Source: Reyranella sp. (GTDB taxonomy: Bacteria > Pseudomonadota > Alphaproteobacteria > Reyranellales > Reyranellaceae). From it: 64,000 bases of DNA. Positions 1-64,000 of this stretch are shown here, piece after piece. The DNA is taken from NCBI GenBank assembly GCA_021732285.1, contig JAKFVH010000216.1, positions 1 to 64,000 on the forward strand, in the 5' to 3' direction. A program made the position numbers and the translations under genes. Numbering within the stretch: the stretch's first letter is position 1; each line of letters opens with the position of its first letter. Under the pieces are notes generated by a model. It was not told the DNA's origin, searched no databases, and was given only the letters and a program-made list of their open reading frames with translations.

Positions 1-579
1 TCGGTCGTGCCGATCGGCAGCCACTTCGCGCCGCACAACAAGGCCTATGTCGACCTCACCAAGACCTACCCGTTCGACCTCGCCAAGGCCAAGGCATTGC
101 TCGCCGAGGCGGGCTATCCCAACGGCTTCGAGGCCAGCCTGAAACTGCCGCCGGTCGGCTACGCCCAGCGCGCCGGCGAAGTTTTAGCCAACCAGCTTGG
201 CAAGATCGGCATCAAGCTCACGATCACCCAGCTGCAGTGGCCGCAGTGGCTCTCCGAGGCGTTCAAGGAGCGCAACTACGACCTCACCATCGTCGCCCAC
301 ACCGAGGCCAACGACCTCGATCGCTACGCGCGCGACGGCTACTACTGGGGCTACAACTCGCCCGAGTTCAAGGCCAAGTGGCGCGAGGTCGTGGCCGCCA
401 CCGACTTCGCCAAGCGCGACCAGCTTCTGAAGGAAGCGCAGCAGATCATCGCCCGCGATGCGGTGAACGGTTACCTCTTCCAGCTCGCCAAGATCGGCGT
501 GTGGAAGAAGGACCTTGTAGGCCTGTGGGAGAACTCGCCGACGCCGCAGCTCGATCTGACGGGCGTGTACTGGAAGTGA
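1..579 (+). CDS. ABC transporter substrate-binding protein, peptide/nickel type (3' part)
   Basis: The reading frame is open from base 1, so the start lies outside the window. About 192 C-terminal residues remain. They look like the C-terminal lobe of a family 5 (DppA/OppA/NikA-like) periplasmic binding protein: the stretch AKALLAEAGYPNGFEASLKL is the usual 'LL.EAGYP.GF' element, followed by 'AEVLANQLGKIGIKLTI' and a tail describing the bound-state loop. The protein would deliver a ligand to the two permeases that follow at 712 and 1653. The ligand cannot be told from the sequence; peptides, opines, nickel chelates and oligosaccharides are all used by this family. The stop codon is followed by a palindromic repeat and then the permease. 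Confidence 0.9.
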   Translation, partial: SVVPIGSHFAPHNKAYVDLTKTYPFDLAKAKALLAEAGYPNGFEASLKLPPVGYAQRAGEVLANQLGKIGIKLTITQLQWPQWLSEAFKERNYDLTIVAHTEANDLDRYARDGYYWGYNSPEFKAKWREVVAATDFAKRDQLLKEAQQIIARDAVNGYLFQLAKIGVWKKDLVGLWENSPTPQLDLTGVYWK

Positions 580-589
580 CGGATGCCTT

Positions 590-698
590 CCTCCCCACGC
601 AGTGGGGAGGTGTCCGCGCAGCGGACGGAGGGGTCATGAGGCCCATGACCCCTCCGTCGCCGTATGACGGCGCCACCTCCCCAGCTTCGCTGGGGAGG
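590..698. repeat. Four-hairpin intergenic palindromic repeat, copy 1
   Basis: This is a compound palindrome. An outer hairpin built on CCTCCCCA/TGGGGAGG sits at each end (590-610 and 676-698). Between them are a GTCCGC/GCGGAC hairpin and a central GGAGGGGTCATGAG ... CATGACCCCTCC arm. The same architecture recurs at 48488-48613 in the opposite arrangement. It separates the binding-protein gene from the permease genes of one operon, where such hairpins often stabilise upstream mRNA. It belongs to the class of REP/MITE-like repeats. Confidence 0.8.
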
Positions 699-711
699 GA
701 CGTTTTGCAGC

Positions 712-1656
712 ATGATTGAATTCCTCTCCCGCCGCCTCGCCGCCGCACTGGTGACGCTCGCTCTCGCGACCGTCGTCGTCTTCGCCGTGGTCGAAGTCCT
801 GCCCGGCGATCCGGCGCTGGTCATGCTGGGCACCGATGCGCGGCCCGACACGCTCGCCGCGATCCGCGCCAAGTACGGCTTCGACCAGCCGCTGCTGACG
901 CGCTACCTGCAATGGATCGGCGGGCTGCTGACCTTCAACCTCGGCAACAGCCACGCCTACGGCACCTCGGTCGCCAAGCTTATAAGCGACCGGCTGGTCG
1001 TCACCTTGCCGCTCGGCGCCATGGCGCTCTCGTGGGCGACGCTGGTCGCCATCCCGTTGGGCGTGTTCGCCGCCTGGAAGCACCGCCGGCCGGGCGACTG
1101 GGGCGTCATGGGTTTCACCCAGATCGGCATCTCGGTGCCGAACTTCTGGTTCGGCATCGTGCTGGTGCTGGCCTTCGCCGTGACCTGGCAATGGTTCCCC
1201 GCCGGCGGCTTCCCGGGCTGGCAGGAGCCGCTGAAGTCGGTGCATGCGCTGATCCTGCCGGCTTTGTCTCTATCCCTGGGAGAGATCGCGATCCTGACGC
1301 GCGTCACGCGCTCGGCGATGCTCGACACCCTGCGCGAGGACTATGTCCGCACCGCCCGGGCCAAGGGCGCGCCCGAGCGCGTCGTGCTGTTCCGCCATGC
1401 GCTCCGCAATGCCCTGATCCCGGTGACAACCGTGGCCGGCCTGATCGCAGGCTTCCTGGTGGCGGGCGCCGTCATCATCGAAAGCGTGTTCCGCCTGCCC
1501 GGTGTCGGCCAGCTGGTCTACGATTCGATCAACAACCGCGACCTGGTCGTGATCAAGAACGTGGTGATCCTGTTCACGATCCTGGTGCTCACGGTCAATC
1601 TGCTGGTCGACCTCGCCTACGCGCTGCTCGATCCGCGGCCGCGGGTCCGGGCATGA
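712..1656 (+). CDS. ABC transporter permease, DppB/NikB type
   Basis: Inner-membrane subunit of a peptide/nickel-type importer, 314 residues. It has an N-terminal helix (residues about 5-30), four to five further hydrophobic segments, and the binding-protein-dependent transport motif containing 'EDYVRTARAKGAPERVVLFR', which contacts the ATPase. The ATG at 712 is chosen because the protein then begins MIEFLSRRL, typical for DppB; upstream in-frame codons run through the hairpin repeat. Its stop overlaps the start of the next permease by ATGA, so the two are translationally coupled. No ATPase genes follow here; the two at 62507-64000 belong to another operon. Confidence 0.93.
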   Translation: MIEFLSRRLAAALVTLALATVVVFAVVEVLPGDPALVMLGTDARPDTLAAIRAKYGFDQPLLTRYLQWIGGLLTFNLGNSHAYGTSVAKLISDRLVVTLPLGAMALSWATLVAIPLGVFAAWKHRRPGDWGVMGFTQIGISVPNFWFGIVLVLAFAVTWQWFPAGGFPGWQEPLKSVHALILPALSLSLGEIAILTRVTRSAMLDTLREDYVRTARAKGAPERVVLFRHALRNALIPVTTVAGLIAGFLVAGAVIIESVFRLPGVGQLVYDSINNRDLVVIKNVVILFTILVLTVNLLVDLAYALLDPRPRVRA

Positions 1657-2495
1657 ACACCTTCCTCGCCCGCGCCTCGCGCCATGTCGGCTTCCAGGTC
1701 GGCGCCGTCCTGCTGCTGCTGTTCGTCGGCACCGCGCTGGTCTCGCTGTTGTGGACTCCCCATCCCATCGATGCGCTCAACATGCGCACCAAGCTGATGC
1801 CGTCGTCGGCCGTCTATCTGCTGGGCACCGATCATCTAGGCCGCGACGTGCTCTCGCGCATCATGGTTGGCGCGCAGACCTCGATCACGGTCGGCCTGAT
1901 CGCTGTCGCGATCGGCCTCACGATCGGCGTCGCGCTCGGCGCCTGGGCCGCCGCCCGCGGCGGCTGGGTCGACGAGGCGCTGTCGCGCACCTCGGACCTG
2001 ATCTTCGCTTTCCCCGCGGTGCTGATCGCCATCCTGATCACCTCGGTGCTGGGCGCCAGCGCCCAGAACGCGATTCTGGCCATCGCTATCTTCAACATCC
2101 CGGTGTTCGCGCGCGTCACCAGGGGCGCGGCGCTATCCATGTGGAGCCGCGATTTCATCCGTGCAGCGACGGCGATGGGACAGGGGCCGGTCGGCATCAC
2201 CTTGCGCCACGTGCTGCCCAATATCGCGAGCGTCCTGATCGTCCAGGCGACCATCCAGTTCGCGGTCGCCATCCTGGCCGAGGCGGGCCTCTCCTATCTC
2301 GGCCTGGGGGCCCAGCCGCCGGTGCCCTCGTGGGGCCGCATGCTGCGCGATGCCCAGACCTACATCTTCCAGGCGCCCGAGCTCGCCGTCTGGCCGGGCC
2401 TCGCCATTGCGCTGGCCGTGCTCGGCCTCAACATGTTGGGCGACGGCCTGCGCGACCTTTTAGACCCGCGCCTGCGCCTGCTGCGCGTGGGCTGA
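1653..2495 (+). CDS. ABC transporter permease, DppC/NikC type
   Basis: Second inner-membrane subunit of the same importer, 280 residues. The N-terminal helix (about residues 15-38) is followed by 'YLLGTDHLGRDVLSRIMVGA', the hallmark of DppC-type permeases, and by the ATPase-contact loop 'RDFIRAATAMGQGPVGITLR'. The C-terminus 'LGDGLRDLLDPRLR' is also characteristic. The ATG at 1653 lies inside the stop of the preceding permease. The GC-rich frame and lack of gap support one operon with the binding protein at the left edge. Confidence 0.94.
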   Translation: MNTFLARASRHVGFQVGAVLLLLFVGTALVSLLWTPHPIDALNMRTKLMPSSAVYLLGTDHLGRDVLSRIMVGAQTSITVGLIAVAIGLTIGVALGAWAAARGGWVDEALSRTSDLIFAFPAVLIAILITSVLGASAQNAILAIAIFNIPVFARVTRGAALSMWSRDFIRAATAMGQGPVGITLRHVLPNIASVLIVQATIQFAVAILAEAGLSYLGLGAQPPVPSWGRMLRDAQTYIFQAPELAVWPGLAIALAVLGLNMLGDGLRDLLDPRLRLLRVG

Positions 2496-2535
2496 CTGTT
2501 CGGCTACAATGCCGGGGCCACTGGAGGGAGAGCCC

Positions 2536-3021
2536 GTGTCAAATCCTAGCCGCACATCGCGCCGGGCCCTGCTGGCCGGTGCAGCCGTCGCCATGGTTGG
2601 CAACAATGCTCGGGCGCAGCCATCGGACGATTCTGCCCAGATCCTCGCCATCATGGAGCGCTATGCCGCCGGGTTGCGCTGGGGCACGGCCGACGCCCTG
2701 GTGGCGCTCTACACGTCCGACGGCGTCTTCATCCGCGACAACCTCCCGGCGGCGGCTGGCACCGAAGCCCTACGCGCCGCGTACCGCCAGGTGTTCGCGA
2801 CTCTGAAGCTCGACGTCGCCTTCGAGATCAAGGAGACCGAGGTGGCGGGCGACATGGCGTGGCTGCGCGCCACCAGCAAGGGCCGCGTCAAGACTCTGGC
2901 GAGCGGCGTCGAGGCAATGGAGTCGTTCAACGACGTGGTGATCTTCCGGCGCACGGCAGCGGGCTGGAAGATCCGCTGTTACATCTACAACGCTGCCAAG
3001 GGAGCGGGCACGCCGCAGTAG
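2536..3021 (+). CDS. Exported SnoaL-like/DUF4440-type protein
   Basis: About 161 residues. I chose the GTG at 2536 because GGAGGG lies seven bases upstream and the product then starts with a twin-arginine-like leader (SNPSRTSRRALLAGAAVAMV) cut after ARA. The mature part is a single cone-shaped NTF2/SnoaL-like domain ('ILAIMERYAAGLRWGTADALVALYTSDGVFI'), as in the SgcJ/EcaC and DUF4440 families, whose members bind small hydrophobic ligands or act as isomerases and hydrolases. The substrate is unknown. An upstream ATG at 2509 is in frame but would put nine odd residues before the leader. It is followed six bases later by the NHL protein, probably in the same transcript. Confidence 0.75.
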   Translation: MSNPSRTSRRALLAGAAVAMVGNNARAQPSDDSAQILAIMERYAAGLRWGTADALVALYTSDGVFIRDNLPAAAGTEALRAAYRQVFATLKLDVAFEIKETEVAGDMAWLRATSKGRVKTLASGVEAMESFNDVVIFRRTAAGWKIRCYIYNAAKGAGTPQ

Positions 3022-3026
3022 GAACG

Positions 3027-3875
3027 ATGTCCGACGAACGCTACACCGTCATCCTGGGCGACCGGCGCTACGCCATCCATCGCAAGTGGGCGAAGCTGCC
3101 GGCGGGCGAGAGCTTCGGTTTCCTGTCCGACCTGATGGTTGACGGCGAGGGCCGTGTGCACGTCGCCCAGCGCGGCACCGACCGGCCGGTCCTGGTGTTC
3201 GATCGCGACGGCCGTCTCGCCGGCGCCTGGGGCGAAGGCGTGCTGGCCGAGCCGCACTACATCAGTAGCGCACCCGACGGCTCGATCCTGGTGGCCGATC
3301 GCGACGCCCATCAGGTGCTGCGCTTCGACGGCAACGGCAAGCTTTTACAGGCGCTGGGCAAGCGGCACTGGCCCGCGCTCGACGCGCCGTTCAACCATCC
3401 GACCGCGGCGGCACAGGCACCGGATGGCGAGATCTACGTCGCCGATGGCTACGGCAATTCCAGCGTTCATCGCTTCGCCGCCGACGGCACGCTGATTGCC
3501 ACCTGGGGCGGACCGGGCGCGGGGCCGGGCGCCTTCACCACGCCGCACGCCATCTGGGTCGACCGCTTCGGCAAGGTGCTGGTCGGCGACCGCGAGAACA
3601 ACCGCGTGCAGGTGTTCGACCGCGCCGGCGCCTTCCTCGCCGAATGGGGCGATTTCTACCACCCGATGCAGATCTGGGTGGACGACCGCGACCTGGTGTT
3701 CGTCACCGACCAGATTCCGCGCATCAGCCTTTTGAGCGCCGACGGCAAGCTGATCGGCCGCTGCCGCGGCGCCATCAACGGCGCGCACGGCATCTCGGGC
3801 GACGCTGAGGGCAACCTCTACCTCGCAGAGCTGCCGCCGCAGGAGATCACCAAGCTGGAGCGCCTGGATGCCTAG
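3027..3875 (+). CDS. NHL-repeat six-bladed beta-propeller protein
   Basis: A 282-residue soluble protein made of NHL repeats: recurring 'DG.i.VADRDAHQVLRFDGNGK', 'YVADGYGNSSVHRFAADG' and 'VGDRENNRVQVFDRAG' blocks of about 45 residues, giving roughly six blades. Such proteins resemble peptidylamidoglycolate lyase-type and gluconolactonase-like propellers, but enzymatic residues cannot be assigned here. There is no signal peptide. The ATG at 3027 follows the SnoaL-like gene after five bases, and its 3' end overlaps the patatin gene by eight bases, so the three form an operon. Confidence 0.85.
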   Translation: MSDERYTVILGDRRYAIHRKWAKLPAGESFGFLSDLMVDGEGRVHVAQRGTDRPVLVFDRDGRLAGAWGEGVLAEPHYISSAPDGSILVADRDAHQVLRFDGNGKLLQALGKRHWPALDAPFNHPTAAAQAPDGEIYVADGYGNSSVHRFAADGTLIATWGGPGAGPGAFTTPHAIWVDRFGKVLVGDRENNRVQVFDRAGAFLAEWGDFYHPMQIWVDDRDLVFVTDQIPRISLLSADGKLIGRCRGAINGAHGISGDAEGNLYLAELPPQEITKLERLDA

Positions 3876-5067
3876 GCTTCTTGTCCTGCTGATGGCCGCC
3901 GCCCTGGTGCTGGTCGCCGCTTGCTCGCACCCCGACCGCCTGCCGTCGGTGCCGCGCGCCGACACCGCGCGCGCCCTGCCGCTCGGCATCGCCAACGCGC
4001 GGTTCTTCGCCGACGGCGATGTCGCGCCGATGATCCAGGAGGGCATGCGTTCCCTGGAGCGCGAGATGGCGGCCTTGCGCGCCGAAGGCAAGAACCCGAT
4101 GCGGACCAACCTGCCGACCGCCTACTATCTCGCGGTCTCCGGAGGTGGCGACAACGGCGCTTTCGGCGCCGGCCTGTTGAACGGCTGGAGCGAGACCGGC
4201 ACGCGACCGGAATTCAGGATGGTGACGGGCGTCAGCACCGGCGCCCTGATCGCGCCCTTCGCCTTCCTCGGGCCGCAGTACGATCCGGTGCTGCGAGAGG
4301 TCTACACGACGCTCACGCCCGACCGGATCTTCCGTGCGCGCGGTCTGACTGCCGCCCTGTTCAACGACGCCATGGCCGACACCACGCCGCTGGCCGAGGT
4401 CATCGCCAAGTACGCCGACGAGAAGATGTTCGCCGCCATCGCCCGCGAGTACAACGAGGGCCGCCTGCTCCTGATCGGCACCACCGACCTCGACGCCCAA
4501 CGTCCGGTGATCTGGAACATCGGCGCGCTGGCGGCCAGCGGCAAGCCCGAGGCCCTGAAGCTCTTCCATCAGATCCTGCGCGCCTCGGCGGCGATCCCGG
4601 GCCTGTTCCAGCCGGTGATGATCGACGTCGAGCTCGACGGCAAGAAATTCCAGGAGATGCATGTCGACGGCGGCACTGTCGCCCAGCTCTTCCTCTATCC
4701 GCCGACCATCGAGGCCGGCCGCCTGCTGAAGCGCAAGCGCGTCGCCTACATCATCCGCAATGCGCGGCTCGATCCCGATTACGACATGGCCGAGCGCCGG
4801 ACCATCAACATCGCCGGCCGCGCCATCAACACCATGCTGGCGGCGAGCGGCCACAACGACATCATGCGCACCTGGTTCATCAGCCAGCGCGACGGCGTCG
4901 ACTACAACCTTGCCTATATAGGTTCCGACTTCACGGTCGAGAAGACAGGCGAGTTCGAGCAGGCCTACATGCGGGCGCTCTTCCAATATGGCTTTGAGCA
5001 GGCCAAGGCGGGCCGCGAATGGCACAAGCGGCCGCCTGCCTTCGCCCGGCAATCCGGCACGAACTAA
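3868..5067 (+). CDS. Patatin-like phospholipase, predicted lipoprotein
   Basis: A 399-residue serine hydrolase. The leader MPRLLVLLMAAALVLVAACS ends in a lipobox with Cys19, so the protein is probably lipid-anchored in the envelope. The patatin fold signature is complete: oxyanion loop GGGDNGAFG (residues 92-100), nucleophile elbow GVSTG with Ser123, and catalytic Asp267 in HVDGG. The family releases fatty acids from phospholipids or neutral lipids. The start overlaps the NHL gene by eight bases. The gene ends tail to tail with the TauE-like gene, overlapping it by four bases. Confidence 0.92.
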   Translation: MPRLLVLLMAAALVLVAACSHPDRLPSVPRADTARALPLGIANARFFADGDVAPMIQEGMRSLEREMAALRAEGKNPMRTNLPTAYYLAVSGGGDNGAFGAGLLNGWSETGTRPEFRMVTGVSTGALIAPFAFLGPQYDPVLREVYTTLTPDRIFRARGLTAALFNDAMADTTPLAEVIAKYADEKMFAAIAREYNEGRLLLIGTTDLDAQRPVIWNIGALAASGKPEALKLFHQILRASAAIPGLFQPVMIDVELDGKKFQEMHVDGGTVAQLFLYPPTIEAGRLLKRKRVAYIIRNARLDPDYDMAERRTINIAGRAINTMLAASGHNDIMRTWFISQRDGVDYNLAYIGSDFTVEKTGEFEQAYMRALFQYGFEQAKAGREWHKRPPAFARQSGTN

Positions 5068-5918
5068 GGCGAGGCCGCTCTTCGCCTGCGGAAGAAGATG
5101 AACAACAGGTAGGTGTCGATCAGGATGGTAATGGCCATCACGCTGTAGGCCCACGGGCTTGCCATGAGATTGAGCTCGATCAGCACCCGCGACAGGCCAA
5201 AGCCGACGACCCAGGCATCGAAGCTCATGCAGATCCGGCGGAACGTCTCGGCATCGAGCCGGCGGATGGCGTAGGCGCCCAGCGGTATGCCGATGAGCAC
5301 GCTGGGCACGATCACCACAAGGAGGCGCGCGCTCTCGGCGACGAACAGGCCGAGATAGAAGTAGACGATCGCGGTCAGGGTCGACTCGGCGACGCGGATC
5401 AGGGCGAGACCGGCGCGAAACTCGTTTTTGACCAGGCCCTGGTTGTTGAACAGGACCGCCAGCGGCGGGCCTGAGATCGTCGTGACGGAATACAGCACAC
5501 CCAGCCCCATGCCGAAGGGCAGGCCGAACAGGCGTTCCGACCGGATCGGCCTGCGCAGTCCGGCGGCCTGGACCAGGATGAGAGGCAGAATGGCCGTGTA
5601 AGTGAGAAACTTGGCCCAGTCGGGATGAAGCGACGTCAGAAGATAGGCGCCGACGGCGATGCCGGGCAGCAGCCCGATGAGAATGGGGAGTACCCTTCGC
5701 CATACGGCTGCAACACTGTCGCGATTGATGAACAGGACATAGAAGTTGATGAAGACCTCGATCACGACCACGGCGGGATTGAGGATGCGCCCGGCAAAGA
5801 AGACGAGGGCGATCGGCACGGTGAGCGAGGAAAACCCGTAGCCGAGGGCGCCGTTGACGAAGGCCGCAAACAACGTGATTCCGGCGAGGACGATCACGGC
5901 GGTGTCGAGCGCAGGCAC
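5064..5918 (-). CDS. TauE/SafE family membrane permease
   Basis: A 284-residue polytopic protein with about eight hydrophobic segments and the usual TauE/SafE opening, 'AAFVNGALGYGFSSLTVPIALVF'. The family exports sulfite, sulfoacetate or related organic anions; members are also often annotated only as DUF81. Nothing nearby indicates the substrate. The gene is divergent from the AtzG-like/amidase pair; the 150-bp gap 5919-6067 should hold both promoters, but I saw no clear -35/-10 pair. Confidence 0.85.
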   Translation of the reverse strand: MPALDTAVIVLAGITLFAAFVNGALGYGFSSLTVPIALVFFAGRILNPAVVVIEVFINFYVLFINRDSVAAVWRRVLPILIGLLPGIAVGAYLLTSLHPDWAKFLTYTAILPLILVQAAGLRRPIRSERLFGLPFGMGLGVLYSVTTISGPPLAVLFNNQGLVKNEFRAGLALIRVAESTLTAIVYFYLGLFVAESARLLVVIVPSVLIGIPLGAYAIRRLDAETFRRICMSFDAWVVGFGLSRVLIELNLMASPWAYSVMAITILIDTYLLFIFFRRRRAASP

Positions 5919-6067
5919 TTCTCTAGATCCCCCGTCTTTCCGCGTGATCCCGGAGCACAGGCCAGTCGCCGCTGTCGGTCATTCGAAAACCCCTTCCGCT
6001 GGTCGGCAAACGACGTTGATGGACTCCGGGCCGACCGCGATGGAAACTTGCCGGAACGGAGAGGGTG

Positions 6068-6256
6068 ATGTCGATGGACAAGGCAACCATGGAACTCCTG
6101 GCACGCCGGGCCGGGCTCGCCAAGGCGTTGACGGAATTTCCCGACGATGTCGCCGCGGCCGCCAAGCAGGCCGCCGACGTCATGAGCAAGATCAAGCAGC
6201 CGACTGATCCGGCTGCTGAACCGTGGCCGCCGATGAAGGCGGGGAGGGGTCTATGA
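6068..6256 (+). CDS. Small AtzG/GatC-like partner of the amidase
   Basis: A 62-residue acidic-helical protein starting at ATG 6068 (GTG 6065 and ATG 6074 are alternatives; GGAGAG at 6058 fits either ATG). The end 'DPAAEPWPPMKAGRGL' resembles the tail of DUF4089/AtzG-type proteins, which wrap around the amidase AtzE and are needed for its solubility. Its stop overlaps the amidase start as ATGA. I infer that it is the structural partner of that amidase. The N-terminal helix ('ARRAGLAKALTEFPDDVAAAA') agrees, but similarity is short and the family assignment is moderate. Confidence 0.65.
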   Translation: MSMDKATMELLARRAGLAKALTEFPDDVAAAAKQAADVMSKIKQPTDPAAEPWPPMKAGRGL

Positions 6257-7662
6257 GGGACGGTCCGGTAGGCGAGCTGCAGTGGCTGAGCGTCGCCGAA
6301 GCGGCGCAGGCCATCGCCGACAAGGAGCTGTCGCCGGTCGAGCTCATGAAGGCCTTGCTCGACCGCGTCGCCAAGCTCGATCCCCGGCTCAATGCCTTCA
6401 TCACGCTGGATGCCGAGGCGGCCATGGCGGCGGCCAAGGCCGCCGAAGCGGAAGCCGTCGCCGGTCGCCTGCGCGGGCCATTGCATGGCGTGCCGGTCGG
6501 CATCAAGGACATCATCAACGTCGCGGGCCTACCCACGACCTGCCATTCCAAGATTCTGACGGACAACGTTGCCAAGGCCGACGCCGTCTGCGTGCAGAAG
6601 CTGCGCGGCGCGGGCGCCATCGTCATGGGCAAGCTCTCGACGCATGAGTTCGCCATCGGCGGGCCGAGCTTCGACCTGCCGTGGCCGCCGGCGCGCAATC
6701 CCTGGAACACCGATCACCACCCTGGCGGCTCGTCGTCGGGCTCGGGGTCGGGCGTGGCTGCCGGCCTGTTCCCGATGGCGCTGGGCACCGACACCGGCGG
6801 CAGCGTGCGCAATCCCGCGAGCTGCTGCGGCATCGTCGGGCTGAAGCCGACCTATGGCCTGGTGTCGCGGCGTGGCGTCTTTCCGCTCTCCTTCACGCTC
6901 GACCATATCGGGCCGATGACGCGCACCGTCGCCGACAATGCGCTGATGCTGCAGGCGATCGCCGGCCACGACGCACTCGATCCCGGAAGTGCTGCCACCG
7001 TGAACGGCCACTATGCCGCCAACCTCGATCGCGGCGTGCGTGACTTGCGCATCGGCTTCGTGCGCCATTTCCACGAGATCGATACGCCGGCCGAGGCCGA
7101 GGTCACGGCGGCCCTGAACCATGCCGCGCGCGCCTTGCAGATGGAGGGCGCCGAGGTGCGCGACATCCGCCTGCCGACTCTCACCGAGTTCGGCGCGGTC
7201 AACCGCGTCATCCTGCAAAGCGAGGCCTGGGCGATCCACGGCCCGTGGCTGCGCGAGCGGCCGGGCGACTACGGCCAACTCTCGCGCCGTCGCCTGATGG
7301 CCGGCGCCTTCATGAATGCCGGCGACTATGTCCAGGCGCAGCGCCGGCGGCTGGAGATGATCGCCGAGGTCGAGGCCGCCTTCCGCCAGGTCGACGTGCT
7401 CTTGTGCGCGAGCTCAATGGACCCGCCCTGCCGCATCGACCGGCCGGCCGACATCGACCGCACCTATCCGCGCCAGGCGCGCACGCCGTTCAACGTCACC
7501 GGCCATCCCGCGCTCGCCATGCTGTCCGGGCTCTCGGTCGATGGCCTGCCGCTGTCGGTGCAGTTCGTCTGCCGTTACTTCGAGGAAAGCACCCTGTTCC
7601 AGGTGGCGCGCGCCTGGGAGCGCTCGGCCGGCACGGACAAGAAACACCCCGCGATCGTGTGA
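6253..7662 (+). CDS. Amidase signature family hydrolase (AtzE/GatA-like)
   Basis: A 469-residue amidase with the full Ser-cisSer-Lys triad: Lys85 in PVGIKDI, cis-Ser161 in GGSSSGSGSG and nucleophile Ser184 in TDTGGSVRNPAS. It hydrolyses a C-N amide bond in the cytoplasm; together with the preceding small protein it most resembles AtzE-type carboxybiuret/allophanate-like amidases, though the substrate is not shown. The ATG at 6253 overlaps the stop of the small gene. The last 114 bases are present a second time at 8515-8628, beyond the toxin-antitoxin pair. This copy has Cys in 'QFVCRYF' where the second copy has the more usual Gly. Confidence 0.92.
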   Translation: MRDGPVGELQWLSVAEAAQAIADKELSPVELMKALLDRVAKLDPRLNAFITLDAEAAMAAAKAAEAEAVAGRLRGPLHGVPVGIKDIINVAGLPTTCHSKILTDNVAKADAVCVQKLRGAGAIVMGKLSTHEFAIGGPSFDLPWPPARNPWNTDHHPGGSSSGSGSGVAAGLFPMALGTDTGGSVRNPASCCGIVGLKPTYGLVSRRGVFPLSFTLDHIGPMTRTVADNALMLQAIAGHDALDPGSAATVNGHYAANLDRGVRDLRIGFVRHFHEIDTPAEAEVTAALNHAARALQMEGAEVRDIRLPTLTEFGAVNRVILQSEAWAIHGPWLRERPGDYGQLSRRRLMAGAFMNAGDYVQAQRRRLEMIAEVEAAFRQVDVLLCASSMDPPCRIDRPADIDRTYPRQARTPFNVTGHPALAMLSGLSVDGLPLSVQFVCRYFEESTLFQVARAWERSAGTDKKHPAIV

Positions 7663-7674
7663 CGAAGACCGAAA

Positions 7675-8121
7675 CTAGGCGGCCATCGACCACGTGTGGC
7701 GCCCTTTGATCTTGAACCTGACCTCGCCCACCCGTTCCTTGAGTTCTCCCACCTCTCGGCTGGTATCGATGAACCGCGGCCGATGCCCGCTCTTCTCGAG
7801 ATAGATCTGGCGGATCGCAATGTCTTCGGTTGCCGGAAGCACGGTCTTGTCCTTCTCCCACCGGCCGACGCTCTGAGCGTCTTTTCCAAGAGCCTGACCG
7901 AGTTCCTCCTGCGTCATATCCAGAAGACCGCGCAGCAGCCGTACCTCTTGTCCGGTCAGCTTCTTCTGGCGGCGGACAATGGCCAGAGCGATGGCTCTAT
8001 CCAGCTTGCTGGCATTGACTACCCGAACAGCCGGACCGTACTCGGTCTTGATAACCTTGAAGCCATCGAGAAGGTACACGTAGTCCAGGCCACATTCGGT
8101 GTAATGGTAAGGTTTTCTCAT
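7675..8121 (-). CDS. Antitoxin-type XRE regulator (MqsA/HigA-like)
   Basis: A 148-residue protein. The N-terminal part opens with 'YHYTECGLDYVYLLDGF', common in regulators paired with DUF4258 toxins. A helix-turn-helix follows at about residues 65-95 ('MTQEELGQALGKDAQSVGRW'). Only one Cys is present, so the zinc-binding half of classical MqsA is absent. Its start overlaps the toxin stop (ATGA). It would neutralise the toxin and repress the pair by binding the 10-bp inverted repeat upstream at 8475-8497. Confidence 0.8.
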   Translation of the reverse strand: MRKPYHYTECGLDYVYLLDGFKVIKTEYGPAVRVVNASKLDRAIALAIVRRQKKLTGQEVRLLRGLLDMTQEELGQALGKDAQSVGRWEKDKTVLPATEDIAIRQIYLEKSGHRPRFIDTSREVGELKERVGEVRFKIKGRHTWSMAA

Positions 8122-8429
8122 TTCCGGCTCCTGCGATATTCGTAGCCTGTGATGATCAAGACATGCTTCTCGACGACAAGAACGCAGGCAACTTCGTGCT
8201 TCTCCTGATCGCGCAGTCGCGTGATCCGCATCTTCCAGCCATTCGACTCTTTGATGTCTTGAGCCGGACCCTCCGTGATCACGCCGTGTATCAAGCAGTT
8301 TTTCACCTGCTCGCGTGTCAACGGGAACTTCCCTCTGGCCGGGTCGCGTATCTTGGCGTGATCTGTGAAAGCGATCTGGTCAGCTTCTGCAAGCTTCCTG
8401 ACCGCTCTTTTGGCGTCGATCCCGTTCAT
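8118..8429 (-). CDS. DUF4258-type toxin, putative RNase
   Basis: A 103-residue basic protein, first gene of the pair. It has a DUF4258-like layout: 'IAFTDHAKIRDPARGKFPLTREQVKNCL' with the His of the HA(K/R) element, a central strand 'WKMRITRL', and a C-terminal 'VLIITGYE' strand typical of MqsR/RelE-like small ribonucleases. Toxin first, antitoxin second is the HigBA/MqsRA order. The family's ribonuclease activity is inferred, not shown. The pair is inserted between two copies of the amidase 3' end. Confidence 0.72.
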   Translation of the reverse strand: MNGIDAKRAVRKLAEADQIAFTDHAKIRDPARGKFPLTREQVKNCLIHGVITEGPAQDIKESNGWKMRITRLRDQEKHEVACVLVVEKHVLIITGYEYRRSRK

Positions 8430-8441
8430 CCAATGTCGCTG

Positions 8442-8469
8442 ACAATAGCTGAAATGGCCAAATCGTCAA
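8442..8469 (-). promoter_or_regulatory. Putative promoter of the toxin-antitoxin pair
   Basis: Reading the minus strand, TTGACG (8469-8464) and TATTGT (8447-8442) are 16 bases apart and lie just upstream of the toxin start at 8429. The spacing and sequence fit a housekeeping-sigma promoter. The operator palindrome at 8475-8497 abuts the -35 side. Confidence 0.5.
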
Positions 8470-8474
8470 TTCCC

Positions 8475-8497
8475 TAACCTATCATGGTGATAGGTTA
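8475..8497. promoter_or_regulatory. Operator-like perfect inverted repeat of the TA pair
   Basis: TAACCTATCA and TGATAGGTTA form a perfect 10-bp inverted repeat with a three-base spacer. It sits 46 bp upstream of the toxin start and five bases from the putative -35 box. This is where antitoxin autoregulation sites normally lie. Confidence 0.7.
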
Positions 8498-8514
8498 TCA
8501 ACGCCTCTTGTCCG

Positions 8515-8628
8515 CCGCTGTCGGTGCAGTTCGTCGGCCGTTACTTCGAGGAAAGCGCCCTGATCCAGGTGGCACGCGCCTGGGAGCATTCGGCGGGGTC
8601 GGACAAGAAGCACCCGCCGATCGTCTGA
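8515..8628 (+). pseudogene. Second copy of the amidase 3' end (remnant)
   Basis: These 114 bases align without gaps to 7549-7662, the last 37 codons and stop of the amidase, with 13 mismatches. The frame stays open and the changes are conservative (for example QFVGRYF instead of QFVCRYF). It has no start of its own. It is either what remains of a tandem amidase paralogue after a deletion, or the original gene end displaced when the toxin-antitoxin cassette arrived carrying a replacement 3' end. Confidence 0.85.
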
Positions 8629-8710
8629 AAAGGAAACAAATTCGTTGAATTAGTTCTTGTCGTCCGAGGCCGCCTTGCCGGGCGGCCCGGCAAGGGCAAG
8701 ATACTCACCC

Positions 8711-10057
8711 ATGAGCTCCAAACGCCAACTGCGGCTCGGCGCCTTCATGCGCCCGGTCAGCATCCACGCCGCCGCCTGGCGCTATCCCGGCGGCACGCCG
8801 GACGCCAACTTCAACCTCAAGGCGCTGATCCGCTACGCCCAGACCCTGGAGCGCGGCAAGTTCGACGCCTTCTTCATGGCCGATCACCTGGCCGTGCTGA
8901 ACATGCCCATGGAGGCCTTGAAGCGCAGCGCCACGGTGACGTCGTTCGATCCGCTGACCTTGCTGCCGGCGCTCGCCCAGCACACCCGGCACCTCGGCCT
9001 GATCGCCACGGCCTCGACCACCTTCGAGCCCGCCTACACCATCGCCCGCCGCTTCGCCTCGCTCGACCATATCTCCGAGGGCCGCGCCGGCTGGAACCTG
9101 GTCACGACCTCCAATCCCGACGCGGCGCTGAACTTCGGCATGGACGAGCAGATGGAGCACGCCGAGCGCTACGCCCGCGCCCGCGAGTTCTTCGATGTCG
9201 TTACCGGTCTCTGGGATTCCTGGGCCGACGACGCCTTCGTCCGCGATGTCGAGCAGGGCATCTACTTCGATCCCGCCAAGCTCCATGTGCTGGACCACAA
9301 GGGCAAGTACCTGAAGGTGCGCGGACCCTTGAACATCGCCCGGCCCGTCCAGGGCTGGCCGGTGATGGTGCAGGCCGGCGCCTCGGATGACGGCCGCCAG
9401 CTCGCCGCCGAGACCGCCGAAATGGTGTTCGCCGCCGGCGGGCCGATCGAGGCCGGACGCGCCTTCTATGCCGACGTGAAGGGCCGCGCCGCCAAGGCCG
9501 GCCGCAATCCCGATCACATCAAGATTCTGCCGGGCGCCTTCACCATCATCGGCTCCTCGCTCGACGAGGCGAAGGAGAAGCGGGCCAGGCTCGACAGCCT
9601 GGTGAGCTACGAGAGCGGCATCGCCGCGCTCTCGATCGCGGTCGGCCAGGATGCGCGCAAGTTCGATCCCGACGGACCATTGCCCGAGATCCCCGAGACC
9701 AACCAGAGCAAGAGCGGCCGCGAGCGGGTGGTCGCGCTCGCCAGGCGCGAGAACCTGACGGTGCGCCAGATCGCCGGCCGGCTGGGCGGCTATGGCGGGC
9801 TCGCCATGATGGGCACGCCCAAGATGATCGCCGACCAGATGGAGGAGTGGCTGACCACCGGCGCCTCCGACGGCTTCAACGTGATGTTCCCCTACCTGCC
9901 GGGCGGGCTCGACGACTTCGTCAATCTCGTCGTGCCCGAGCTGCAGCGCCGCGGCATCTTCCGCACCGAGTACGAGGGCAAGACGCTGCGCGAGAACCTC
10001 GGCCTGCCGCGGCCGGAGAACCGCTTCTTCTCGCCGACGGCCAAAGCCGCGGAGTAG
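8711..10057 (+). CDS. LLM-class flavin monooxygenase, NtaA/SnaA/DszA-like
   Basis: A 448-residue bacterial-luciferase-like monooxygenase. Family signs are 'GAFMRPVSIHAAAWRYPGG' at the N-terminus, 'KFDAFFMADHLAV', 'GRAGWNLVTTSNPDAALNFG' and the C-terminal 'GTPKMIADQMEEWLTTGASDGFN'. These match the FMNH2-dependent branch acting on nitrilotriacetate, dibenzothiophene sulfone or similar xenobiotics; the enzyme needs a separate flavin reductase, which is not next to it. ATG 8711 is preferred over the upstream in-frame TTG because homologues start near the RQLRLGAF motif. The ribosome-binding site is weak. Confidence 0.88.
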   Translation: MSSKRQLRLGAFMRPVSIHAAAWRYPGGTPDANFNLKALIRYAQTLERGKFDAFFMADHLAVLNMPMEALKRSATVTSFDPLTLLPALAQHTRHLGLIATASTTFEPAYTIARRFASLDHISEGRAGWNLVTTSNPDAALNFGMDEQMEHAERYARAREFFDVVTGLWDSWADDAFVRDVEQGIYFDPAKLHVLDHKGKYLKVRGPLNIARPVQGWPVMVQAGASDDGRQLAAETAEMVFAAGGPIEAGRAFYADVKGRAAKAGRNPDHIKILPGAFTIIGSSLDEAKEKRARLDSLVSYESGIAALSIAVGQDARKFDPDGPLPEIPETNQSKSGRERVVALARRENLTVRQIAGRLGGYGGLAMMGTPKMIADQMEEWLTTGASDGFNVMFPYLPGGLDDFVNLVVPELQRRGIFRTEYEGKTLRENLGLPRPENRFFSPTAKAAE

Positions 10058-10062
10058 TCGCG

Positions 10063-10139
10063 CTGGGGGCGCGCCACTCCAGTGGCGCGATCATCTCTTG
10101 CCTCGACGAAGACGCGCGACTGGAGTCGCGCGCGCCCAG
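10063..10139. repeat. Palindromic repeat between convergent genes
   Basis: Two hairpins (GCGCCACTccAGTGGCGC and CGCGCGACtggaGTCGCGCG) lie inside an imperfect outer arm CTGGGGGCGCG/CGCGCGCCCAG. It fills the whole gap between the converging monooxygenase and GDSL genes and could end transcription from both sides. The outer arm is shared with the repeat at 12380-12436. Confidence 0.7.
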
Positions 10140-11453
10140 CTACTTCGCGCGCCCTGTGATCATCGGCAGGTCGATCGCATTGGCCATGGCGGCGTAGCCC
10201 GCACGGTTGGGGTGCAGCTTGTCGCCCGGCCCGCCGGTCGACGAGTTGGGCTGGAACTCGACCTTCACCTCGCCGGTGGCGGGATCGAGCGTCGCCTTGT
10301 CGAAGTCGATGACGCCGTCGAAGATCTTGGCGTTCCGCAGGAACTCGTTCAACGCCTTGCGCTTGGCGTCGACCTCGGCGCGGCCGTGGGTCGGCGTGCT
10401 GTTGAGCGCAGGCGTCAGCGTGGCGGCGAAGATTTTTACGCCCGGGATCTTCTGGCGCAGCGCGGTGACGCCCTTGTTGTAGCCCTCCATGACGGCCTCG
10501 GCGCTGGTGTTGGCCGCGCCGAAGTCGTTGATGCCCTCCAGCCAGATCACGGTCGTCACACCGGGCAGACTCACGATGTCGCGCTCGAGCCGCGTCAGGG
10601 CGCCGGGACCGCCGCCGATCGGCTTGGTCGCATAGTCGTCGGGCCCGACCACGCGGTTGCCGCCGATTCCCTGATTGACCACGACGAAGGCGTCGCCATG
10701 GGCGGCATGCAGGCGCCTCGACAGCACGTCCGGCCAGCGATCGTCGCCGTTGATGGTGGTGCCCGTGCCGTCGGTGATGGAATCGCCGAAGGCCACGATG
10801 ACCTGGGCCTTGGCGGGCAGGTTCATGTCGACTTCGTCGAGGAAGTACCAGGAGGTCGTCGAATAGGGGAACGCGCTCTCGCTCTCGTCCTTGGCTCGCG
10901 AGCCGGAGCCTGGCGGCGAAACATAGGACGTCTGCAGCGCCTTGGCGTGCCAGGTCATCGGGCCGCTCTCGCCCACGACCTGGAAGCTGACGGCGAGCTT
11001 CAGCCCTCGCAGCATCGGGCTGGGCGGTGTCGTTACGAACGGCAACGCCACCGCGTCGCTCACCACGCTCTGGCCCGGTGGCACCGTCACGCTCTTCTGC
11101 CCGCCGAACAGCACCGGCTGGTTGGTGCCCTTGAGGACAGCGGCGCCGCTTTCCTGCAGGCCGACGAAGGCGTCGGCGAAGGTGACCGGCTTGGCGCCGA
11201 AGGCATTCGACAACCGGATGCGTGCCTGAGGCCCCCAGGCGTCGGGTTTCACGATCAGGCGGAAAGTCTGGTCGCGCGCACCTTGCTCGGGCGCGGGGAA
11301 GGCGAACTTGAGCTCCGGTTGCGCCGTCGGATTGCCGACAGGGTAGGGACCGTGTGCCGAGGCGGTCCAGGTCGCCGCCCACTCGGCGTTGGCCTCGCCC
11401 GCCAGCACCAGGGGCGCGCACAGCATCGTCAACAGCGCGATCAGCCGCCTCAT
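10140..11453 (-). CDS. Secreted SGNH/GDSL-family esterase
   Basis: A 437-residue hydrolase with signal peptide MRRLIALLTMLCAPLVLAGEANA. The N-terminal half is a beta-rich domain found in GDSL lipases of this subclass. The catalytic domain carries block I 'VIVAFGDSITDG' (nucleophile Ser), the 'GIGGNRV' Gly block, 'WLEGINDFG' with the Asn of block III, and the C-terminal Asp/His block 'DKLHPNRAGYAAMA'. It probably deacylates carbohydrate or lipid esters outside the cytoplasm. ATG 11453 is chosen because GGAGGAAG lies just before it; an in-frame ATG four codons upstream is possible. Confidence 0.9.
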   Translation of the reverse strand: MRRLIALLTMLCAPLVLAGEANAEWAATWTASAHGPYPVGNPTAQPELKFAFPAPEQGARDQTFRLIVKPDAWGPQARIRLSNAFGAKPVTFADAFVGLQESGAAVLKGTNQPVLFGGQKSVTVPPGQSVVSDAVALPFVTTPPSPMLRGLKLAVSFQVVGESGPMTWHAKALQTSYVSPPGSGSRAKDESESAFPYSTTSWYFLDEVDMNLPAKAQVIVAFGDSITDGTGTTINGDDRWPDVLSRRLHAAHGDAFVVVNQGIGGNRVVGPDDYATKPIGGGPGALTRLERDIVSLPGVTTVIWLEGINDFGAANTSAEAVMEGYNKGVTALRQKIPGVKIFAATLTPALNSTPTHGRAEVDAKRKALNEFLRNAKIFDGVIDFDKATLDPATGEVKVEFQPNSSTGGPGDKLHPNRAGYAAMANAIDLPMITGRAK

Positions 11454-11534
11454 CGCTTCCTCCATAGCTCTTTGTGGTTGCGGGCAGTCTGACGGCGATG
11501 GCGATCAAATGGCAAGCAGGCTAGGTTCCGCCGC

Positions 11535-12377
11535 ATGACTTTCGAGATTACCGTCGCCAGTGTCGACGACGTGCAGCGCATGGCCCGCTGGGCCGGCGAC
11601 GAGGGCTGGAACCCGGGCAATACCGACGCCTACGCCTTCTACACCACCGATCCCGGTGGTTTCCTGATCGGCCGGCTCGACGGCGAGCCGGTCACCTGCA
11701 TCTCGGTGGTGAAATACGGCCAGACCTTCGGCTTCCTGGGCTTCTACATCGCCCGGCCGGTGGTGCGCGGAAAGGGTTTTGGCATCCAGAACTGGCGCGC
11801 CGGCATGGCGCGGCTGGCCGGCCGCAATGTCGGGCTCGACGGCGTGGTGGCGCAGCAGGCGAACTACCGCAAGTCGGGCTTCCGCAACGCCTGGAACAAC
11901 ATCCGCTACGAGGGTCCGGCCTTCGACGCCAAGGCGCCCGCCGGCGTGAGCCTGGTCGATGCGCGCAGCGTGCCGTTCGACCGGCTGGCGGCCTACGATC
12001 GCCGCTTCTTCCCCGAAGCGCGCGATTCGTTCCTGGCCGCGTGGATCTCACTAACTGAGCGCGCCTCGCTGGTGGCGCTGCGTGACGGCAAGATCGTGGG
12101 CTTCGCCGTCATGCGCAACTGCCAGGGTGCCTCGCGCGTGGGGCCGTTGTTCGCCGAGTCAGCCGACACGGCTGCCGCGCTGGTGTCGGCGCTGGCGCAG
12201 AAGATGGGCGCCAAGGCCGTCGCGATCGACATGCCGGACATCAACAAGCCCGCCGTCACCTTCGCCGATCATGCCGGGCTAAAGCCGTCGTTCGAGACGG
12301 CGCGCATGTACACCGGCGCCAATCCCGATCTCGACTATGCCGGCCTCTATGGCATCGGCAGCCTCGAGCTCGGCTGA
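11535..12377 (+). CDS. GNAT-family N-acetyltransferase with C-terminal second lobe
   Basis: A 280-residue protein with an N-terminal GNAT domain: acceptor-side 'WNPGNTDAYAFYTTDPGGFLIGRLDG', then 'GFYIARPVVRGKGFGIQNW', the acetyl-CoA pyrophosphate loop (consensus R/QxxGxG/A; here RGKGFG). A C-terminal Acetyltransf_18-like domain follows ('SLTERASLVALRDGKIVGFAVMR ... DMPDINKPAV'). Members acetylate small amines or amino acids; the substrate is unknown. It is convergent with the DMT exporter and separated from it by a strong palindrome. Confidence 0.88.
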   Translation: MTFEITVASVDDVQRMARWAGDEGWNPGNTDAYAFYTTDPGGFLIGRLDGEPVTCISVVKYGQTFGFLGFYIARPVVRGKGFGIQNWRAGMARLAGRNVGLDGVVAQQANYRKSGFRNAWNNIRYEGPAFDAKAPAGVSLVDARSVPFDRLAAYDRRFFPEARDSFLAAWISLTERASLVALRDGKIVGFAVMRNCQGASRVGPLFAESADTAAALVSALAQKMGAKAVAIDMPDINKPAVTFADHAGLKPSFETARMYTGANPDLDYAGLYGIGSLELG

Positions 12378-12379
12378 CG

Positions 12380-12436
12380 CTGGGGGCGCGCCACTAGAGA
12401 CGGAGCGAAGCTCCGTCGTAAGTGGCGCGCCCCCAG
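12380..12436. repeat. Perfect 16-bp-arm palindrome between convergent genes
   Basis: CTGGGGGCGCGCCACT and its exact reverse complement bracket a second hairpin (GACGGAGcgaaGCTCCGTC). It occupies the gap between the GNAT and EamA genes and is likely a two-way terminator. Its outer sequence is related to the repeat at 10063-10139. Confidence 0.75.
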
Positions 12437-12437
12437 C

Positions 12438-13319
12438 CTAGCGTTGCCGGGCCGGCACCAGGGCGAGCCACAGCGCCACGACGGTCGAGCCGATGGCCAC
12501 CGTCTGCAGCGCCGACAAGGGTTCGTGGAGCAGCAGCACGCCGCTAACGATGGCGACGATCGGAATGGCGATCGAGGAAAGGGCTGCGACCTGTGCCGGC
12601 AGAAGCTTCACCAAGGCGAACCAGGTCGCAGTGCCCAGCGCCATGGGAATGGCGCCGGTGTAGATCGTGGCGGTGAGCGCCTTGGTCGACGGCCAGTGGT
12701 CGGGAATGCCGTCGATCACCAGCGCCCCCAGCAGGACCGGCGGCAGGCTGATGACAATCTGCCAGAAGGTGAGCGACAGCCCCATGCCGGGCCACGCCGT
12801 GCGCTTGACGATGAAGGTGCCGACCGCCCAGCAGAAGCCCGCGAACAGCCCCCAGAACAGGCCGGCCGGCGCACGCTCGTAGCTGGCGAAGTTGGGCAGC
12901 ATCAGCGCCAGCACCGCCGTCGCGCCGATCAGGATGGCGGCAAGCAGGCGACCCGTCAGGCGCTGGCCGAAAGCCAAAAAGCCGATCAGCGCCACCCAAA
13001 GGGGCATGGTGTAGGACAGCACCGAGGCATGACCGGACGGGATGTAGAGCACGGCGAGCGATGTCGCGATGTTCCACACGAGGATGTTCATCGCCGAAGC
13101 CGCGATCAGGGCGGGCCATTTGCCCGCAGGCACGGAGAAGCTCTCGCGACGCACCGCCAGGATGGCTGTCAGCACGACAAAGGCGGTGACCATGGTGAGG
13201 CTGCGGAAGGTGAGCACCGGCATCTCGTCGAGCGCGATCTTGAACAGGGGCCAGTTGGTGCCCCAAATGACAGTGAGCAGGGCCAGCAACGCCAGCACCT
13301 TGGGCGAAACGCGGTCCAC
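12438..13319 (-). CDS. EamA/DMT-family exporter
   Basis: A 293-residue membrane protein with ten predicted helices in two EamA repeats. The first repeat opens 'LLALLTVIWGTNWPLFKIAL' and the second 'GLFAGFCWAVGTFIVKR'. The family exports amino acids, nucleosides or other metabolites. The start is taken as GTG 13319, directly before the first helix; longer reading frames run back through the neighbouring gene. It lies ten bases after the DUF4864 gene, so the two are probably co-transcribed. Confidence 0.85.
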   Translation of the reverse strand: MDRVSPKVLALLALLTVIWGTNWPLFKIALDEMPVLTFRSLTMVTAFVVLTAILAVRRESFSVPAGKWPALIAASAMNILVWNIATSLAVLYIPSGHASVLSYTMPLWVALIGFLAFGQRLTGRLLAAILIGATAVLALMLPNFASYERAPAGLFWGLFAGFCWAVGTFIVKRTAWPGMGLSLTFWQIVISLPPVLLGALVIDGIPDHWPSTKALTATIYTGAIPMALGTATWFALVKLLPAQVAALSSIAIPIVAIVSGVLLLHEPLSALQTVAIGSTVVALWLALVPARQR

Positions 13320-13329
13320 GACTTTTGGA

Positions 13330-13788
13330 TCAGGCCTGGTGTTCTTCCGGCGCCTGCAGGAAGCAGCCGTTGATGCGCCACGTGCCGTCGGGCAGCTGCA
13401 CCATCGGATAGAAGGCGGTGACCGGCCGCCCGTCGGGTCCGACGACATGGACCTTTTGCGTGACCTGGCCGTGCAGGGTCACGATCTCGCGGAAGTCGAA
13501 CACGCGCGGGCGGTAGACCGGCTGATAGCCCTGGCGGACCATGTCCATGAACACCTCGGACGTGCCGAACATGCCGCGGATGGAGGGCGAGGCGTAACCG
13601 AAGGCCCCCTCGCCGTCGTCGCGGCGGAAGGCGTCGACCTGACCCTGGATGACGTCGCGGATGGCCGCGCGGTCGGCGGCCGACAGGTCCTGTGCAGGCA
13701 CCGGCGCCGCCAGACCGAGGATCAGTCCGACCAGAGCGAGGAGGGAAAAGGCCGTCGCCGGCCTGATGGCGAGCATCGCCCGTTTCAT
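13330..13788 (-). CDS. Exported DUF4864-domain protein
   Basis: A 152-residue protein with a signal peptide (hydrophobic stretch 'AFSLLALVGLILGLAAPVPAQ'). The mature part 'AAIRDVIQGQVDAFRRDDGEGAFGYASPSIRGMFG' and 'TAFYPMVQLPDGTWRINGC' is the DUF4864 signature, an NTF2-like periplasmic fold common in alphaproteobacteria. Its function is not known. It is first in a two-gene unit with the exporter. Confidence 0.83.
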   Translation of the reverse strand: MKRAMLAIRPATAFSLLALVGLILGLAAPVPAQDLSAADRAAIRDVIQGQVDAFRRDDGEGAFGYASPSIRGMFGTSEVFMDMVRQGYQPVYRPRVFDFREIVTLHGQVTQKVHVVGPDGRPVTAFYPMVQLPDGTWRINGCFLQAPEEHQA

Positions 13789-13993
13789 CCCGAAAATCAG
13801 GGGGAGGTCATGCTACTGGAAAGCCCGGAACAGGTCCAAGACGGCGATTTCCGAGCCGCGAGAAGGGTTTGTGGCCGCTTTTGCGGCGCCGCGGCGGCGG
13901 CATCGCACCCCGTCTCGCGGCTTGCATCCGCGGGCCGCTTTCACTAGGGTGCGCCCCTCTTCGCCGGACCCCTCGACGAGGTCGCCCGGCCAC

Positions 13994-14070
13994 GCGCCCG
14001 TAGCTCAACTGGATAGAGCATCTGACTACGGATCAGAAGGTTAGGAGTTCGAATCTCTTCGGGCGCGCCA
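13994..14070 (+). tRNA. tRNA-Arg (anticodon ACG)
   Basis: A complete 77-nt cloverleaf with encoded CCA. The acceptor stem GCGCCCG pairs with CGGGCGC, the D-arm contains TAGCTCAACTGGATAGAGCA, the anticodon loop CTACGGA gives ACG, and the T-arm is GGAGTTCGAATCTC. The 3' part from 14026 is repeated exactly at 29552-29597, making this gene the attachment site of the adjacent island. Confidence 0.97.
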
Positions 14071-14071
14071 T
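14026..14071 (+). repeat. attL: 3' end of tRNA-Arg, left end of island
   Basis: A 46-bp direct repeat running from the anticodon loop through CCA plus one base. It is identical to 29552-29597. Tyrosine recombinases typically integrate at tRNA 3' ends and rebuild the gene in this way. Confidence 0.92.
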
Positions 14072-14699
14072 TCTCACAAGCTCGTTTATTTCAAGCTGGC
14101 CAGCGTTTTAGGGCCGCACTTCTGTGATCCACCTAGAGAACGAACAGGGGGAGTCGGTCGCACGCGTTGAGACGTGCGACTCATGCGCTCCGCCCTGCCT
14201 GCGCCCGCTGGCCAGTCGGCCACAGCCTTGGCGGACCGCAGCCCATGTTCAAAAGGATGCGGGAGGCCCTTGGCGTAGAGGCGCTTGTGGACACAATCAC
14301 GGGCGGACCGGCCAGCAGGCGTACGGAAGACCGGCTCGATGTCGCCCGCCATAAGAGGCCCTAATGGATCGATCACCGGATCAATGTAAGCAGATGCAGA
14401 CACGGTCAGCTTCCTTGATCAACCGAATGACGAAACCCCGTAGAGCACGCGGGATCGGTTGCTCATACTCGCTCAACTCCAAGATTGCGCCGGAAGGTAA
14501 GGGATGGAAGAGGAAATCGAGGAGGGCGGTAGACTCGGATACCGTGGGATAGAATTCGGTTGGCCATCGTCAACACGATCCGTATGGCGTCCCAGATCCT
14601 GGACGGTGCCGACTAAGATCCCAGTTCGTCATCCCTCTACGTCGCAGATTGCTGCGTCAAGAGCGCGCACTTTGCCACAGGGTATGCCGCTTCCACCTT
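14072..14699. other. Island left end without a recognisable gene
   Basis: Several short open frames exist on both strands, but none shows a conserved motif, a ribosome-binding site or consistent codon use. Decayed integrase or mobilisation genes would be expected here, yet I could not recognise any. Confidence 0.6.
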
Positions 14700-14885
14700 T
14701 CTGTCATGGGTGCAGTACGCGGTGCACAATCACCCGTCCGGCGACCCCCAAGCCCTCGCGCCGACGACATCGAGATGACGCGCGAGATCAAGGCGGCGGC
14801 CGAGGCGCTGGGTATCGCGATCCACGACCATCTCGTGATCGGCCGCAAAGGGCACGCAAGCTTCAGGAGCCTAGGGCTGCTGTAG
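14700..14885 (+). pseudogene. radC: radC C-terminal fragment, frameshifted
   Basis: One frame reads VHNHPSGDP, the JAMM metal-binding core of RadC. After a one-base shift the next frame continues 'IEMTREIKAAAEALGIAIHDH ... VIGRKGHASFRSLGLL' to the stop. The N-terminal two thirds are absent. RadC-family genes are common passengers of genomic islands. Confidence 0.85.
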
Positions 14886-14966
14886 TTTGATTCTGGCCCG
14901 CGCTCATGGTCAGAACAAACGCTTCACACCGAATGACCGCGACCTAGTTGCCGGGCAATCATGGAA

Positions 14967-15290
14967 CTAGGTCGCGCGCTTGATCGTCATGCGATCCTGA
15001 TCGAGATCGTTGATCTCGAGCGTATGAGGCTCACCGTCTACTTCGATGCGGATCGCACGCGGTTTCGAGTGGTCGATCCGCCACGCCCCCTCTTTCACAT
15101 TGGAGATGTCGGTCGCGCCGATTCCGATCCGCTTGAACGTTCCATTTTGGTCGAACTGCAATCCGGAGCGCCCACGCGAAGGAGGAAGAGGAAAACTGGC
15201 CGGACGATAGACTTGTTCCGTGGCAGTATCCTCTTCGCGCGCGTGGACCCAGCGCCCGTGCAGCAGCTTGACGTCGATCGACTGGGCCAT
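14967..15290 (-). CDS. Small conserved protein, lipocalin-like
   Basis: A 107-residue soluble protein, last gene of the island operon. The order 'LLHGRWVHAREEDTATEQVY', 'FPLPPSRGRSGLQFDQNGTF' and 'GAWRI' resembles short lipocalin-like barrels that begin with a G-x-W motif. No enzymatic residues are apparent and I do not assign a function. ATG 15290 has AAGGA five to six bases upstream. It starts 36 bp after the M43 protease stop. It might be an inhibitor or chaperone of the neighbouring protease, but that is speculation. Confidence 0.6.
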   Translation of the reverse strand: MAQSIDVKLLHGRWVHAREEDTATEQVYRPASFPLPPSRGRSGLQFDQNGTFKRIGIGATDISNVKEGAWRIDHSKPRAIRIEVDGEPHTLEINDLDQDRMTIKRAT

Positions 15291-15326
15291 GGCGTTCCTT
15301 AGCTCAAAGCAGATGGCTACGACAAT

Positions 15327-16412
15327 TCAGACCCACCGAACCCCATCGAACTCCCTCGTGGGGGGGTCACCATGCTCGTCGCCGACGGTCGAGCGCACAA
15401 GGGCGGTCGCCAAGGCGACAGTTTCGGGTGCAAGCGCCGGGGTATCCACCGGCGTCAGACCCGCCGATTGCGACAACGACGCGCGCGGCCCGGCCAACGT
15501 TGCGTTCATCCGCTTCAACTGGCCGGCCGTGAACATGAACATGGTATCATCATCGACATAGTCCATGTAATTCATGAACATGTCGCCATGCGGCCCATTG
15601 TTGCAGGTGATGTGGGGAAAATCGGATATGCGAACATCCGAACCGTTTGAACCAGCCTGATTCGGCGTGTCGGAGACATCGTCAGACAGGCTGCACGCGC
15701 CGTCATCGTCTCCCCAGATGTGCAGCAGGTTCAACCAGTGACCGACTTCGTGAACGGCCGTTCTGCCGAGGTTGTACGGCGGCGCCGCGATGCCGTTCGT
15801 TCCAAATGCCCTGTTCTGGATGACAACGCCGTCAGTCGCCGCCGCCCCACCAGGAAACTGAGCATATCCCAGCAGGCCGCCGCCAAGGCTGCAGGTCCAC
15901 AAATTCAGATAGGAGTCACGGGGCCACGCGGCCTTGCCGAAACCACTGAACTTGATCATGTCGTCGAGCTTTTTCGTTGCCAGTGGATCGCTCGGATCAT
16001 ACGGAAAGACCGCCTTTGAAGTTCGCGTTCTGGTGATAGCGGTTGTAGCGTTGCCTTCGGGGTCGCGCACCGCCAAGCCAAACTCGATGAGCGTATCGGT
16101 GGCGAATGGGCGAAATGGGGCCGGGATCTGGCTCCGATCCGTGTTGTGCAGGCGATAGTCCCGATTGAGCGCGGCGATCTGGCTTTCGATCTGACTCACC
16201 TCGATATTTTCATCGTCCGTATGGAAGAGGACGTGCACCACCACGGGAATTCGAATGATCTTGGTGCGCGTCGCAAGGCGGACGGTCTTCGTCATCGACT
16301 CGATCATCCGCCGATTGTCCCGATAGGTGGGGTCGGTGTCGGCCAGAAAATAGTGATGGGGCATGACCGCACACGTCCTTTTCCGAGGTCCAGTGATTGG
16401 TGTCCTTGCCAT
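15327..16412 (-). CDS. M43-family (pappalysin-like) zinc metalloprotease
   Basis: A 361-residue metzincin. The zinc motif HEVGHWLNLLH gives ligands His221, His225 and His231 with catalytic Glu222, and the Met-turn is 'FMNYMDY' around Met283. Cysteines near residues 240 and 270 match the disulphide of ulilysin-like M43 enzymes. The opening 'RKRTCAVMPHHYFLADTDP' also fits bacterial M43 proteins. No signal peptide is visible, so the site of action is unclear. ATG 16412 has AAGGAGAG six bases upstream. Members cleave peptide bonds, often at Arg or Lys. It is downstream of the 24-residue peptide and upstream of the lipocalin-like gene. Confidence 0.9.
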   Translation of the reverse strand: MARTPITGPRKRTCAVMPHHYFLADTDPTYRDNRRMIESMTKTVRLATRTKIIRIPVVVHVLFHTDDENIEVSQIESQIAALNRDYRLHNTDRSQIPAPFRPFATDTLIEFGLAVRDPEGNATTAITRTRTSKAVFPYDPSDPLATKKLDDMIKFSGFGKAAWPRDSYLNLWTCSLGGGLLGYAQFPGGAAATDGVVIQNRAFGTNGIAAPPYNLGRTAVHEVGHWLNLLHIWGDDDGACSLSDDVSDTPNQAGSNGSDVRISDFPHITCNNGPHGDMFMNYMDYVDDDTMFMFTAGQLKRMNATLAGPRASLSQSAGLTPVDTPALAPETVALATALVRSTVGDEHGDPPTREFDGVRWV

Positions 16413-16481
16413 TGTATCTCTCCTTGCGTTTGTGGACTGTCACAACAACTCTTGATCGGGTCGGTTGTCGGTTCGGGAGCT

Positions 16482-16556
16482 TCAGCCTTTCTCGCCGACC
16501 CACTTGTCAATCTTCGGAATACGCTGATCCCGAACCGAAAGCCGGATCTTCGACAT
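16482..16556 (-). CDS. 24-residue peptide resembling the C-terminus of the M1 aminopeptidase
   Basis: ATG 16556 lies four bases after the phosphatase stop, with AAGGG directly before it. The product contains RLSVRDQRIPKIDKW, against RLSVRDQRVPEIDAW at the very end of the M1 aminopeptidase encoded at 18794-21352. Both end one residue after a Gly-rich tail. Six or more matching codons differ only at the third base, which suggests selection on the peptide rather than a recent DNA copy. It may be a real short gene, a detached aminopeptidase tail, or the end of a lost second copy. Confidence 0.45.
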   Translation of the reverse strand: MSKIRLSVRDQRIPKIDKWVGEKG

Positions 16557-16560
16557 GCCC

Positions 16561-17016
16561 TTAAAGAGTCGGCGCTCCGTATTTTAGCAGCGTCAGGCTC
16601 GGGGACGCCGCCGAGATCGACAACACGAACAATTTGTCGAACTCGTTCGGTCCAATCGGATCGATCGCCTTTTGGGTGAGGGCCTTGATGATGAGGTCGA
16701 TGGTATTGCTGTGACCGATGACGGCAGCAATTGAGTCGGGCGGCAATGCTCTCACAGCGGTTGCGATCGCTTGCACATGACCGTCAACTCCGTTGTCACC
16801 GACCGGAAACAGATTGACCGTCAACTTCCCGCCGAGCAACGCTTTCAATGGCGCAATCGTGTCCTGGGTGCGCTTGGCATCGCTGCAATAGGCGTTTTTG
16901 ATCCCGCTTTGCGCTAGCATCCGCGCCAGCAATTCCGCCCGGACCTGTCCGGCGTCCGACAGGGCATCGACATTCTCCGAGGCGCGGTCGGCATGGCGCA
17001 GCGCGAAGATCAGCAT
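16561..17016 (-). CDS. Histidine phosphatase (SixA/phosphoglycerate mutase-like)
   Basis: A 151-residue single-domain protein. The catalytic motif is LRHADR, with phospho-accepting His8. Arg49 in CSDAKRTQDT and the late GHSNTI His complete the pocket of the branch-2 histidine phosphatases such as SixA. Short members remove phosphate from phosphohistidine or small molecules. In this operon it might act on a phosphorylated intermediate; nothing in the sequence names it. Its start is 47 bp after the M28 stop. Confidence 0.85.
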   Translation of the reverse strand: MLIFALRHADRASENVDALSDAGQVRAELLARMLAQSGIKNAYCSDAKRTQDTIAPLKALLGGKLTVNLFPVGDNGVDGHVQAIATAVRALPPDSIAAVIGHSNTIDLIIKALTQKAIDPIGPNEFDKLFVLSISAASPSLTLLKYGAPTL

Positions 17017-17063
17017 GGCAGTGCTCCGAGTAGGTCCGCCTTCATGTGGCTAGACAACATTCT

Positions 17064-18383
17064 TCATGTACGAACCAGCGCCTCGGCAACGAAGGCGGTA
17101 TTCATTCGCAGGATTTCCAGCGCCAGATCGAAGTTGAGCCGGTCCAGCGTATCGCGCGCGGAATGGATCGCGTGGTTGGCATCGTCAGTCCCTTCAATAG
17201 TCAGGACGGCCGGCACGCCCTTCTGGATGAACGGGACATGGTCGCTGTTGAACGGATTGAGCGACGTCTGCACCATCAGCCCGGTATAGGTAGAGGCCGC
17301 AGCGGATAATCCGTCGATGATGCTCTGCGAGAGCGCCGCTCCTTCCAGCAGAACGGTAGGGCTTGCGGAATTGAGCGATGCGATCATGTCCATGTGGACG
17401 ACGGCGCGCACTTTGGCCCGCGCCGCCGGCGTCATAGAGGCCACGAATTTCTTGCTGCCGAAGAGCCCCTGCTCCTCGCCACCGAACAGAACGAGCTTCA
17501 GATCGTGCTTTCCCTGATGATCCTTCAAGGCGCGGGCGATTTCAATGACGCCGGCACTGCCGCTGCCGTCGTCATCGGCGCCTGGTGCGGGCGACGTAGC
17601 GGTACCCTCGTGGTTGATCGAGTCTAGGTGGGCCGACACCAGTACGACGCCGCGAGACACCGAACCGGAGCCGGTACGGATCGCGATCACGTTCTGGCTG
17701 GGCGAGCCGTTGACCTGGATGCTCTGGCGCGACGTCGCATAGCCGAGGTTGGCAAGCTGCTGGTCTACAAAGTCGCAAGCCGCGGCGAACTCCGGTCTGG
17801 TCGAGTGGCGGGTGTTGAACTGCACCAGTCGAGTCAAGTCAGCTTCATAGGATTGCCGCGAGATCCGGTTCACGAGCCCCTGGATGACCGGATCCGCCGC
17901 CGCTCGGGCAGCTCGCGCCGCTACGCGCGGCAGGACGTCGAAGATGATGCGGTGGCGTCCGCGTGCTCGGGTTGTTTTCAGCGTATCAAGCGGCCGCACG
18001 GAAAAGCATGGCACATCGCTATTGCCGATCTTTCGCGCACACTTCGGCTCCAGATCGACAAGCAGGAAGCGGCCCTTGTCGATCAAGACCGGCACCTCGG
18101 GATGTTCACGCTGGAACAACCGTCCTTTCTGGACGACGACATGTATACGCTCGCGCGCTACTTCGCTGGGATGCTCGTGCAACGCGGCCCGGGCGCAGCC
18201 CGCCCGATTCTTCTTGAACTCACTCCACGACTTGCCAGCCCCGCAGTAGACCATGTCATCGCCAAATTTGAGCCACGACACCCCAGCGGGCGTAAGATCG
18301 TCCTGTAGCGCCGCCGTGGTCGTCGCCGCCCGGCGCGCCGCCGCCCGAGCCGTCCGGCAAATCGCTAGTCTGACTGGCGTCAT
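17064..18383 (-). CDS. M28-family aminopeptidase with N-terminal extension
   Basis: A 439-residue peptidase. The C-terminal 260 residues are a complete M28 domain: His252 and Asp254 (SAHLDS), the bridging Asp in GADDDG (about 270), the Glu pair 303/304 (GGEEQG), Asp332 (HMDM) and His382 (SDH), enough for two zinc ions. The first 170 residues do not look like a signal peptide; they form a separate mixed domain of unknown role. M28 enzymes remove N-terminal residues from peptides. The ATG lies one base after the S41-N-like gene, so translation is coupled. Confidence 0.9.
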   Translation of the reverse strand: MTPVRLAICRTARAAARRAATTTAALQDDLTPAGVSWLKFGDDMVYCGAGKSWSEFKKNRAGCARAALHEHPSEVARERIHVVVQKGRLFQREHPEVPVLIDKGRFLLVDLEPKCARKIGNSDVPCFSVRPLDTLKTTRARGRHRIIFDVLPRVAARAARAAADPVIQGLVNRISRQSYEADLTRLVQFNTRHSTRPEFAAACDFVDQQLANLGYATSRQSIQVNGSPSQNVIAIRTGSGSVSRGVVLVSAHLDSINHEGTATSPAPGADDDGSGSAGVIEIARALKDHQGKHDLKLVLFGGEEQGLFGSKKFVASMTPAARAKVRAVVHMDMIASLNSASPTVLLEGAALSQSIIDGLSAAASTYTGLMVQTSLNPFNSDHVPFIQKGVPAVLTIEGTDDANHAIHSARDTLDRLNFDLALEILRMNTAFVAEALVRT

Positions 18384-18384
18384 G

Positions 18385-18757
18385 TCACGCCTCCGGGGGA
18401 AGGCCCACGATGTAGTTCGTGTGAAGGTCGCGCAGCGAGGTGAAGATGTCCGTCATCTCGTGATGGAATGCGATCTCGCTGGTGAGCTGCCCGATGCGCC
18501 GGCGCAGCAGCGGCAGGCGCTGCAGAGGATCCACCGCGTGCATGGCCCGCTTCATGGACAGATGTACGTAGAGCCCCGCCAGCAGCTTGATGGTCTGGTC
18601 GACGATAAGCTTGAGCTCCTCGTCTTCGAGCTTGTCGATCGACGCGAGAAACTCGCTCAGTCCCTTGCCGCTGTTCGGGGGCCGCTTTGACGCTATTGTC
18701 GGCGGCGCTCACGAGATCGCCGAGAGTTCCCTCGCCGTACTCCGGTTGGCTTGCCAT
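18385..18757 (-). pseudogene. S41-peptidase N-domain-like protein, frameshifted
   Basis: Translation starts MASQPEYGEG at 18757. At a run of five C (about 18681) the frame must slip by one base to continue as 'KGLSEFLASIDKLEDEEL ... LRDLHTNYIVGLPPEA'. The second part reads like the helical N-terminal domain that precedes the catalytic part of some S41 (tail-specific) proteases, ending near LRDLHTNY, but no protease domain follows. The corrected product would be about 124 residues. The homopolymer makes a sequencing error, a slippage site or a real mutation all possible. Confidence 0.65.
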
Positions 18758-18793
18758 GCGAATCTCCCCCTTGCCCCAAACGCGGAACGCGTC

Positions 18794-21352
18794 TCAGCCG
18801 TTCGCGGCGATCCAGGCATCGATCTCCGGGACACGCTGGTCCCGGACCGAGAGTCGGAAAGCGGCATCGGCGTAGAACCTTTCCACCTGCGCCTTGTTTG
18901 CAGGTGGTACGTTGACGTCGATGAACTCGCGAAGCTGCTTCAGGATGGTCTCGTCGAGGGCTTGCGCGCCGATCGATGGAGCGAAAGTCACGCGCTGGAT
19001 CGCATCGAGTTTGGCGTTCAATTCCTTAAGATGATCCAGAACGAACACCCAGGCGAGCGGCGCGTTTTCTGCCGCGACACGCGCGATCATGAGTGGGCCG
19101 GTCGTCGTCGCCGGATCGTTGCCGAGCGCAATGTCGAGACTGCGCTTGGCCAAGTCCCTGTCTCGCGCCGAAGCCAGGGCCACGAAATACTGGTCCTTGG
19201 CCACAGGATCGACCGTCGCCTTTGCGAGAGCGTATAGCTGATCATAGCGAGCGGCATCCGCTGTCAATCCGACCACCCGCAGCACCGGCTGCCTGATGGC
19301 GGACGGTAAGCTTACGGGATCGTCCGGATGCGCGAGGAAATTGGCGAACCGCTTTCTCACCTCGCCAACGACTGACGCATCACCCAGGCGCCCGAGCGCC
19401 CAGATCAATTGCTCACGCAGAACGGCGTCGTTGTCGGGTTCGCCGGACCGCCTGTCCCATCCCAGCCGAGCGAAAGCCGCGCCAAGGATGCGGGCGGCGT
19501 ATTTGTCCAAAGCCGGTCTGCCACCGAGGCCCCAATAGAGGCTGTCGATCGACAGGAAGGTCTCTATCACCTGGCTCCACAGCACGGTATGGGCCTTGGT
19601 ATTGATCTGGCGACTGAGGTCGAGATAGCCCGCGACCGGCATGTCGCCGGCCTCTCCCAAGGCCCAGATATCGTACAGCAGGCCGAGCTGATCGCCCGGC
19701 GTCAGTTCATCGAATACCTTGGCGAGCGGGCCGAAGGACGCGTCGGAATACTTGCTCCGGTAGTACCCACCCTGGCCGAGGTTGAGCTTCACGGGCAGGG
19801 CGCCAGCCACGTCGACCTGCAGCGGATCCAGTCCGGACGTAACGATTCTGGCGGGCGGCTTGCCGCCGGGCACCGATCCGGCGATCACGGGCACATGCCA
19901 GACGAGGGGCTGCTGGGAGCCCTGGTCCAAACCGAAGCGACCCTGCCGCAACGACAGCTTTACAGTATCCCCGGCGTTGGCGGCGCTTTCCACGCTGATC
20001 AGCGGCACACCGGGCTGCAGGGTGAAGTCATCGGCGATCGTCTTGATGTCCTTCGCCCCGGCCGCCGTCATCTCGGCCCACAGGTCGTCGGTCCTGGTGT
20101 TCTTGTAGGCGTAGCGCTTCATGTAGGTGCGAACGCCCTGCCGGAACACCGGCTCCCCGACGTAGCTTTCGAGCATGCGGATGACCGCCTGCCCTTTGCG
20201 GTAGGTTATGTCGTCAAAGGCCTGGTCCGCCTGCTCCGCGCTCTCGATTTCCTGCACGACGGGATGGGTGGTCGACCTCGAGTCCTGCTTCATGGCTCTT
20301 TGTCGAGCCGACTCCGATTGCAGCCACATCGCCCACTCCGGATAGAAGTGCTCGGTGGCCTTGTTCTCCATCCAGGACGCAAACCCCTCATTCAGCCAGA
20401 GATTGTCCCACCATTCCATGGTCACCAGATTGCCGAACCATTGATGCGCCATCTCGTGCGCCACAACGACGAACACGCGTTGCCGGTCTGACTCGGTCGA
20501 GAGTGCCGGATCCATCAGCAAGGACGTTTCGAAGTAGAGAATTGCCCCCCAGTTCTCCATCGCCGAGAAGCCACCGGCGCCAGGGGCGGCCAGCAGATCG
20601 AGCTTGGGCAAGGGATACGGTGTGCCGAAATAGTCGTTGAAGTACTCGAGCAGCTTGCAGGCGCTCTCCAACGCGAACTGGCCCTTGTAGGCGCTTCCTG
20701 CGCGCGCCAGCACGGAGACGGCGATGCCGCCCACGTTGGTTTCCAGGCGGTCCAGTTCGCCGACGCAGAGGAACAGCAGATAAGTGGACATCGCCGGGCT
20801 GCGCTGGAAGCGCACGAACCGCAGCCCTGCATCTGAGGATTCCGTTCGCTCGACCGGCATGTTCGATATGGCGGTCTCGCTGGCCGTGATCGCGATGCTG
20901 ACGGAGAAAGTCGCCTTGCGTGCCGGCTCGTCCCAACATGGCATGAAGCGGCGCGCGGCCACCGCCTCGAACTGGGTAAGCAGCATCTGCCGGCGGCCAG
21001 CGGGCGTATCGTAGCTCGTTACGAATAGCCCCTCGGCGCTTTCGTTGATCTTTCCGAGATAGTCGATCGCGAGGTCGTAGATGCCGGCTTCGATCAACTC
21101 GTCGAAATGGAGATTGACCCGCTGGCTTCCCAGATCGACCACGGGCGTTCCGGTCCGGATGCCGTGGATGCCCCGCAGCTCGACCGATCCGAACTCGAGA
21201 TCCGCGCTATTGAGCGAGATGACCGATGTCGGCTCCAGGATGTTGATCGTGATGGTCACTTGGCCCTTGAAGGCGAGCGCGCCCAGGCGAGGCACGATCT
21301 CGACATCGTAGTGACGGGGGACCACGTTCTGCGGCAGTTCAATTCGCGACAC
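18794..21352 (-). CDS. M1-family zinc aminopeptidase
   Basis: An 852-residue enzyme with the N-terminal beta-saddle, the exopeptidase motif GFSAMENWG (residues 261-269), zinc site HEMAHQW (His299, Glu300, His303) with third ligand Glu322 in NEGFA, and a complete helical C-terminal (ERAP1-like) domain. This is the long puromycin-sensitive-type architecture rather than the short LTA4-hydrolase type. It has no signal peptide, so it acts on cytosolic peptides. Its start overlaps the flavoprotein stop by 14 bases. The last residues, RLSVRDQRVPEIDAWIAANG, recur in the small peptide at 16482-16556. Confidence 0.95.
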   Translation of the reverse strand: MSRIELPQNVVPRHYDVEIVPRLGALAFKGQVTITINILEPTSVISLNSADLEFGSVELRGIHGIRTGTPVVDLGSQRVNLHFDELIEAGIYDLAIDYLGKINESAEGLFVTSYDTPAGRRQMLLTQFEAVAARRFMPCWDEPARKATFSVSIAITASETAISNMPVERTESSDAGLRFVRFQRSPAMSTYLLFLCVGELDRLETNVGGIAVSVLARAGSAYKGQFALESACKLLEYFNDYFGTPYPLPKLDLLAAPGAGGFSAMENWGAILYFETSLLMDPALSTESDRQRVFVVVAHEMAHQWFGNLVTMEWWDNLWLNEGFASWMENKATEHFYPEWAMWLQSESARQRAMKQDSRSTTHPVVQEIESAEQADQAFDDITYRKGQAVIRMLESYVGEPVFRQGVRTYMKRYAYKNTRTDDLWAEMTAAGAKDIKTIADDFTLQPGVPLISVESAANAGDTVKLSLRQGRFGLDQGSQQPLVWHVPVIAGSVPGGKPPARIVTSGLDPLQVDVAGALPVKLNLGQGGYYRSKYSDASFGPLAKVFDELTPGDQLGLLYDIWALGEAGDMPVAGYLDLSRQINTKAHTVLWSQVIETFLSIDSLYWGLGGRPALDKYAARILGAAFARLGWDRRSGEPDNDAVLREQLIWALGRLGDASVVGEVRKRFANFLAHPDDPVSLPSAIRQPVLRVVGLTADAARYDQLYALAKATVDPVAKDQYFVALASARDRDLAKRSLDIALGNDPATTTGPLMIARVAAENAPLAWVFVLDHLKELNAKLDAIQRVTFAPSIGAQALDETILKQLREFIDVNVPPANKAQVERFYADAAFRLSVRDQRVPEIDAWIAANG

Positions 21353-22475
21353 GGCTTCCTCCCCAGTCCTTGCTCAGCCTGTTCGTCCAGAACAGGCTCT
21401 CGGGCCACTGCCGCTCCAGCGCATAGAAATGCTGTCGCAGGGCCAAGTGATCTTGAGTGTTGGCGGCGATGCGCCGGGCATAGTCGTCGGATCGATCCTC
21501 ATGATGCCGAAGCGATGCGTGGATCGCTTCGGCGGCACGGATGCCGTCTTCGATCGCCTTGTAGAGTCCTTCGGAACCCAGCGGATCGAAGATTGCTGCG
21601 GCGTCGCCGACTGCGGTCCAGCCCGCGCCGCACGGGCGCTCGCGCGCCGATACCGGCACCGCGCGCACCACCAGCGGCCCGAGGCCAAGGGGCGTGTCCG
21701 CAAGACGCGGACCGATATGGCGGGTCGCCGCCAGCGACTTCAGCCACCCGCCCGGACGGTCGAGGCGTCGTTTGCGGGAGATCTTCGGGTCGGTGGCAAA
21801 TGCCAGCGACAGCCGGTTCCCCGGGATTGCCGCCGCGTACCACCAGCCGTCTTCGACGGTTTCTGTCATGGTGAGACGCGAGGGCCACGCACCGTCGGCG
21901 AGGGCGACCGTGGCGGTGAGGAAGACCAGCAGATCATATCGGACGGACGGAGAGCCGACTGAACGGGCGAAAGCACCACGCGGTCCGGTCGCATCCACGA
22001 CATGCCGCGCGATGGCAATCCTTTCACCGTTCTCGGCGCTGAAGCGGAGCTGGAAGCCCTCCTCCAGGGCCAGCGCTTCGACGCCCGCGAGCCGGTGACA
22101 GGTCCGAAGCGGAATGCCGCGTGCGGCGACGGTGCGCCGCAGCAGTCGATCGAAGCGCGGCCGGTGGATGTGCCATCCGCAACCGCTCATGTTGGAAAGG
22201 AAGTCGTTGTATCCCAGATCGGGGCCGCCCCAAGCGGCACAGCTCCCTAGGCAAGGTTCGTGACCGTCGGCCTGAAACAGGTCCCACAAATCCAGGGCCT
22301 TCAGCAGCCCGGACACGTCCGGCGGCAGCGATTCGCCCACCCAATCGCTGCGTACCGACGCACCGGCATCGAACAGGGCGATGTCGTCGATCCCGGCGGC
22401 GTGCAACGCCAGTGCCGTGGCACATCCGGCCACACCGGCGCCGAGGATCGCGACGTCGAAGGCCTCCGGCTTCAA
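21339..22475 (-). CDS. LodB-type FAD-dependent oxidoreductase (tryptophan-halogenase-like fold)
   Basis: A 378-residue flavoprotein: ADP-binding site 'DVAILGAGVAGCATALAL', then 'DWVGESLPPDVSGLLKAL' and the second FAD motif 'WTAVGDAAAIFDPLGSEGLY'. This is the class of LodB/GoxB, the helpers that hydroxylate a tryptophan during formation of the cysteine tryptophylquinone cofactor of LodA/GoxA. The start is taken as TTG 22475, which overlaps the TGA of the oxidase gene; longer frames run antisense through that gene. Position directly after the LodA-type gene matches known lodAB operons, so a maturation role is a strong inference. Confidence 0.85.
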   Translation of the reverse strand: MKPEAFDVAILGAGVAGCATALALHAAGIDDIALFDAGASVRSDWVGESLPPDVSGLLKALDLWDLFQADGHEPCLGSCAAWGGPDLGYNDFLSNMSGCGWHIHRPRFDRLLRRTVAARGIPLRTCHRLAGVEALALEEGFQLRFSAENGERIAIARHVVDATGPRGAFARSVGSPSVRYDLLVFLTATVALADGAWPSRLTMTETVEDGWWYAAAIPGNRLSLAFATDPKISRKRRLDRPGGWLKSLAATRHIGPRLADTPLGLGPLVVRAVPVSARERPCGAGWTAVGDAAAIFDPLGSEGLYKAIEDGIRAAEAIHASLRHHEDRSDDYARRIAANTQDHLALRQHFYALERQWPESLFWTNRLSKDWGGSRVAN

Positions 22476-25400
22476 TGGATCGTACCCATGCCGCGCACCC
22501 GACCCGTACGGTGCAGGCTGCGCTTGCGCGCCGGCGTCGTCATGCGCAGCGACGTCGTCGCCAGCGACGGCACCGGGCAGCCTGCCTCGATCCAGCGGAA
22601 GAGGATATCGCGACACGTGCCGCCGGCCCCGCCCGGTGCCGGTAGATCGAACACCGGCCCCATCGGGCCCGTCGGCGCTGCGAACGTGGCGAAGAGCGGG
22701 CTGAGCTGCGGCTGGCCCGGTGTGACATAGCCGTTGCGCGGTTCGGCAAGCGCCCGCAGGAAGTTGTCGGTGGGTTGTTCGAACCACCAGGCGATGCTGT
22801 GCGCCACGCCCTTGTCGTCGGCCAGCACGGCTTCCTCATGGCCCAACGAACCGCGCTGCATGGCGCGCAGGCTGTCCACGAGTCCGGCCATCTGCTGCGC
22901 TAGCGGCGGCGGTGGCGGCGGCTGCTCGGGTTCCGGATGGCCGAGGCTGTTGGTGTAGTCCCGCCAGAGGGCGATCTCGTCGTCGGTGAACACGCGGTAC
23001 ATCGGCCCCACCTGGAAATCGAGGAGCTGACGCAAGCGGCTGTTCTGCCAGTCGCCCGGCGTCAGATAGCCGTGGCGCACCAAGGCATCGAGAAAGCCCG
23101 GCGGATCCTCGAACCATTCGTCGATCCGGGTCGGCCCCACCATGTGGCGCTGGTGGTTGCGGCTGCCGAACACCGCCTTGTCGCTGATCAACTGGATCAG
23201 CCGGTCACGCAGCGTCGGCCGGCTGCGCAGATGGTGCTTGAAGTCCTCGAAGAAGGTGCCGACCGAGCCGAACGCGACATAGCCGTTCCAGATACGTCGC
23301 CACGCCCGCTGCACCGCGGCCGTTCCACCGGCCTCACGGACTTGGGCGAGATAAAGCCGGACGGCCTCCGCGGCGCGCTGTCCATGCCCATTGACCGCGT
23401 TATCGATGGCGATGTGCATGATGTAGAAGTGCGGACTGATGCCGAAGAAGTCCATGAGATCGCGCGTCGGCTTCAGCTCCAGCACGCACCACTCGAGCTG
23501 CAAGGTCATGCCGATGAGCTCGGGAATGTATTCGTCGGTGAACTGGGAGATCGCCAGCTCGAACGCCGGAACCTGGAAGGCGCTGTCGAGCAGGCTTGGG
23601 TCGAAGGCGAACTCGCGGCTGTTGATGGGTGGCGGTGCGTAGCCGACGCTGTGGCAGAGATCACGGTAGATGTTGCAGTGATGCATCGAGACATCGCCGG
23701 CGCCGAGCTCGTCCATCCACACCGAGAACAGCAGGGCGCCCACCTCGTCCTGCGGCCCGGCGCGGCCGATGTTGCGGAGCCATGCGCCGTCCAGCAGATT
23801 GAACGGCGCCAACTGCTTGATGCGCTCGACGGCGTCGGCGCGTGTTCGCACGACATTGTCGGGGTCGCCCGGGTTGCTCTCGTCGGCGTTCTCGGCAAGG
23901 TCGTTGTAGATCAGGTCGAGCCGGTCGGCGAAAGCCTGCTCCGAATACGGGAAGAACCGGAGGTCCTGCTCCGTGTTCGGGTCGTTGGAGATGCGCTCGG
24001 CCTGGCCCAGCCAGTAATCCACGAAGGCGCGCGCCGTGGTCAGCACCCCCGGATAGCTGGAAACGTTGAGGAGCTGGTGGAACAGCGCCCGAGGATCGAG
24101 CTCGCTCGCCGCGAGGGCGGGTTCGACGAACTGCTCGAGGTAGGTCGCGATATTCGGAAACGGCACGACCGGTGTGCGGCCCGTATCGCGCAGCTGCCCG
24201 CGGGTTTCCAGGAACCAGTCCGCCGGCAGCGCGGCACCGGTCGGAAGCCCGAGCGTCGGATCGTCGATCCGTGTGGCCTGCAGCACCACGCCCACGCGAT
24301 GCCAGTTATCTAGGATGTCGACGCGCTCCTGATAGCGCCCCCACCGCTCGGCGTCCGGCGAGTCAGTGCCATAGCCGCGCACCGACCAGCGTTGTGGCCC
24401 CAGTACGGGCGTGAGCTGCGGCGGAGTCTTGCTCTTGTCCGTGATCCAGCGTGTGTCCGACGCGAGGTTGACCGCTACCGGACGCTGGGCGGGCCAGGAC
24501 CAGAATACCTTCCGGTTGCCCTTGGGGTTGGGATAGGGCGGATGGGTCGCGCACGAGTTGTAGTCGGTGTGCCATGGCACAGCCATGAACTTCGCGAAGT
24601 CGCCGGGCTCCAGCCCTTCTTCCTCCCGATGTCGCGGGACATAGCCTCCCGTGAGGAATGGCTGGTCGCGGCGAAGCACGCGGGAGTAGTCGAGCACCTT
24701 GCCCTTGATGCGGAATGGCCCCCTGCCCTTGGATTGCCAGGGCTGAACATAGGTTGTTGGCTCGCGCACGATGAACGTGACGTCGATGCCGGGGCTGAAG
24801 CGGCCGCCCAGGCAGTTCACCAGCACGGCCTTGTCGAGATATTCGCCCGGACCCAGCGGCTTTCCCGACCCGGGCTGGAATGAGCCGAGTCCCTCGTTCC
24901 AGCGGCGCAGGAAGAAGTACTGTGTCTTGCGCAACGACAGGAACGGCTCGTAGCCGTCGCCGAGCGCGAGCGGCATCATGGTGGTGTTGTTGTGTTGCGG
25001 GCTCTTGGGGTCATCGAGCTCGAACGGATTGCGGAAGATGGGGAGGATGCCCGCAAGCTCGGAATGATGCGGATTGTCTGCGGCTGAAATAGCGGCAAGC
25101 TTGCCGTGTGCGGAAGCCCCGTGCGCACTCAGATTGACGACCCAGCGCTGTTGGGCGGCGCTGCGGAAGATCGGTGCGATCTGATCGTCGAAGGTCGGCC
25201 GGTAGCTGTTGTTGAAGTCCTTGCCGTCGAAGATCTCCGGCGCAAGATCGAGCTTGCGGACCCAGGAATCGTAGATGTCGTCCCAAGCTGACACCGTGTT
25301 GAGGATCTGCGGCGCGACGGCGGGATCGGTCGTGGTCACCCAGGCGCCCGCCGCCTCCGCCTGCGTGCCATCGTCGAACACCAACGTCGCCGAGATGGGG

Positions 25401-26248
25401 CCGTCTGACGTATCGTCGAACCATTGGTCGTTGTTGACATCGTCCGTCACCCCGATCCGGCCCTCGATCTTCCAACCGACCGCCGCGCCGTAGCCGCCCA
25501 GCACGAGGAGACGGCCCGACCCGTCCGTCTTGAGCTCGCCCAGTGTGTCGATCGGCCCCGATGGCATTTCCATGTCGTCGAAATCGGGGAAGCTCACGGG
25601 ATAGTCGGGCAGCGCCACCGTCCGCCGTTTCACCGGATCGTACGCGGAGGGTATCGTCGTGCGGTCAAAAGCGATCGTGGCGCTCGTGCGGCCGGAGATG
25701 GCCCGCGGGCCCGCATCGATCGTGAGCTGCGCCACGCGGGTGGGATCGTCGATGTGCGCGACCCGCTTCTCGACAGGCGGCTGCGGCGCCTTGGCCTCGG
25801 TCACGCTCACATTGCGCAGAGGCGGCAGACGGCCATCGGAGTAGCTGTCGATGCCTTGGATCGGGCCCTCCTCGACCATCACGAACCAGTTCGCCTTCTT
25901 GTTGGCGACGTGCACAGTCCAGATGATGTCGGTCACCGTCTTGCTGCCGACCTGGGCGCCGATCTTCACCTCAACACCGTCGCCGCGCGGCCAGCTTTCG
26001 GTCGGAAGGTCGTCATAAGCGAAGATCCGGAAGCGGGCGGCATGGCGCTTCAGGGCGCCCTCCCTGTCGCGCAGATCGCTGCTGGTGACGAGGTCATGCT
26101 CGGTGTCCGGCCGGATCGGCAGTCCGCCGATCACATCGGCCACGTGGGGATCCGGATGTCCGGCCATGGATTCGGGCGAGATGACATACTCGGAGCTGTT
26201 GCCGACCCTGGCGAACCCGATGGCCGGATGAATGCGGAAAGTTGTCAC
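22472..26248 (-). CDS. LodA-type CTQ amine oxidase fused to a haem-oxygenase-like di-iron domain
   Basis: A 1,258-residue protein starting at GTG 26248 (AAGGAAG upstream). Residues 1 to about 660 are a LodA/GoxA-family oxidase: 'FRIHPAIGFARVGNS' at the N-terminus, 'PGDFAKFMAVPWHTDYNSC' with Cys566, and 'FWSWPAQRPV' with Trp583/Trp585. These are candidates for the residues that make cysteine tryptophylquinone; the exact pair needs an alignment. Residues about 690-1000 look like an iron-containing redox enzyme of the haem-oxygenase-like di-iron class: 'MDELGAGDVSMHHCNIY' (Glu847, His856/857), 'PELIGMTLQLEW' (Glu910/919) and 'HIAIDNAVNGH' (His945, Asp949, His955). A further helical part and a Cys-containing tail follow. 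No signal peptide. LodA-type enzymes oxidise the amine of free or peptidyl amino acids, giving ammonia and H2O2. Confidence 0.85.
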   Translation of the reverse strand: MTTFRIHPAIGFARVGNSSEYVISPESMAGHPDPHVADVIGGLPIRPDTEHDLVTSSDLRDREGALKRHAARFRIFAYDDLPTESWPRGDGVEVKIGAQVGSKTVTDIIWTVHVANKKANWFVMVEEGPIQGIDSYSDGRLPPLRNVSVTEAKAPQPPVEKRVAHIDDPTRVAQLTIDAGPRAISGRTSATIAFDRTTIPSAYDPVKRRTVALPDYPVSFPDFDDMEMPSGPIDTLGELKTDGSGRLLVLGGYGAAVGWKIEGRIGVTDDVNNDQWFDDTSDGPISATLVFDDGTQAEAAGAWVTTTDPAVAPQILNTVSAWDDIYDSWVRKLDLAPEIFDGKDFNNSYRPTFDDQIAPIFRSAAQQRWVVNLSAHGASAHGKLAAISAADNPHHSELAGILPIFRNPFELDDPKSPQHNNTTMMPLALGDGYEPFLSLRKTQYFFLRRWNEGLGSFQPGSGKPLGPGEYLDKAVLVNCLGGRFSPGIDVTFIVREPTTYVQPWQSKGRGPFRIKGKVLDYSRVLRRDQPFLTGGYVPRHREEEGLEPGDFAKFMAVPWHTDYNSCATHPPYPNPKGNRKVFWSWPAQRPVAVNLASDTRWITDKSKTPPQLTPVLGPQRWSVRGYGTDSPDAERWGRYQERVDILDNWHRVGVVLQATRIDDPTLGLPTGAALPADWFLETRGQLRDTGRTPVVPFPNIATYLEQFVEPALAASELDPRALFHQLLNVSSYPGVLTTARAFVDYWLGQAERISNDPNTEQDLRFFPYSEQAFADRLDLIYNDLAENADESNPGDPDNVVRTRADAVERIKQLAPFNLLDGAWLRNIGRAGPQDEVGALLFSVWMDELGAGDVSMHHCNIYRDLCHSVGYAPPPINSREFAFDPSLLDSAFQVPAFELAISQFTDEYIPELIGMTLQLEWCVLELKPTRDLMDFFGISPHFYIMHIAIDNAVNGHGQRAAEAVRLYLAQVREAGGTAAVQRAWRRIWNGYVAFGSVGTFFEDFKHHLRSRPTLRDRLIQLISDKAVFGSRNHQRHMVGPTRIDEWFEDPPGFLDALVRHGYLTPGDWQNSRLRQLLDFQVGPMYRVFTDDEIALWRDYTNSLGHPEPEQPPPPPPLAQQMAGLVDSLRAMQRGSLGHEEAVLADDKGVAHSIAWWFEQPTDNFLRALAEPRNGYVTPGQPQLSPLFATFAAPTGPMGPVFDLPAPGGAGGTCRDILFRWIEAGCPVPSLATTSLRMTTPARKRSLHRTGRVRGMGTIH

Positions 26249-26331
26249 GGCGGCGGCTTCCTTGTTCGTTGATCGGTTATGGCGCGCTGCTGATCGTGGT
26301 CGGGGCGGCAACGGACGACTCCTGCCAGGAT

Positions 26332-28065
26332 CTAGCGGGTGGCAGGCCGCAGCAGCGGTCCTTCGAAGTCCGCGTGAACCGCTTCCGGCGCACTGCGCCC
26401 GATCGCGCCACGGACGATGGCAGGGATGTCCTTCGGGTCGAGTACGACGTCGATCAGGATCGGCCGATCGACGACTTCGGCCGCCTGGCCGAGGGCCTGC
26501 TTGAGCTCGCCCAGTGTTGTCGCCCGTGCGTATTGCGCCCCGAAAGCTTCGGCCAACGCGCCGTAATCCCAGGGCGGGAGGACGTTGTAGTAGTCCGGCT
26601 GTGCCGCAGATTCCTGGTAGTACTTGGGATTGCCCATGAACTGCTGGATTCCCATGATCTGGTTGTTGATGACGCAGATCACGGCGGGCAGCTTGTACTG
26701 GACGAGCGTGGAGACGGCCTGGGGACCCTCGCGGAATGCGGTATCGCCGACGAAAACCACCGGCCGCTGCCCGCTGGCGCAGGCGGCGCCCACGGACGCG
26801 CCCACGCTGTACCCTATCGACATCCAGATCGACTGCGATATGTACGCCCCGGGCGCCGATATCGGCAGTCCGGCAGAGGCAAAGAGCGACAGACCGGTGT
26901 CGGCGATCACGCGCTTGCCGCGGACGAACTCCGCAACATGGGCGAACAGCAGATCGAACGTCAGGGTCGTGTCTTCGGCACGTTTGGCCACGGCGATCTC
27001 CTGCTGCCGCGCGGCCGGCGCCCAGGAGGCCGGAACAACGGGGCGGCGCAGCCTCTCCGTCAGTCCGGCAACGAAATCCCGCAGCGTCACGTCGGCGTAG
27101 ACGTGGTGCCCGATCCGCACGCCGCCATTCGACGCCAGGACCATGGACCCGTATTCCTTGGCCACGATGTCGCCGACAAAGTCCGTGATTGCCGTCCCCA
27201 GCGCGACGACGAGATCGGCCTTCTCAACGATTTCCTGAACGTCCGGCGATGCAAATCGTCCGTCATAGACCCCGAGAAACCCCTTCGTCGTCTCGGCCAC
27301 CACCGCTTTGCCGGCGAGTGTCGTGACATAAGGAAGCCCAGTGACGCCCACCAACTCGGAAAGGTCGTCCTGCAAACCCCAGCGATCGAGCTCTTCGCCT
27401 GCCCACAACAGCGCTCGGCGTGCGCCAGCAAGTCGTGCCACTACCTCGGTGAGGCACTCCGACAGGGCGTCGCCATTCACCGGTTTGGCCGGTACGTTCA
27501 ATGGTTGTGCCGGCGGGGGGCAGGATTGGTGCCACAGGTCCTGGCTGATCTCGAGGTACACGGGCCGCCGATGGGTCATGCAGGCGATGAGGACCTCGTC
27601 GATCTTGCTCGGTGCGTCCTCCGCGCGGTTGATGACGGCGGCCGCGACCGTCACTTGCGAATAGACCGCGAGGTCCGTCTTGAGGGGGCCGGTCGAGTGC
27701 AGGAACATGATGCCGTACTCGACCTGCAACTGAAGCTGCTTGGACGAAGGGCCGCCGTTGATCACGATGACCGGACAACGTTCCACGAATGCGCCGGCGA
27801 TCCCGTTGAGGGCGCTGAGCGCGCCAACGCCATAGGTTCCGCAGATCGCCCCGTAACCTCTGATTCGAGCGTAGGCGTCGGCGGCATAAGCCGCCTCCAT
27901 TTCATAGGTCGTAAAGACCGCCCTCAGCCGACGGCTCTTGGGGAGCTCGGCAAGCAGGCCGCTGCAATAGCTGCCCGCGACATTGAACAGATGCTCGATG
28001 CCGAGCTCCTCGAGCCGCGATATCAGATAGGATGCGACGGAGCCCGTCTGATTTCCCTTAGGCAT
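26332..28065 (-). CDS. ThDP-dependent 2-oxoacid decarboxylase-like enzyme
   Basis: A 577-residue protein with the three-domain layout of pyruvate/indolepyruvate decarboxylases. The ThDP-activating Glu is Glu55 in 'YEMEAAYAADAYARIRGYG'. The diphosphate/metal motif reads GDTAFREGPQAVSTL ... VINNQIMGIQQF, with Thr where most relatives have Gly. At the place of the usual His-His pair it has LHSTG, keeping only the first His. A non-oxidative decarboxylase or carboligase acting on a 2-oxo acid is likely; the substrate may be the product of the downstream amino-acid oxidase. First large gene of the island operon; 83 bp separate it from the oxidase. Confidence 0.85.
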   Translation of the reverse strand: MPKGNQTGSVASYLISRLEELGIEHLFNVAGSYCSGLLAELPKSRRLRAVFTTYEMEAAYAADAYARIRGYGAICGTYGVGALSALNGIAGAFVERCPVIVINGGPSSKQLQLQVEYGIMFLHSTGPLKTDLAVYSQVTVAAAVINRAEDAPSKIDEVLIACMTHRRPVYLEISQDLWHQSCPPPAQPLNVPAKPVNGDALSECLTEVVARLAGARRALLWAGEELDRWGLQDDLSELVGVTGLPYVTTLAGKAVVAETTKGFLGVYDGRFASPDVQEIVEKADLVVALGTAITDFVGDIVAKEYGSMVLASNGGVRIGHHVYADVTLRDFVAGLTERLRRPVVPASWAPAARQQEIAVAKRAEDTTLTFDLLFAHVAEFVRGKRVIADTGLSLFASAGLPISAPGAYISQSIWMSIGYSVGASVGAACASGQRPVVFVGDTAFREGPQAVSTLVQYKLPAVICVINNQIMGIQQFMGNPKYYQESAAQPDYYNVLPPWDYGALAEAFGAQYARATTLGELKQALGQAAEVVDRPILIDVVLDPKDIPAIVRGAIGRSAPEAVHADFEGPLLRPATR

Positions 28066-28114
28066 CGGCGTCGCGCCAGCCGAACGAGCAACACGCGGCC
28101 ATAATTCCCGTCAT
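28058..28114 (-). CDS. 18-codon upstream ORF, possible leader peptide
   Basis: ATG 28114 follows GAGGGGG at a normal five-base distance. The product is MTGIMAACCSFGWRDADA. Its stop overlaps the start of the ThDP enzyme (ATGCCTAA), giving translational coupling. It could be a leader that tunes operon translation, or a short peptide in its own right. Evidence is only the ribosome-binding site and the overlap. Confidence 0.35.
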   Translation of the reverse strand: MTGIMAACCSFGWRDADA

Positions 28115-28155
28115 AGTGCCCCCTCAACTATCCCGAGAAATAGTCGAAGCAATTG

Positions 28156-28179
28156 TACTCGCTCGTGTGGTACCGAGTA
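28156..28179. promoter_or_regulatory. Candidate LysR operator in divergent promoter region
   Basis: TACTCG and CGAGTA form an inverted repeat with a 12-base spacer, located 19 bp upstream of the LysR start and about 90 bp upstream of the ThDP gene. LysR proteins normally bind such dyads in the shared divergent promoter. The 11-mer ATTGTACTCGC overlapping the left arm occurs again at 31070-31080. Confidence 0.5.
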
Positions 28180-28197
28180 ATTCGCTATATTTTCCCG

Positions 28198-29160
28198 ATG
28201 GCTGTTAAAAAACGCACAGGTGACTTGGACTGGGAAGACGTCCGCTATTTCGTAGCGCTAGCGCGCCATCGCTCGCTGTCGGCGGCAGCGCGGGCGCTTC
28301 GTGTCAATCACGCGACAGTGTCGCGTCGGGTCGCCCGCCTCGAGGCGCTGCTCGCGCGACCGTTGTTCGATCGCCACACCGATGGCTATACGCTCACTCT
28401 CGATGGCAAGGCGGTACTCGACGAGGCGAGTACCATGGACAACGCCGCTTCGTCGATATCGCGTCGACGCGATGAAAATACCGGACTGAGCGGGCTGGTT
28501 CGTCTAACTGCAGGACGCAGCCTGGCAGAGGGCTTCCTAATCGAACGCCTGGATGGGTTGCATCGGCGCCATCCGGCAATCGATGTCGAAGTGATCGGAG
28601 ACGTGCGGCTCCTAAGCCTCGCGCGACGGGAGGCTGATCTTGCCCTGCGTTTCGGCAAGCCAAAGAGCAGCGAGCTTGCTGCCCGGCGGGTTGGTACGAT
28701 CTTCTTTGGGCTCTATGTTGCCGCGGCCTTGCGCTATGAGCCGGACGTGGCTGCTCGGCTCCCCCTCATCGGCTTTGACAAAGAAGGCGATTCGATCGCC
28801 GAGGCCGAGTGGCTGTCACGGTACTTTCCGGGCCGGCGGTTTTCTTTCCGCGGCAACAGCCAGATAGCGCAAGCAGGCGCGGCGCGCGCGGGCTTTGGCG
28901 TCGCTCTCTTGCCACGCTATCTCGTAGCCGACGACCCGCGGCTGGCGGAGGTTGCATGTGACAAGCCGCTGCTGGAGCGCGAGGTTTGGCTCCTCGTCCG
29001 CCCCGACCTTACCCGGGTCCCCCGCGTCCGTGCCGTGGCCGACTATATATTCGAGTTGTTCCGCCGCGAACGCGAACGGCTCTCGGGGCTCTCCGAGTCT
29101 CGGGACCGCAAGGTCGCCGCCTTCGCAGAGATCGCGACGCTGAACCGATACGATCACTAG
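28198..29160 (+). CDS. LysR-family transcriptional regulator
   Basis: A 320-residue regulator. The N-terminal winged helix-turn-helix reads 'WEDVRYFVALARHRSLSAAARALRVNHATVSRRVARLE', and the C-terminal effector domain is type-2 periplasmic-binding-protein-like. ATG 28198 gives MAVKKRTGDLDWEDV; codons further upstream run through the operator. It is transcribed divergently from the island operon, the standard arrangement for a LysR activator of that operon. The effector may be an amino acid or 2-oxo acid, but this is inference. Confidence 0.9.
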   Translation: MAVKKRTGDLDWEDVRYFVALARHRSLSAAARALRVNHATVSRRVARLEALLARPLFDRHTDGYTLTLDGKAVLDEASTMDNAASSISRRRDENTGLSGLVRLTAGRSLAEGFLIERLDGLHRRHPAIDVEVIGDVRLLSLARREADLALRFGKPKSSELAARRVGTIFFGLYVAAALRYEPDVAARLPLIGFDKEGDSIAEAEWLSRYFPGRRFSFRGNSQIAQAGAARAGFGVALLPRYLVADDPRLAEVACDKPLLEREVWLLVRPDLTRVPRVRAVADYIFELFRRERERLSGLSESRDRKVAAFAEIATLNRYDH

Positions 29161-29551
29161 ACGACCACCTCGTTTAACCAGAGATCCGGCGGCCGACAGT
29201 GTCGAGGAATGGGAAGGTTATGAGGCGATACGCCCAGCCCACCGCTTGCTTCTGTGGTACTTCCGCAGCGATTATCCCCTTGCCATAGCCTTTCGACCCC
29301 AGGTGCCGCCCGTTCAGACCCTCCCCAGAGGGATCGTCTGGATCCGCCCTTTAGCGTTCCCCGACTTTCAGCGGTTCTGCTCCACGCATTTCCCTAATTG
29401 GACTCTTCACGGCTTTAGGGGTGGCTCTCGCCAGTCAAGAATGACGTGCAACAAAGGGCCGGTTTTGGCGCAGAATACGGCCGGCAACGTGCGACACTGG
29501 ACGGCCAAAAAGTCCGAAAGATCAATGACTTCGCTATTTTCGCCTTTCTGG
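29161..29551. other. Island right end without a recognisable gene
   Basis: No frame here has a convincing start, motif or family resemblance. The stretch is somewhat less GC-rich than the chromosome around it and leads into attR. Confidence 0.55.
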
Positions 29552-29597
29552 CTACGGATCAGAAGGTTAGGAGTTCGAATCTCTTCGGGCGCGCCAT
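29552..29597 (+). repeat. attR: displaced 3' end of tRNA-Arg, right end of island
   Basis: The 46 bases are identical to 14026-14071. The upstream half of a tRNA is missing, so this is an attachment-site remnant and not a second tRNA gene. Confidence 0.92.
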
Positions 29598-29649
29598 CTC
29601 CTTTTCTACGCCACGGCGCGATACTGCGCGCCGGAGCGCGATTTTTTCC

Positions 29650-30930
29650 CTACGCTTTGATCCTACTGGCCGCAGCGGAGGATCGATAAGCTGGTCCGAC
29701 CCGCGACTGCCCGCGCTCGCCTTCATAATCAGTGAGTGTGAAGGCTTCCTGGACCAGTCCGCCGTAGCTTGTCTTGAAGACCAGCTTCGAAACGACCGGC
29801 ACGTTGAGTAGCTTTATCACCTGGTGGCCAAGCCACAGGCCGAATTTCGATCCGGGTATAAATCGCGTCGATTGGGTCGGGCTCTTCTGCTTCTCGGCCA
29901 CATAGGGACGCAGCTTTTCCTCATAGGAGGCATAGGCTCGGCCGAAGTCGCCTTCCGCGCGCATCAACTCGCCGGCCAGCGTATAGGCACCAGCCAACGC
30001 AAGCTGGGCGCCGAAACCCGACAGCAGCGTCGGGCAGTAAGCAGCGTCGCCGACCAGAGCGATGCGTCCCTTCGACCAGCGGTCCATTCGGATCTGGCTG
30101 ACGGAATCGAGGAAGAAATCGGTCGCTCCCTCAATGCGGCCGAGAAGCTCCGGAATCTTCCAACCTCGATCGGGAAGCGCGGCCTTGAACGCCTTCTTCT
30201 GGCTGTCCACATCCTCCAGCTCGCAGCCGAGCTCACGGTCCGGCCGTATGACGAAGACCGCGATGGCCTGCCTGTCCTCGAGACCGAATAGGCTCGCGAT
30301 CAGATTGGGCGCAAAATATATGACGTCGCTGCCATACGCGATCGGGTAGTCGTCGGTCGTGAATGCGGCGACATAATAGCCCAAGTAGCGCTTGAACCGC
30401 GCCTCGTCCCCGAACGCCAGCCGGCGCACCCCGGAATGCAATCCGTCGCAACCGATCACGAGGTCGAACTGCCTGCGATTGCCGCTTTCGAACGTTACCG
30501 CGACGGCTGACCCGCTGTCGTCGAGGCGCTCGATGGGGTCGCCAAACAGATATTCGATGTCATTCTTCGTGTGCTCGTAAAGCACCAGAGCGACGTCGGC
30601 GCGCTTGATGGTGATCTGCGCTCCTGACGGTTCGACGTCCGCAGCCGCCGCCGGCGAATCCATCCGAGCGAGGACCCTGTCCGACCGGTCGACGAACGTG
30701 AAGTCCCGATCGACGCGCCGGTGCTCGAGAATTTTGTTCCAGACGCCGGTGCGCTTCAGCACTTCGATCCCGCTCGTTCCGTGAAGGTGGAAGGCATAGC
30801 CTTCCGTTCGGGGCTTCGGCGCCTGCTCGACGACCGTGGGATTGAATCCGTAGCGGTTGAGCCAATAGGCGAGCGCCGGCCCAGCGATGCCGGCGCCGGA
30901 GATGAGGACACTGGGGCTCGATGCACCCAT
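29650..30930 (-). CDS. FAD-dependent aromatic-type monooxygenase (TetX/PhzS-like)
   Basis: A 426-residue flavoprotein: 'SVLISGAGIAGPALAYWLNRYGF' (FAD pyrophosphate), 'DLVIGCDGLHSGVRRLAF' (DG motif) and 'RIALVGDAAYCPTLLSGFGAQLAL' (ribityl site), the class A group of NAD(P)H-dependent hydroxylases. Substrates are usually aromatic or polyketide-like, including some antibiotics. ATG 30930 is right before the Rossmann strand; the frame is open further upstream but without a ribosome-binding site. It lies 52 bp outside attR and is not part of the island operon. Confidence 0.87.
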   Translation of the reverse strand: MGASSPSVLISGAGIAGPALAYWLNRYGFNPTVVEQAPKPRTEGYAFHLHGTSGIEVLKRTGVWNKILEHRRVDRDFTFVDRSDRVLARMDSPAAAADVEPSGAQITIKRADVALVLYEHTKNDIEYLFGDPIERLDDSGSAVAVTFESGNRRQFDLVIGCDGLHSGVRRLAFGDEARFKRYLGYYVAAFTTDDYPIAYGSDVIYFAPNLIASLFGLEDRQAIAVFVIRPDRELGCELEDVDSQKKAFKAALPDRGWKIPELLGRIEGATDFFLDSVSQIRMDRWSKGRIALVGDAAYCPTLLSGFGAQLALAGAYTLAGELMRAEGDFGRAYASYEEKLRPYVAEKQKSPTQSTRFIPGSKFGLWLGHQVIKLLNVPVVSKLVFKTSYGGLVQEAFTLTDYEGERGQSRVGPAYRSSAAASRIKA

Positions 30931-31073
30931 GATGTCCCGTAAACGGCGATTCGACCGCACGGTTCCAAGGGTCGGCAGACCGGCCCCGAATTCCAATCCG
31001 CAAGGGGAATCAACGGCGATGCCGGCGCCACCTGGACCCGGCTCTCGGGAACAAACAGCGGCCCTGAGCATTG

Positions 31074-31106
31074 TACTCGCAATCGTCACCGCATACTCGC
31101 AATCGT
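31074..31106. repeat. Two TACTCGCAATCGT direct repeats, 20 bp apart
   Basis: The 13-mer occurs at 31074-31086 and 31094-31106, two helical turns apart, about 145-175 bp upstream of the FAD monooxygenase start. The left copy is part of ATTGTACTCGC, also found in the LysR operator region. It could be a regulator-binding site. Confidence 0.4.
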
Positions 31107-31188
31107 GACCGCCGCGATCGTTGTGCAGGGCTGGTGCGGCGGCCGATAGAGCACGGCACCGTCCATCATTGGCAAAGGAAGCCGTAAA

Positions 31189-31391
31189 ATGGAACAGGGT
31201 ATGCAAGGCCAACACATGGGCGCGGAAATGACGCGATCACATTACCGCACCACTCAGGCGCGATCCTGATGTGCAACCGAGCTTCAACCAGCGACCCGGA
31301 AATCCGCGATCTCTGTTTCAAGCCCGATGGAATCGTAGACTCACAGACGCGTGAGATCGCGCAGATGAAAGCTTTCTTGGCGCGCCAATAG
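31189..31391 (+). pseudogene. DUF305-type protein, broken
   Basis: ATG 31189 begins MEQGMQGQHMGAEMTRSHYR, like the N-terminus of membrane-anchored DUF305 proteins. A one-base shift then leads to 'HHSGAILMCNRASTSDPEIR' and 'SQTREIAQMKAFLARQ', the end of the DUF305 helical domain. The membrane helices expected between the two parts are missing. So the gene has both an internal deletion and a frameshift. DUF305 proteins often accompany metal-resistance genes; here the neighbours are a second broken gene and an epimerase fusion. Confidence 0.75.
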
Positions 31392-31558
31392 GCTGGACCT
31401 CGACCGGCCAAGCGCGGCCGAAAGAGTCCCGAGCCAGAGATTGGAGACGAGGTGCTAAGCAGAGGCCGAAGGTTCACGCGGCGCAGCGCAAATCAACTGA
31501 CTGCTGACGGGGAGTCCTCCGGCGGTCGGCTCCCCGGATTGCGTAAAGGAGACAATCC

Positions 31559-32014
31559 ATGGACGATATCCACGCCCAGCACCGCACCCACGGGAATCCC
31601 AGCAGCACGGCAAAGATTGGTGACCATCCGATCCATCCGATGCTCGTGCCGTTTCCTAATCGTGTGCTTTGTCGGCGCGTTCGCCACGGATATCGCCTAC
31701 ATGGCGAGCGGCAATTCCGCCTGGGCTACGGCATCGACGCGGCTTCTCGGAGTCGGGGTCGGCATGGCGTTGCTCGCGGCGACCCCCTTGTCCGAGGGCA
31801 CAGCGATGCGGTCAAGCACGTGATCGCCAACATTTCCGCCGTGGCGCTGGAAGCCATCAACCTGGTGCTGAGGCTCGGCAATCCCGATGCCATCCGCTCG
31901 ACCGGTATTTACCTGTCCGGACTTGTCGTCCCGATCCTTCTCTACAGCGGCTGGAAAGGCGGCGAGCCCGTCTTCCGCCATGGTGTGGGCGTTATCGGTA
32001 AGCATTCGCGCTGA
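31559..32014 (+). pseudogene. DUF2231 membrane protein, double frameshift
   Basis: The start 'STAKIGDHPIHPMLVPFP' is the DUF2231 signature. One extra base near 31658 moves the frame to 'VCFVGAFATDIAYMASGNSAWA', the next membrane segments. Near 31790-31812 the frame moves back to 'KHVIANISAVALEAINLVLR' and a normal C-terminal end. ATG 31559 has AAAGGA upstream. Two lesions that restore the frame suggest decay, or sequencing errors in an otherwise intact four-helix membrane protein of unknown function. Confidence 0.8.
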
Positions 32015-32042
32015 GGCAGCGACCCGGCAAACGGAGTGAACA

Positions 32043-34622
32043 ATGGCGGATGTCGTCCTGATCACCGGCAGCAGCGGCTATCTTGGTGGCGCGATCATCA
32101 AGAAACTCGCCGACAAGTACACGCTCGTCGGATTCGACCATCCTGGCGGCAAGGCGCCACCGGAATGCGCCAAGCAGGTCGGCATCGACCTCAGCAGCGA
32201 CAAGTCCGTCGGCGAAGCCTTTCAAAAGGTCCGTAGTGAATTCGGCGACCGCATCGCCTCGGTCGTCCATCTCGCCGCCTATTACGACATCTCCGGCGAA
32301 CCGAACCCGCTCTACGAGAAGATCACCGTCCAGGGCACGCGCCGGCTGATCGAGGCGCTGCAGGGGTTCGAGGTCGAGCAGTTCATCTTTGCCAGCACCA
32401 TGCTGGTGCACCAGCCGACCGATCGGCCGGACGAGACGATCAATGAGGAGTCGCCGATCGCGCCGGCCTGGGCCTATCCGGAATCGAAGGTCAAGGCCGA
32501 GCAGCTGCTCCGCGAGAAGCATGGCGACATCCCGGTCACCTTCCTCCGGATCGCCGGCGTCTACGACGATATCGGCCATTCGCCGTTCGTCGCCCAGCAG
32601 ATCGCGCGCATCTATGAGCATCGCCTGACCGCGCACCTTTATCCGGGGATGCTTTGCGCGAACCAGTCCTTCGTTCACCTCGACGATCTCACCGAAGCGG
32701 TCGCCAGGCTGATCGAACGTCGCGGCGATCTGCCGGCAGAGCTGCCGCTCCTCGTCGGCGAACCGGAGGCGCTTGGCTACGAGGACGTGCAGAACATCAT
32801 CGGCTGCGCGCTGCACGGCGAGGAATGGACCACCATCCGCATTCCCCAGCCGATCGCAAAGGCGGGCGCCTGGCTTCAGGAGGAAGTCCTCGGCGAGGAG
32901 AGCTTCATCAAGCCGTGGATGGTCGAGGCCAGCAACGACCATTACATCCTCGACATTGCCCGCGCCCGTTCCCTGCTCGACTGGGAGCCGAGGCATAAGC
33001 TGCGTGACACCCTGCCCAAGATTGTCGAGGTGCTGAAGCGCGACCCGATCGGCTGGTACAAGGAGAACAAGCTCAATCCCGCGCTGGTCGCCTGGTACGG
33101 CCAGCGGGCGCCGGCCGACAAACAGCACGAGCATAAGGAACACGCGGGCGCGGGCGAGAAGGAGAGGTCTGCGGTCGGTCATGAGGGGATGGCCGAGGGT
33201 GGCGATCATATGGCCATGATGGAGGCGGACGAGAAAAGGGTTCGCTGGGTCCATTATGCCAATATCGGCCTCGGGCTTTGGCTTGCGGCCAGCGTCCTCG
33301 TCTATGACGCGATGACGACGGCAAATGTCAGCGACGCCGTCCGCGCCGTCACCATCGATCGCGGCCTGCCGTCGATCGAATGGCGCGCGAGGGTGCTCAC
33401 CATCAGCGACGTTGCCAGCGGATTGCTGATCGCACTGTTCGGGACGTTGTCGCTCTCCAAGCGCACCGCCTGGTGGGCGCAATGGGCGAACACGTTCGTG
33501 GGACTGTGGCTCTTGTTCGCACCGATGATCTTCTGGACGCCGAGCGGCGCGCAATATCTCAACGACATGCTGGTCGGCTCCGCAGTGATCGCCCTCTCGG
33601 TGCTGGTGCCGATGATGCCCGGCATGAGCATGGAAGGAATGATGGATCCGAAATCCATCCCACCGGGCTGGACCTACTCGCCTTCGACCTTCGCCCAGCG
33701 CCTGCCGATCGCCTATCTCGGCCTCATCGGCCTGCTCATCTCCCGAATTCTCACCGCCTACCAGCTCGGGCATATCGACGGCGCCTGGGAGCCATTCTTC
33801 GCGGGCTCGGCGGCGGACCCGCGCAACGGGACCGAAGAGATTATCACGTCCGACGTTTCCAAGATGTGGCCGATCCCCGACGCGGGCCTGGGCGCGATCA
33901 GCTATCTGCTCGAAATTCTCATGGCCGTGATGGGCACACGCGACCGCTGGCGGACCATGCCGTGGATGGTGACCTTTTTCGGCATACTGGTGATCCCGCT
34001 CGGCGTCATCAGCATCTATTTCATCATCATCCAGCCGATCCTGCTCGGCACCTGGTGCACGCTCTGCCTGATCGCGGCGCTGGCGATGCTGATCATGATT
34101 CCCTTTGCCATCGACGAGATCGTCGCCATGGGACAATATCTCCACTGGTCATGGTGTCGCGGCAAGCCGCTGATCCGCACCTTCTTCAAGGGCGGCCCGG
34201 TGGAGGGCGGGCAGGAGGATCATTCCGACGCACTCACCAGTGCGGCCGCCTTCCGGCGCGATGCGACGCGCGGGGTCACGCTGCCCTGGACGCTCGCCGC
34301 GAGCACCGCCCTTGGTCTGTTCCTGATGTTCACGCGGCTCATCCTCGGCACCGAGGGCGCAATGGCGAACAGCGACCATCTGATGGGCGCGCTGACTATC
34401 ACGGTAGCCATCATCGCCACGGCCGAGGTTGCCCGTGCCCTGCGGTTTATCAATGTGCTCCTCGGAAGCTGGCTGCTGGCCGCACCGTTCCTCCTGGAGG
34501 GCGGCAGTTCGACCGCCGCGGCGGTCAGCATCGTGGTCGGCCTCGCTCTGATCGGCCTTAGCCTGCCACGCGGGCACCGAAGCAATGAGCATTACGCCGG
34601 CTGGGACCGCTTCGTCATCTAA
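32043..34622 (+). CDS. Fusion of NAD-dependent epimerase, SPW repeats and VKOR-like domain
   Basis: An 859-residue protein. Residues 1-320 are an extended SDR/epimerase (GSSGYLGG dinucleotide site; active-site region 'YPESKVKAEQLL' with YxxxK). A His/Glu-rich linker (about 355-395) follows. Residues about 400-520 are an SPW-repeat membrane unit. Residues about 540-690 form a vitamin K epoxide reductase-like four-helix unit with the redox pair in 'LLGTWCTLCLIAA'. A final SPW-like unit occupies about 740-850. VKOR domains reoxidise thiol partners via quinone. The epimerase would sit in the cytosol, tethered to the membrane. Physiological substrate unknown. Confidence 0.85.
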   Translation: MADVVLITGSSGYLGGAIIKKLADKYTLVGFDHPGGKAPPECAKQVGIDLSSDKSVGEAFQKVRSEFGDRIASVVHLAAYYDISGEPNPLYEKITVQGTRRLIEALQGFEVEQFIFASTMLVHQPTDRPDETINEESPIAPAWAYPESKVKAEQLLREKHGDIPVTFLRIAGVYDDIGHSPFVAQQIARIYEHRLTAHLYPGMLCANQSFVHLDDLTEAVARLIERRGDLPAELPLLVGEPEALGYEDVQNIIGCALHGEEWTTIRIPQPIAKAGAWLQEEVLGEESFIKPWMVEASNDHYILDIARARSLLDWEPRHKLRDTLPKIVEVLKRDPIGWYKENKLNPALVAWYGQRAPADKQHEHKEHAGAGEKERSAVGHEGMAEGGDHMAMMEADEKRVRWVHYANIGLGLWLAASVLVYDAMTTANVSDAVRAVTIDRGLPSIEWRARVLTISDVASGLLIALFGTLSLSKRTAWWAQWANTFVGLWLLFAPMIFWTPSGAQYLNDMLVGSAVIALSVLVPMMPGMSMEGMMDPKSIPPGWTYSPSTFAQRLPIAYLGLIGLLISRILTAYQLGHIDGAWEPFFAGSAADPRNGTEEIITSDVSKMWPIPDAGLGAISYLLEILMAVMGTRDRWRTMPWMVTFFGILVIPLGVISIYFIIIQPILLGTWCTLCLIAALAMLIMIPFAIDEIVAMGQYLHWSWCRGKPLIRTFFKGGPVEGGQEDHSDALTSAAAFRRDATRGVTLPWTLAASTALGLFLMFTRLILGTEGAMANSDHLMGALTITVAIIATAEVARALRFINVLLGSWLLAAPFLLEGGSSTAAAVSIVVGLALIGLSLPRGHRSNEHYAGWDRFVI

Positions 34623-35059
34623 CTGCGTCGCTGAATGTCTTCTCTGGGCATGTCGTTCTGTCTCGATACCTTGGTCGAGGAACGGAGCAAACCGCATGTC
34701 CGACTACGCCCTGATTGGGACCATAGCCCACCTTGACCAGCCCGCATTCGTGGCGTGTCCGGGCGAGATAGCACTGCGGTATGCCTTTGATCCCGCGTCC
34801 GCACGACACCCCGCCGCAGGGCCAACACCATTGCGCGCTCGCAGCGCGGGCTTGGGCCTTCCGGCGAGGCGCATGGCCTCTGCAGGCGGGAACACCGTCG
34901 CGCGCGATGGCACCGCGCGTCATAGCGCCACGCCAGCCGGTGCTTCGCGTGATCCAGCCGACAGCGATTGAATTGCCGGCGGCATGTGCCGTCCTACGCC
35001 ATCAATCGCCTGCTCGACGAGTCGATGTGATTGACTGACGCGAGCGATGACATCGCAAG
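34623..35059. other. 437-bp stretch without a recognisable gene
   Basis: Short open frames exist on both strands, but none has family resemblance or a ribosome-binding site. It separates the convergent epimerase fusion and the unknown gene at 35060. I see no clear terminator or repeat. Confidence 0.5.
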
Positions 35060-36166
35060 TCAGTCGCGGTCGTCCTCCGCGTCCGGCCCGAACTCGGCGC
35101 GCCAGCTTTCGGCGGTCAGCCGCTCGACCGCTTCGTTGTAGGCCGCGTTGTTCGGAGCGCCGGCCTGCAACATATCGGTGATGTGCGCCGCCAGCACGCT
35201 GCCCACTGCGTGAACCGCGTCGTGGCGATCGAGGCCCTCGCCGATCAGCCGCTCGATCGTGCGGCGCACGGGCAGCTCGTCGCCCATCGCCACCTGGCTC
35301 TCGATGACCACGTGCATGGTCGCGTGCAGCGTCATGTCCGGCACCTCGATTCCAGCTCGCCGATGATACGCCTCCGCCAGCATGATCCGCTCATCCTCGC
35401 CGAGCTCCCGCCATCTGGAGGGATCGGGGGACACTTCCGGGTCGTAACGCATGCCCGTGACGGACTCGATCGCCTCGTCGATCTCCGAGTCGAAATCGTC
35501 ATCGAGGTCGACGTCCTCCCGATCGAAGCGATCATCGTCATCCTCGACCTCCAGCATGTAATTGAAGCCGTCATCTCCGAGCGTTCGTCGCAGCGCCTCG
35601 ATCCGCTTCCTGATGCGAGCGGGCGTGTCGCTCGGGCCCTGCATCAGGAGCGGCTTGCCGCCCTTGCCGAAGCTGAAGCTCTCGTCGCACGCGTCGGCCG
35701 GGACATCACCGAACAGCGGCTCGGCAGCGGCGTAATCGGGATGGGGCGCCAAACCGATCGAGCGCGACCAGGCGACGAGATCGCGCAGCAGCTTGCGGGC
35801 GCGCGTGGGCTCGATCACGACCATTGGCTGCACCTCGCCCAGTACCTCGATGAAGTGCTCGATCTCGCTCGCTACATCCACGCGCAGGATGACGTCCTTC
35901 ACGCCGACGCAATAGATATCGAGCAGGAAGGTGGCCATGGCCATCCTTCCATCCGCCGCCTTGCGAGCAAGAACCAGGTAGCCGTTGCCGATCTCGGGCA
36001 GCGCCCCGCTTATCAGGCAGGAGTGGATCGGCGCCACAGCCATCCGTCGCATCCGCGTCGCCAGCGACATCTGGCTCTCAGCCATGGTGGCCTTGCGCCG
36101 CTCTGCGAGGAGCTTCTTCCTGCGCGCCGCCTTGGCCGCGCGCTTCTGTGCGTGTCTCTTCGACAT
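35060..36166 (-). CDS. Uncharacterised protein with DUF1841-like C-terminus
   Basis: A 368-residue protein. The first 35 residues are very basic (MSKRHAQKRAAKAARRKKLL). A central alpha/beta part ('IYCVGVKDVILRVDVASEIE') and a strongly acidic stretch (about 215-245) follow. The end, 'LHATMHVVIESQVAMGDE ... EGLDRHDAVHAVGSVLA', resembles the DUF1841 family with its conserved His, Glu, Gln and Asp. Function is unknown. ATG 36166 is chosen because upstream frame is antisense to the helicase gene. It is divergent from the helicase operon with a 234-bp shared promoter region. Confidence 0.75.
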   Translation of the reverse strand: MSKRHAQKRAAKAARRKKLLAERRKATMAESQMSLATRMRRMAVAPIHSCLISGALPEIGNGYLVLARKAADGRMAMATFLLDIYCVGVKDVILRVDVASEIEHFIEVLGEVQPMVVIEPTRARKLLRDLVAWSRSIGLAPHPDYAAAEPLFGDVPADACDESFSFGKGGKPLLMQGPSDTPARIRKRIEALRRTLGDDGFNYMLEVEDDDDRFDREDVDLDDDFDSEIDEAIESVTGMRYDPEVSPDPSRWRELGEDERIMLAEAYHRRAGIEVPDMTLHATMHVVIESQVAMGDELPVRRTIERLIGEGLDRHDAVHAVGSVLAAHITDMLQAGAPNNAAYNEAVERLTAESWRAEFGPDAEDDRD

Positions 36167-36400
36167 GGTTCGTCTCTGCAGTGGGAAGATCACTCTATCG
36201 TTGTCGGCTGGCGCCATCCATCCCGGCTGCTTGGCGTCCGCGCGGTTGTTGCATGTATCGGACCTTCTGCAGCGTTGCCACGCGTCACGGGAGCCATCCA
36301 CAGCCAATCGCACGTGATCCACAGTCGCTCGGTTGTTCGTGGCCGCGTCTTTGCTACGCTCTGTCCACAAGATCGCCCCTGTGCAGCAGCATCGCGTCAC

Positions 36401-38788
36401 ATGGATTCTTCCCCGTCGCCGCAATTGATCCTGCCTCTCGGCACGCCGCAGGAGGAGGCGGCAAAGCCGGCCGAGGTGGAACGTGACGCCGTTCTCGGAG
36501 CAGCGGCCCCGGCGCCGGGCGCTGAAGAAAACCTCCGCGCGGCGATTGCGGATCCCGACCGTGACTCCGGGTTCTTGCCGCTTGCCGAACAGGCTGTGCG
36601 CGCGCGCCCGGGCGATGGCCACATCCTGCTGCTCGCTGCGACGGCGGCCCTTCTCGATGGAAATTGCGCGCGCGCCCAGACTTTTCTGAAGCGCTTCTCC
36701 AAGCGCTTCGTGCCCGCCAAGGCGTACCATTTGTTGCGTGCCCTGGCCCTGGCGCAGGACGGGAAGTCCACGATGGCGCGTTCTGTGCTTGAAGCACACG
36801 GGCTCACCAGGCCGTTTCACGCCTTCCTCAATTTCCCTGCCGGCATGTCTCGGCAGGCATGGCTGTATGAGAAGCTTGAGCGCATCTTCGAGCGTCGCAA
36901 GGCGCCCCTCCGTCAGCAGGCGGCTTCCAGGGCAGGCACCGGCAAAGGTGTGGTGAGGAGCGGGGCCGGCATCAAGGCGACGGCGCCGCAACACAGGGAC
37001 GCCCCGCCGCAAGCCGGCAAGATGGCGGCAACGCCGGCCATGGCCGACGGCTTGCCGCTGCTCGAAGTCGATATCCCTTTCAGTGCGGAGATCGAGCTGG
37101 CGCCGCTGCTGGGCGCCATGGCAAGCCCGCCGGCAGGCGACGGCGGCTGGTACAGGCTGCGCGAACGCCATGCCCGTCTCGGGCTCGCGCAAGGCTTCGA
37201 CGAACTGCTCTGTCTGCAGCACGTGCGCGGCATCGAAACCTTCTGGTACCAGGTCGAGACCGTCCGCAAGGTGCTCAAGCAGTTTCGCGGCCGGGTGCTG
37301 CTCGCCGACGAGGTCGGGCTTGGCAAGACGGTCGAGGCCGGCATGGTTCTCAAGGAGTACCTGCTGAGAGGCATGGTGGAGAACGTGCTCGTGCTGACGC
37401 CGGCGTCGCTCGTCGGCCAGTGGCGGGAGGAGCTCGAGACCAAGTTCGACATCACCTGCGCCACGACCCACGATGGACGTCTGCGCAACGATCCCGACGG
37501 CTTCTGGGCAGAGAAGCGCCTCATCGCGTCGCTGCCGGTGGCGCGGCGGGCCGAGCATGCCGCCCGGCTGCTGGCCCGCAGCTTCGACCTCGTCATCGTG
37601 GACGAGGCTCATCATCTGCGCGACCGCACGAGCCAGAGCTACAAGCTGGTGGACGCGCTCAACAAGCGCTTCCTGCTCCTGCTCTCGGCGACGCCGGTGC
37701 AGAATGATCTCACCGAGCTGTACAACGTGCTCACCTTGCTCAAGCCGGGCATCTTCAAGACGCTGAAGGAGTTTCGCGCCGCTCACATGACGGCCGGCAA
37801 GCCGCGGCAGCCCGCGAATCCCGAGCGACTGCGCGCGTTGATGCGCGATGCCATGGTGCGCAACACGCGCGCGGTCGTGGCGCTCAAGCTGCCGCGCCGC
37901 CACGCCACGACGATCAAGGTGGAGGGCTCGCAGGCCGAGCGGTCAGCCTACCAGGAGCTGACGGCGGCGGTGCGCCGGCTGGCGGCCGCGCAAGCAGGCA
38001 GCCGCCGCCTGGCATTGCATCATCTGCTCGGTGCCGCCGGTTCTTCGCCAGCGGCGGCTGCAGCGACGGTGAAGAGATTCGCCGAGCGCAACCTCGACAA
38101 TGCGGATTGGCAGGCGCTGGTTGAGCGCTGGGGTGCCATCGGCAACGGCGGCAAGGAGGCCGCTTTGCTCGATCTGCTGCGACGGAATCCCGACGAGAAG
38201 AAGCTGGTCTTCGTCCATTATCGCGACACGCTCGATCATCTCGTCGATCTGTTGAGGCGGGAGGGACTGGCCTTCGCGCGCTTCGAAGGGAGCATGAGCG
38301 GTCCCGACAAGGATGCCGCCGTCGCATGCTTCCGCGACGTGGTGCCGGTGCTCCTATGCACCGAATCGGGCGGCGAGGGCCGCAACGTCCAGTTCTGCAA
38401 CACGCTGATAAATTTCGACGTTCCCTGGAATCCGATGGCGATCGAGCAGCGCATAGGACGCATCGACCGCATCGGCCAGCAGCGTGAGGTGTTCGTCTTC
38501 AACCTGGTGACTCGCGGCACTCTGGAGGAGCGGATTCTTCATCTCCTCGACGAGAAGATCTCCATGTTCGAGCTCGTGGTCGGCGAGGTGGGAGCGATCC
38601 TGGGCAGCCTCGAGGAGGATCGCGACTTCGCCGATCTCATGCTCGATGCCTGGCTGCAGACGACGGAGTCGAGCCGCGACGATGCGCTCGATGCGCTCGG
38701 CCGGCACCTGGACGAGGCGATGCAGCGGCACGAGACGGCCAAGGCGCTCGACGATTCGCTGTTCGGCGAAGACTTTGAAGCTGCGTAG
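36401..38788 (+). CDS. SNF2/RapA-type DEAH helicase
   Basis: A 795-residue ATPase. The first 180 residues contain helical TPR-like segments ('AEQAVRARPGDGHILLLAATAALL'). The helicase core follows: Walker A 'LLADEVGLGKTVEAGMVL' (about residue 300), DEAH box (401-404), 'LLSATPVQND', and a C-terminal lobe with 'VLLCTESGGEGRNVQFCNTL' and 'IEQRIGRIDRIGQQ', the motif V/VI block of SNF2 proteins. Relatives remodel protein-DNA complexes (RapA recycles RNA polymerase; DrmD works in phage defence). The gene is followed nine bases later by a zinc-ribbon coiled-coil protein, so they probably work together. Confidence 0.88.
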   Translation: MDSSPSPQLILPLGTPQEEAAKPAEVERDAVLGAAAPAPGAEENLRAAIADPDRDSGFLPLAEQAVRARPGDGHILLLAATAALLDGNCARAQTFLKRFSKRFVPAKAYHLLRALALAQDGKSTMARSVLEAHGLTRPFHAFLNFPAGMSRQAWLYEKLERIFERRKAPLRQQAASRAGTGKGVVRSGAGIKATAPQHRDAPPQAGKMAATPAMADGLPLLEVDIPFSAEIELAPLLGAMASPPAGDGGWYRLRERHARLGLAQGFDELLCLQHVRGIETFWYQVETVRKVLKQFRGRVLLADEVGLGKTVEAGMVLKEYLLRGMVENVLVLTPASLVGQWREELETKFDITCATTHDGRLRNDPDGFWAEKRLIASLPVARRAEHAARLLARSFDLVIVDEAHHLRDRTSQSYKLVDALNKRFLLLLSATPVQNDLTELYNVLTLLKPGIFKTLKEFRAAHMTAGKPRQPANPERLRALMRDAMVRNTRAVVALKLPRRHATTIKVEGSQAERSAYQELTAAVRRLAAAQAGSRRLALHHLLGAAGSSPAAAAATVKRFAERNLDNADWQALVERWGAIGNGGKEAALLDLLRRNPDEKKLVFVHYRDTLDHLVDLLRREGLAFARFEGSMSGPDKDAAVACFRDVVPVLLCTESGGEGRNVQFCNTLINFDVPWNPMAIEQRIGRIDRIGQQREVFVFNLVTRGTLEERILHLLDEKISMFELVVGEVGAILGSLEEDRDFADLMLDAWLQTTESSRDDALDALGRHLDEAMQRHETAKALDDSLFGEDFEAA

Positions 38789-38797
38789 GCCCGAAGG

Positions 38798-39955
38798 ATG
38801 AGCGAGCTGCAGGAGGTCGTCGCCGACTTGCTGGAGCGCCGGGGTGCGGCGGTCGAGGCGATCGGCTCGCACGAGCTCACGGTGCTCGCGCCGCCAGAGA
38901 TACGAAAATCCATGGGTTGGCCGGAGCTGGCGCGGCTTGGGTTCGGCGGAGAGCGGTCGCACGAGGCGATTGCAATCGGGTTGGAAGGCGACTGGCTAGA
39001 CCGGTTCGCTGCGCTTCTCGGCGACGAAGGGCGCTGGAGCGAGCGCGAGGTGCGCTATGCCAATGGCGTTTCGGCGCCGGCCGACCCCGTGCAGGTGCTG
39101 GATCGCGCGCTCGATCTGCCGAATGCGATCTGGCGCTTTCGCGGCATGACTGCGACCTCGACGCGCTGCCTGATCCTGACGTTCCGCTACACCGCCATGT
39201 CGGACGACAAGCGCGAAGGGTTGATCTGGCTCGGTTTCAACACCGGCACCGGTGCGATCATCAATGACCTGCTGCCGCAACTGCGGCAGGCGCTGGCGCA
39301 GATGCCCGACTGGCATGTGCCCGATCGGGGCACGGTGCTCGCGGCCGGGCCAAGATGGACCTCGGCGGCGGTCGAAGCCAGGTTGCGTGCCCTGGTCGGC
39401 CGGCAGGTACGCGACGAGATCGAGCCGTTCCTTCGTGCCATGCGGCGGCGGCTCACGCGCGACCGTGATCGTGTGCACGCCTTTCACGACGAGTTGCATC
39501 GCGCGTCCGCAACGCGCCTGGCAGCATTGGCTGATGCGAAGGGCGAGAGGGCAGAGGCCGACCGTCAGCGTGAGACGATGCGAGCCCAGGCCATAGAACG
39601 CGAGCATCGAGCCAAGCTCGACGACCTGCGTCGCAACTATGCCTTGCGCATCACCGTCGAATGGGTCCAGGCGCTGGAGCTCTATGTACCGGTGCAGCGT
39701 CTCGACGTGCTGATCCGCCGCCGCAAAGGCGAGCGCTTGATCCAGCTCGACTGGCATCCCCTGGTCAGGGCCGCCGAGTCGCCGCTGTGCGAGGCGGGCC
39801 TGGGCCGAGATCGGGTCCGCCTTGTCTGCGACGACAAGCTGCACCTGACGGAGCCCGATGGCCAAGCGCCTTGTACCGCCTGCGGCAAGGCTTACTGCCG
39901 TGTCTGCTTTCCGACTGCCTGCCCACGCTGTGGGCACGGCAATGTCGCGCCATGA
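38798..39955 (+). CDS. Coiled-coil protein with C-terminal zinc-binding cluster
   Basis: A 385-residue protein without a known family name. An N-terminal alpha/beta domain is followed by a charged helical region (about 215-275, probable coiled coil). A conserved-looking part 'NYALRITVEWVQALELYVPV' comes next. The end 'CTACGKAYCRVCFPTACPRC' has the pattern C-x2-C-x4-C-x2-C-x4-C-x2-C, able to hold one or two zinc ions. It sits between the helicase and a small protein, with nine- and minus-four-base junctions, so it is likely a dedicated partner of the helicase. Confidence 0.75.
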   Translation: MSELQEVVADLLERRGAAVEAIGSHELTVLAPPEIRKSMGWPELARLGFGGERSHEAIAIGLEGDWLDRFAALLGDEGRWSEREVRYANGVSAPADPVQVLDRALDLPNAIWRFRGMTATSTRCLILTFRYTAMSDDKREGLIWLGFNTGTGAIINDLLPQLRQALAQMPDWHVPDRGTVLAAGPRWTSAAVEARLRALVGRQVRDEIEPFLRAMRRRLTRDRDRVHAFHDELHRASATRLAALADAKGERAEADRQRETMRAQAIEREHRAKLDDLRRNYALRITVEWVQALELYVPVQRLDVLIRRRKGERLIQLDWHPLVRAAESPLCEAGLGRDRVRLVCDDKLHLTEPDGQAPCTACGKAYCRVCFPTACPRCGHGNVAP

Positions 39956-40275
39956 GAAAGGATCAAGCCTTGATTCCAGGTCGCCTGAAACCGTGGATCG
40001 AAGCGCGGCAGCGATGGAGGCTGTCGCACATGCACATCCAGATGGCGCGCGAGCTCGGGTTGAATCCGAAGACGTTCGGGAAACTCGCCAACCACCGTCA
40101 GGAGCCGTGGAAGCGGCCCTTGCCGGAGTTCATCGCCCATCTCTACGTCAAACGCTTCGGCAAGGTGCCGGACGTCGTACAGACGATCGAGGAGGTCGCG
40201 GCAGCTGAGATGGCAGGACGCCAAGCAAGGAAGATGCGCAGGCTTGCGGCGATGCCATCTTCGCCAACGAGGTGA
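39952..40275 (+). CDS. Small conserved basic protein of unknown function
   Basis: A 107-residue basic protein. The core 'LKPWIEARQRWRLSHMHIQM ... GLNPKTFGKLANHRQEPWK' with 'LPEFIAHLYVKRFGK' is a widespread bacterial small-protein pattern that I recognise but cannot name. A nucleic-acid-binding role would fit its charge. ATG 39952 overlaps the preceding stop (ATGA). It is the last gene of the helicase operon and is followed by a terminator. Confidence 0.75.
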   Translation: MRKDQALIPGRLKPWIEARQRWRLSHMHIQMARELGLNPKTFGKLANHRQEPWKRPLPEFIAHLYVKRFGKVPDVVQTIEEVAAAEMAGRQARKMRRLAAMPSSPTR

Positions 40276-40356
40276 TTTCCCACGTTGCGAAGCACGGCCG
40301 GCTCGGAATCCTCCTGGATCGAGTCACGCGTGGCTGCCGGACAGGCCGCTCCGGCA

Positions 40357-40379
40357 GGGCGGCGGTGCGCCGCCCTTTT
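40357..40379 (+). terminator. Rho-independent terminator after the helicase operon
   Basis: GGGCGGCG and CGCCGCCC pair around a GTG loop and are followed by TTTT. It lies 82 bp after the last stop of the three-gene operon. Confidence 0.8.
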
Positions 40380-40413
40380 GAGTCCAGCCCGGCAAATCCA
40401 CTGTGCAAAGGTA

Positions 40414-40863
40414 CTAGCCGAGCCGCGTCTGTATCCTTATTTCCGACGTGAGCGTGCGATGCACGGGACAGCGATCGGCGATCTCCAGCAGCCGCTGGCG
40501 CTGCGCCGCGTCGAGCGGGCCCTCCAGCACGATCTGCCGGTCGATCTGATCGATCTTTCCCTCCTTGGTTTCGCAGTCGGCGCAGTCCTGGGCGTGGATC
40601 TTGTCGTGCTTCAGCCAGACCCGGACCTTCTGCAAGGGCCAGTTCTTCTGCCGGGCATACATGCGCAAGGTCATCGCCGTGCAGGCGCCCAGTCCCGCCA
40701 GCAGGTAATCGTAGGGGCTGGGCCCGGTGTTGGTGCCGCCACTGGCGACCGGCTCGTCCGCAGCCAGGACATGCGTGCCGACCCGGACGGTCTCGGCGAA
40801 CGGCCCGATATTGCGGTCCTCGACGATCACGACGCCCGGTGGGGGAAGCTCCGCCTCGGCCAT
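40414..40863 (-). CDS. OsmC-family peroxide reductase
   Basis: A 149-residue protein. The two redox cysteines are Cys61 (GLGACTAM) and Cys132 (DRCPVHRTL), in the usual positions for the YhfA/OsmC-like group that reduces organic hydroperoxides. '[20 protein letters not shown]' is the family signature. ATG 40863 fits family length; the upstream frame is antisense to the next gene. Confidence 0.92.
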
Positions 40864-40929
40864 GTCCTGCTCCTTCCGCGCTTTCCAAAGAGACTCGTCT
40901 GAGCCACGATCCGCGCGAGCAGTGTAGAA

Positions 40930-42210
40930 GTGCCAAATCCCTCCGCCACAGTCTTTCTCGACCATTTCGGCCTCAGCCGACCCTATCGTTTCGAGCGGGT
41001 CATCCTGGCCGGCTTGGCGCTTCTGCTGGCGCTGTTCGCGCTCGTCGCTGCCGTGTGGATGCGCGCGATCAGCGAGCTGCCGCTTCGCGGACCGCGTGGC
41101 GACTACTTCCTCTATCTGCTGATCCTGCTTGGCCTGGTGCTGGCGCTGGTCCGCTGGCCGCGGCTTGCTGGCGTTCTTCTGGTGCTGATGGCCTTCGACC
41201 TCACCTGGGGGGCTGGCCTGTTCGCCCTGAAGCGAGCTGGGCTTGCATCCGACTCGCTGATGCCGCCGGGAAAGTTCGAGCCGCAGCGCTTCCAATGGCA
41301 TCCGCTGCTGCAGGCCGTGCCGATCCCCTCGCTCGAGCTCACCAGCTCCACAGGGCTCGCGATCCAGCACACGCGCGAGGGCACGCGCGGCCGCGATCCC
41401 GAAGGCAGTCTCGACGGCAGGACCGTCATCGCCACCTTCGGCGGTTCGACGACCTACGACATCGGCGCGGGCGAGGGCGAGACCTGGCCCGACCGCCTCG
41501 GTCAGACGCTGGGCGACCGCTACTTCGTCGTCAATCACGGCGTGCCCGGCTACACCACGGCCGAGCACCTGGTCCAGACGGCATTCTACCAGGCCAAGTT
41601 CGGCACGCCGCCGCGCTGCGCGATCTACTATGTCGGCTGGAACGACCTGCGCAACGCGCACATCGCCAGGCTCGATCCCGGCTACGCCGATTTCCATCTG
41701 CCGAGCCAGATCGATTCCCAGAAGGTGCGTCGCGTCGGCGGCGCGCACGTCACCTTCTCGCCCTTGCTGACGCTCTTGATGCGCTTCGTCGCCGCCAACC
41801 TCGACACCGCGCGCTATTTCGCCGATCCTTATGGCCAGCCGCCGGTGAGCGGCGACGATCCCAACCTCGATGCGATTTACAAGCGCAACATCGCCGCGAT
41901 CTCGGCAATCAACCGGCGTCGCGGCGTCGCGACGATCTGGGTCGGCCAGCTCCTCAACCGCGAGCGGCTGATGGGCGATGGCCAGTACGGCTGGCTGCCG
42001 CTGGTGCGCGATCGCGACCTCTGGCCGATGCAGCAGAAGCTCAACGAGGTCCTGAAGCAGGCAGCGGACGGCTTGGGCGACACCTATGTCGGCATCGATC
42101 CTTCATCGTTCGTCGGCGCCGACTTCGTCGACCAGGGACACTTCTCGGCACGCGGGGCGAAACGTTTCGCCGACGACCTGGCGCCGACCGTGCGCCAACT
42201 CTGCCGCTAG
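40930..42210 (+). CDS. Membrane-anchored SGNH hydrolase-like protein
   Basis: A 426-residue protein starting at GTG 40930. Three hydrophobic segments (about residues 25-45, 58-75, 80-97) anchor it in the inner membrane. The C-terminal domain is an SGNH fold: 'VIATFGGSTTYDIG' (block I Ser), 'NHGVPGYTTAEHLVQ' (Gly block), 'YYVGWNDLRNAH' (Asn block) and 'FVDQGHFSARGAKRFA' (final His). Such proteins modify exported glycans or lipids. The start is uncertain because the ribosome-binding site is weak. Confidence 0.8.
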   Translation: MPNPSATVFLDHFGLSRPYRFERVILAGLALLLALFALVAAVWMRAISELPLRGPRGDYFLYLLILLGLVLALVRWPRLAGVLLVLMAFDLTWGAGLFALKRAGLASDSLMPPGKFEPQRFQWHPLLQAVPIPSLELTSSTGLAIQHTREGTRGRDPEGSLDGRTVIATFGGSTTYDIGAGEGETWPDRLGQTLGDRYFVVNHGVPGYTTAEHLVQTAFYQAKFGTPPRCAIYYVGWNDLRNAHIARLDPGYADFHLPSQIDSQKVRRVGGAHVTFSPLLTLLMRFVAANLDTARYFADPYGQPPVSGDDPNLDAIYKRNIAAISAINRRRGVATIWVGQLLNRERLMGDGQYGWLPLVRDRDLWPMQQKLNEVLKQAADGLGDTYVGIDPSSFVGADFVDQGHFSARGAKRFADDLAPTVRQLCR

Positions 42211-42224
42211 GCTAAGGTTTTACG

Positions 42225-42623
42225 ATGATTTCCCACGTCCATGTCGGCGTCGACGACTTCGAGCGCGCCTTTCCGTTCTATTCGGCCGTCCTGCCGGAGC
42301 TGGGTCTCGAGCTGAAATTCAAGGAGCCGGAGAACGGCTGGGCCGGCTGGATGACGCCCGGCGTCGCGCGCCCGCTGTTCCTGGTCGGCCTGCCGTTCAA
42401 CCGCCAGCCGGCGTCGCCCGGCAACGGCCAGATGATCGCCCTGATGGCGCCCGATCGCGCCGCCGTCGATCGCTGCCACGCCATGGCGCTGGCCCATGGC
42501 GGCAGCTCCGAGGGCGCGCCCGGCCTGCGTCCGCACTATCACGCCAACTACTACGGCGGCTATTTCCGCGATCCCGCGGGCAACAAGCTCTGCGTCTGCT
42601 GCCACCAACCGGAACCGACATGA
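42225..42623 (+). CDS. VOC-family (glyoxalase/bleomycin-resistance-like) protein
   Basis: A 132-residue single vicinal-oxygen-chelate domain: 'ISHVHVGVDDFERAFPFYSA' with the first metal His, and the C-terminal 'YYGGYFRDPAGNKLCVCCH' strand. The final cysteines are unusual. Members are lyases, dioxygenases or antibiotic-binding proteins; the role is not evident. It overlaps the next SDR gene by ATGA, so the two are co-translated and may act on the same compound. Confidence 0.87.
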   Translation: MISHVHVGVDDFERAFPFYSAVLPELGLELKFKEPENGWAGWMTPGVARPLFLVGLPFNRQPASPGNGQMIALMAPDRAAVDRCHAMALAHGGSSEGAPGLRPHYHANYYGGYFRDPAGNKLCVCCHQPEPT

Positions 42624-43372
42624 CCCGTGCCATTCTCATTACCGGTGCCTCGTCCGGCATCGGCGCCGCTACCGCGCGTGCGCTCGCTGCCCCCGATACC
42701 GCCATCGCGCTGCATGCCCGCAAGAACCGGGCGGGCGCCGACAAGGTCGCTGAGGCCGTGCGCGCTGCCGGCGGCAAGGCACTGGTTGTCGAAGGCGATC
42801 TGGCCAAGCCCGACACCGCACGCCGCCTGGTCGACGAGACCGCTGCCGCCTTCGGCCGGCTCGACGTCGTGGTGAGCAACGCGGGCTTCGCCGACCGCCG
42901 CGCCATCGGCACGCTCGACCGCGCCGCGTGGGACGAGAGCCTGGCGGCCATGACCTCGGCCTTCTTCGAATTGGCGACGGCCGCCAGGCCGTGGCTGGTG
43001 AAAGCCGGCGCCAACGGCCGCCTGGTCGGCGTGTCGTCCTTCGTGGCCCACGCCTACGCGCGCGGCCTGCCGATGTTCCCGGCCTCGGCCGCAGCCAAGG
43101 CCGGCATGGAAGCTTTTGCGCGTGCCATGGCCGTGGACCTGGCGCCATCGGGTGCGACGGCGAACTGTGTGGCGCCAGGCCTGATCGAGAAGGATGCCGA
43201 CGCCCATGCGGCGCTCTCGCGCGATCGCATGGTGGAGATGAGCAAGCTGGTGCCGATCGGCCGCTACGGCAAGACGGCCGAAGTGGCCGCCGTGATCGCC
43301 TTCCTGTGCTCACCCGGTGCGGGCTACGTCACCGGCCAGACCATCCATGTGAATGGCGGCCTGACGTTGTAG
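42620..43372 (+). CDS. Short-chain dehydrogenase/reductase lacking the catalytic Tyr
   Basis: A 250-residue classical SDR: 'ILITGASSGIGAATARAL' (NAD(P) binding), 'VVSNAGFADRR' and the late 'APGLIEKDAD' loop. The usual YxxxK reads SAAAK in 'FPASAAAKAGMEAF', so the proton-donating Tyr appears to be Ser, whereas Lys is kept. 'GVSSFVAHAY' supplies the catalytic Ser region. It may use a different residue or have lost reductase activity. The C-terminus 'GYVTGQTIHVNGGLTL' is normal. Confidence 0.88.
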   Translation: MTRAILITGASSGIGAATARALAAPDTAIALHARKNRAGADKVAEAVRAAGGKALVVEGDLAKPDTARRLVDETAAAFGRLDVVVSNAGFADRRAIGTLDRAAWDESLAAMTSAFFELATAARPWLVKAGANGRLVGVSSFVAHAYARGLPMFPASAAAKAGMEAFARAMAVDLAPSGATANCVAPGLIEKDADAHAALSRDRMVEMSKLVPIGRYGKTAEVAAVIAFLCSPGAGYVTGQTIHVNGGLTL

Positions 43373-43375
43373 ATA

Positions 43376-43456
43376 TGGGAGCGCGGGCCTCTGGCCCGCA
43401 TCATGATCAAGCGCGCATGTGAATGCGCGTAAGCGGGCCAGAGGCCCGCGCTCCCA
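43376..43456. repeat. Perfect 24-bp-arm palindromic repeat
   Basis: Two exact 24-bp reverse-complementary arms (43376-43399 and 43433-43456, starting TGGGAGCGCGGGCC) enclose a smaller GCGCGCAT/ATGCGCG hairpin. It lies between the SDR gene and phnC and should end SDR transcription. Confidence 0.8.
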
Positions 43457-43578
43457 GCACCTTATCCACCGGGCGCTTGTTTGCCGCGCAGGCTGTCGGA
43501 TTTCTGTAACCGAACCGTCGTCTTTGTGCAGCCTGCCGCCGCTACCCAGCGAAGAGGGAAGCTTCGCGAGGGTGTCCG

Positions 43579-44391
43579 GTGCTGCGACTGGAAGGCGTCA
43601 CCAAGAGTTTTGGCGACAAGCGCGCCGTCGACCAGGTGTCGCTGGTCGTTCCGACCGGCCAGCTCGTCGGCGTGATCGGGCGCTCGGGCGCCGGCAAGTC
43701 GACCCTGCTGCGCATGATCAACCGCCTGGGCGATCCCAGCCATGGCCGCATCCTGTTCGGCGACACCGACATCACCGCGCTCAAGGGCCGCGCGCTGCGC
43801 CAGTGGCGGGCGCGTTGCGCCATGATCTTCCAGCAGTTCAACCTCGCCGGCCGCCTCGACGTGCTGAACAACGTCATGATGGGACGGCTCAGCCGTGTCG
43901 GAACCACGCGGGCGCTGCTCAAGCTCTGGAGCGAGGACGACCGGGCCATCGCCCTTTCCGCGCTGGATCAGTTCGACATGGCGGGGCTCGCCGCCCAACG
44001 GGCCGATACGCTTTCCGGCGGCCAGCAGCAGCGGGTCGCGATCGCCCGGGCGATGGTGCAGGAGCCCGACATCATCCTGGCCGACGAACCGATCGCCTCG
44101 CTCGATCCGCGCAACACAAAAATCGTCATGGACTCGTTGCTGCGCATCAACAAGCACTTCGGCATCACCGTCGTCTGCAACCTGCATTCGCTCGATACGG
44201 CCCGCGCCTATTGCGACCGGCTGGTCGGCATGGCCCAGGGCAAGGTGGTGTTCGACGGCGCCCCGCAAACCCTCACCGACGACATCGCGCGCGACCTTTA
44301 CGGGCTCGACGCCGGCGAGGTGATGGACACCGCCGGCACCGCATTGCCCTTGCCGGTGCAAGAGGGTCGTCCATCTCTCGCCGTCGCCTGA
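43579..44391 (+). CDS. phnC: Phosphonate ABC transporter ATPase PhnC
   Basis: A 270-residue ATPase: Walker A '[17 protein letters not shown]', Q-loop '[22 protein letters not shown]' (the PhnC-typical version), signature '[15 protein letters not shown]', Walker B '[13 protein letters not shown]', H-loop 'CNLHSLDTA'. It energises uptake of phosphonates from the periplasm. Start is GTG 43579. First gene of phnCDE1E2-DUF1045; the C-P lyase genes lie on the opposite strand downstream. Confidence 0.94.
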
Positions 44392-44437
44392 CGCAGAAGA
44401 AGTCCACGTCATCTCCAACGAGCCACCGGAGTTCCGC

Positions 44438-45379
44438 ATGATCAAACGACGTTCGACCCTGGCGCTCGCTGCCAGCGCGCTGGCCCTGGGCATGCCCGGC
44501 CTCTCCTTGGCGCAGGACTGGAAGGCCAAGTATCCCGAGATCGTGGTGGCGATCGTGCCGGCGGAGAACGCCAGCGGCGTCGTCGATCGCTACACCCCGT
44601 TCGCCAAGTATCTCGAGAAGGAGCTCGGCACCAAGGTGACCTTGCGGGTTGCCAACGACTACACGGCCGTCATCGAAGGCATGAAGAATCGGCAGATACA
44701 TGTCGGCTTCTTCGGACCCGGATCGTATGCGCGCGCCTATGCGGTCTCGGGCGGCAACACGATCGCCTTCGGCACGACCCAGAATCAGGACGGCTCCATC
44801 GGCTACTATTCGGTCGTCTATGTAAAGGCCGACAGCCCCTACAAGGCACTGGACGACCTCAAAGGCAAGAAGCTCGGCCTGGTCGACGTCGAATCGACGT
44901 CCGGATACAAGGCCCCGGTATTCTTCATGTCACGCGAGGGCAAGGCCCCGGACAAGTTCTTTGCCGTGGCGCAGGTAACGGGCAGCCACGAGAACGCCGT
45001 GCTCGCCATGGTGCAGGGCACCGTCGATGGAGCGACCAACTGGTGGAACTCGGATACCGATTCCAACCTGACGCGGATGATCAACAAAGGAATGCTCAAG
45101 AAGGCTGACGGCACGCCGATGAAATACGAGGACTTCCGCATCGTCTGGAAGTCGCCGCTGCTCGCCGGCTCGCCCTACGCCTACCTCAACGACATGCCCG
45201 ATCCGCTCAAGAAGGCGATCGCCGACGCCTTCTATCAGGCGCACAAGAAGGACAAGGCTGCCTTCGACAAGCTGTCGGACGGCAAGGACCTTGCCTTCGT
45301 TCCGGTCGGTCACAAGGACTATCTCGAGTTCATCGAGCTCAACAAGCATCTGGAGGAACTACGCCGCAAGAAGAGCTGA
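44438..45379 (+). CDS. phnD: Phosphonate-binding protein PhnD
   Basis: A 313-residue periplasmic protein with signal peptide (cut near ALGMPGLSLAQ). 'VVAIVPAENASGVVDRYTPF' and 'VGFFGPGSYARAYAVSGG' are PhnD/SsuA-like phosphonate-binding elements; 'DVESTSGYKAPVFFM' contains the Ser-Thr-Ser-Gly site that binds the phosphonate oxygens. It has a proper ATG 44438, 46 bp after phnC. Confidence 0.95.
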   Translation: MIKRRSTLALAASALALGMPGLSLAQDWKAKYPEIVVAIVPAENASGVVDRYTPFAKYLEKELGTKVTLRVANDYTAVIEGMKNRQIHVGFFGPGSYARAYAVSGGNTIAFGTTQNQDGSIGYYSVVYVKADSPYKALDDLKGKKLGLVDVESTSGYKAPVFFMSREGKAPDKFFAVAQVTGSHENAVLAMVQGTVDGATNWWNSDTDSNLTRMINKGMLKKADGTPMKYEDFRIVWKSPLLAGSPYAYLNDMPDPLKKAIADAFYQAHKKDKAAFDKLSDGKDLAFVPVGHKDYLEFIELNKHLEELRRKKS

Positions 45380-45484
45380 TGATTTCTTCCTTGCGGATCC
45401 TGCGACTGGTTGGTGCTCTTGGTTTGGCAGCCGCCAAGACGCCAACCAGTATCGCTGGGGGAAAGTGATCATGGTTCTGCGGAC

Positions 45485-46369
45485 GTGAGAACAGTTCCGC
45501 TTCTCCCGCCGGCTCAGCTCTCGCCGCTGGCGCATGCCTATGACGCTGCCGTCTTGGCCAAGCGCCGATGGACCATGCTTGGCCTTGTCCTGGTCCTGGT
45601 CTTTTCCGTGCTGTCGGCGTGGATCGGCGAAGTGGACCCGGCGAAGTTCTGGAATGGCCTGCCGCGCTTCGTCAGCTATTTCCACGACATCCTGCCGCAA
45701 TTGCGTCTGGCAAGCCTCGGCGCCGACCTCGAGGAGTGGTTCTGGAACCTCGACGGATGGCTGGGCCTGTTGTTCGACACGCTGCTCGTCGCCTATGTCG
45801 GCACCTTGTTCGGCGCCATCGCGGCCTTCGTCCTGTGCTTCCTGGCGTCCGCCAACCTGACCCGCTCGGCCACGCTGCGGTTCGCCTCGCGGCGGCTCCT
45901 GGAGTTCTGCCGAACCGTGCCCGAGATCGTGTTTGCCCTGATGTTCGTCTACGCCTTCGGTTTCGGCGCGATGCCCGGCGTTCTTGCCATTGCCATCCAC
46001 ACCGCCGGCGCGCTCGGCAAGCAGTTCTCCGAGGTCGTCGAGAATGTGGACATGCATCCGGTCGACGGCCTGACGGCCACCGGCGCCACTTATGTCGAGA
46101 CCATCCGCTTCGGCGTGGTGCCCCAGATCCTGTCGAACTTCATGAGCTACTCGTTGCTGCGCTTCGAGATCAATGTCCGCGGCGCGACGGTTCTCGGGTT
46201 CGTCGGCGCCGGCGGCATCGGCAAGGAACTCATCTCGTCGATACGCCAATTCTACTACGCCGACGTGAGCGCCATCCTGCTCATCATCATCGCGACCGTC
46301 TTCCTCATCGATTGGCTGACGGAACGGCTGCGCCATCGATTGCTGAGCCTTGATGGTGCCGAGCAATGA
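45485..46369 (+). CDS. phnE: Phosphonate ABC transporter permease PhnE (first)
   Basis: A 294-residue inner-membrane subunit with six predicted helices and the permease motif 'IRFGVVPQILSNFMSYSLLR ... NVRGATVLGFVGAGGIGKEL'. GTG 45485 is the start; the frame is open further upstream but no ribosome-binding site supports it. It overlaps the second permease by four bases. Confidence 0.92.
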   Translation: MRTVPLLPPAQLSPLAHAYDAAVLAKRRWTMLGLVLVLVFSVLSAWIGEVDPAKFWNGLPRFVSYFHDILPQLRLASLGADLEEWFWNLDGWLGLLFDTLLVAYVGTLFGAIAAFVLCFLASANLTRSATLRFASRRLLEFCRTVPEIVFALMFVYAFGFGAMPGVLAIAIHTAGALGKQFSEVVENVDMHPVDGLTATGATYVETIRFGVVPQILSNFMSYSLLRFEINVRGATVLGFVGAGGIGKELISSIRQFYYADVSAILLIIIATVFLIDWLTERLRHRLLSLDGAEQ

Positions 46370-47217
46370 TCCGTCAAACTGACGTTGACCGCGCCGGCCT
46401 GAAGGAACGATATCCGGAGACTTTTCGTACGCCCGTGCTGGCGCACGCGGTCTACCTGACGATCGTCACGGCAGGCGCTGGCCTCGTTGTCTACGCCTTA
46501 TGGCGGTTCGGATTTTCGCCGGCCAAGTTTCTCGACGGCCTCGGAAAGCTCGGCACCGTCCTTACCCTGATGGTGCCACCGGATCCGGGCAGCCAGCTCT
46601 GGAAGTATGTTGCGGCACTCGGAGAGACCCTGTCGATTGCATTCCTTGGCACGCTGGGCGCGGCCATCCTCGCGCTCCCGGCCAGCATGCTTGCTGCCAA
46701 GAACGTCGTCGCAAACCGGTTCGTGCACTTCGCCAGCCGCCGCTTCCTGGATTCGATCCGCGGCATCGATACCCTGATCTGGGCGCTCATCTGGATCAAT
46801 GTCGTGGGCCTGGGACCCTTCGCCGGCATCCTCGCCATAATGACTTCGGACTTCGGTTCCTTTGGCAAGCTGTTTTCGGAAGCGATCGAGGCGTCTGATC
46901 GCAAGCCCGTGGACGGCGTGACGTCTGCCGGCGGCTCCGATCTGCACGGCTTCCGCTTTGGTGTGCTTCCCCAGGTTCTGCCCATCCTGTTGAGCCAGGT
47001 TCTCTACTACTTCGAGAGCAACACGCGGTCGGCCACCATCATCGGCATCGTCGGTGCGGGTGGAATCGGCCTCTACCTTGCCAACGAGATCGCCCAAGCC
47101 GAGTGGCAAAGCGTCGCCTTCCTGATCCTCATGATTCTTGCCACTGTGGCGGCCATCGACTGGATCTCGGCAAAGATCCGCTTTGCCGTGATCGGTCGTC
47201 GTGGGGTAGTAGCTTGA
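46366..47217 (+). CDS. phnE: Phosphonate ABC transporter permease PhnE (second)
   Basis: A 283-residue paralogue of the first permease; phn operons with two phnE genes are usual in alphaproteobacteria. The motif 'FRFGVLPQVLPILLSQVLYY ... TRSATIIGIVGAGGIGLYL' is complete. ATG 46366 overlaps the previous stop; its own stop overlaps the TTG of the DUF1045 gene. Confidence 0.92.
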   Translation: MIRQTDVDRAGLKERYPETFRTPVLAHAVYLTIVTAGAGLVVYALWRFGFSPAKFLDGLGKLGTVLTLMVPPDPGSQLWKYVAALGETLSIAFLGTLGAAILALPASMLAAKNVVANRFVHFASRRFLDSIRGIDTLIWALIWINVVGLGPFAGILAIMTSDFGSFGKLFSEAIEASDRKPVDGVTSAGGSDLHGFRFGVLPQVLPILLSQVLYYFESNTRSATIIGIVGAGGIGLYLANEIAQAEWQSVAFLILMILATVAAIDWISAKIRFAVIGRRGVVA

Positions 47218-47963
47218 GCGTAGAGTCAGAGTCCGTGCCGCGTTATGCGTTTTACTACGCCCCTCGACCCGAGGAGGGGCTGGCCGTTGCCGCCAGCCAA
47301 TGGCTCGGCCGCAATGCCGAGAGCGGCCAGAGCAGGCCGATCAAACCGACATCGCTTTTCACCGCCGAGCGTCTGGCAGAGATCACCGCCGATCCGCGCC
47401 TGTATGGCTTCCATGGCACGCTGAAGGCGCCGATCGCACTTGCCGAGGGCGTCAGCGAACGTGACCTGTTGGAAGCGGCCGGTAATTTTGCGGTTGGGCG
47501 ACGGTCCGTCATCGTACCGTCGATGTCACTCGCCTGCATGTCCGGCTTCATGGCGCTGGTGCCCAGCCAGCCTTCGCCCGAGCTGCAGGATCTCGCCGAC
47601 AGCTGCGTCATCGAGTTCGACGAATTCCGCCAGCCCGCCGACGAAGCCGAGCTCGCGCGCCGCCGCGCGGCGGGATTGTCGCCGCGCCAGGACGAGCTGC
47701 TGTTGCGCTGGGGCTATCCCTACGTGCTCGAGGAATGGCGCTTCCACCTCACGCTCACCGGGCGCATCGGCGATGACGGCGAGCGGTCGGCGATCACCGA
47801 CCTGCTGCGCCGCCAGTTCATGGGCTTCATCGACCGGCCATTGCAGGTGCGCGATCTCTGCATCTTTCGCCAGCCCGGTGCGGGCCGGCCGTTCACCGCC
47901 CTGGCGCGTTTCACGCTCGGCGGCGGACGCCGGGTGAGTAGCGAAGTGTGGCGAGCAGCCTGA
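47214..47963 (+). CDS. DUF1045 protein, 2H-phosphoesterase-like
   Basis: A 249-residue protein that accompanies phn operons. 'PRYAFYYAPRPEEGLAVAASQW' is the DUF1045 opening. Two H-x-T motifs, 'GFHGTLKAP' and 'RFHLTLTGRI', about 110 residues apart, are those of 2H phosphoesterases, which open cyclic phosphates. As phnP is not seen here, it may hydrolyse the cyclic ribose phosphate formed by C-P lyase; this is inference. Start TTG 47214 overlaps phnE2; GTG 47235 is an alternative. Its 3' end overlaps convergent phnN by 53 bases. Confidence 0.85.
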   Translation: MSVESESVPRYAFYYAPRPEEGLAVAASQWLGRNAESGQSRPIKPTSLFTAERLAEITADPRLYGFHGTLKAPIALAEGVSERDLLEAAGNFAVGRRSVIVPSMSLACMSGFMALVPSQPSPELQDLADSCVIEFDEFRQPADEAELARRRAAGLSPRQDELLLRWGYPYVLEEWRFHLTLTGRIGDDGERSAITDLLRRQFMGFIDRPLQVRDLCIFRQPGAGRPFTALARFTLGGGRRVSSEVWRAA

Positions 47964-48486
47964 CGAAGGCCTCGGCGGCGGCATCGAGCGCGCCATCGTT
48001 GACGATGGTCACCAGGCGGGCGTCGCTGACCGTGTAGGCGTCGCTGCGGGCGAGCCGGCTCGCTGCCGCGTCGGCTGTCTCGCGGCCGCGGGCGCGGAGC
48101 CTCGCCTGGAGCTTGTCGAGTGCGGCCGTGATCAGCACGGGATGCAGTCCGGGGTCACTGCCCGCCATTTTCTCGTAGTGCTCACGCGAGCCGCTCACCA
48201 CCACGGTGAGGCCGGCGGCGCGCCAAGCGTCGATCTCGCGGCCGATGCCGTAGTCGTTGCCGTGGGCCTGCCAGTGGAAGGCGAACAGGCCATGGGCGCG
48301 GCGCAGGGCGAACTCGGCGCGACTCAAGGCGATATGATTCTCGCCGCCGACATCGGCCGGCCGCGTGATGTAGCGATGGGCAAAGGCAACCGGCGTCTCG
48401 CCCGACAGCATGCCGCGCGCGCGATCGAGCACCGAGTCCTTGCCCGCGCCCGACGGGCCCATGACGTAGACGAGGGGGCCCATCAT
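47911..48486 (-). CDS. phnN: Ribose 1,5-bisphosphate phosphokinase PhnN
   Basis: A 191-residue P-loop kinase with 'VYVMGPSGAGKDSVLDRAR' (Walker A) and 'FAHRYITRPADVGGENHIAL' (substrate site). It makes PRPP from ribose 1,5-bisphosphate, the last step of the C-P lyase route. It is last in the minus-strand phn operon, and a hairpin repeat sits immediately before its start; ATG 48483 is as likely as 48486. Confidence 0.93.
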   Translation of the reverse strand: MMGPLVYVMGPSGAGKDSVLDRARGMLSGETPVAFAHRYITRPADVGGENHIALSRAEFALRRAHGLFAFHWQAHGNDYGIGREIDAWRAAGLTVVVSGSREHYEKMAGSDPGLHPVLITAALDKLQARLRARGRETADAAASRLARSDAYTVSDARLVTIVNDGALDAAAEAFVRLLATLRYSPGVRRRA

Positions 48487-48487
48487 T

Positions 48488-48613
48488 CCTCCCCAGCGAA
48501 GCTGGGGAGGTGTCGGCGTCCTACGCCGACGGAGGGGTCATGAGCGTCAGTACTGGTGCTCATGACCCCTCCGCCCGCTGCGCGGGCACCTCCCCACGCT
48601 CCGCGTGGGGAGG
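48488..48613. repeat. Four-hairpin intergenic palindromic repeat, copy 2
   Basis: Same element as at 590-698, in the opposite arrangement: CCTCCCCAGCGAAGCTGGGGAGG at the left end, GGAGGGGTCATGAG/CTCATGACCCCTCC in the centre, and a second CCTCCCCA hairpin at the right end. It fills the gap between phnM and phnN and must contain any ribosome-binding site of phnN. Confidence 0.8.
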
Positions 48614-48627
48614 AAAGGTATGATGAC

Positions 48628-49785
48628 TTAAACAACCCGCTCGCCTTCGCGCCACACGGCGCGGACCAGCGGGGCGTCGTCGTGGTGGCGCACGCGGACG
48701 AAGTCGGCGCGGCGGCCGGCGGCGATCTCGCCACGGTCGCTGAGGCCGACAGCCCGGGCGGGGTTGAGCGAGGCCAGCCGTACCGCCTCGGGCAGCCCGA
48801 TACCGACGCCGGCGGCCGGCAACCTGAAGACACTCTCCATCAGGCTGGCCGGGACATAGTCCGACGACAGGATGTCGGCCTGGCCATCGCGTAAAAGGTC
48901 GATGGCGGCGATGTTGCCGGAGTGCGAGCCCCCCAGCACCAGGTTGGGTGCGCCGACCAGCACGGCCAGCCCGCCCTCGCGCGAGGCTTCGGCTGCTTCG
49001 CGCGTGGTCGGGAATTCGGCGATGGTCATGCCGTTCTCGACCGCCTGCTCGACATGCGCGCGGGTCGCGTCGTCGTGGCTGGCGAGGGGGAGGGCCCGCG
49101 CCTGGGCGCGCGCCACGATCTCGTGGCGATGCCGGGCGGCGTTCCTGCTGTGCAGCTCGAGGGCGCGCGCGTGGAAGACCTCGAACTGCTCCTCGGTCAT
49201 GGCGAACTTGCCCATGTAGTACTGCTTCAGCTTCGCCGGATCGAGGAACTGGCGCTGCCCCGGCGTGTGATCGTTGATCGAGATCAGGCCGACCAGCGGC
49301 AGGTCGATCCAGCGATCGACCGCCTCCACGGCATCGTCGGGGGTGACCTCGCAGCGCAGGTGCAGGCGATGCTCGGCGCGCGCCAGCCGGCGCTCGCTCA
49401 CGGCGCAGATCGCCTCGACCATGCGGGTGCGGTTCTTCACGCGGTCGGTGTCGCCGCGCACGTCGCCCAGCGACAGCGAATCGAACACCGTGGTGATGCC
49501 GGCGGCGGCGATCTGGGTGTCGTGCGCCATCACCGCGGCGATGGAGGGCCACTGCACGCCGGGACGCGGGGAGAAGTGCTTCTCCATGTTGTCGGTGTGC
49601 AGCTCGACCAGTCCGGGTACCAGGTAGTCGCCCTCGAGATCGACCGAGGTGGCGCAGGCGGCTCGTCCGGGCGCGACCTCGACGATGTGGCCGTCGCGCA
49701 CGACCACGGTGCCGTCGAACTCGGCATCGCGAGTGACAATGCGGCCGTTGGTGAAGATCTGGTCGCTGCCTTTGGCGGTACTCAT
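48628..49785 (-). CDS. phnM: RPnTP hydrolase PhnM
   Basis: A 385-residue amidohydrolase-fold enzyme. 'YLVPGLVELHTDNMEKHFSPRPG' carries the first metal ligands and the Lys; 'LASHDDATRAHV' and 'ILSSDYVPASLM' give later ligands. It removes pyrophosphate from ribose-1-phosphonate 5-triphosphate before C-P bond cleavage. ATG 49785 overlaps phnL. Confidence 0.95.
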   Translation of the reverse strand: MSTAKGSDQIFTNGRIVTRDAEFDGTVVVRDGHIVEVAPGRAACATSVDLEGDYLVPGLVELHTDNMEKHFSPRPGVQWPSIAAVMAHDTQIAAAGITTVFDSLSLGDVRGDTDRVKNRTRMVEAICAVSERRLARAEHRLHLRCEVTPDDAVEAVDRWIDLPLVGLISINDHTPGQRQFLDPAKLKQYYMGKFAMTEEQFEVFHARALELHSRNAARHRHEIVARAQARALPLASHDDATRAHVEQAVENGMTIAEFPTTREAAEASREGGLAVLVGAPNLVLGGSHSGNIAAIDLLRDGQADILSSDYVPASLMESVFRLPAAGVGIGLPEAVRLASLNPARAVGLSDRGEIAAGRRADFVRVRHHDDAPLVRAVWREGERVV

Positions 49786-50552
49786 GGTGAAACCTCGAAG
49801 ACCCGATTGGCTAAAAGCTCGCGCACGCCGAGATCGTGGAAGATGCCGACCAGCGCGCTGCCGGCATCGCGGCGCTGCGAGATCAGCTCGACGACGCGGT
49901 CGCGGTTGCCCGCATCCAGCGAGGCGGTCGGCTCGTCGAGCAGCAGGATGGGGTAATCGACGATCAGCGAGCGCGCGATGTTGACCCGCTGCTGCTCGCC
50001 GCCCGAGAAGGTGGCCGGCGGCAGCGGCCACAGGCGCTGCGGGATGTTGAGCAGGGCCAGCAGGAACTCGGCGCGGTCGCGCGCCTCGGCCGGGTCGGCG
50101 TCCAGCCGCAGCAGGGGCTCGGCCACGACGTCGACGGTGGCGACGCGTGGGATCACGCGCAGGAACTGGCTGACGAAGCCCATGGTGCGGCGGCGCACGT
50201 CGAGCACGGTGCGCGGCTCGGCGCCGACCAGCTCGGTCCAGGCGTTGTCGTGATGGACGCGGATCGAGCCGGTATCGGCGCGATAGTTGCCGTAGAGCGA
50301 GCGCAGCAGCGTGCTCTTTCCGGCGCCCGAGGGTCCGACCAGGGCCAGGCACTCGCCGGGCGAGACGGCGAGCGCCACGTCGCGCAGCACCGGCAAAGCG
50401 AGGTCGCCATGGGCGTGGACGACGAAGGACTTCGTGAGGCCGGCAACCTTGAGGACAGGGCCGTCATGTTCTTTTGGACCGCGCGCTTCCAGCGCGCTCA
50501 TGAGCGCGCTGGAAGCGCGCGGTCCGGAAGACAATGAGGACGTGGTGTTCAT
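49782..50552 (-). CDS. phnL: C-P lyase ATPase subunit PhnL
   Basis: An ABC-type ATPase of 240-256 residues: '[20 protein letters not shown]' (Walker A), 'FSGGEQQRVNIARSLI' (signature), 'ILLLDEPTASLDA' (Walker B). It belongs to the C-P lyase machinery and not to a transporter. The first 17-34 codons run through a perfect 50-bp palindrome (50476-50525). ATG 50552/50555 overlaps the phnK stop, but the ATG at 50501, inside the palindrome, would give a product of usual length. Confidence 0.92.
   Translation of the reverse strand: MNTTSSLSSGPRASSALMSALEARGPKEHDGPVLKVAGLTKSFVVHAHGDLALPVLRDVALAVSPGECLALVGPSGAGKSTLLRSLYGNYRADTGSIRVHHDNAWTELVGAEPRTVLDVRRRTMGFVSQFLRVIPRVATVDVVAEPLLRLDADPAEARDRAEFLLALLNIPQRLWPLPPATFSGGEQQRVNIARSLIVDYPILLLDEPTASLDAGNRDRVVELISQRRDAGSALVGIFHDLGVRELLANRVFEVSP
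50476..50525. repeat. Perfect 50-bp palindrome inside the 5' end of phnL
   Basis: Two 25-bp arms (starting GGACCGCGCGCTTCCAGCGC) meet with no spacer and no mismatch. The frame of phnL stays open through it. Its ability to fold in mRNA would put the phnL start in a very stable hairpin. Confidence 0.88.
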
Positions 50553-50554
50553 CA

Positions 50555-51325
50555 TCACACCGGCAGGATCGAGGCCACGAGCATCTGGGTGTAGGCGTGC
50601 TGCGGATCGTCCAGCACCTGGTCGGTCAGGCCGTCTTCGACGACGGCGCCGCCCTGCATCACCATCAGGCGGTGGGTCAGCAGGCGCGCCACGCCGAGGT
50701 CGTGGGTCACCAGGACGGCCGACAGGTGCAGGCTGTCCACCAGGCTGCGCAGCAGGTCGAGGATGCGGGCCTGCACCGAGACATCGAGGCCGCCGGTCGG
50801 CTCGTCCATGAAGACGAGCCGAGGCTCGCTGACCAGGTTGCGCGCGATCTGAAGGCGCTGGCGCATGCCGCCGGAGTAGGCGGTCGGCCGGTCGTCGAGC
50901 CGGTCGCGCTCGATCTCGACCCGATCCAGCCAATCCGACGCGGTGCGCCTTATGTCGCCATAGTGACGCGCGCCCACCGCCATCAGCCGTTCGCCGATGT
51001 TGGCGCCGGCGCTGACGCCCATGCGCAGGCCCTCGCGCGCATCCTGGTTCACGAAGCCCCATTCGGTGCGCGACAGCAGCCGGCGCCGGGCTTCGCTCAG
51101 GTCGTGCACGTCGACCGTGCCGTAGGCCGCCGAGTCGTAGGTCACCGAGCCCAGCTCAGGCGTGAGCCGGCCGGCCAGGCAGTTCAGCAACGTGGTCTTG
51201 CCCGAGCCGGATTCGCCCACGATGCCTAGCACCTCGCCGGGCCACAGGTCGAAGTCGACGTCGCGGCAGGCGACGCGCGCGCCGAAACGCCTGGTCAAGC
51301 CCTTGGCGGAGAGCAGCGGCTTCAT
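50555..51325 (-). CDS. phnK: C-P lyase ATPase subunit PhnK
   Basis: A 256-residue ATPase: '[20 protein letters not shown]', 'AYSGGMRQRLQIARNLV', 'LVFMDEPTGGLDVS'. In the E. coli complex PhnK docks on PhnJ. Here it follows phnJ with a four-base overlap. Confidence 0.95.
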   Translation of the reverse strand: MKPLLSAKGLTRRFGARVACRDVDFDLWPGEVLGIVGESGSGKTTLLNCLAGRLTPELGSVTYDSAAYGTVDVHDLSEARRRLLSRTEWGFVNQDAREGLRMGVSAGANIGERLMAVGARHYGDIRRTASDWLDRVEIERDRLDDRPTAYSGGMRQRLQIARNLVSEPRLVFMDEPTGGLDVSVQARILDLLRSLVDSLHLSAVLVTHDLGVARLLTHRLMVMQGGAVVEDGLTDQVLDDPQHAYTQMLVASILPV

Positions 51326-52170
51326 TCCGCCGCCTCAGGCAGCGTGCGCCGGCGCTCGCAATAGTCGGTGTCGGAGCAGACGAACAGGCGCTTGCCGTCG
51401 TCGTCGACGATCATCTCGTCCAAGAAGCTTTCCTTGGAGCCGCAGAGCTCGCAGCACTGCTCCCAGGTCTCGATCTCGAACGGATGGTCGTCGAAGTCGA
51501 GGCTCTTGACCGGCGTGTAGGGTGGCACGGCATAGATGCGCTTCTCGCGCCCGGCGCCGTAGAGCTGCAGGGCGGGGCTGCGGTCGAGCTTGGGATTGTC
51601 GAACTTGGGAATGGGCGAGGGGCTCATGATGTAGCGCCCGTTCACCATCACCGGATAGTTGTAACCCTTGGAGATGCGGCCGTGCCGCGCGATGCTCTCG
51701 TAGAGGCTGACCTGCATGACGCCGTACTCGGAGAGCGCGTGCAGCGTGCGGGTCTCGGTCTCGCGCGGCTCGAGCATGCGCAACGGCTCGGGGATCGGCA
51801 CCTGGAAGACCAGGATCTGGCCTTCGCTGAGCGGCGTCTCCGGCACGCGATGGCGCGTCTGGATCACCGTCGCTTCCTCGGTGCGCGTCGTCGTGGCGAC
51901 CTCGGCCACCTTGGCGAAGAAGCGGCGGATCGAGACGGCGTTGGTGGTGTCGTCGGCGCCCTGGTCGATGACCTTCAGCGTATCGTCGCGACCGATGATG
52001 GCGGCGGTCACCTGGATGCCGCCGGTGCCCCAACCGTAGGGCAGCGGCATCTCGCGGCCGCCGAACGGCACCTGATAGCCCGGCACCGCCACCGCCTTCA
52101 GGATGGCGCGGCGGATCATGCGCTTGGTCTGCTCGTCGAGGTAGGCGTAGTTGTAGGTGCCGTCGGTCAT
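51322..52170 (-). CDS. phnJ: C-P lyase radical-SAM subunit PhnJ
   Basis: A 282-residue catalytic subunit. The iron-sulfur ligands are Cys240, Cys243 and Cys265, and Cys271 is the thiyl-radical residue; these are one residue lower than the E. coli positions 241, 244, 266 and 272. The enzyme splits the carbon-phosphorus bond of ribose-1-phosphonate 5-phosphate. The start is three bases after phnI. Confidence 0.97.
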   Translation of the reverse strand: MTDGTYNYAYLDEQTKRMIRRAILKAVAVPGYQVPFGGREMPLPYGWGTGGIQVTAAIIGRDDTLKVIDQGADDTTNAVSIRRFFAKVAEVATTTRTEEATVIQTRHRVPETPLSEGQILVFQVPIPEPLRMLEPRETETRTLHALSEYGVMQVSLYESIARHGRISKGYNYPVMVNGRYIMSPSPIPKFDNPKLDRSPALQLYGAGREKRIYAVPPYTPVKSLDFDDHPFEIETWEQCCELCGSKESFLDEMIVDDDGKRLFVCSDTDYCERRRTLPEAAE

Positions 52171-52173
52171 CGG

Positions 52174-53271
52174 CTACTCCGCCGCCTGGTCGAGTGCCGC
52201 CTGCTGGCGGCGCGCTTCGACCTCGGCGCGCAACGCCCGCACCACCACCAGCTCGGACTGGAAATCGACGTAGTGCGGCAGCTTCAGGTGCTGCACGAAG
52301 CCCGACGCCTCGACGTTGTCGGAGTGGGCCAGCACGAATTCCTCGTCCTGCGCCGGCGAAGTGGCCGATTCGGAGAGCTCCTCGGCACGCAGCGCGCGGT
52401 CGACCAGCGCCATCGCCATGGCCTTGCGCTCGCTGTGGCCGAAGGCCAGCCCATAGCCGCGCGTGAACTGCGGCGGCACGTCGTGCGAGCCCGCGAACTG
52501 GTTGACCATGTCGCATTCGGTGACGTCGATCTCGGCGATCTCGATCGCGAAGCCCAGCTCCTCGGGCACGAAGCTGACGGGCACTTGGCCGTAGCGGATC
52601 TCGCCGACGAAGGGATGGTTGTTGCCGTAGCCGCGCTGGGTCGAGTAGCCCAGCGCCAGCAGGAAGCCCTCGTCGCCGCGCGCCAGGTTCTGCAGGCGCA
52701 CCGGGCGGCTGGCCGGCAGGGTCAGCGGCTGGCGCGTGAGGTCCTCCGACGCCTCGTCCAGCGGCGGCGGTTCCAGCATGCCCTCGCGCTCGAGGATGTC
52801 GCCGACCCGTGGCAACGTGCGGTTGGTGTCGGCGGGCGCGGTCGGCGCCGCCGGCCGGTCGCCTTCGGTCGCCAGCGAGAAGTCGAGCAGGCGATGGGTG
52901 TAGTCGTAGGTCGGGCCTAGCACCTGGCCGCCCGGCACGTCCTTGAAGGTCGACGAGATGCGCCGCTCGGCCACCATGGCCGACGTGTCGAGCGGCAGCG
53001 AATCGCCGAAGCGCGGCAAGGTCGTGCGGTAGGCGCGCAGCAGGAAGATCGCCTCGATCAGGTCGCCGCGCGCCTGCTTGATGGCCAGTGCCGCGAGCGA
53101 GCGGTCGTAGCAGGAGCCCTCGGTCATGACCCGATCGACGGCGAGCCCGAGCTGCTGGTCGATCTGCTCCAGCGAGAGCTCGGCGACGTCGCGGTCGCCG
53201 CGACGCTTGTCGGCTAAAAGGTCGAGGGAATGGGCGATGGCCGTCTCGCCCCCTTTGACTGCGACGTACAT
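52174..53271 (-). CDS. phnI: C-P lyase core subunit PhnI
   Basis: A 365-residue protein beginning MYVAVKGGETAIAHSLDLLA, the canonical PhnI start. With PhnG, PhnH and PhnL it attaches the phosphonate to ribose of ATP, displacing adenine. ATG 53271 is certain; the stop of phnH is two bases away. Confidence 0.95.
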   Translation of the reverse strand: MYVAVKGGETAIAHSLDLLADKRRGDRDVAELSLEQIDQQLGLAVDRVMTEGSCYDRSLAALAIKQARGDLIEAIFLLRAYRTTLPRFGDSLPLDTSAMVAERRISSTFKDVPGGQVLGPTYDYTHRLLDFSLATEGDRPAAPTAPADTNRTLPRVGDILEREGMLEPPPLDEASEDLTRQPLTLPASRPVRLQNLARGDEGFLLALGYSTQRGYGNNHPFVGEIRYGQVPVSFVPEELGFAIEIAEIDVTECDMVNQFAGSHDVPPQFTRGYGLAFGHSERKAMAMALVDRALRAEELSESATSPAQDEEFVLAHSDNVEASGFVQHLKLPHYVDFQSELVVVRALRAEVEARRQQAALDQAAE

Positions 53272-53272
53272 G

Positions 53273-53866
53273 TCAGCTCTCCACGGCGATGCTGCGCGGC
53301 AGGGCGCAGAGCTCGGCGCCGGCGGTGAAAACGATATCGACGCCGCAGGGAAACAGAGCGTGGTTGGTGGCCCAGTCGTGCCAGAACGCGTCGGCGAGGC
53401 CTGCGATCGCGACGTCGGCATGGCCGTCGATGCCCGGGCCACGCCAGCGCCGCGTCGGTCCACCCGTGAGGTTCGGCACGTCGACGATCAGCGTGGCGGA
53501 ACGGTCGGGGTAGGCGTCGGTCCCGAGGTTGAAGTCGTCGAACGGCGTGGGCGTCGTTGCTGCTACGACGCCGAAGGTCGCCTGGGCGCGCTGGGTGACG
53601 ATCGGCGCGCCGGCATGGAAGCGCAGGAAGTTGACCACTTCAGGCCGGTCGAACGGCTCTGCCAGCCAGACCGGCGTGTCGCCGTCGGCCAGGGTGAGGA
53701 GATAGGCCGCGGCGGCCGCGCTCAGCATGCCCGGACCGGCTGGTGCTGCCGGCAGCGACACGATGCGGCCGGGATGGGACGTGGCGTCGAGGATGGCGCG
53801 GAAGAGCTGCTGGGCGTCGTGCGATGGATCGGCAAGCCCCGGGCCGAGGGTGCTGAGGTCGGTCAT
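53273..53866 (-). CDS. phnH: C-P lyase core subunit PhnH
   Basis: A 197-residue protein with 'GLADPSHDAQQLFRAILDAT' and 'HPGRIVSLP', typical of PhnH, a PLP-transferase-like fold without PLP. Part of the PhnGHIJ core. Confidence 0.93.
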   Translation of the reverse strand: MTDLSTLGPGLADPSHDAQQLFRAILDATSHPGRIVSLPAAPAGPGMLSAAAAAYLLTLADGDTPVWLAEPFDRPEVVNFLRFHAGAPIVTQRAQATFGVVAATTPTPFDDFNLGTDAYPDRSATLIVDVPNLTGGPTRRWRGPGIDGHADVAIAGLADAFWHDWATNHALFPCGVDIVFTAGAELCALPRSIAVES

Positions 53867-53876
53867 GAGCCGGCCC

Positions 53877-54350
53877 TCATGTCCCAGCTTCCCGGGCGAC
53901 GGTGAAGAAATCGACCTTGGTCGCCGCGGCCCGCGCGGCGACGGCGCGCCGGCGGGTGTCGGCCTCGGCCTCGAGCGGTGCGACGATCTCGACTTCCAGG
54001 CGGTCACGCCAGTCCGCGCGCTGGCCCAGGGCATCGACCGCGGCGGCGATCTCGGCGTGGCGGGCGCTGCGGCCGCCGACATAGCCGATGCCGACTTCGC
54101 CGCTCTCCAGCCGCACGGCGGCGCGCGTCGCGGTCATCTCGCCGGCGGCGAACGGCGCCCCGCTGCCCGAGATGCGGCCCTTGACCATGACCAGCCCGGT
54201 CTCGGGCCGGCGCAGGAGCGTGTAGGCGGGCACGGGGCCAAGGCCGTCCCACAGCGCGGCGAGCCGCGCGGCGGGTGCTTTGGCCAGAACGGAAAGCCAC
54301 CGCTGTCGACGCGCTTGCGCGGGGGCATCGGCGGATGAGGAAAGGGACAT
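53877..54350 (-). CDS. phnG: C-P lyase core subunit PhnG
   Basis: A 157-residue protein, first gene of the minus-strand C-P lyase operon. 'RQRWLSVLAKAPAARLAALW' and 'GSGAPFAAGEMTATRAAVRL' followed by 'GIGYVGGRSARHAEIAAAVD' are PhnG features. ATG 54350 is preferred to a longer frame from 54377. A possible Pho box lies 61-78 bp upstream. Confidence 0.93.
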   Translation of the reverse strand: MSLSSSADAPAQARRQRWLSVLAKAPAARLAALWDGLGPVPAYTLLRRPETGLVMVKGRISGSGAPFAAGEMTATRAAVRLESGEVGIGYVGGRSARHAEIAAAVDALGQRADWRDRLEVEIVAPLEAEADTRRRAVAARAAATKVDFFTVAREAGT

Positions 54351-54410
54351 GGCGACGCTCGTTGGAGCGCCGACCATGCGAAGGTCGCGTTACCGATCGG
54401 CTGGCGATTG

Positions 54411-54428
54411 ATGAAGTTATTGTGAAAG
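54411..54428 (-). promoter_or_regulatory. Possible Pho box upstream of phnG
   Basis: On the minus strand CTTTCAC-AATA-ACTTCAT resembles two CTGTCAT half-sites spaced by 11 bp. The first differs at two positions and the second at three, so the match is modest. Control of phn genes by PhoB is well known, and the site lies at a suitable distance from the phnG start. Confidence 0.35.
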
Positions 54429-54450
54429 GACCGCCGGCTTGTCCCCAAAG

Positions 54451-54478
54451 AAAAACGGCGGGACTTGCGTCCCGCCGT
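54451..54478 (-). terminator. Rho-independent terminator after the peroxiredoxin gene
   Basis: On the minus strand ACGGCGGGAC and GTCCCGCCGT pair around GCAA and run into TTTT. It isolates the phn operon from upstream transcription. Confidence 0.85.
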
Positions 54479-54489
54479 CTGGCCTGTCG

Positions 54490-54584
54490 CTCGAGCTTAG
54501 CCATCCTACGCTGCTGCGCAGCTTCGGATGGCCTGAGTTATCTGTTCGGCCAAGCCTCCGAAGCTCCGCAGGAGCGAAGGGAGG
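54490..54584. repeat. Two small hairpins downstream of peroxiredoxin
   Basis: GCCATCC...GGATGGC around GCTGCTGCGCAGC (about 54500-54533) and AGCCTCC...GGAGGCT around a GCTCCGCAGGAGC stem (about 54553-54588). They look like further members of the dispersed palindrome set and precede the true terminator. Confidence 0.55.
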
Positions 54585-55067
54585 CTAGAGGTGCTTCAGC
54601 ACGTTCTCGGCCGACGACACCTCGAAGGCGCCCGGCTTCTCGACGAACAGTTCCTTGATGACGCCGCCGTCGACGACCATGGCATAGCGCTGGCTGCGCG
54701 TGCCGAGGCCGAACTTCGAGCCGTCCATGGTGAGGCCCATCGCCTGGGTGAACTCGCCATTGCCGTCGCCCAGCATCATGACCTTGTCGCCGGCCTTCTG
54801 GTCCTTGCCCCAGGCACCCATCACGAACGCGTCGTTGACGGAAATGCAGGCGATGGTGTCGACACCCTTCGCCTTGAGCTTGTCAAACTCGGTCACATAG
54901 CCCGGCACATGCTTGGCCGAGCAGGTGGGGGTGAATGCACCCGGCAGGGCGAAGGCAACCACCTTCTTACCCGGCGCAAAAAGCTCTTCGGTGGTGACCG
55001 CCTTAGGTCCCTCCGGGCCCAGCATGCGCAGCGTGGCGCTGGGCACCTTGTCGCCGACTTTCGCCAT
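54585..55067 (-). CDS. Peroxiredoxin, Prx5 family
   Basis: A 160-residue thiol peroxidase. The peroxidatic Cys49 is in 'ALPGAFTPTCSAKHVPGY'. 'RSQRYAMVVDGG' supplies the conserved Arg. It reduces H2O2 and organic hydroperoxides with thioredoxin or glutathione. ATG 55067 has AAGGAG seven bases upstream. Confidence 0.95.
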   Translation of the reverse strand: MAKVGDKVPSATLRMLGPEGPKAVTTEELFAPGKKVVAFALPGAFTPTCSAKHVPGYVTEFDKLKAKGVDTIACISVNDAFVMGAWGKDQKAGDKVMMLGDGNGEFTQAMGLTMDGSKFGLGTRSQRYAMVVDGGVIKELFVEKPGAFEVSSAENVLKHL

Positions 55068-55211
55068 TATTTGCTCCTTACAATTGCCGCCCAACCGGCG
55101 GTCTCACGAACCGGCGGACCCTAGGCGAGGGGGTGCAGTTTGTCGAATCGGGGGCCGGTCTGACTTGATCTTTGCCCGGACAATCCCCATGGATTTGGAG
55201 GAATATAAATC

Positions 55212-55856
55212 ATGCCCGGCTCAGGCTCCCCCGCCGCCCGCGATCCCACGACCGGACAGCTCAAGAAGAGCGAATCCGGCGTCGCCTCCTTGGTTGGCCG
55301 CTTCCTGGTCGCCGCGCCCTCCATGCTGGACGAGCGCTTCCAGAAGAGCGTGGTCTTCATCTGCAAGCACGACGACGACGGTGCCCTGGGCATCATCGTC
55401 AACAACAAGGTCGAGGACCTGCCGCTCGGCCAGGTCTACAAGCAGCTCGGCATAGAGGTGTCGGACGCGGCGGCCGAGCGGCCGGTGCTGTTCGGCGGCC
55501 CGGTCGAGACCTCGCGCGGCCTCGTGCTGCATTCGGCCGACTACCAGCGCGGCGAGACCCTGCTGATCGACGGCGGCATGGCGCTCACCGCCTCGCTCGA
55601 GATCCTGAAGGACATGGCGGGCGGCACCGGCCCCAAGCAGGCCTGGCTGGCCCTCGGCCATTCCGGCTGGGCGCCCGGCCAGCTCGACCGCGAGATGCAG
55701 GACAATGCCTGGCTGGTGGTCGACGGCGATGCCGGCCTGGTGTTCGACCCCGACTTCCCCGCCAAATGGCAGCGCGCCCTCGATCGGCTGAGCGGCGGCG
55801 GTCTCAAGGGCCGGTTCGATCCGGCGTCGTTCTCGCATCAGACCGGGCGGGCCTGA
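55212..55856 (+). CDS. yqgE: YqgE/AlgH family protein
   Basis: A 214-residue DUF179 protein: 'SLVGRFLVAAPSMLDERFQK' then 'GALGIIVNNKVEDLPLG' and 'VLFGGPVETSRGLVLHS'. Function is unsettled; members influence transcription and stress phenotypes. ATG 55212 has a good GGAGGA ribosome-binding site. Confidence 0.92.
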   Translation: MPGSGSPAARDPTTGQLKKSESGVASLVGRFLVAAPSMLDERFQKSVVFICKHDDDGALGIIVNNKVEDLPLGQVYKQLGIEVSDAAAERPVLFGGPVETSRGLVLHSADYQRGETLLIDGGMALTASLEILKDMAGGTGPKQAWLALGHSGWAPGQLDREMQDNAWLVVDGDAGLVFDPDFPAKWQRALDRLSGGGLKGRFDPASFSHQTGRA

Positions 55857-55864
55857 ACGATCGC

Positions 55865-55933
55865 TGTCATCCCGAGCGAAGCGAGGGACCTTTGCTGTGG
55901 CCTTAAAGGTCCCTCGCTGCGCTCGGGATGACA
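55865..55933. repeat. Palindrome with 28-bp arms between convergent genes
   Basis: TGTCATCCCGAGCG and its complement start and end the element; the 28-bp arms differ by one base. It lies in the gap between converging yqgE and the indolepyruvate oxidoreductase gene, probably a two-way terminator. The following bases to 56116 hold nothing recognisable. Confidence 0.8.
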
Positions 55934-56116
55934 ATTTTCTGAGCCGACACCGTGCATTGGGATGCACGCAGATGTGCAGATACGACCATAGATTGTATCG
56001 ATCCACGGGCTTATAGCTGGGCGTGTTCCCGTGAGTCCTCCCTTTCGCGGGAGCACTGCGTACCCGGGACGCCGTCGCGTCCTTCCCCAACCCCTTTCGG
56101 AGGCGGGGGCGTCCCG

Positions 56117-59100
56117 TCACTCTGCTGCGACCGACTGCGTCGCCGGACTACGGTAGGAGGCGAGCAGGCTCGCTTCGCGCTCCTTCGCGGCCTTCACGTT
56201 CTTGTCCTTGACGTGGCCGAAGCCGCGCATGCCGTCCGGCACCGAGGCGATCTGGACAGCGAGCGCATGGTTGTCCTGGCCGAGCGTGGCCAGCACCTCG
56301 TCGATCGTTGCCTGGTATTCGCCGATCAGTCGGCGCTCCATGCGCCGCTCCTCGCTGTAGCCGAAGATGTCGAGCCTGGTGCCACGCAGCTTCTTCAGCG
56401 AGGCGAGGATGCGGAACATCGGCATCACCCAGGCGCCGTACTCACGCTTCTTGAGCTGGCCGGTCGTGGGATCGCGGTCGGCGAACAGCGGCGGGGCGAG
56501 ATGGAAGGTGACCTTGTAGTCGCCCTCGAACTGGCTCGAGAGCTTCTTCAGGAACTCGCCGTCGCTGTAGAGACGGCCGACCTCGTACTCGTCCTTGTAG
56601 GCCATCAGCTTGTAGAGCGACTTGGCGACCGCCTCGGCAAGTCCGCGGCGGCCCGGCGCCTTGGCCTTCTCGGCCGCCGCGACCTTGTCGACGAAGACGC
56701 GATAGCGCTCGGCGTAGGCTGCGTCCTGGTAGGCGGTGAGAAGCTCGACGCGCTTGGCGACGATCTCGGGCAGCGTCCGCGCCACCGGCTTCTCGCTGCG
56801 CAGCGTCGGCTTGGCGGCGGCCTGGACGGCCGCGATGTTGTGCGCGGCGAGCCGGCCCCAGGCGAAGGTGCGCTTGGACGTCTCGACGGCGACGCCGTTC
56901 AGCTCGATGGCCCGTTCGATCGCCTCGAACGACAGCGGGATCAGGCCCTTCTGCCAGGCGTAGCCCAGCATGAAGAGGTTGGTGGCGATGGAATCGCCCA
57001 GGATCGCCGTGGCGAGCCCGGTGCCGTCGACGAAGGAGACGGCCTCGTCGCCTGCCGCGTCGCGGATCGACTTCATCATCGCCTCGGCGCCGAGATCCAT
57101 GTCGCCGTTCATGACGAAGGCGGCGACCGGCGTCATGTAGCCGTTGATCACCGCCCGGGTGACGCCGGGCTCGATGCGCGACAGCGCGGCCGGCGAGGCG
57201 GCCACGACCATGTCGCAGCCCAGCACCAGGTTGGCGCCGCCGGCGGCGATGCGCACGGCGTGCAGGTCCTCGGGCTTGGGGGCCAGCCGCACATGGCTCA
57301 TCACCGCGCCGTTCTTCTGGGCCAGCCCCGTGAAGTCGAGCACGGTGCAGCCCTTGCCTTCGAGGTGGGCGGCCATGCCGATCAGGGCGCCGACGGTGAT
57401 CACGCCGGTGCCGCCGATGCCGGTCACCAGGATGCCGTAGGCCTCCGACAACGGCCGCACGGCGGGCATGGGCAGCTCAGCGAAAGGATCGTCCTGCACG
57501 ACCTTCAACTGCGGGCGCTTGGCCTTGGCGGGCGTGCCGCCATGCACCGAGACGAAGCTCGGGCAGAAGCCGTTCACACAGGAGAAGTCCTTGTTGCAGT
57601 TGCTCTGGTCGATCTGGCGCTTGCGGCCAAGCTCGGTCTCGAGCGGCTTCACCGACACGCAGTTGCTCTTGTCGGAGCAGTCGCCGCAGCCCTCGCACAC
57701 CGCGTCGTTGATGAACACGCGCTTGGCGGGATCGGGGAAGGTGCCGCGCTTGCGGCGGCGGCGCTTCTCGGCGGCGCAGGTCTGGTCGTAGACCAGCACG
57801 GTGAGGCCCGGAATGTCGCGCAGCTCGCGCTGCACGGCGTCGAGGTCGTCGCGATGGCGGATGCTCACACCATGGGCGAAGTCGGTGCCGACCGGATACT
57901 TGTCGGGCTCGTCGGTGACGACGACGACCTTCTTGGCGCCCTCCGCCGCGACCTGCTTGGTGATCTCGGGGACGGACAGCGGCCCGTCATGCGGCTGGCC
58001 GCCGGTCATGGCGACCGCGTCGTTGAACAGGATCTTGTAGGTGATGTTGACACCGGCGGCCGCGGCCTGGCGGATCGCCATCAGACCTGAGTGGTAGTAG
58101 GTGCCGTCGCCCAGGTTCTGGAAGATGTGATTGTCGCCGCTGAACGGCGCCTGGCCGACCCACGGCACGCCTTCGCCGCCCATGTGGGAGATCAGCGCCG
58201 TGCGCCGCTCGGGCATCCAGATCGCCATGCCATGGCAGCCGATGCCGGCCATGGCGCGGCTACCATCCGGTACGCGCGTAGAAGTGTTGTGCGGGCAGCC
58301 CGAGCAGAAGAACGGCGTGCGCGCCACCTTGGCCGGCGGGGCGGCTAAAAGCTTCTCCTTGGCTTCGAGGCGGGCCAGCCGCTGCTTGAGCTCGGGCGAT
58401 TCGCCCGTGTGCTTCATCAGGCGGCCGGCGATCACCATGGCGACGCCGGTCGGCGTGAGCTCGCCCTCGCTCGGCAGGATGATGCCGCCGGTCTCGTCGG
58501 CCTTGCCGATCACCAATGGCCGGCGGCCGGCCGGCATGTTGTAGAGAAGATGGACGAGCTGCTCCTCGAGGTTGGAGCGCTTCTCCTCGATGACGATCAC
58601 TTCCTGCAGGCCTTCGGCGAAGCGCCGCGCGCCTTCCGGCTCCAGCGGCCAGGTCATGCCGACCTTGTAGAGGCGGATGCCGAGGGCGCGCGCCCGCTCG
58701 TCGCTGATGCCGAGATCTTCCATGGCCTGGCGCGTGTCGAGATAGGCCTTGCCCGTGGTCATGATGCCGATGCGCGCCTGCGGCGGATCGATCACCGTGC
58801 GGTCGAACCCGTTGGCGCGCACGAACGCCTTGACCGCCGCCATCTTCGGTCCATGCAGGCGCTTCTCGGCCTCCATCGGCGGATCGGGATTGCGGATGCC
58901 GAGGCCGCCCGGCGGCAGCTGGAAGTCGGTCGGCATCATGATCCTGATGCGCTCGGGATCGACCCACACCGACGCGCCCGACTCGACGGTCTCGGAGATC
59001 GCCTTGAAGCCGATCCAGCAGCCCGAGTAACGCGACAGCGCGAAGCCCAGCAGGCCGAAGTCGAGATATTCCTGCACGTTCGCTGGGTTGATCACCGGGA

Positions 59101-59626
59101 TCATGGCGGCGGAGAACACCTGCTCGCTCTGGTGCGGCAGGGTCGAGGATTGCGCGCCGTGGTCGTCACCGGCCAGCACGATGACGCCGCCATGTTCCGA
59201 GGATCCGGCGGCGTTGCCGTGCTTCAGCACGTCCATCGAACGGTCGACGCCGGGCCCCTTGCCGTACCAGATCGAGAACACGCCATCGACCTTGGCGCCG
59301 GGGAACAGGCCGACCTGCTGGGTGCCCCATACCGCGGTGGCGGCGAGGTCCTCGTTGATGCCCGGCTGGAAGTGGATGTTGTTGTCCTTGAGGTACTTCT
59401 TGGCCGTCCACAGCGCGTGGTCGTACATGCCGAGCGGCGAGCCGCGATAGCCCGAGATGAAGCCGCCGGTGTTCAGGCCGGCGGCGAGGTCGCGGCGGCG
59501 CTGCATCATGGGCAGGCGCACCAGCGCCTGGATGCCGGTCATGTAGACCCGGCCCTTGTCGAGCCGGTAGCGGTCCTCCAGCGCGTAGTCTCCGAAAACC
59601 AGCGGGACGGGAGTGGCGACGGTCAT
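56117..59626 (-). CDS. Indolepyruvate ferredoxin oxidoreductase, fused alpha/beta
   Basis: A 1,169-residue single-chain enzyme. The N-terminal part has the pyrimidine and ThDP domains ('GYRGSPLGMYDHALW', 'GIGCHGMAIWMPER', 'GEGVPWVGQAPFSGDNHIFQN'). A cysteine-rich stretch near residue 640 ('CEGCGDCSDKSNC' and 'CVNGFCPSF') holds iron-sulfur ligands. The gamma domain begins 'ILVTGIGGTGVITVGALIGM', and a C-terminal helical domain ends the chain. It converts aryl- or branched 2-oxo acids to acyl-CoA with ferredoxin, in aromatic amino-acid breakdown. Convergent with yqgE and divergent from the Usp gene. Confidence 0.95.
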   Translation of the reverse strand: MTVATPVPLVFGDYALEDRYRLDKGRVYMTGIQALVRLPMMQRRRDLAAGLNTGGFISGYRGSPLGMYDHALWTAKKYLKDNNIHFQPGINEDLAATAVWGTQQVGLFPGAKVDGVFSIWYGKGPGVDRSMDVLKHGNAAGSSEHGGVIVLAGDDHGAQSSTLPHQSEQVFSAAMIPVINPANVQEYLDFGLLGFALSRYSGCWIGFKAISETVESGASVWVDPERIRIMMPTDFQLPPGGLGIRNPDPPMEAEKRLHGPKMAAVKAFVRANGFDRTVIDPPQARIGIMTTGKAYLDTRQAMEDLGISDERARALGIRLYKVGMTWPLEPEGARRFAEGLQEVIVIEEKRSNLEEQLVHLLYNMPAGRRPLVIGKADETGGIILPSEGELTPTGVAMVIAGRLMKHTGESPELKQRLARLEAKEKLLAAPPAKVARTPFFCSGCPHNTSTRVPDGSRAMAGIGCHGMAIWMPERRTALISHMGGEGVPWVGQAPFSGDNHIFQNLGDGTYYHSGLMAIRQAAAAGVNITYKILFNDAVAMTGGQPHDGPLSVPEITKQVAAEGAKKVVVVTDEPDKYPVGTDFAHGVSIRHRDDLDAVQRELRDIPGLTVLVYDQTCAAEKRRRRKRGTFPDPAKRVFINDAVCEGCGDCSDKSNCVSVKPLETELGRKRQIDQSNCNKDFSCVNGFCPSFVSVHGGTPAKAKRPQLKVVQDDPFAELPMPAVRPLSEAYGILVTGIGGTGVITVGALIGMAAHLEGKGCTVLDFTGLAQKNGAVMSHVRLAPKPEDLHAVRIAAGGANLVLGCDMVVAASPAALSRIEPGVTRAVINGYMTPVAAFVMNGDMDLGAEAMMKSIRDAAGDEAVSFVDGTGLATAILGDSIATNLFMLGYAWQKGLIPLSFEAIERAIELNGVAVETSKRTFAWGRLAAHNIAAVQAAAKPTLRSEKPVARTLPEIVAKRVELLTAYQDAAYAERYRVFVDKVAAAEKAKAPGRRGLAEAVAKSLYKLMAYKDEYEVGRLYSDGEFLKKLSSQFEGDYKVTFHLAPPLFADRDPTTGQLKKREYGAWVMPMFRILASLKKLRGTRLDIFGYSEERRMERRLIGEYQATIDEVLATLGQDNHALAVQIASVPDGMRGFGHVKDKNVKAAKEREASLLASYRSPATQSVAAE

Positions 59627-59793
59627 CGCGGAAGGCCCTCCGAAAGCGGCGGCGTAAACGGGCGTTTATATCGGCGCCAAGCATAGCGGGCGGAAGCGGC
59701 GAGGGGAAAGGCCGCGCCGTTCGCTGCGCGGGACCAATTTCGCATCTTTCACCGCGCTGGACCGTTGTCATCGCAGCACCCAGGAGGACGCTC

Positions 59794-60624
59794 ATGGGGT
59801 TCAAGACGATGCTGGTGCATGTCGATACCGGCCGCAGCGCGTCGGCGCGGCTGAAATTCTCGGCCGATCTGGCGGCGCGCTTCTCAGCGTATGTCACCGG
59901 CCTCTATGTCCGCCGGCCATTCCAGGCGCCGGCCTTCACCGATGCCGGTCCGGCGATGGACAGCCTCTACCGGACCTACGAGAACGCTGCGAAGGCCGAC
60001 GAGGCCCTCGCCACGGCGGCTTTCAGGGAGCTGATCGGCAGCACGAGTCTTTCAAGCGAATGGCGGGTGACCGACGGGTTGGCCGAGGAGGTCGTCGCCG
60101 CTCATGCCCGCTACGCCGACCTGGTGATCGTTGGCCAAGCCGAACCGGATGCCCCGGCAACGACGACGCCGGAGGACCTCGCCGAGACGGTCGCCATCTC
60201 AGGCGAGCGGCCGGTGCTGATCGTGCCGCATATCGGCGTGGCCAAGCCGCCGGGAAAGACGGTGCTGCTGTGCTGGAACGGCACCCGCGAAGCGGCGCGG
60301 GCGGCGACCGGCGCGCTGCCGATCCTCAAGACGGCCGACAAGGTGATCGTCCTGCTGATCGATCCCAGGAACGATGGCGATGAGCAGCCGGGTGCCGGCA
60401 TCGCCCGATGGCTTGTCCGGCACGGTGTGAAGGCTACTGTTCAGCGCGATACCGCTGCCGAGTCCACCGTCGGCGGCGTGATCCTGTCACGCGCCGCCGA
60501 TCAGGACGCCGATCTCATCGTCATGGGCCTCTACGGCCATTCGCGCGTGCGCGAGTGGGTGTTGGGCGGCGCCAGCCGCACGCTGTTGGCCAGCATGACG
60601 GTGCCGCTGCTCGTGGCGCATTGA
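59794..60624 (+). CDS. Universal stress protein with two Usp domains
   Basis: A 276-residue tandem Usp. The first domain begins 'FKTMLVHVDTGRSASARLKF'. The second, from about residue 148, ends with the ATP-binding pattern 'VMGLYGHSRVREWVLGGASR', consensus GxxGxSxxxxxxxGS-like. ATG 59794 has AGGAGGA. Such proteins respond to energy or oxygen stress. Confidence 0.92.
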   Translation: MGFKTMLVHVDTGRSASARLKFSADLAARFSAYVTGLYVRRPFQAPAFTDAGPAMDSLYRTYENAAKADEALATAAFRELIGSTSLSSEWRVTDGLAEEVVAAHARYADLVIVGQAEPDAPATTTPEDLAETVAISGERPVLIVPHIGVAKPPGKTVLLCWNGTREAARAATGALPILKTADKVIVLLIDPRNDGDEQPGAGIARWLVRHGVKATVQRDTAAESTVGGVILSRAADQDADLIVMGLYGHSRVREWVLGGASRTLLASMTVPLLVAH

Positions 60625-60659
60625 TGCGGTAGCTCGCGGAACACCTGCATCGGGTCTTG

Positions 60660-60675
60660 TGTTTCACGTGAAAAA
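60660..60675. promoter_or_regulatory. Near-consensus parS site
   Basis: TGTTTCACGTGAAAAA matches the chromosomal ParB-binding consensus TGTTTCACGTGAAACA at 15 of 16 positions, including the full TTTCACGTGAAA palindrome. It lies in an intergenic region. parS sites usually cluster near the replication origin. Confidence 0.6.
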
Positions 60676-60685
60676 ACCATAGTTA

Positions 60686-60966
60686 TTGACAAGCACTAGG
60701 GTGCTAGGCCATACTTGGCCCAGCTGCCGCTCTTTGCATCGTTCATCTGACGACATTGGAAGTGGGAATCCCCAGGGAAGCACCGTGCCCGCGCGAGCAC
60801 GGGACTCCTCGGGGACCCGCCGAGACGTCGCGCGCGTCCGACGCTGGTGCTCCTACCCCCAATCCATAGGGGCTCAGCCTTTGGAGCAACACCACGCTCT
60901 CTGTCGGAAATACCGGGAATGCCGGAAAGTCTGAATTTTGCTGGCAGTGCATGCGTGCCGCGAAAC
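60686..60966 (+). other. Promoter-like site followed by hairpin-rich non-coding stretch
   Basis: TTGACA (60686) and CATACT (60710) are 18 bp apart; AGCAC/GTGCT within the spacer form a small inverted repeat. Downstream there is no convincing gene on the plus strand. The region has local stems, for example CCGTGC/GCACGG near 60783-60802 and CCCC/GGGG near 60855-60872. A small RNA is possible; I recognise no known family. Confidence 0.35.
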
Positions 60967-62514
60967 TCAGGCTGTCGCCAACCGAATCACGTTCCACGAC
61001 GCGGGTGCCAACGTTGCCTCGACATGCTCGCCGGCAGCGCGCACGGCGGCGAGCGGCTTGGGGACCACCCGGTCGGGAGTGTCCCTGGTATTGGTGGCTT
61101 TGAGGTCTGCATCGACGAGTTGCAGCGCCTGCTTGACGACGAGACCGCCCAGTCCGCCCGCGCTCAGCCTGAGGGGCAGGTCCTCACTGAGGCTGCGGTT
61201 CAGCGCGAACAAGGTGAGCGTGCCTGCCTTGTCGTCGTGCACGGCGGAGAGTTTCAGGTAGGGCGCCGCCGGGATGTCGAAGTAGTCGTTGATCGGTCCT
61301 TGCGGATCGTTGTAGCGGGCGGCGAAGGTCGGCGACTTGATCTCGGTGCGCAGCACGCGGCCGCGGCCCAGCCGGCTGAAGTGCTGGAAAGGATAAAAGA
61401 TCGTCTGCCGCCAGGCCGGGCCGCCGGTCTCGGTCATGATCGGAGCGATGACGTTGACGAGCTGGGCGAGGCAGGCCGCCGTGACGCGGTCGGCATGGTT
61501 CAAGAGCGAGATGCAGCAGCCGCCGAAGGCCAGGGCGTCCTCCATGTTGTACTGCTCCTCGAGGATGGGTGGTGCCACCGGCCAGCCCTCCTTGACCCGG
61601 GCGGCGCGGTTGCGGCGCGTGCGGTACCAGATGTTCCATTCGTCGAAGCTCAGCATGATGCGCTTGGGCGAGCGGCGGCGGGCGGCGACCGCGTCGGCGA
61701 TCGCCACCACCTCATCGATGAAATTGTCCATCAGGTCGACGCTGGCGAGGAAGGCCGGCGTGTCGCCGTCGTAGTTGTTGAGATAGGTGTGCAGCGAGAT
61801 GTATTCGACGTGGTCGAACGTGTGCTGCAGCACGGTGTCCTCCCACGCGCCGAAGGTCGCCATGCGCCGCCCCGACGAGCCGCAGGCCGCCAGCTCGATC
61901 GAAGGGTCGATCCACTTCATCATCTTGGCCGCCTCGTGGGCGATGCGGCCGTATTCGTGGGCGGTCTTGGCCTCCATCTGCCACGGCCCGTCCATCTCGT
62001 TGCCGAGGCACCAGAATTTTACGCCATGCGGTTTGTCCCAGCCGTGGGTGCGGCGCAGCTCCGACAGCGTCGTGCCGCCGGGATGGTTGCAGTATTCGAC
62101 CATGTTGCGGGCCGCATCGCCGGCGCGCGTGCCGAGATTGACGGCCAGCATCGGCTCGATGCCCGCGGCGCGGCACCAGTCGATGAATTCGTTGGTGCCG
62201 AACTGGTTGGTCTCGGTCGACATCCAGGCGAGGTCGAGGCGCCGCGGCCGCTCGGCCGACGGGCCGATACCGTCCTCCCAGTTGTAGCCCGAGACGAAGT
62301 TGCCGCCGGGATAGCGCATGATCGTCGGCGCCAGCTCGCGCACCAGCGCCAGCACGTCGCCGCGGAAGCCCTTGGCGTCCGCCGTCGGATGGCCGGGCTC
62401 GAAGATGCCGCCGTAGATGCAGCGGCCGAGATGCTCGAGGAAGGCGCCGAACAGGCGCGGATGGGTCGTGCCGATGGCGAAATCACGATGCAGGCGGACG
62501 TCGACGTTACGCAT
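60967..62514 (-). CDS. GH51 alpha-L-arabinofuranosidase
   Basis: A 515-residue cytoplasmic glycoside hydrolase. The acid/base Glu is in 'KFWCLGNEMDGPW' and the nucleophile Glu in 'MLSFDEWNIWY'. 'IMRYPGGNFVSGYNWEDGIG' is the GH51 substrate loop. The C-terminal 150 residues form the beta-sandwich. It releases arabinose from arabino-oligosaccharides. Its start overlaps the ABC ATPase stop by eight bases, which suggests that the transporter imports such sugars. Confidence 0.95.
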   Translation of the reverse strand: MRNVDVRLHRDFAIGTTHPRLFGAFLEHLGRCIYGGIFEPGHPTADAKGFRGDVLALVRELAPTIMRYPGGNFVSGYNWEDGIGPSAERPRRLDLAWMSTETNQFGTNEFIDWCRAAGIEPMLAVNLGTRAGDAARNMVEYCNHPGGTTLSELRRTHGWDKPHGVKFWCLGNEMDGPWQMEAKTAHEYGRIAHEAAKMMKWIDPSIELAACGSSGRRMATFGAWEDTVLQHTFDHVEYISLHTYLNNYDGDTPAFLASVDLMDNFIDEVVAIADAVAARRRSPKRIMLSFDEWNIWYRTRRNRAARVKEGWPVAPPILEEQYNMEDALAFGGCCISLLNHADRVTAACLAQLVNVIAPIMTETGGPAWRQTIFYPFQHFSRLGRGRVLRTEIKSPTFAARYNDPQGPINDYFDIPAAPYLKLSAVHDDKAGTLTLFALNRSLSEDLPLRLSAGGLGGLVVKQALQLVDADLKATNTRDTPDRVVPKPLAAVRAAGEHVEATLAPASWNVIRLATA

Positions 62515-63334
62515 GGAAGAAAGCTCCGTTGGACGGGACTTCGGGCGACAGGACCGAGCTTTTGAGCAGCCGCGAATACTCGTGCTGCGGATCGTCGAGG
62601 ACGGTCCGGGCGGGGCCGCTCTCCACCACCTTGCCCAGCCGCATGATCAGGATGCGGTCGCTGACCGAGTAGGCGGTGGCGAGGTCGTGGGTGATGTAGA
62701 TGATCGACACGCCGGTGCGCACGCACAGGCCGCGCAGCAGGCTGACGATCGAGGCGCGGAGCGAGGCGTCGATCATCGACACCGGCTCGTCGGCCACCAG
62801 GAGCGCCGGCCGCGACACCAGCGCGCGCGCGATCGCCACGCGCTGCAGCTGGCCGCCCGACAGCTCGTGCGGATAGCGTCGCCGCACCTCGGCCAGCGAC
62901 AGGCCGACGTCGCGCAGCGCCCGGTCGGCGGCGGCTTCGATGTCGGCTGGCGCCGCGAGGCCCGCCATGTGCCGGGCGGTGGCAAAGAGGTAGCGATCGA
63001 CGCGCTTCATCGGATTGAAGGCCTCGAACGGATTCTGGAAGATCGGCTGCACCTGCCGCATGAAGGCAAGCCGGGCCGCCGTGCCGCGCACCGCGCTGAG
63101 GTCGGTGCCGCGGAAGCGGATCGCGCCGGCGCTGGGCGACACCATGTTGAGGATCATGCGGGCGAGCGTCGTCTTGCCGCTGCCCGATTCGCCGATGACC
63201 GTCACGATCTCCGGCTGGCCCTCGTCGAGCCGCAGGTCGACCCCGTCCACGGCAACGACACGGCGTCGCGACAGCAGCCCGCCGCTGGAATAGACGCGCC
63301 TCACGCCATCGACCTCGAGCAGGGGCGCGCTCAT
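62507..63334 (-). CDS. ABC transporter ATPase, OppF/DppF type
   Basis: A 275-residue ATPase: '[18 protein letters not shown]', Q-loop '[17 protein letters not shown]', '[17 protein letters not shown]', '[17 protein letters not shown]'. It belongs to the second ATPase class of oligopeptide-type importers. It overlaps the DppD-type gene by four bases and the arabinofuranosidase gene by eight, hence one operon. Confidence 0.93.
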
Positions 63335-64000
63335 GGCGGCATCACCTGGTCGCTGTGGAAGCAGGCGGCGCGGTGGCCGGGCGCGAGCTCCGTCATGGGC
63401 GGCGCCTCGCGTTGGCAGATGTCGCTGGCCAGCGGACAGCGCGGATGGAAGCGGCAGCCGGACGGCGGGTCGGCAAGGTTGGGCGGAGCGCCGGTCAGCC
63501 CTTCCTTGGGCGCGGCGTCGCCCAGGCGCGGCAGGCTCGCGATCAGGTGCGCGGTGTAGGGGTGACGCGGCCGGCGGAAGACGTCGGCCGTGCGGCCCTC
63601 CTCGACCAGGCGGCCGCCGTACATGATGCCCAAACGGTCGGTGAGGTTGGCGTGCACCGCCATGTCGTGGGTGACGAAGATGACCGAGGAACCCAGCTCG
63701 CGCTGCACCGAATGGATCATCGCCAGCACGCCCTTCTGCACGACGACGTCGAGCGCCGTGGTCGGCTCGTCGGCGATGATGAATTCGGGCCGGCAGACGG
63801 TGGCGAGCGCGATGGTCACGCGCTGGCGCATGCCACCCGAGAGCTGGTGCGGATAGGCATCGAGCACGTCGGGCTCGAGATGCAGGCGTCGCAGGTGGGC
63901 GCGCACGATGTCGAGGAACTCCGCCTTCGACCGGCCGATGTGGCGGAAGGCGAAGTCGACGAAGGCGTGGCGCACCCGGCGCACCGGGTTCAGCACGTTC
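63331..64000 (-). CDS. ABC transporter ATPase, OppD/DppD type (5' end outside window)
   Basis: About 223 C-terminal residues; the frame is open through the window edge, so Walker A is missing. The signature '[16 protein letters not shown]', Walker B '[13 protein letters not shown]', H-loop 'VTHDMAV' and the C-terminal oligopeptide-type extension with '[16 protein letters not shown]' are present; the last motif occurs in DppD/OppD and can hold an iron-sulfur cluster. Confidence 0.94.

What the first reader, a model, noticed from the sequence alone, without database searches (positions are those of the whole stretch)
22472..26248. LodA/GoxA-type oxidase fused to a haem-oxygenase-like di-iron domain
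The first 660 residues carry LodA-type motifs (FRIHPAIGFARVGNS, NSC, WPAQRP). Residues 690-1000 show the Glu/His pattern of haem-oxygenase-like di-iron oxidases (DELGAG...HH, PELIG...LEW, HIAID...GH). Di-iron enzymes of this fold cleave C-C bonds or N-oxygenate amino acids, so one chain may do two successive oxidations on one substrate.
Basis: partly seen in the sequence, partly recalled or inferred. Interest (0 to 1): 0.85.

Follow-up and report, generated by a model that had tools for sequence, protein, structure and literature searches.

The report
Quinone oxidase fused to di-iron enzyme
One bacterial protein joins an amine oxidase with a self-made quinone cofactor to a second, probably iron-dependent oxidising enzyme; the same iron module has been joined to two distant branches of that oxidase, which suggests that the two halves work together, perhaps through the hydrogen peroxide that the first half makes.

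Summary
ORF 22472-26248 (-) is one intact chain: a LodA/GoxA-family oxidase (residues 1-660) and a haem-oxygenase-like di-metal oxidase (HDO) domain (about 716-1000), followed by two related C-terminal segments. The quinone residues are Cys566 and Trp585, not 583. Five of six SznF metal ligands align (E847, H857, E919, H945, D949); H955 is the likely sixth and D820 sits where SznF has E189. A LodB-like maturase gene overlaps the stop codon. LodA-PF14518 fusions were tabulated in 2015, so the combination is not new; its function is unknown.

New here: six named relatives, five of them fused in the same order. The LodA halves come from two distant lineages (one-clade AU test p = 4e-6), while the HDO modules form one clade together with an unfused actinobacterial copy. 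So one di-iron module was joined to, or re-paired with, LodA twice.

"Two successive oxidations on one substrate" is possible but unproven. I slightly prefer a peroxide link: LodA makes H2O2, other LodA proteins carry catalase-like domains, and a characterised HDO relative, Acinetobacter DtpC, is co-transcribed with katE and limits H2O2. Against this, the closest solved folds are N-oxygenases, and the nearest unfused HDOs lie in biosynthetic clusters.

The parts
22472..26248 (-). fused gene, 1258 aa (GTG start at 26248-26246; stop 22474-22472)
   Evidence: codon-position GC bias
24269..26248 (-). LodA/GoxA-family half, residues 1-660
   Evidence: Pfam LodA_N/LodA_C; 41.8% identical to an unfused LodA of Xanthomonas sacchari; profile match to solved LodA, E about 1e-114
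24551..24565 (-). Asp562-xxx-Cys566: conserved Asp and the quinone-forming Cys (LodA D512, C516)
24494..24496 (-). Trp585, the quinone-forming Trp (LodA W581)
   Evidence: the Trp directly before PPQ in LodA aligns with the Trp of WPAQRP
23249..24103 (-). haem-oxygenase-like di-metal oxidase domain, about residues 716-1000
   Evidence: PF14518 3.5e-17; structure comparison
23384..23791 (-). candidate metal ligands D820, E847, H857, E919, H945, D949, H955
   Evidence: invariant in six modules and in DtpC-like proteins; aligned to SznF E189, E215, H225 and E281, H311, D315; H955 by position only
22475..23131 (-). C-terminal part, residues about 1040-1258: two related segments (GYLTPG...GPMYRVF...; GYVTPG...GPMGPVF...) and a conserved tail ending GMGxxH
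   Evidence: alignments; the first segment is shared with DtpC-like proteins
21339..22475 (-). LodB/GoxB-like flavoprotein maturase; TTG start overlaps the stop of the fused gene (TTGA)
   Evidence: NF038171 3.8e-60, below its curated cut-off; sequence
26332..28065 (-). thiamine-diphosphate 2-keto-acid decarboxylase-like gene (indolepyruvate decarboxylase group), 83 bases upstream on the same strand
   Evidence: a similar gene follows the Marivita fusion
28153..29160 (+). divergent LysR-type regulator
18794..21352 (-). M1 aminopeptidase, overlapping the maturase gene by 14 bases

Best explanation
A two-enzyme chain coupled through peroxide. Step 1 (inferred by family): the LodA half, once its Cys566-Trp585 quinone has been made with the help of the LodB-like neighbour, oxidises an amine or amino acid with O2, giving an aldehyde or keto acid, ammonia and H2O2. 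Step 2 (inferred): the fused HDO domain, with a di-metal site of E847, H857, E919, H945, D949, H955 and perhaps D820, consumes that H2O2 where it is made, either simply removing it or using it to form the peroxo-di-iron state that oxidises a small molecule, with no separate reductase. Shown here: the fusion, the conserved cofactor residues, and the repeated pairing of one HDO module with two LodA lineages. Not shown: any activity, metal content or peroxide use.
For: H2O2 is the product common to the LodA/GoxA oxidases whose activity has been tested (PMC4417212). The LodA halves of the fusions come from two lineages that the data refuse to join, while the HDO modules are one clade; a partner linked to the shared by-product fits this. 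Other LodA-like proteins are fused to catalase-related domains (21 proteins in the 2015 table); one long LodA protein fetched here matches catalase only weakly in its N-terminal part (0.046) and PDB 3e4w, which I recall as a catalase-related peroxidase (7e-4). DtpC of A. baumannii, an HDO related to this module (2.5e-20, sharing the ligands and the first C-terminal segment), is co-transcribed with katE, and either gene alone keeps H2O2 low in dried cells; its E143, H153 and H232 are needed for protection. A DtpC-like gene on an A. ursingii plasmid also lies about 2 kb from a catalase gene.
Against: DtpC's authors leave open iron binding, scavenging or biosynthesis, and DtpC gave no protection against acute H2O2. 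DtpC-like proteins fall outside the clade of the fused modules and their nearest relatives. The nearest relatives by tree (81/65 support) are tandem HDOs inside NRPS/ACP or similar clusters. The best structural matches are N-oxygenases. The HDO review read here does not mention H2O2 or a peroxide shunt. The catalase-like match in the LodA protein tested is weak.
Confidence: 0.36

Rival explanations
1. Sequential oxidation: both halves act on the same amine or amino acid. For example, the HDO half N-oxygenates an amine, or cleaves or desaturates an amino acid, and the LodA half deaminates it, or the reverse. The neighbouring decarboxylase and peptidases belong to the same amino-acid route.
For: The closest solved folds are the amine N-oxygenases RohS (Z 11.4), HrmI (10.2, with N6-hydroxylysine as product) and SznF (10.0). 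D820 aligns with SznF E189, the extra carboxylate position I recall for the 3H/4C type (the 3H/4C class is described). Characterised HDOs mostly act on amino- or fatty-acid substrates. A thiamine-diphosphate 2-keto-acid decarboxylase lies by the fusion in the window and in Marivita, there with a VioA-like amino-acid oxidase. Nearest unfused HDOs sit in biosynthetic clusters.
Against: Two LodA lineages, probably of different substrates, carry the same module. No conserved biosynthetic neighbours across the loci. The two decarboxylases are only 34% identical. Fold similarity to N-oxygenases does not show the reaction.
Confidence: 0.32
2. The two domains work independently and are joined only for co-expression or localisation, for instance as an antimicrobial oxidase with an unrelated second activity.
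For: The fusion is rare and patchy: only the window's own among 299 phylum genomes, 2 of 146 in one genus, 1 of 201 in another. Some LodA relatives are antimicrobial through H2O2 (PMC4417212).
Against: Repeated pairing of one module with two LodA lineages is more than chance linkage would suggest.
Confidence: 0.15
3. The HDO half helps to build or protect the protein itself, for example by assisting quinone maturation or modifying the chain, as some proteins of this fold take part in cofactor synthesis (PqqC, CADD).
For: The haem-oxygenase fold includes PQQ synthesis and the self-sacrificing CADD. The LodA and HDO halves diverge at similar rates within each lineage.
Against: A LodB-like gene is next to all five fusions searched, and most LodA proteins mature without an HDO partner. 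The HDO module also occurs without LodA in an Acidimicrobiaceae genome.
Confidence: 0.1

Closest known systems
LodA-like proteins with pfam14518 (Campillo-Brocal et al. 2015, PMC4417212, Table 3: Actinoplanes, Burkholderia sp. BT03, Calothrix, Paenibacillus pinihumi, Rhizobium sp. STM6155)
   Same: LodA-family protein carrying a Haem_oxygenas_2 domain; function unknown
   Different: The paper places the domain in the N-terminal region; here it is C-terminal, with two further segments and a conserved tail. Those five proteins were not available for comparison.
LodA (L-lysine 6-oxidase) and GoxA (glycine oxidase)
   Same: Both Pfam domains, quinone Cys and Trp, conserved Asp, LodB-like neighbour
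   Different: Scores far below the curated LodA (239.7 of 600 bits) and GoxA (142.8 of 750) cut-offs, so the substrate cannot be inferred; and it has the HDO module
DtpC of Acinetobacter baumannii (PMC13232832)
   Same: Related HDO domain with the same ligand residues, and the first C-terminal segment
   Different: Stands alone beside katE; falls outside the fused clade; its chemistry is unsettled
SznF, RohS, HrmI (HDO N-oxygenases)
   Same: Same fold by model comparison; five SznF ligands align
   Different: Very low identity (11-15%); D820 replaces the Glu of SznF E189; no LodA partner

Membership tests
LodA/GoxA-type quinone oxidase family | LodA_N and LodA_C domains | tested here: met
   both above the gathering cut-offs
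LodA/GoxA-type quinone oxidase family | Cys and Trp at the quinone positions, with the conserved Asp | tested here: met
   C566, W585, D562
LodA/GoxA-type quinone oxidase family | adjacent LodB-like maturase gene | tested here: met
LodA/GoxA-type quinone oxidase family | mature Cys-Trp quinone in the protein | not testable with these tools
   needs mass spectrometry or quinone staining
LodA (lysine 6-oxidase) equivalog | NCBIfam NF038172 cut-off of 600 bits | tested here: not met
   239.7 bits
GoxA (glycine oxidase) equivalog | NCBIfam NF038173 cut-off of 750 bits | tested here: not met
   142.8 bits
Haem-oxygenase-like di-metal oxidases (HDO) | PF14518 / haem-oxygenase fold | tested here: met
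   3.5e-17; model pLDDT 61, top structural matches all HDOs, Z up to 11.4, first unrelated row at 4.3; the model is modest
Haem-oxygenase-like di-metal oxidases (HDO) | 3 His and 3 carboxylate ligands | tested here: met
   E847, H857, E919, H945, D949 align with SznF ligands in weak profile matches; H955 by position; all invariant
Haem-oxygenase-like di-metal oxidases (HDO) | bound di-iron or Fe/Mn centre | not testable with these tools
   needs metal analysis
3H/4C N-oxygenase subtype (SznF-like) | fourth carboxylate from an auxiliary helix | tested here: inconclusive
   invariant D820 aligns with SznF E189 (weak profile match; role of E189 recalled, not found in the papers read)
DtpC | same lineage and katE linkage | tested here: not met
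   fused modules form a separate clade; no catalase gene seen beside the fusions among the genes examined

The most novel reading that the evidence does not exclude
A natural self-fuelled peroxygenase: a protein-derived-quinone oxidase that makes H2O2 and passes it to a fused di-iron site, which uses it in place of O2 plus a reductase; the arrangement arose, or was re-paired, in two LodA lineages.
Probability: 0.2. Interest if true: 0.8.

Novelty: new variant of a known kind. Interest (0 to 1): 0.52.

Why it matters
Few proteins combine a protein-derived quinone with a non-haem di-metal site. Recurrent pairing of one HDO module with two LodA lineages points to a functional link that can be tested, and would help with two open questions: what the many uncharacterised LodA-like oxidases do, and whether some HDOs, such as DtpC, handle peroxide.

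Tried and rejected
AlphaFold on residues 1-1110 with six rows failed (pLDDT 37), so nothing is said about the distance or a channel between the two sites. Viral contigs gave no relatives. Upstream hypothetical genes beside the unfused LodA relatives in X. sacchari and P. xiamenensis were tested as split-off HDO partners; no HDO match. The idea that all fusions descend from one fused ancestor that kept its LodA half was tested and rejected; one fusion followed by replacement of the LodA half cannot be told from two fusions, because the HDO tree is unresolved inside the clade (54% of bootstraps join the fused rows). Protease linkage (S53 beside two Paraburkholderia fusions; M1, M28 and M43 genes downstream in the window; M48 and astacin near the Sphingomonas fusion) is noted, but proteases are common and it was not tested against background. 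Trp583 as the quinone Trp was dropped on alignment to LodA W581. E910 as the second-helix ligand was dropped in favour of E919.

Full report
What is there. The minus-strand ORF 22472-26248 encodes 1258 residues from a GTG preceded by AAGGAAG. Pfam finds LodA_N, LodA_C and Haem_oxygenas_2 with strong scores. A profile of LodA-family sequences aligns to solved LodA at E about 1e-114 and places the quinone-forming pair at C566 and W585, with D562 at LodA D512. These residues are invariant in the nine sequences aligned. The LodA and GoxA equivalog cut-offs are not met, so the substrate is unknown.

The second half. PF14518 covers 811-987. Profile alignments to SznF place E847 at E215 and H857 at H225, and E919 at E281, H945 at H311 and D949 at D315; these SznF residues and H318 are essential metal ligands (PMC11705231). 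H955 is the likely sixth. The sequence matches themselves are weak (SznF E about 0.8 and 0.6-0.7). D820 aligns with SznF E189, which I recall as the extra carboxylate of the 3H/4C type. All seven are invariant in the six related modules and in DtpC-like proteins. A structure model of 706-1110 is modest (pLDDT 61, pTM 0.55), but Foldseek's top five are SznF and HrmI, and structural alignment lists RohS, HrmI, SznF, FlcD, BesC and UndA ahead of the first unrelated row.

Relatives. A genome scan found relatives in five named organisms: Sphingomonas, Paraburkholderia, Caballeronia and Marivita as fusions, and an Acidimicrobiaceae genome with an unfused module; P. caribensis was found on a plasmid. 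The six fusions, the window's included, share one order: LodA, HDO, two C-terminal segments, and a tail ending GxGxxH. In the Acidimicrobiaceae genome no LodA was found, and the missing end of the module lies on another contig; that genome is fragmented. A LodB-like gene is adjacent in all five fusion genomes searched, and a FAD oxidoreductase gene overlaps the P. caribensis fusion. The fusion is rare and absent from the few same-genus genomes sampled.

Two LodA lineages. In a 22-row tree the window and Sphingomonas LodA halves group with unfused proteins of X. sacchari and P. xiamenensis, and the other four fusions group on the GoxA side; one clade of fused rows is rejected (difference in log-likelihood 180, p-AU 4e-6). 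The HDO modules form one clade at 100/98 with the unfused Acidimicrobiaceae copy, unresolved inside. Between lineages the LodA halves are 34-36% identical and the HDO modules 44-48%; within a lineage both halves diverge alike. The junctions also differ. So one module was joined to LodA twice, or its LodA half was replaced.

How it may work. LodA enzymes release H2O2. Other LodA proteins are fused to catalase-related domains (weak match here). DtpC, an HDO related to this module, is co-transcribed with katE and limits H2O2 in dried cells; the copy fetched here has E143, H153 and H232 and is followed by catalase HPII. This favours a peroxide link, at 0.36. The main rival, two oxidations of one substrate, has the N-oxygenase-like fold, the biosynthetic setting of the nearest unfused HDOs, and the neighbouring decarboxylase on its side.

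Known or new.

Noticed in passing
G000:C216:3293-4315 (locus L086, ORF 2969-4429): A second LodB-like flavoprotein gene in the same genome (2.8e-71), with no LodA gene found in that genome besides the window's.
   Followed up: partly
L058:6633-8936; L059:6639-8933; L057:6717-8927: About 740-770 aa proteins with HDO domains, apparently in tandem: beside NRPS/ACP or KASIII genes and followed by an acyl-CoA dehydrogenase gene in S. meliloti and S. lavendulae; in A. baumannii beside a carbamoyltransferase-like gene (read from sequence only).
   Followed up: partly
L038:11687-15071: The Marivita fusion is followed by a VioA-like FAD amino-acid oxidase and an indolepyruvate-decarboxylase-like gene.
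   Followed up: partly
L072:472-3942: An actinobacterial LodA protein with a C-terminal match to a virginiamycin-B-lyase-like propeller (9.5e-12, below cut-off).
   Followed up: no
window 43579-54082: Genes that read like a phosphonate transport and C-P lyase cluster (from the sequence starts only).
   Followed up: no
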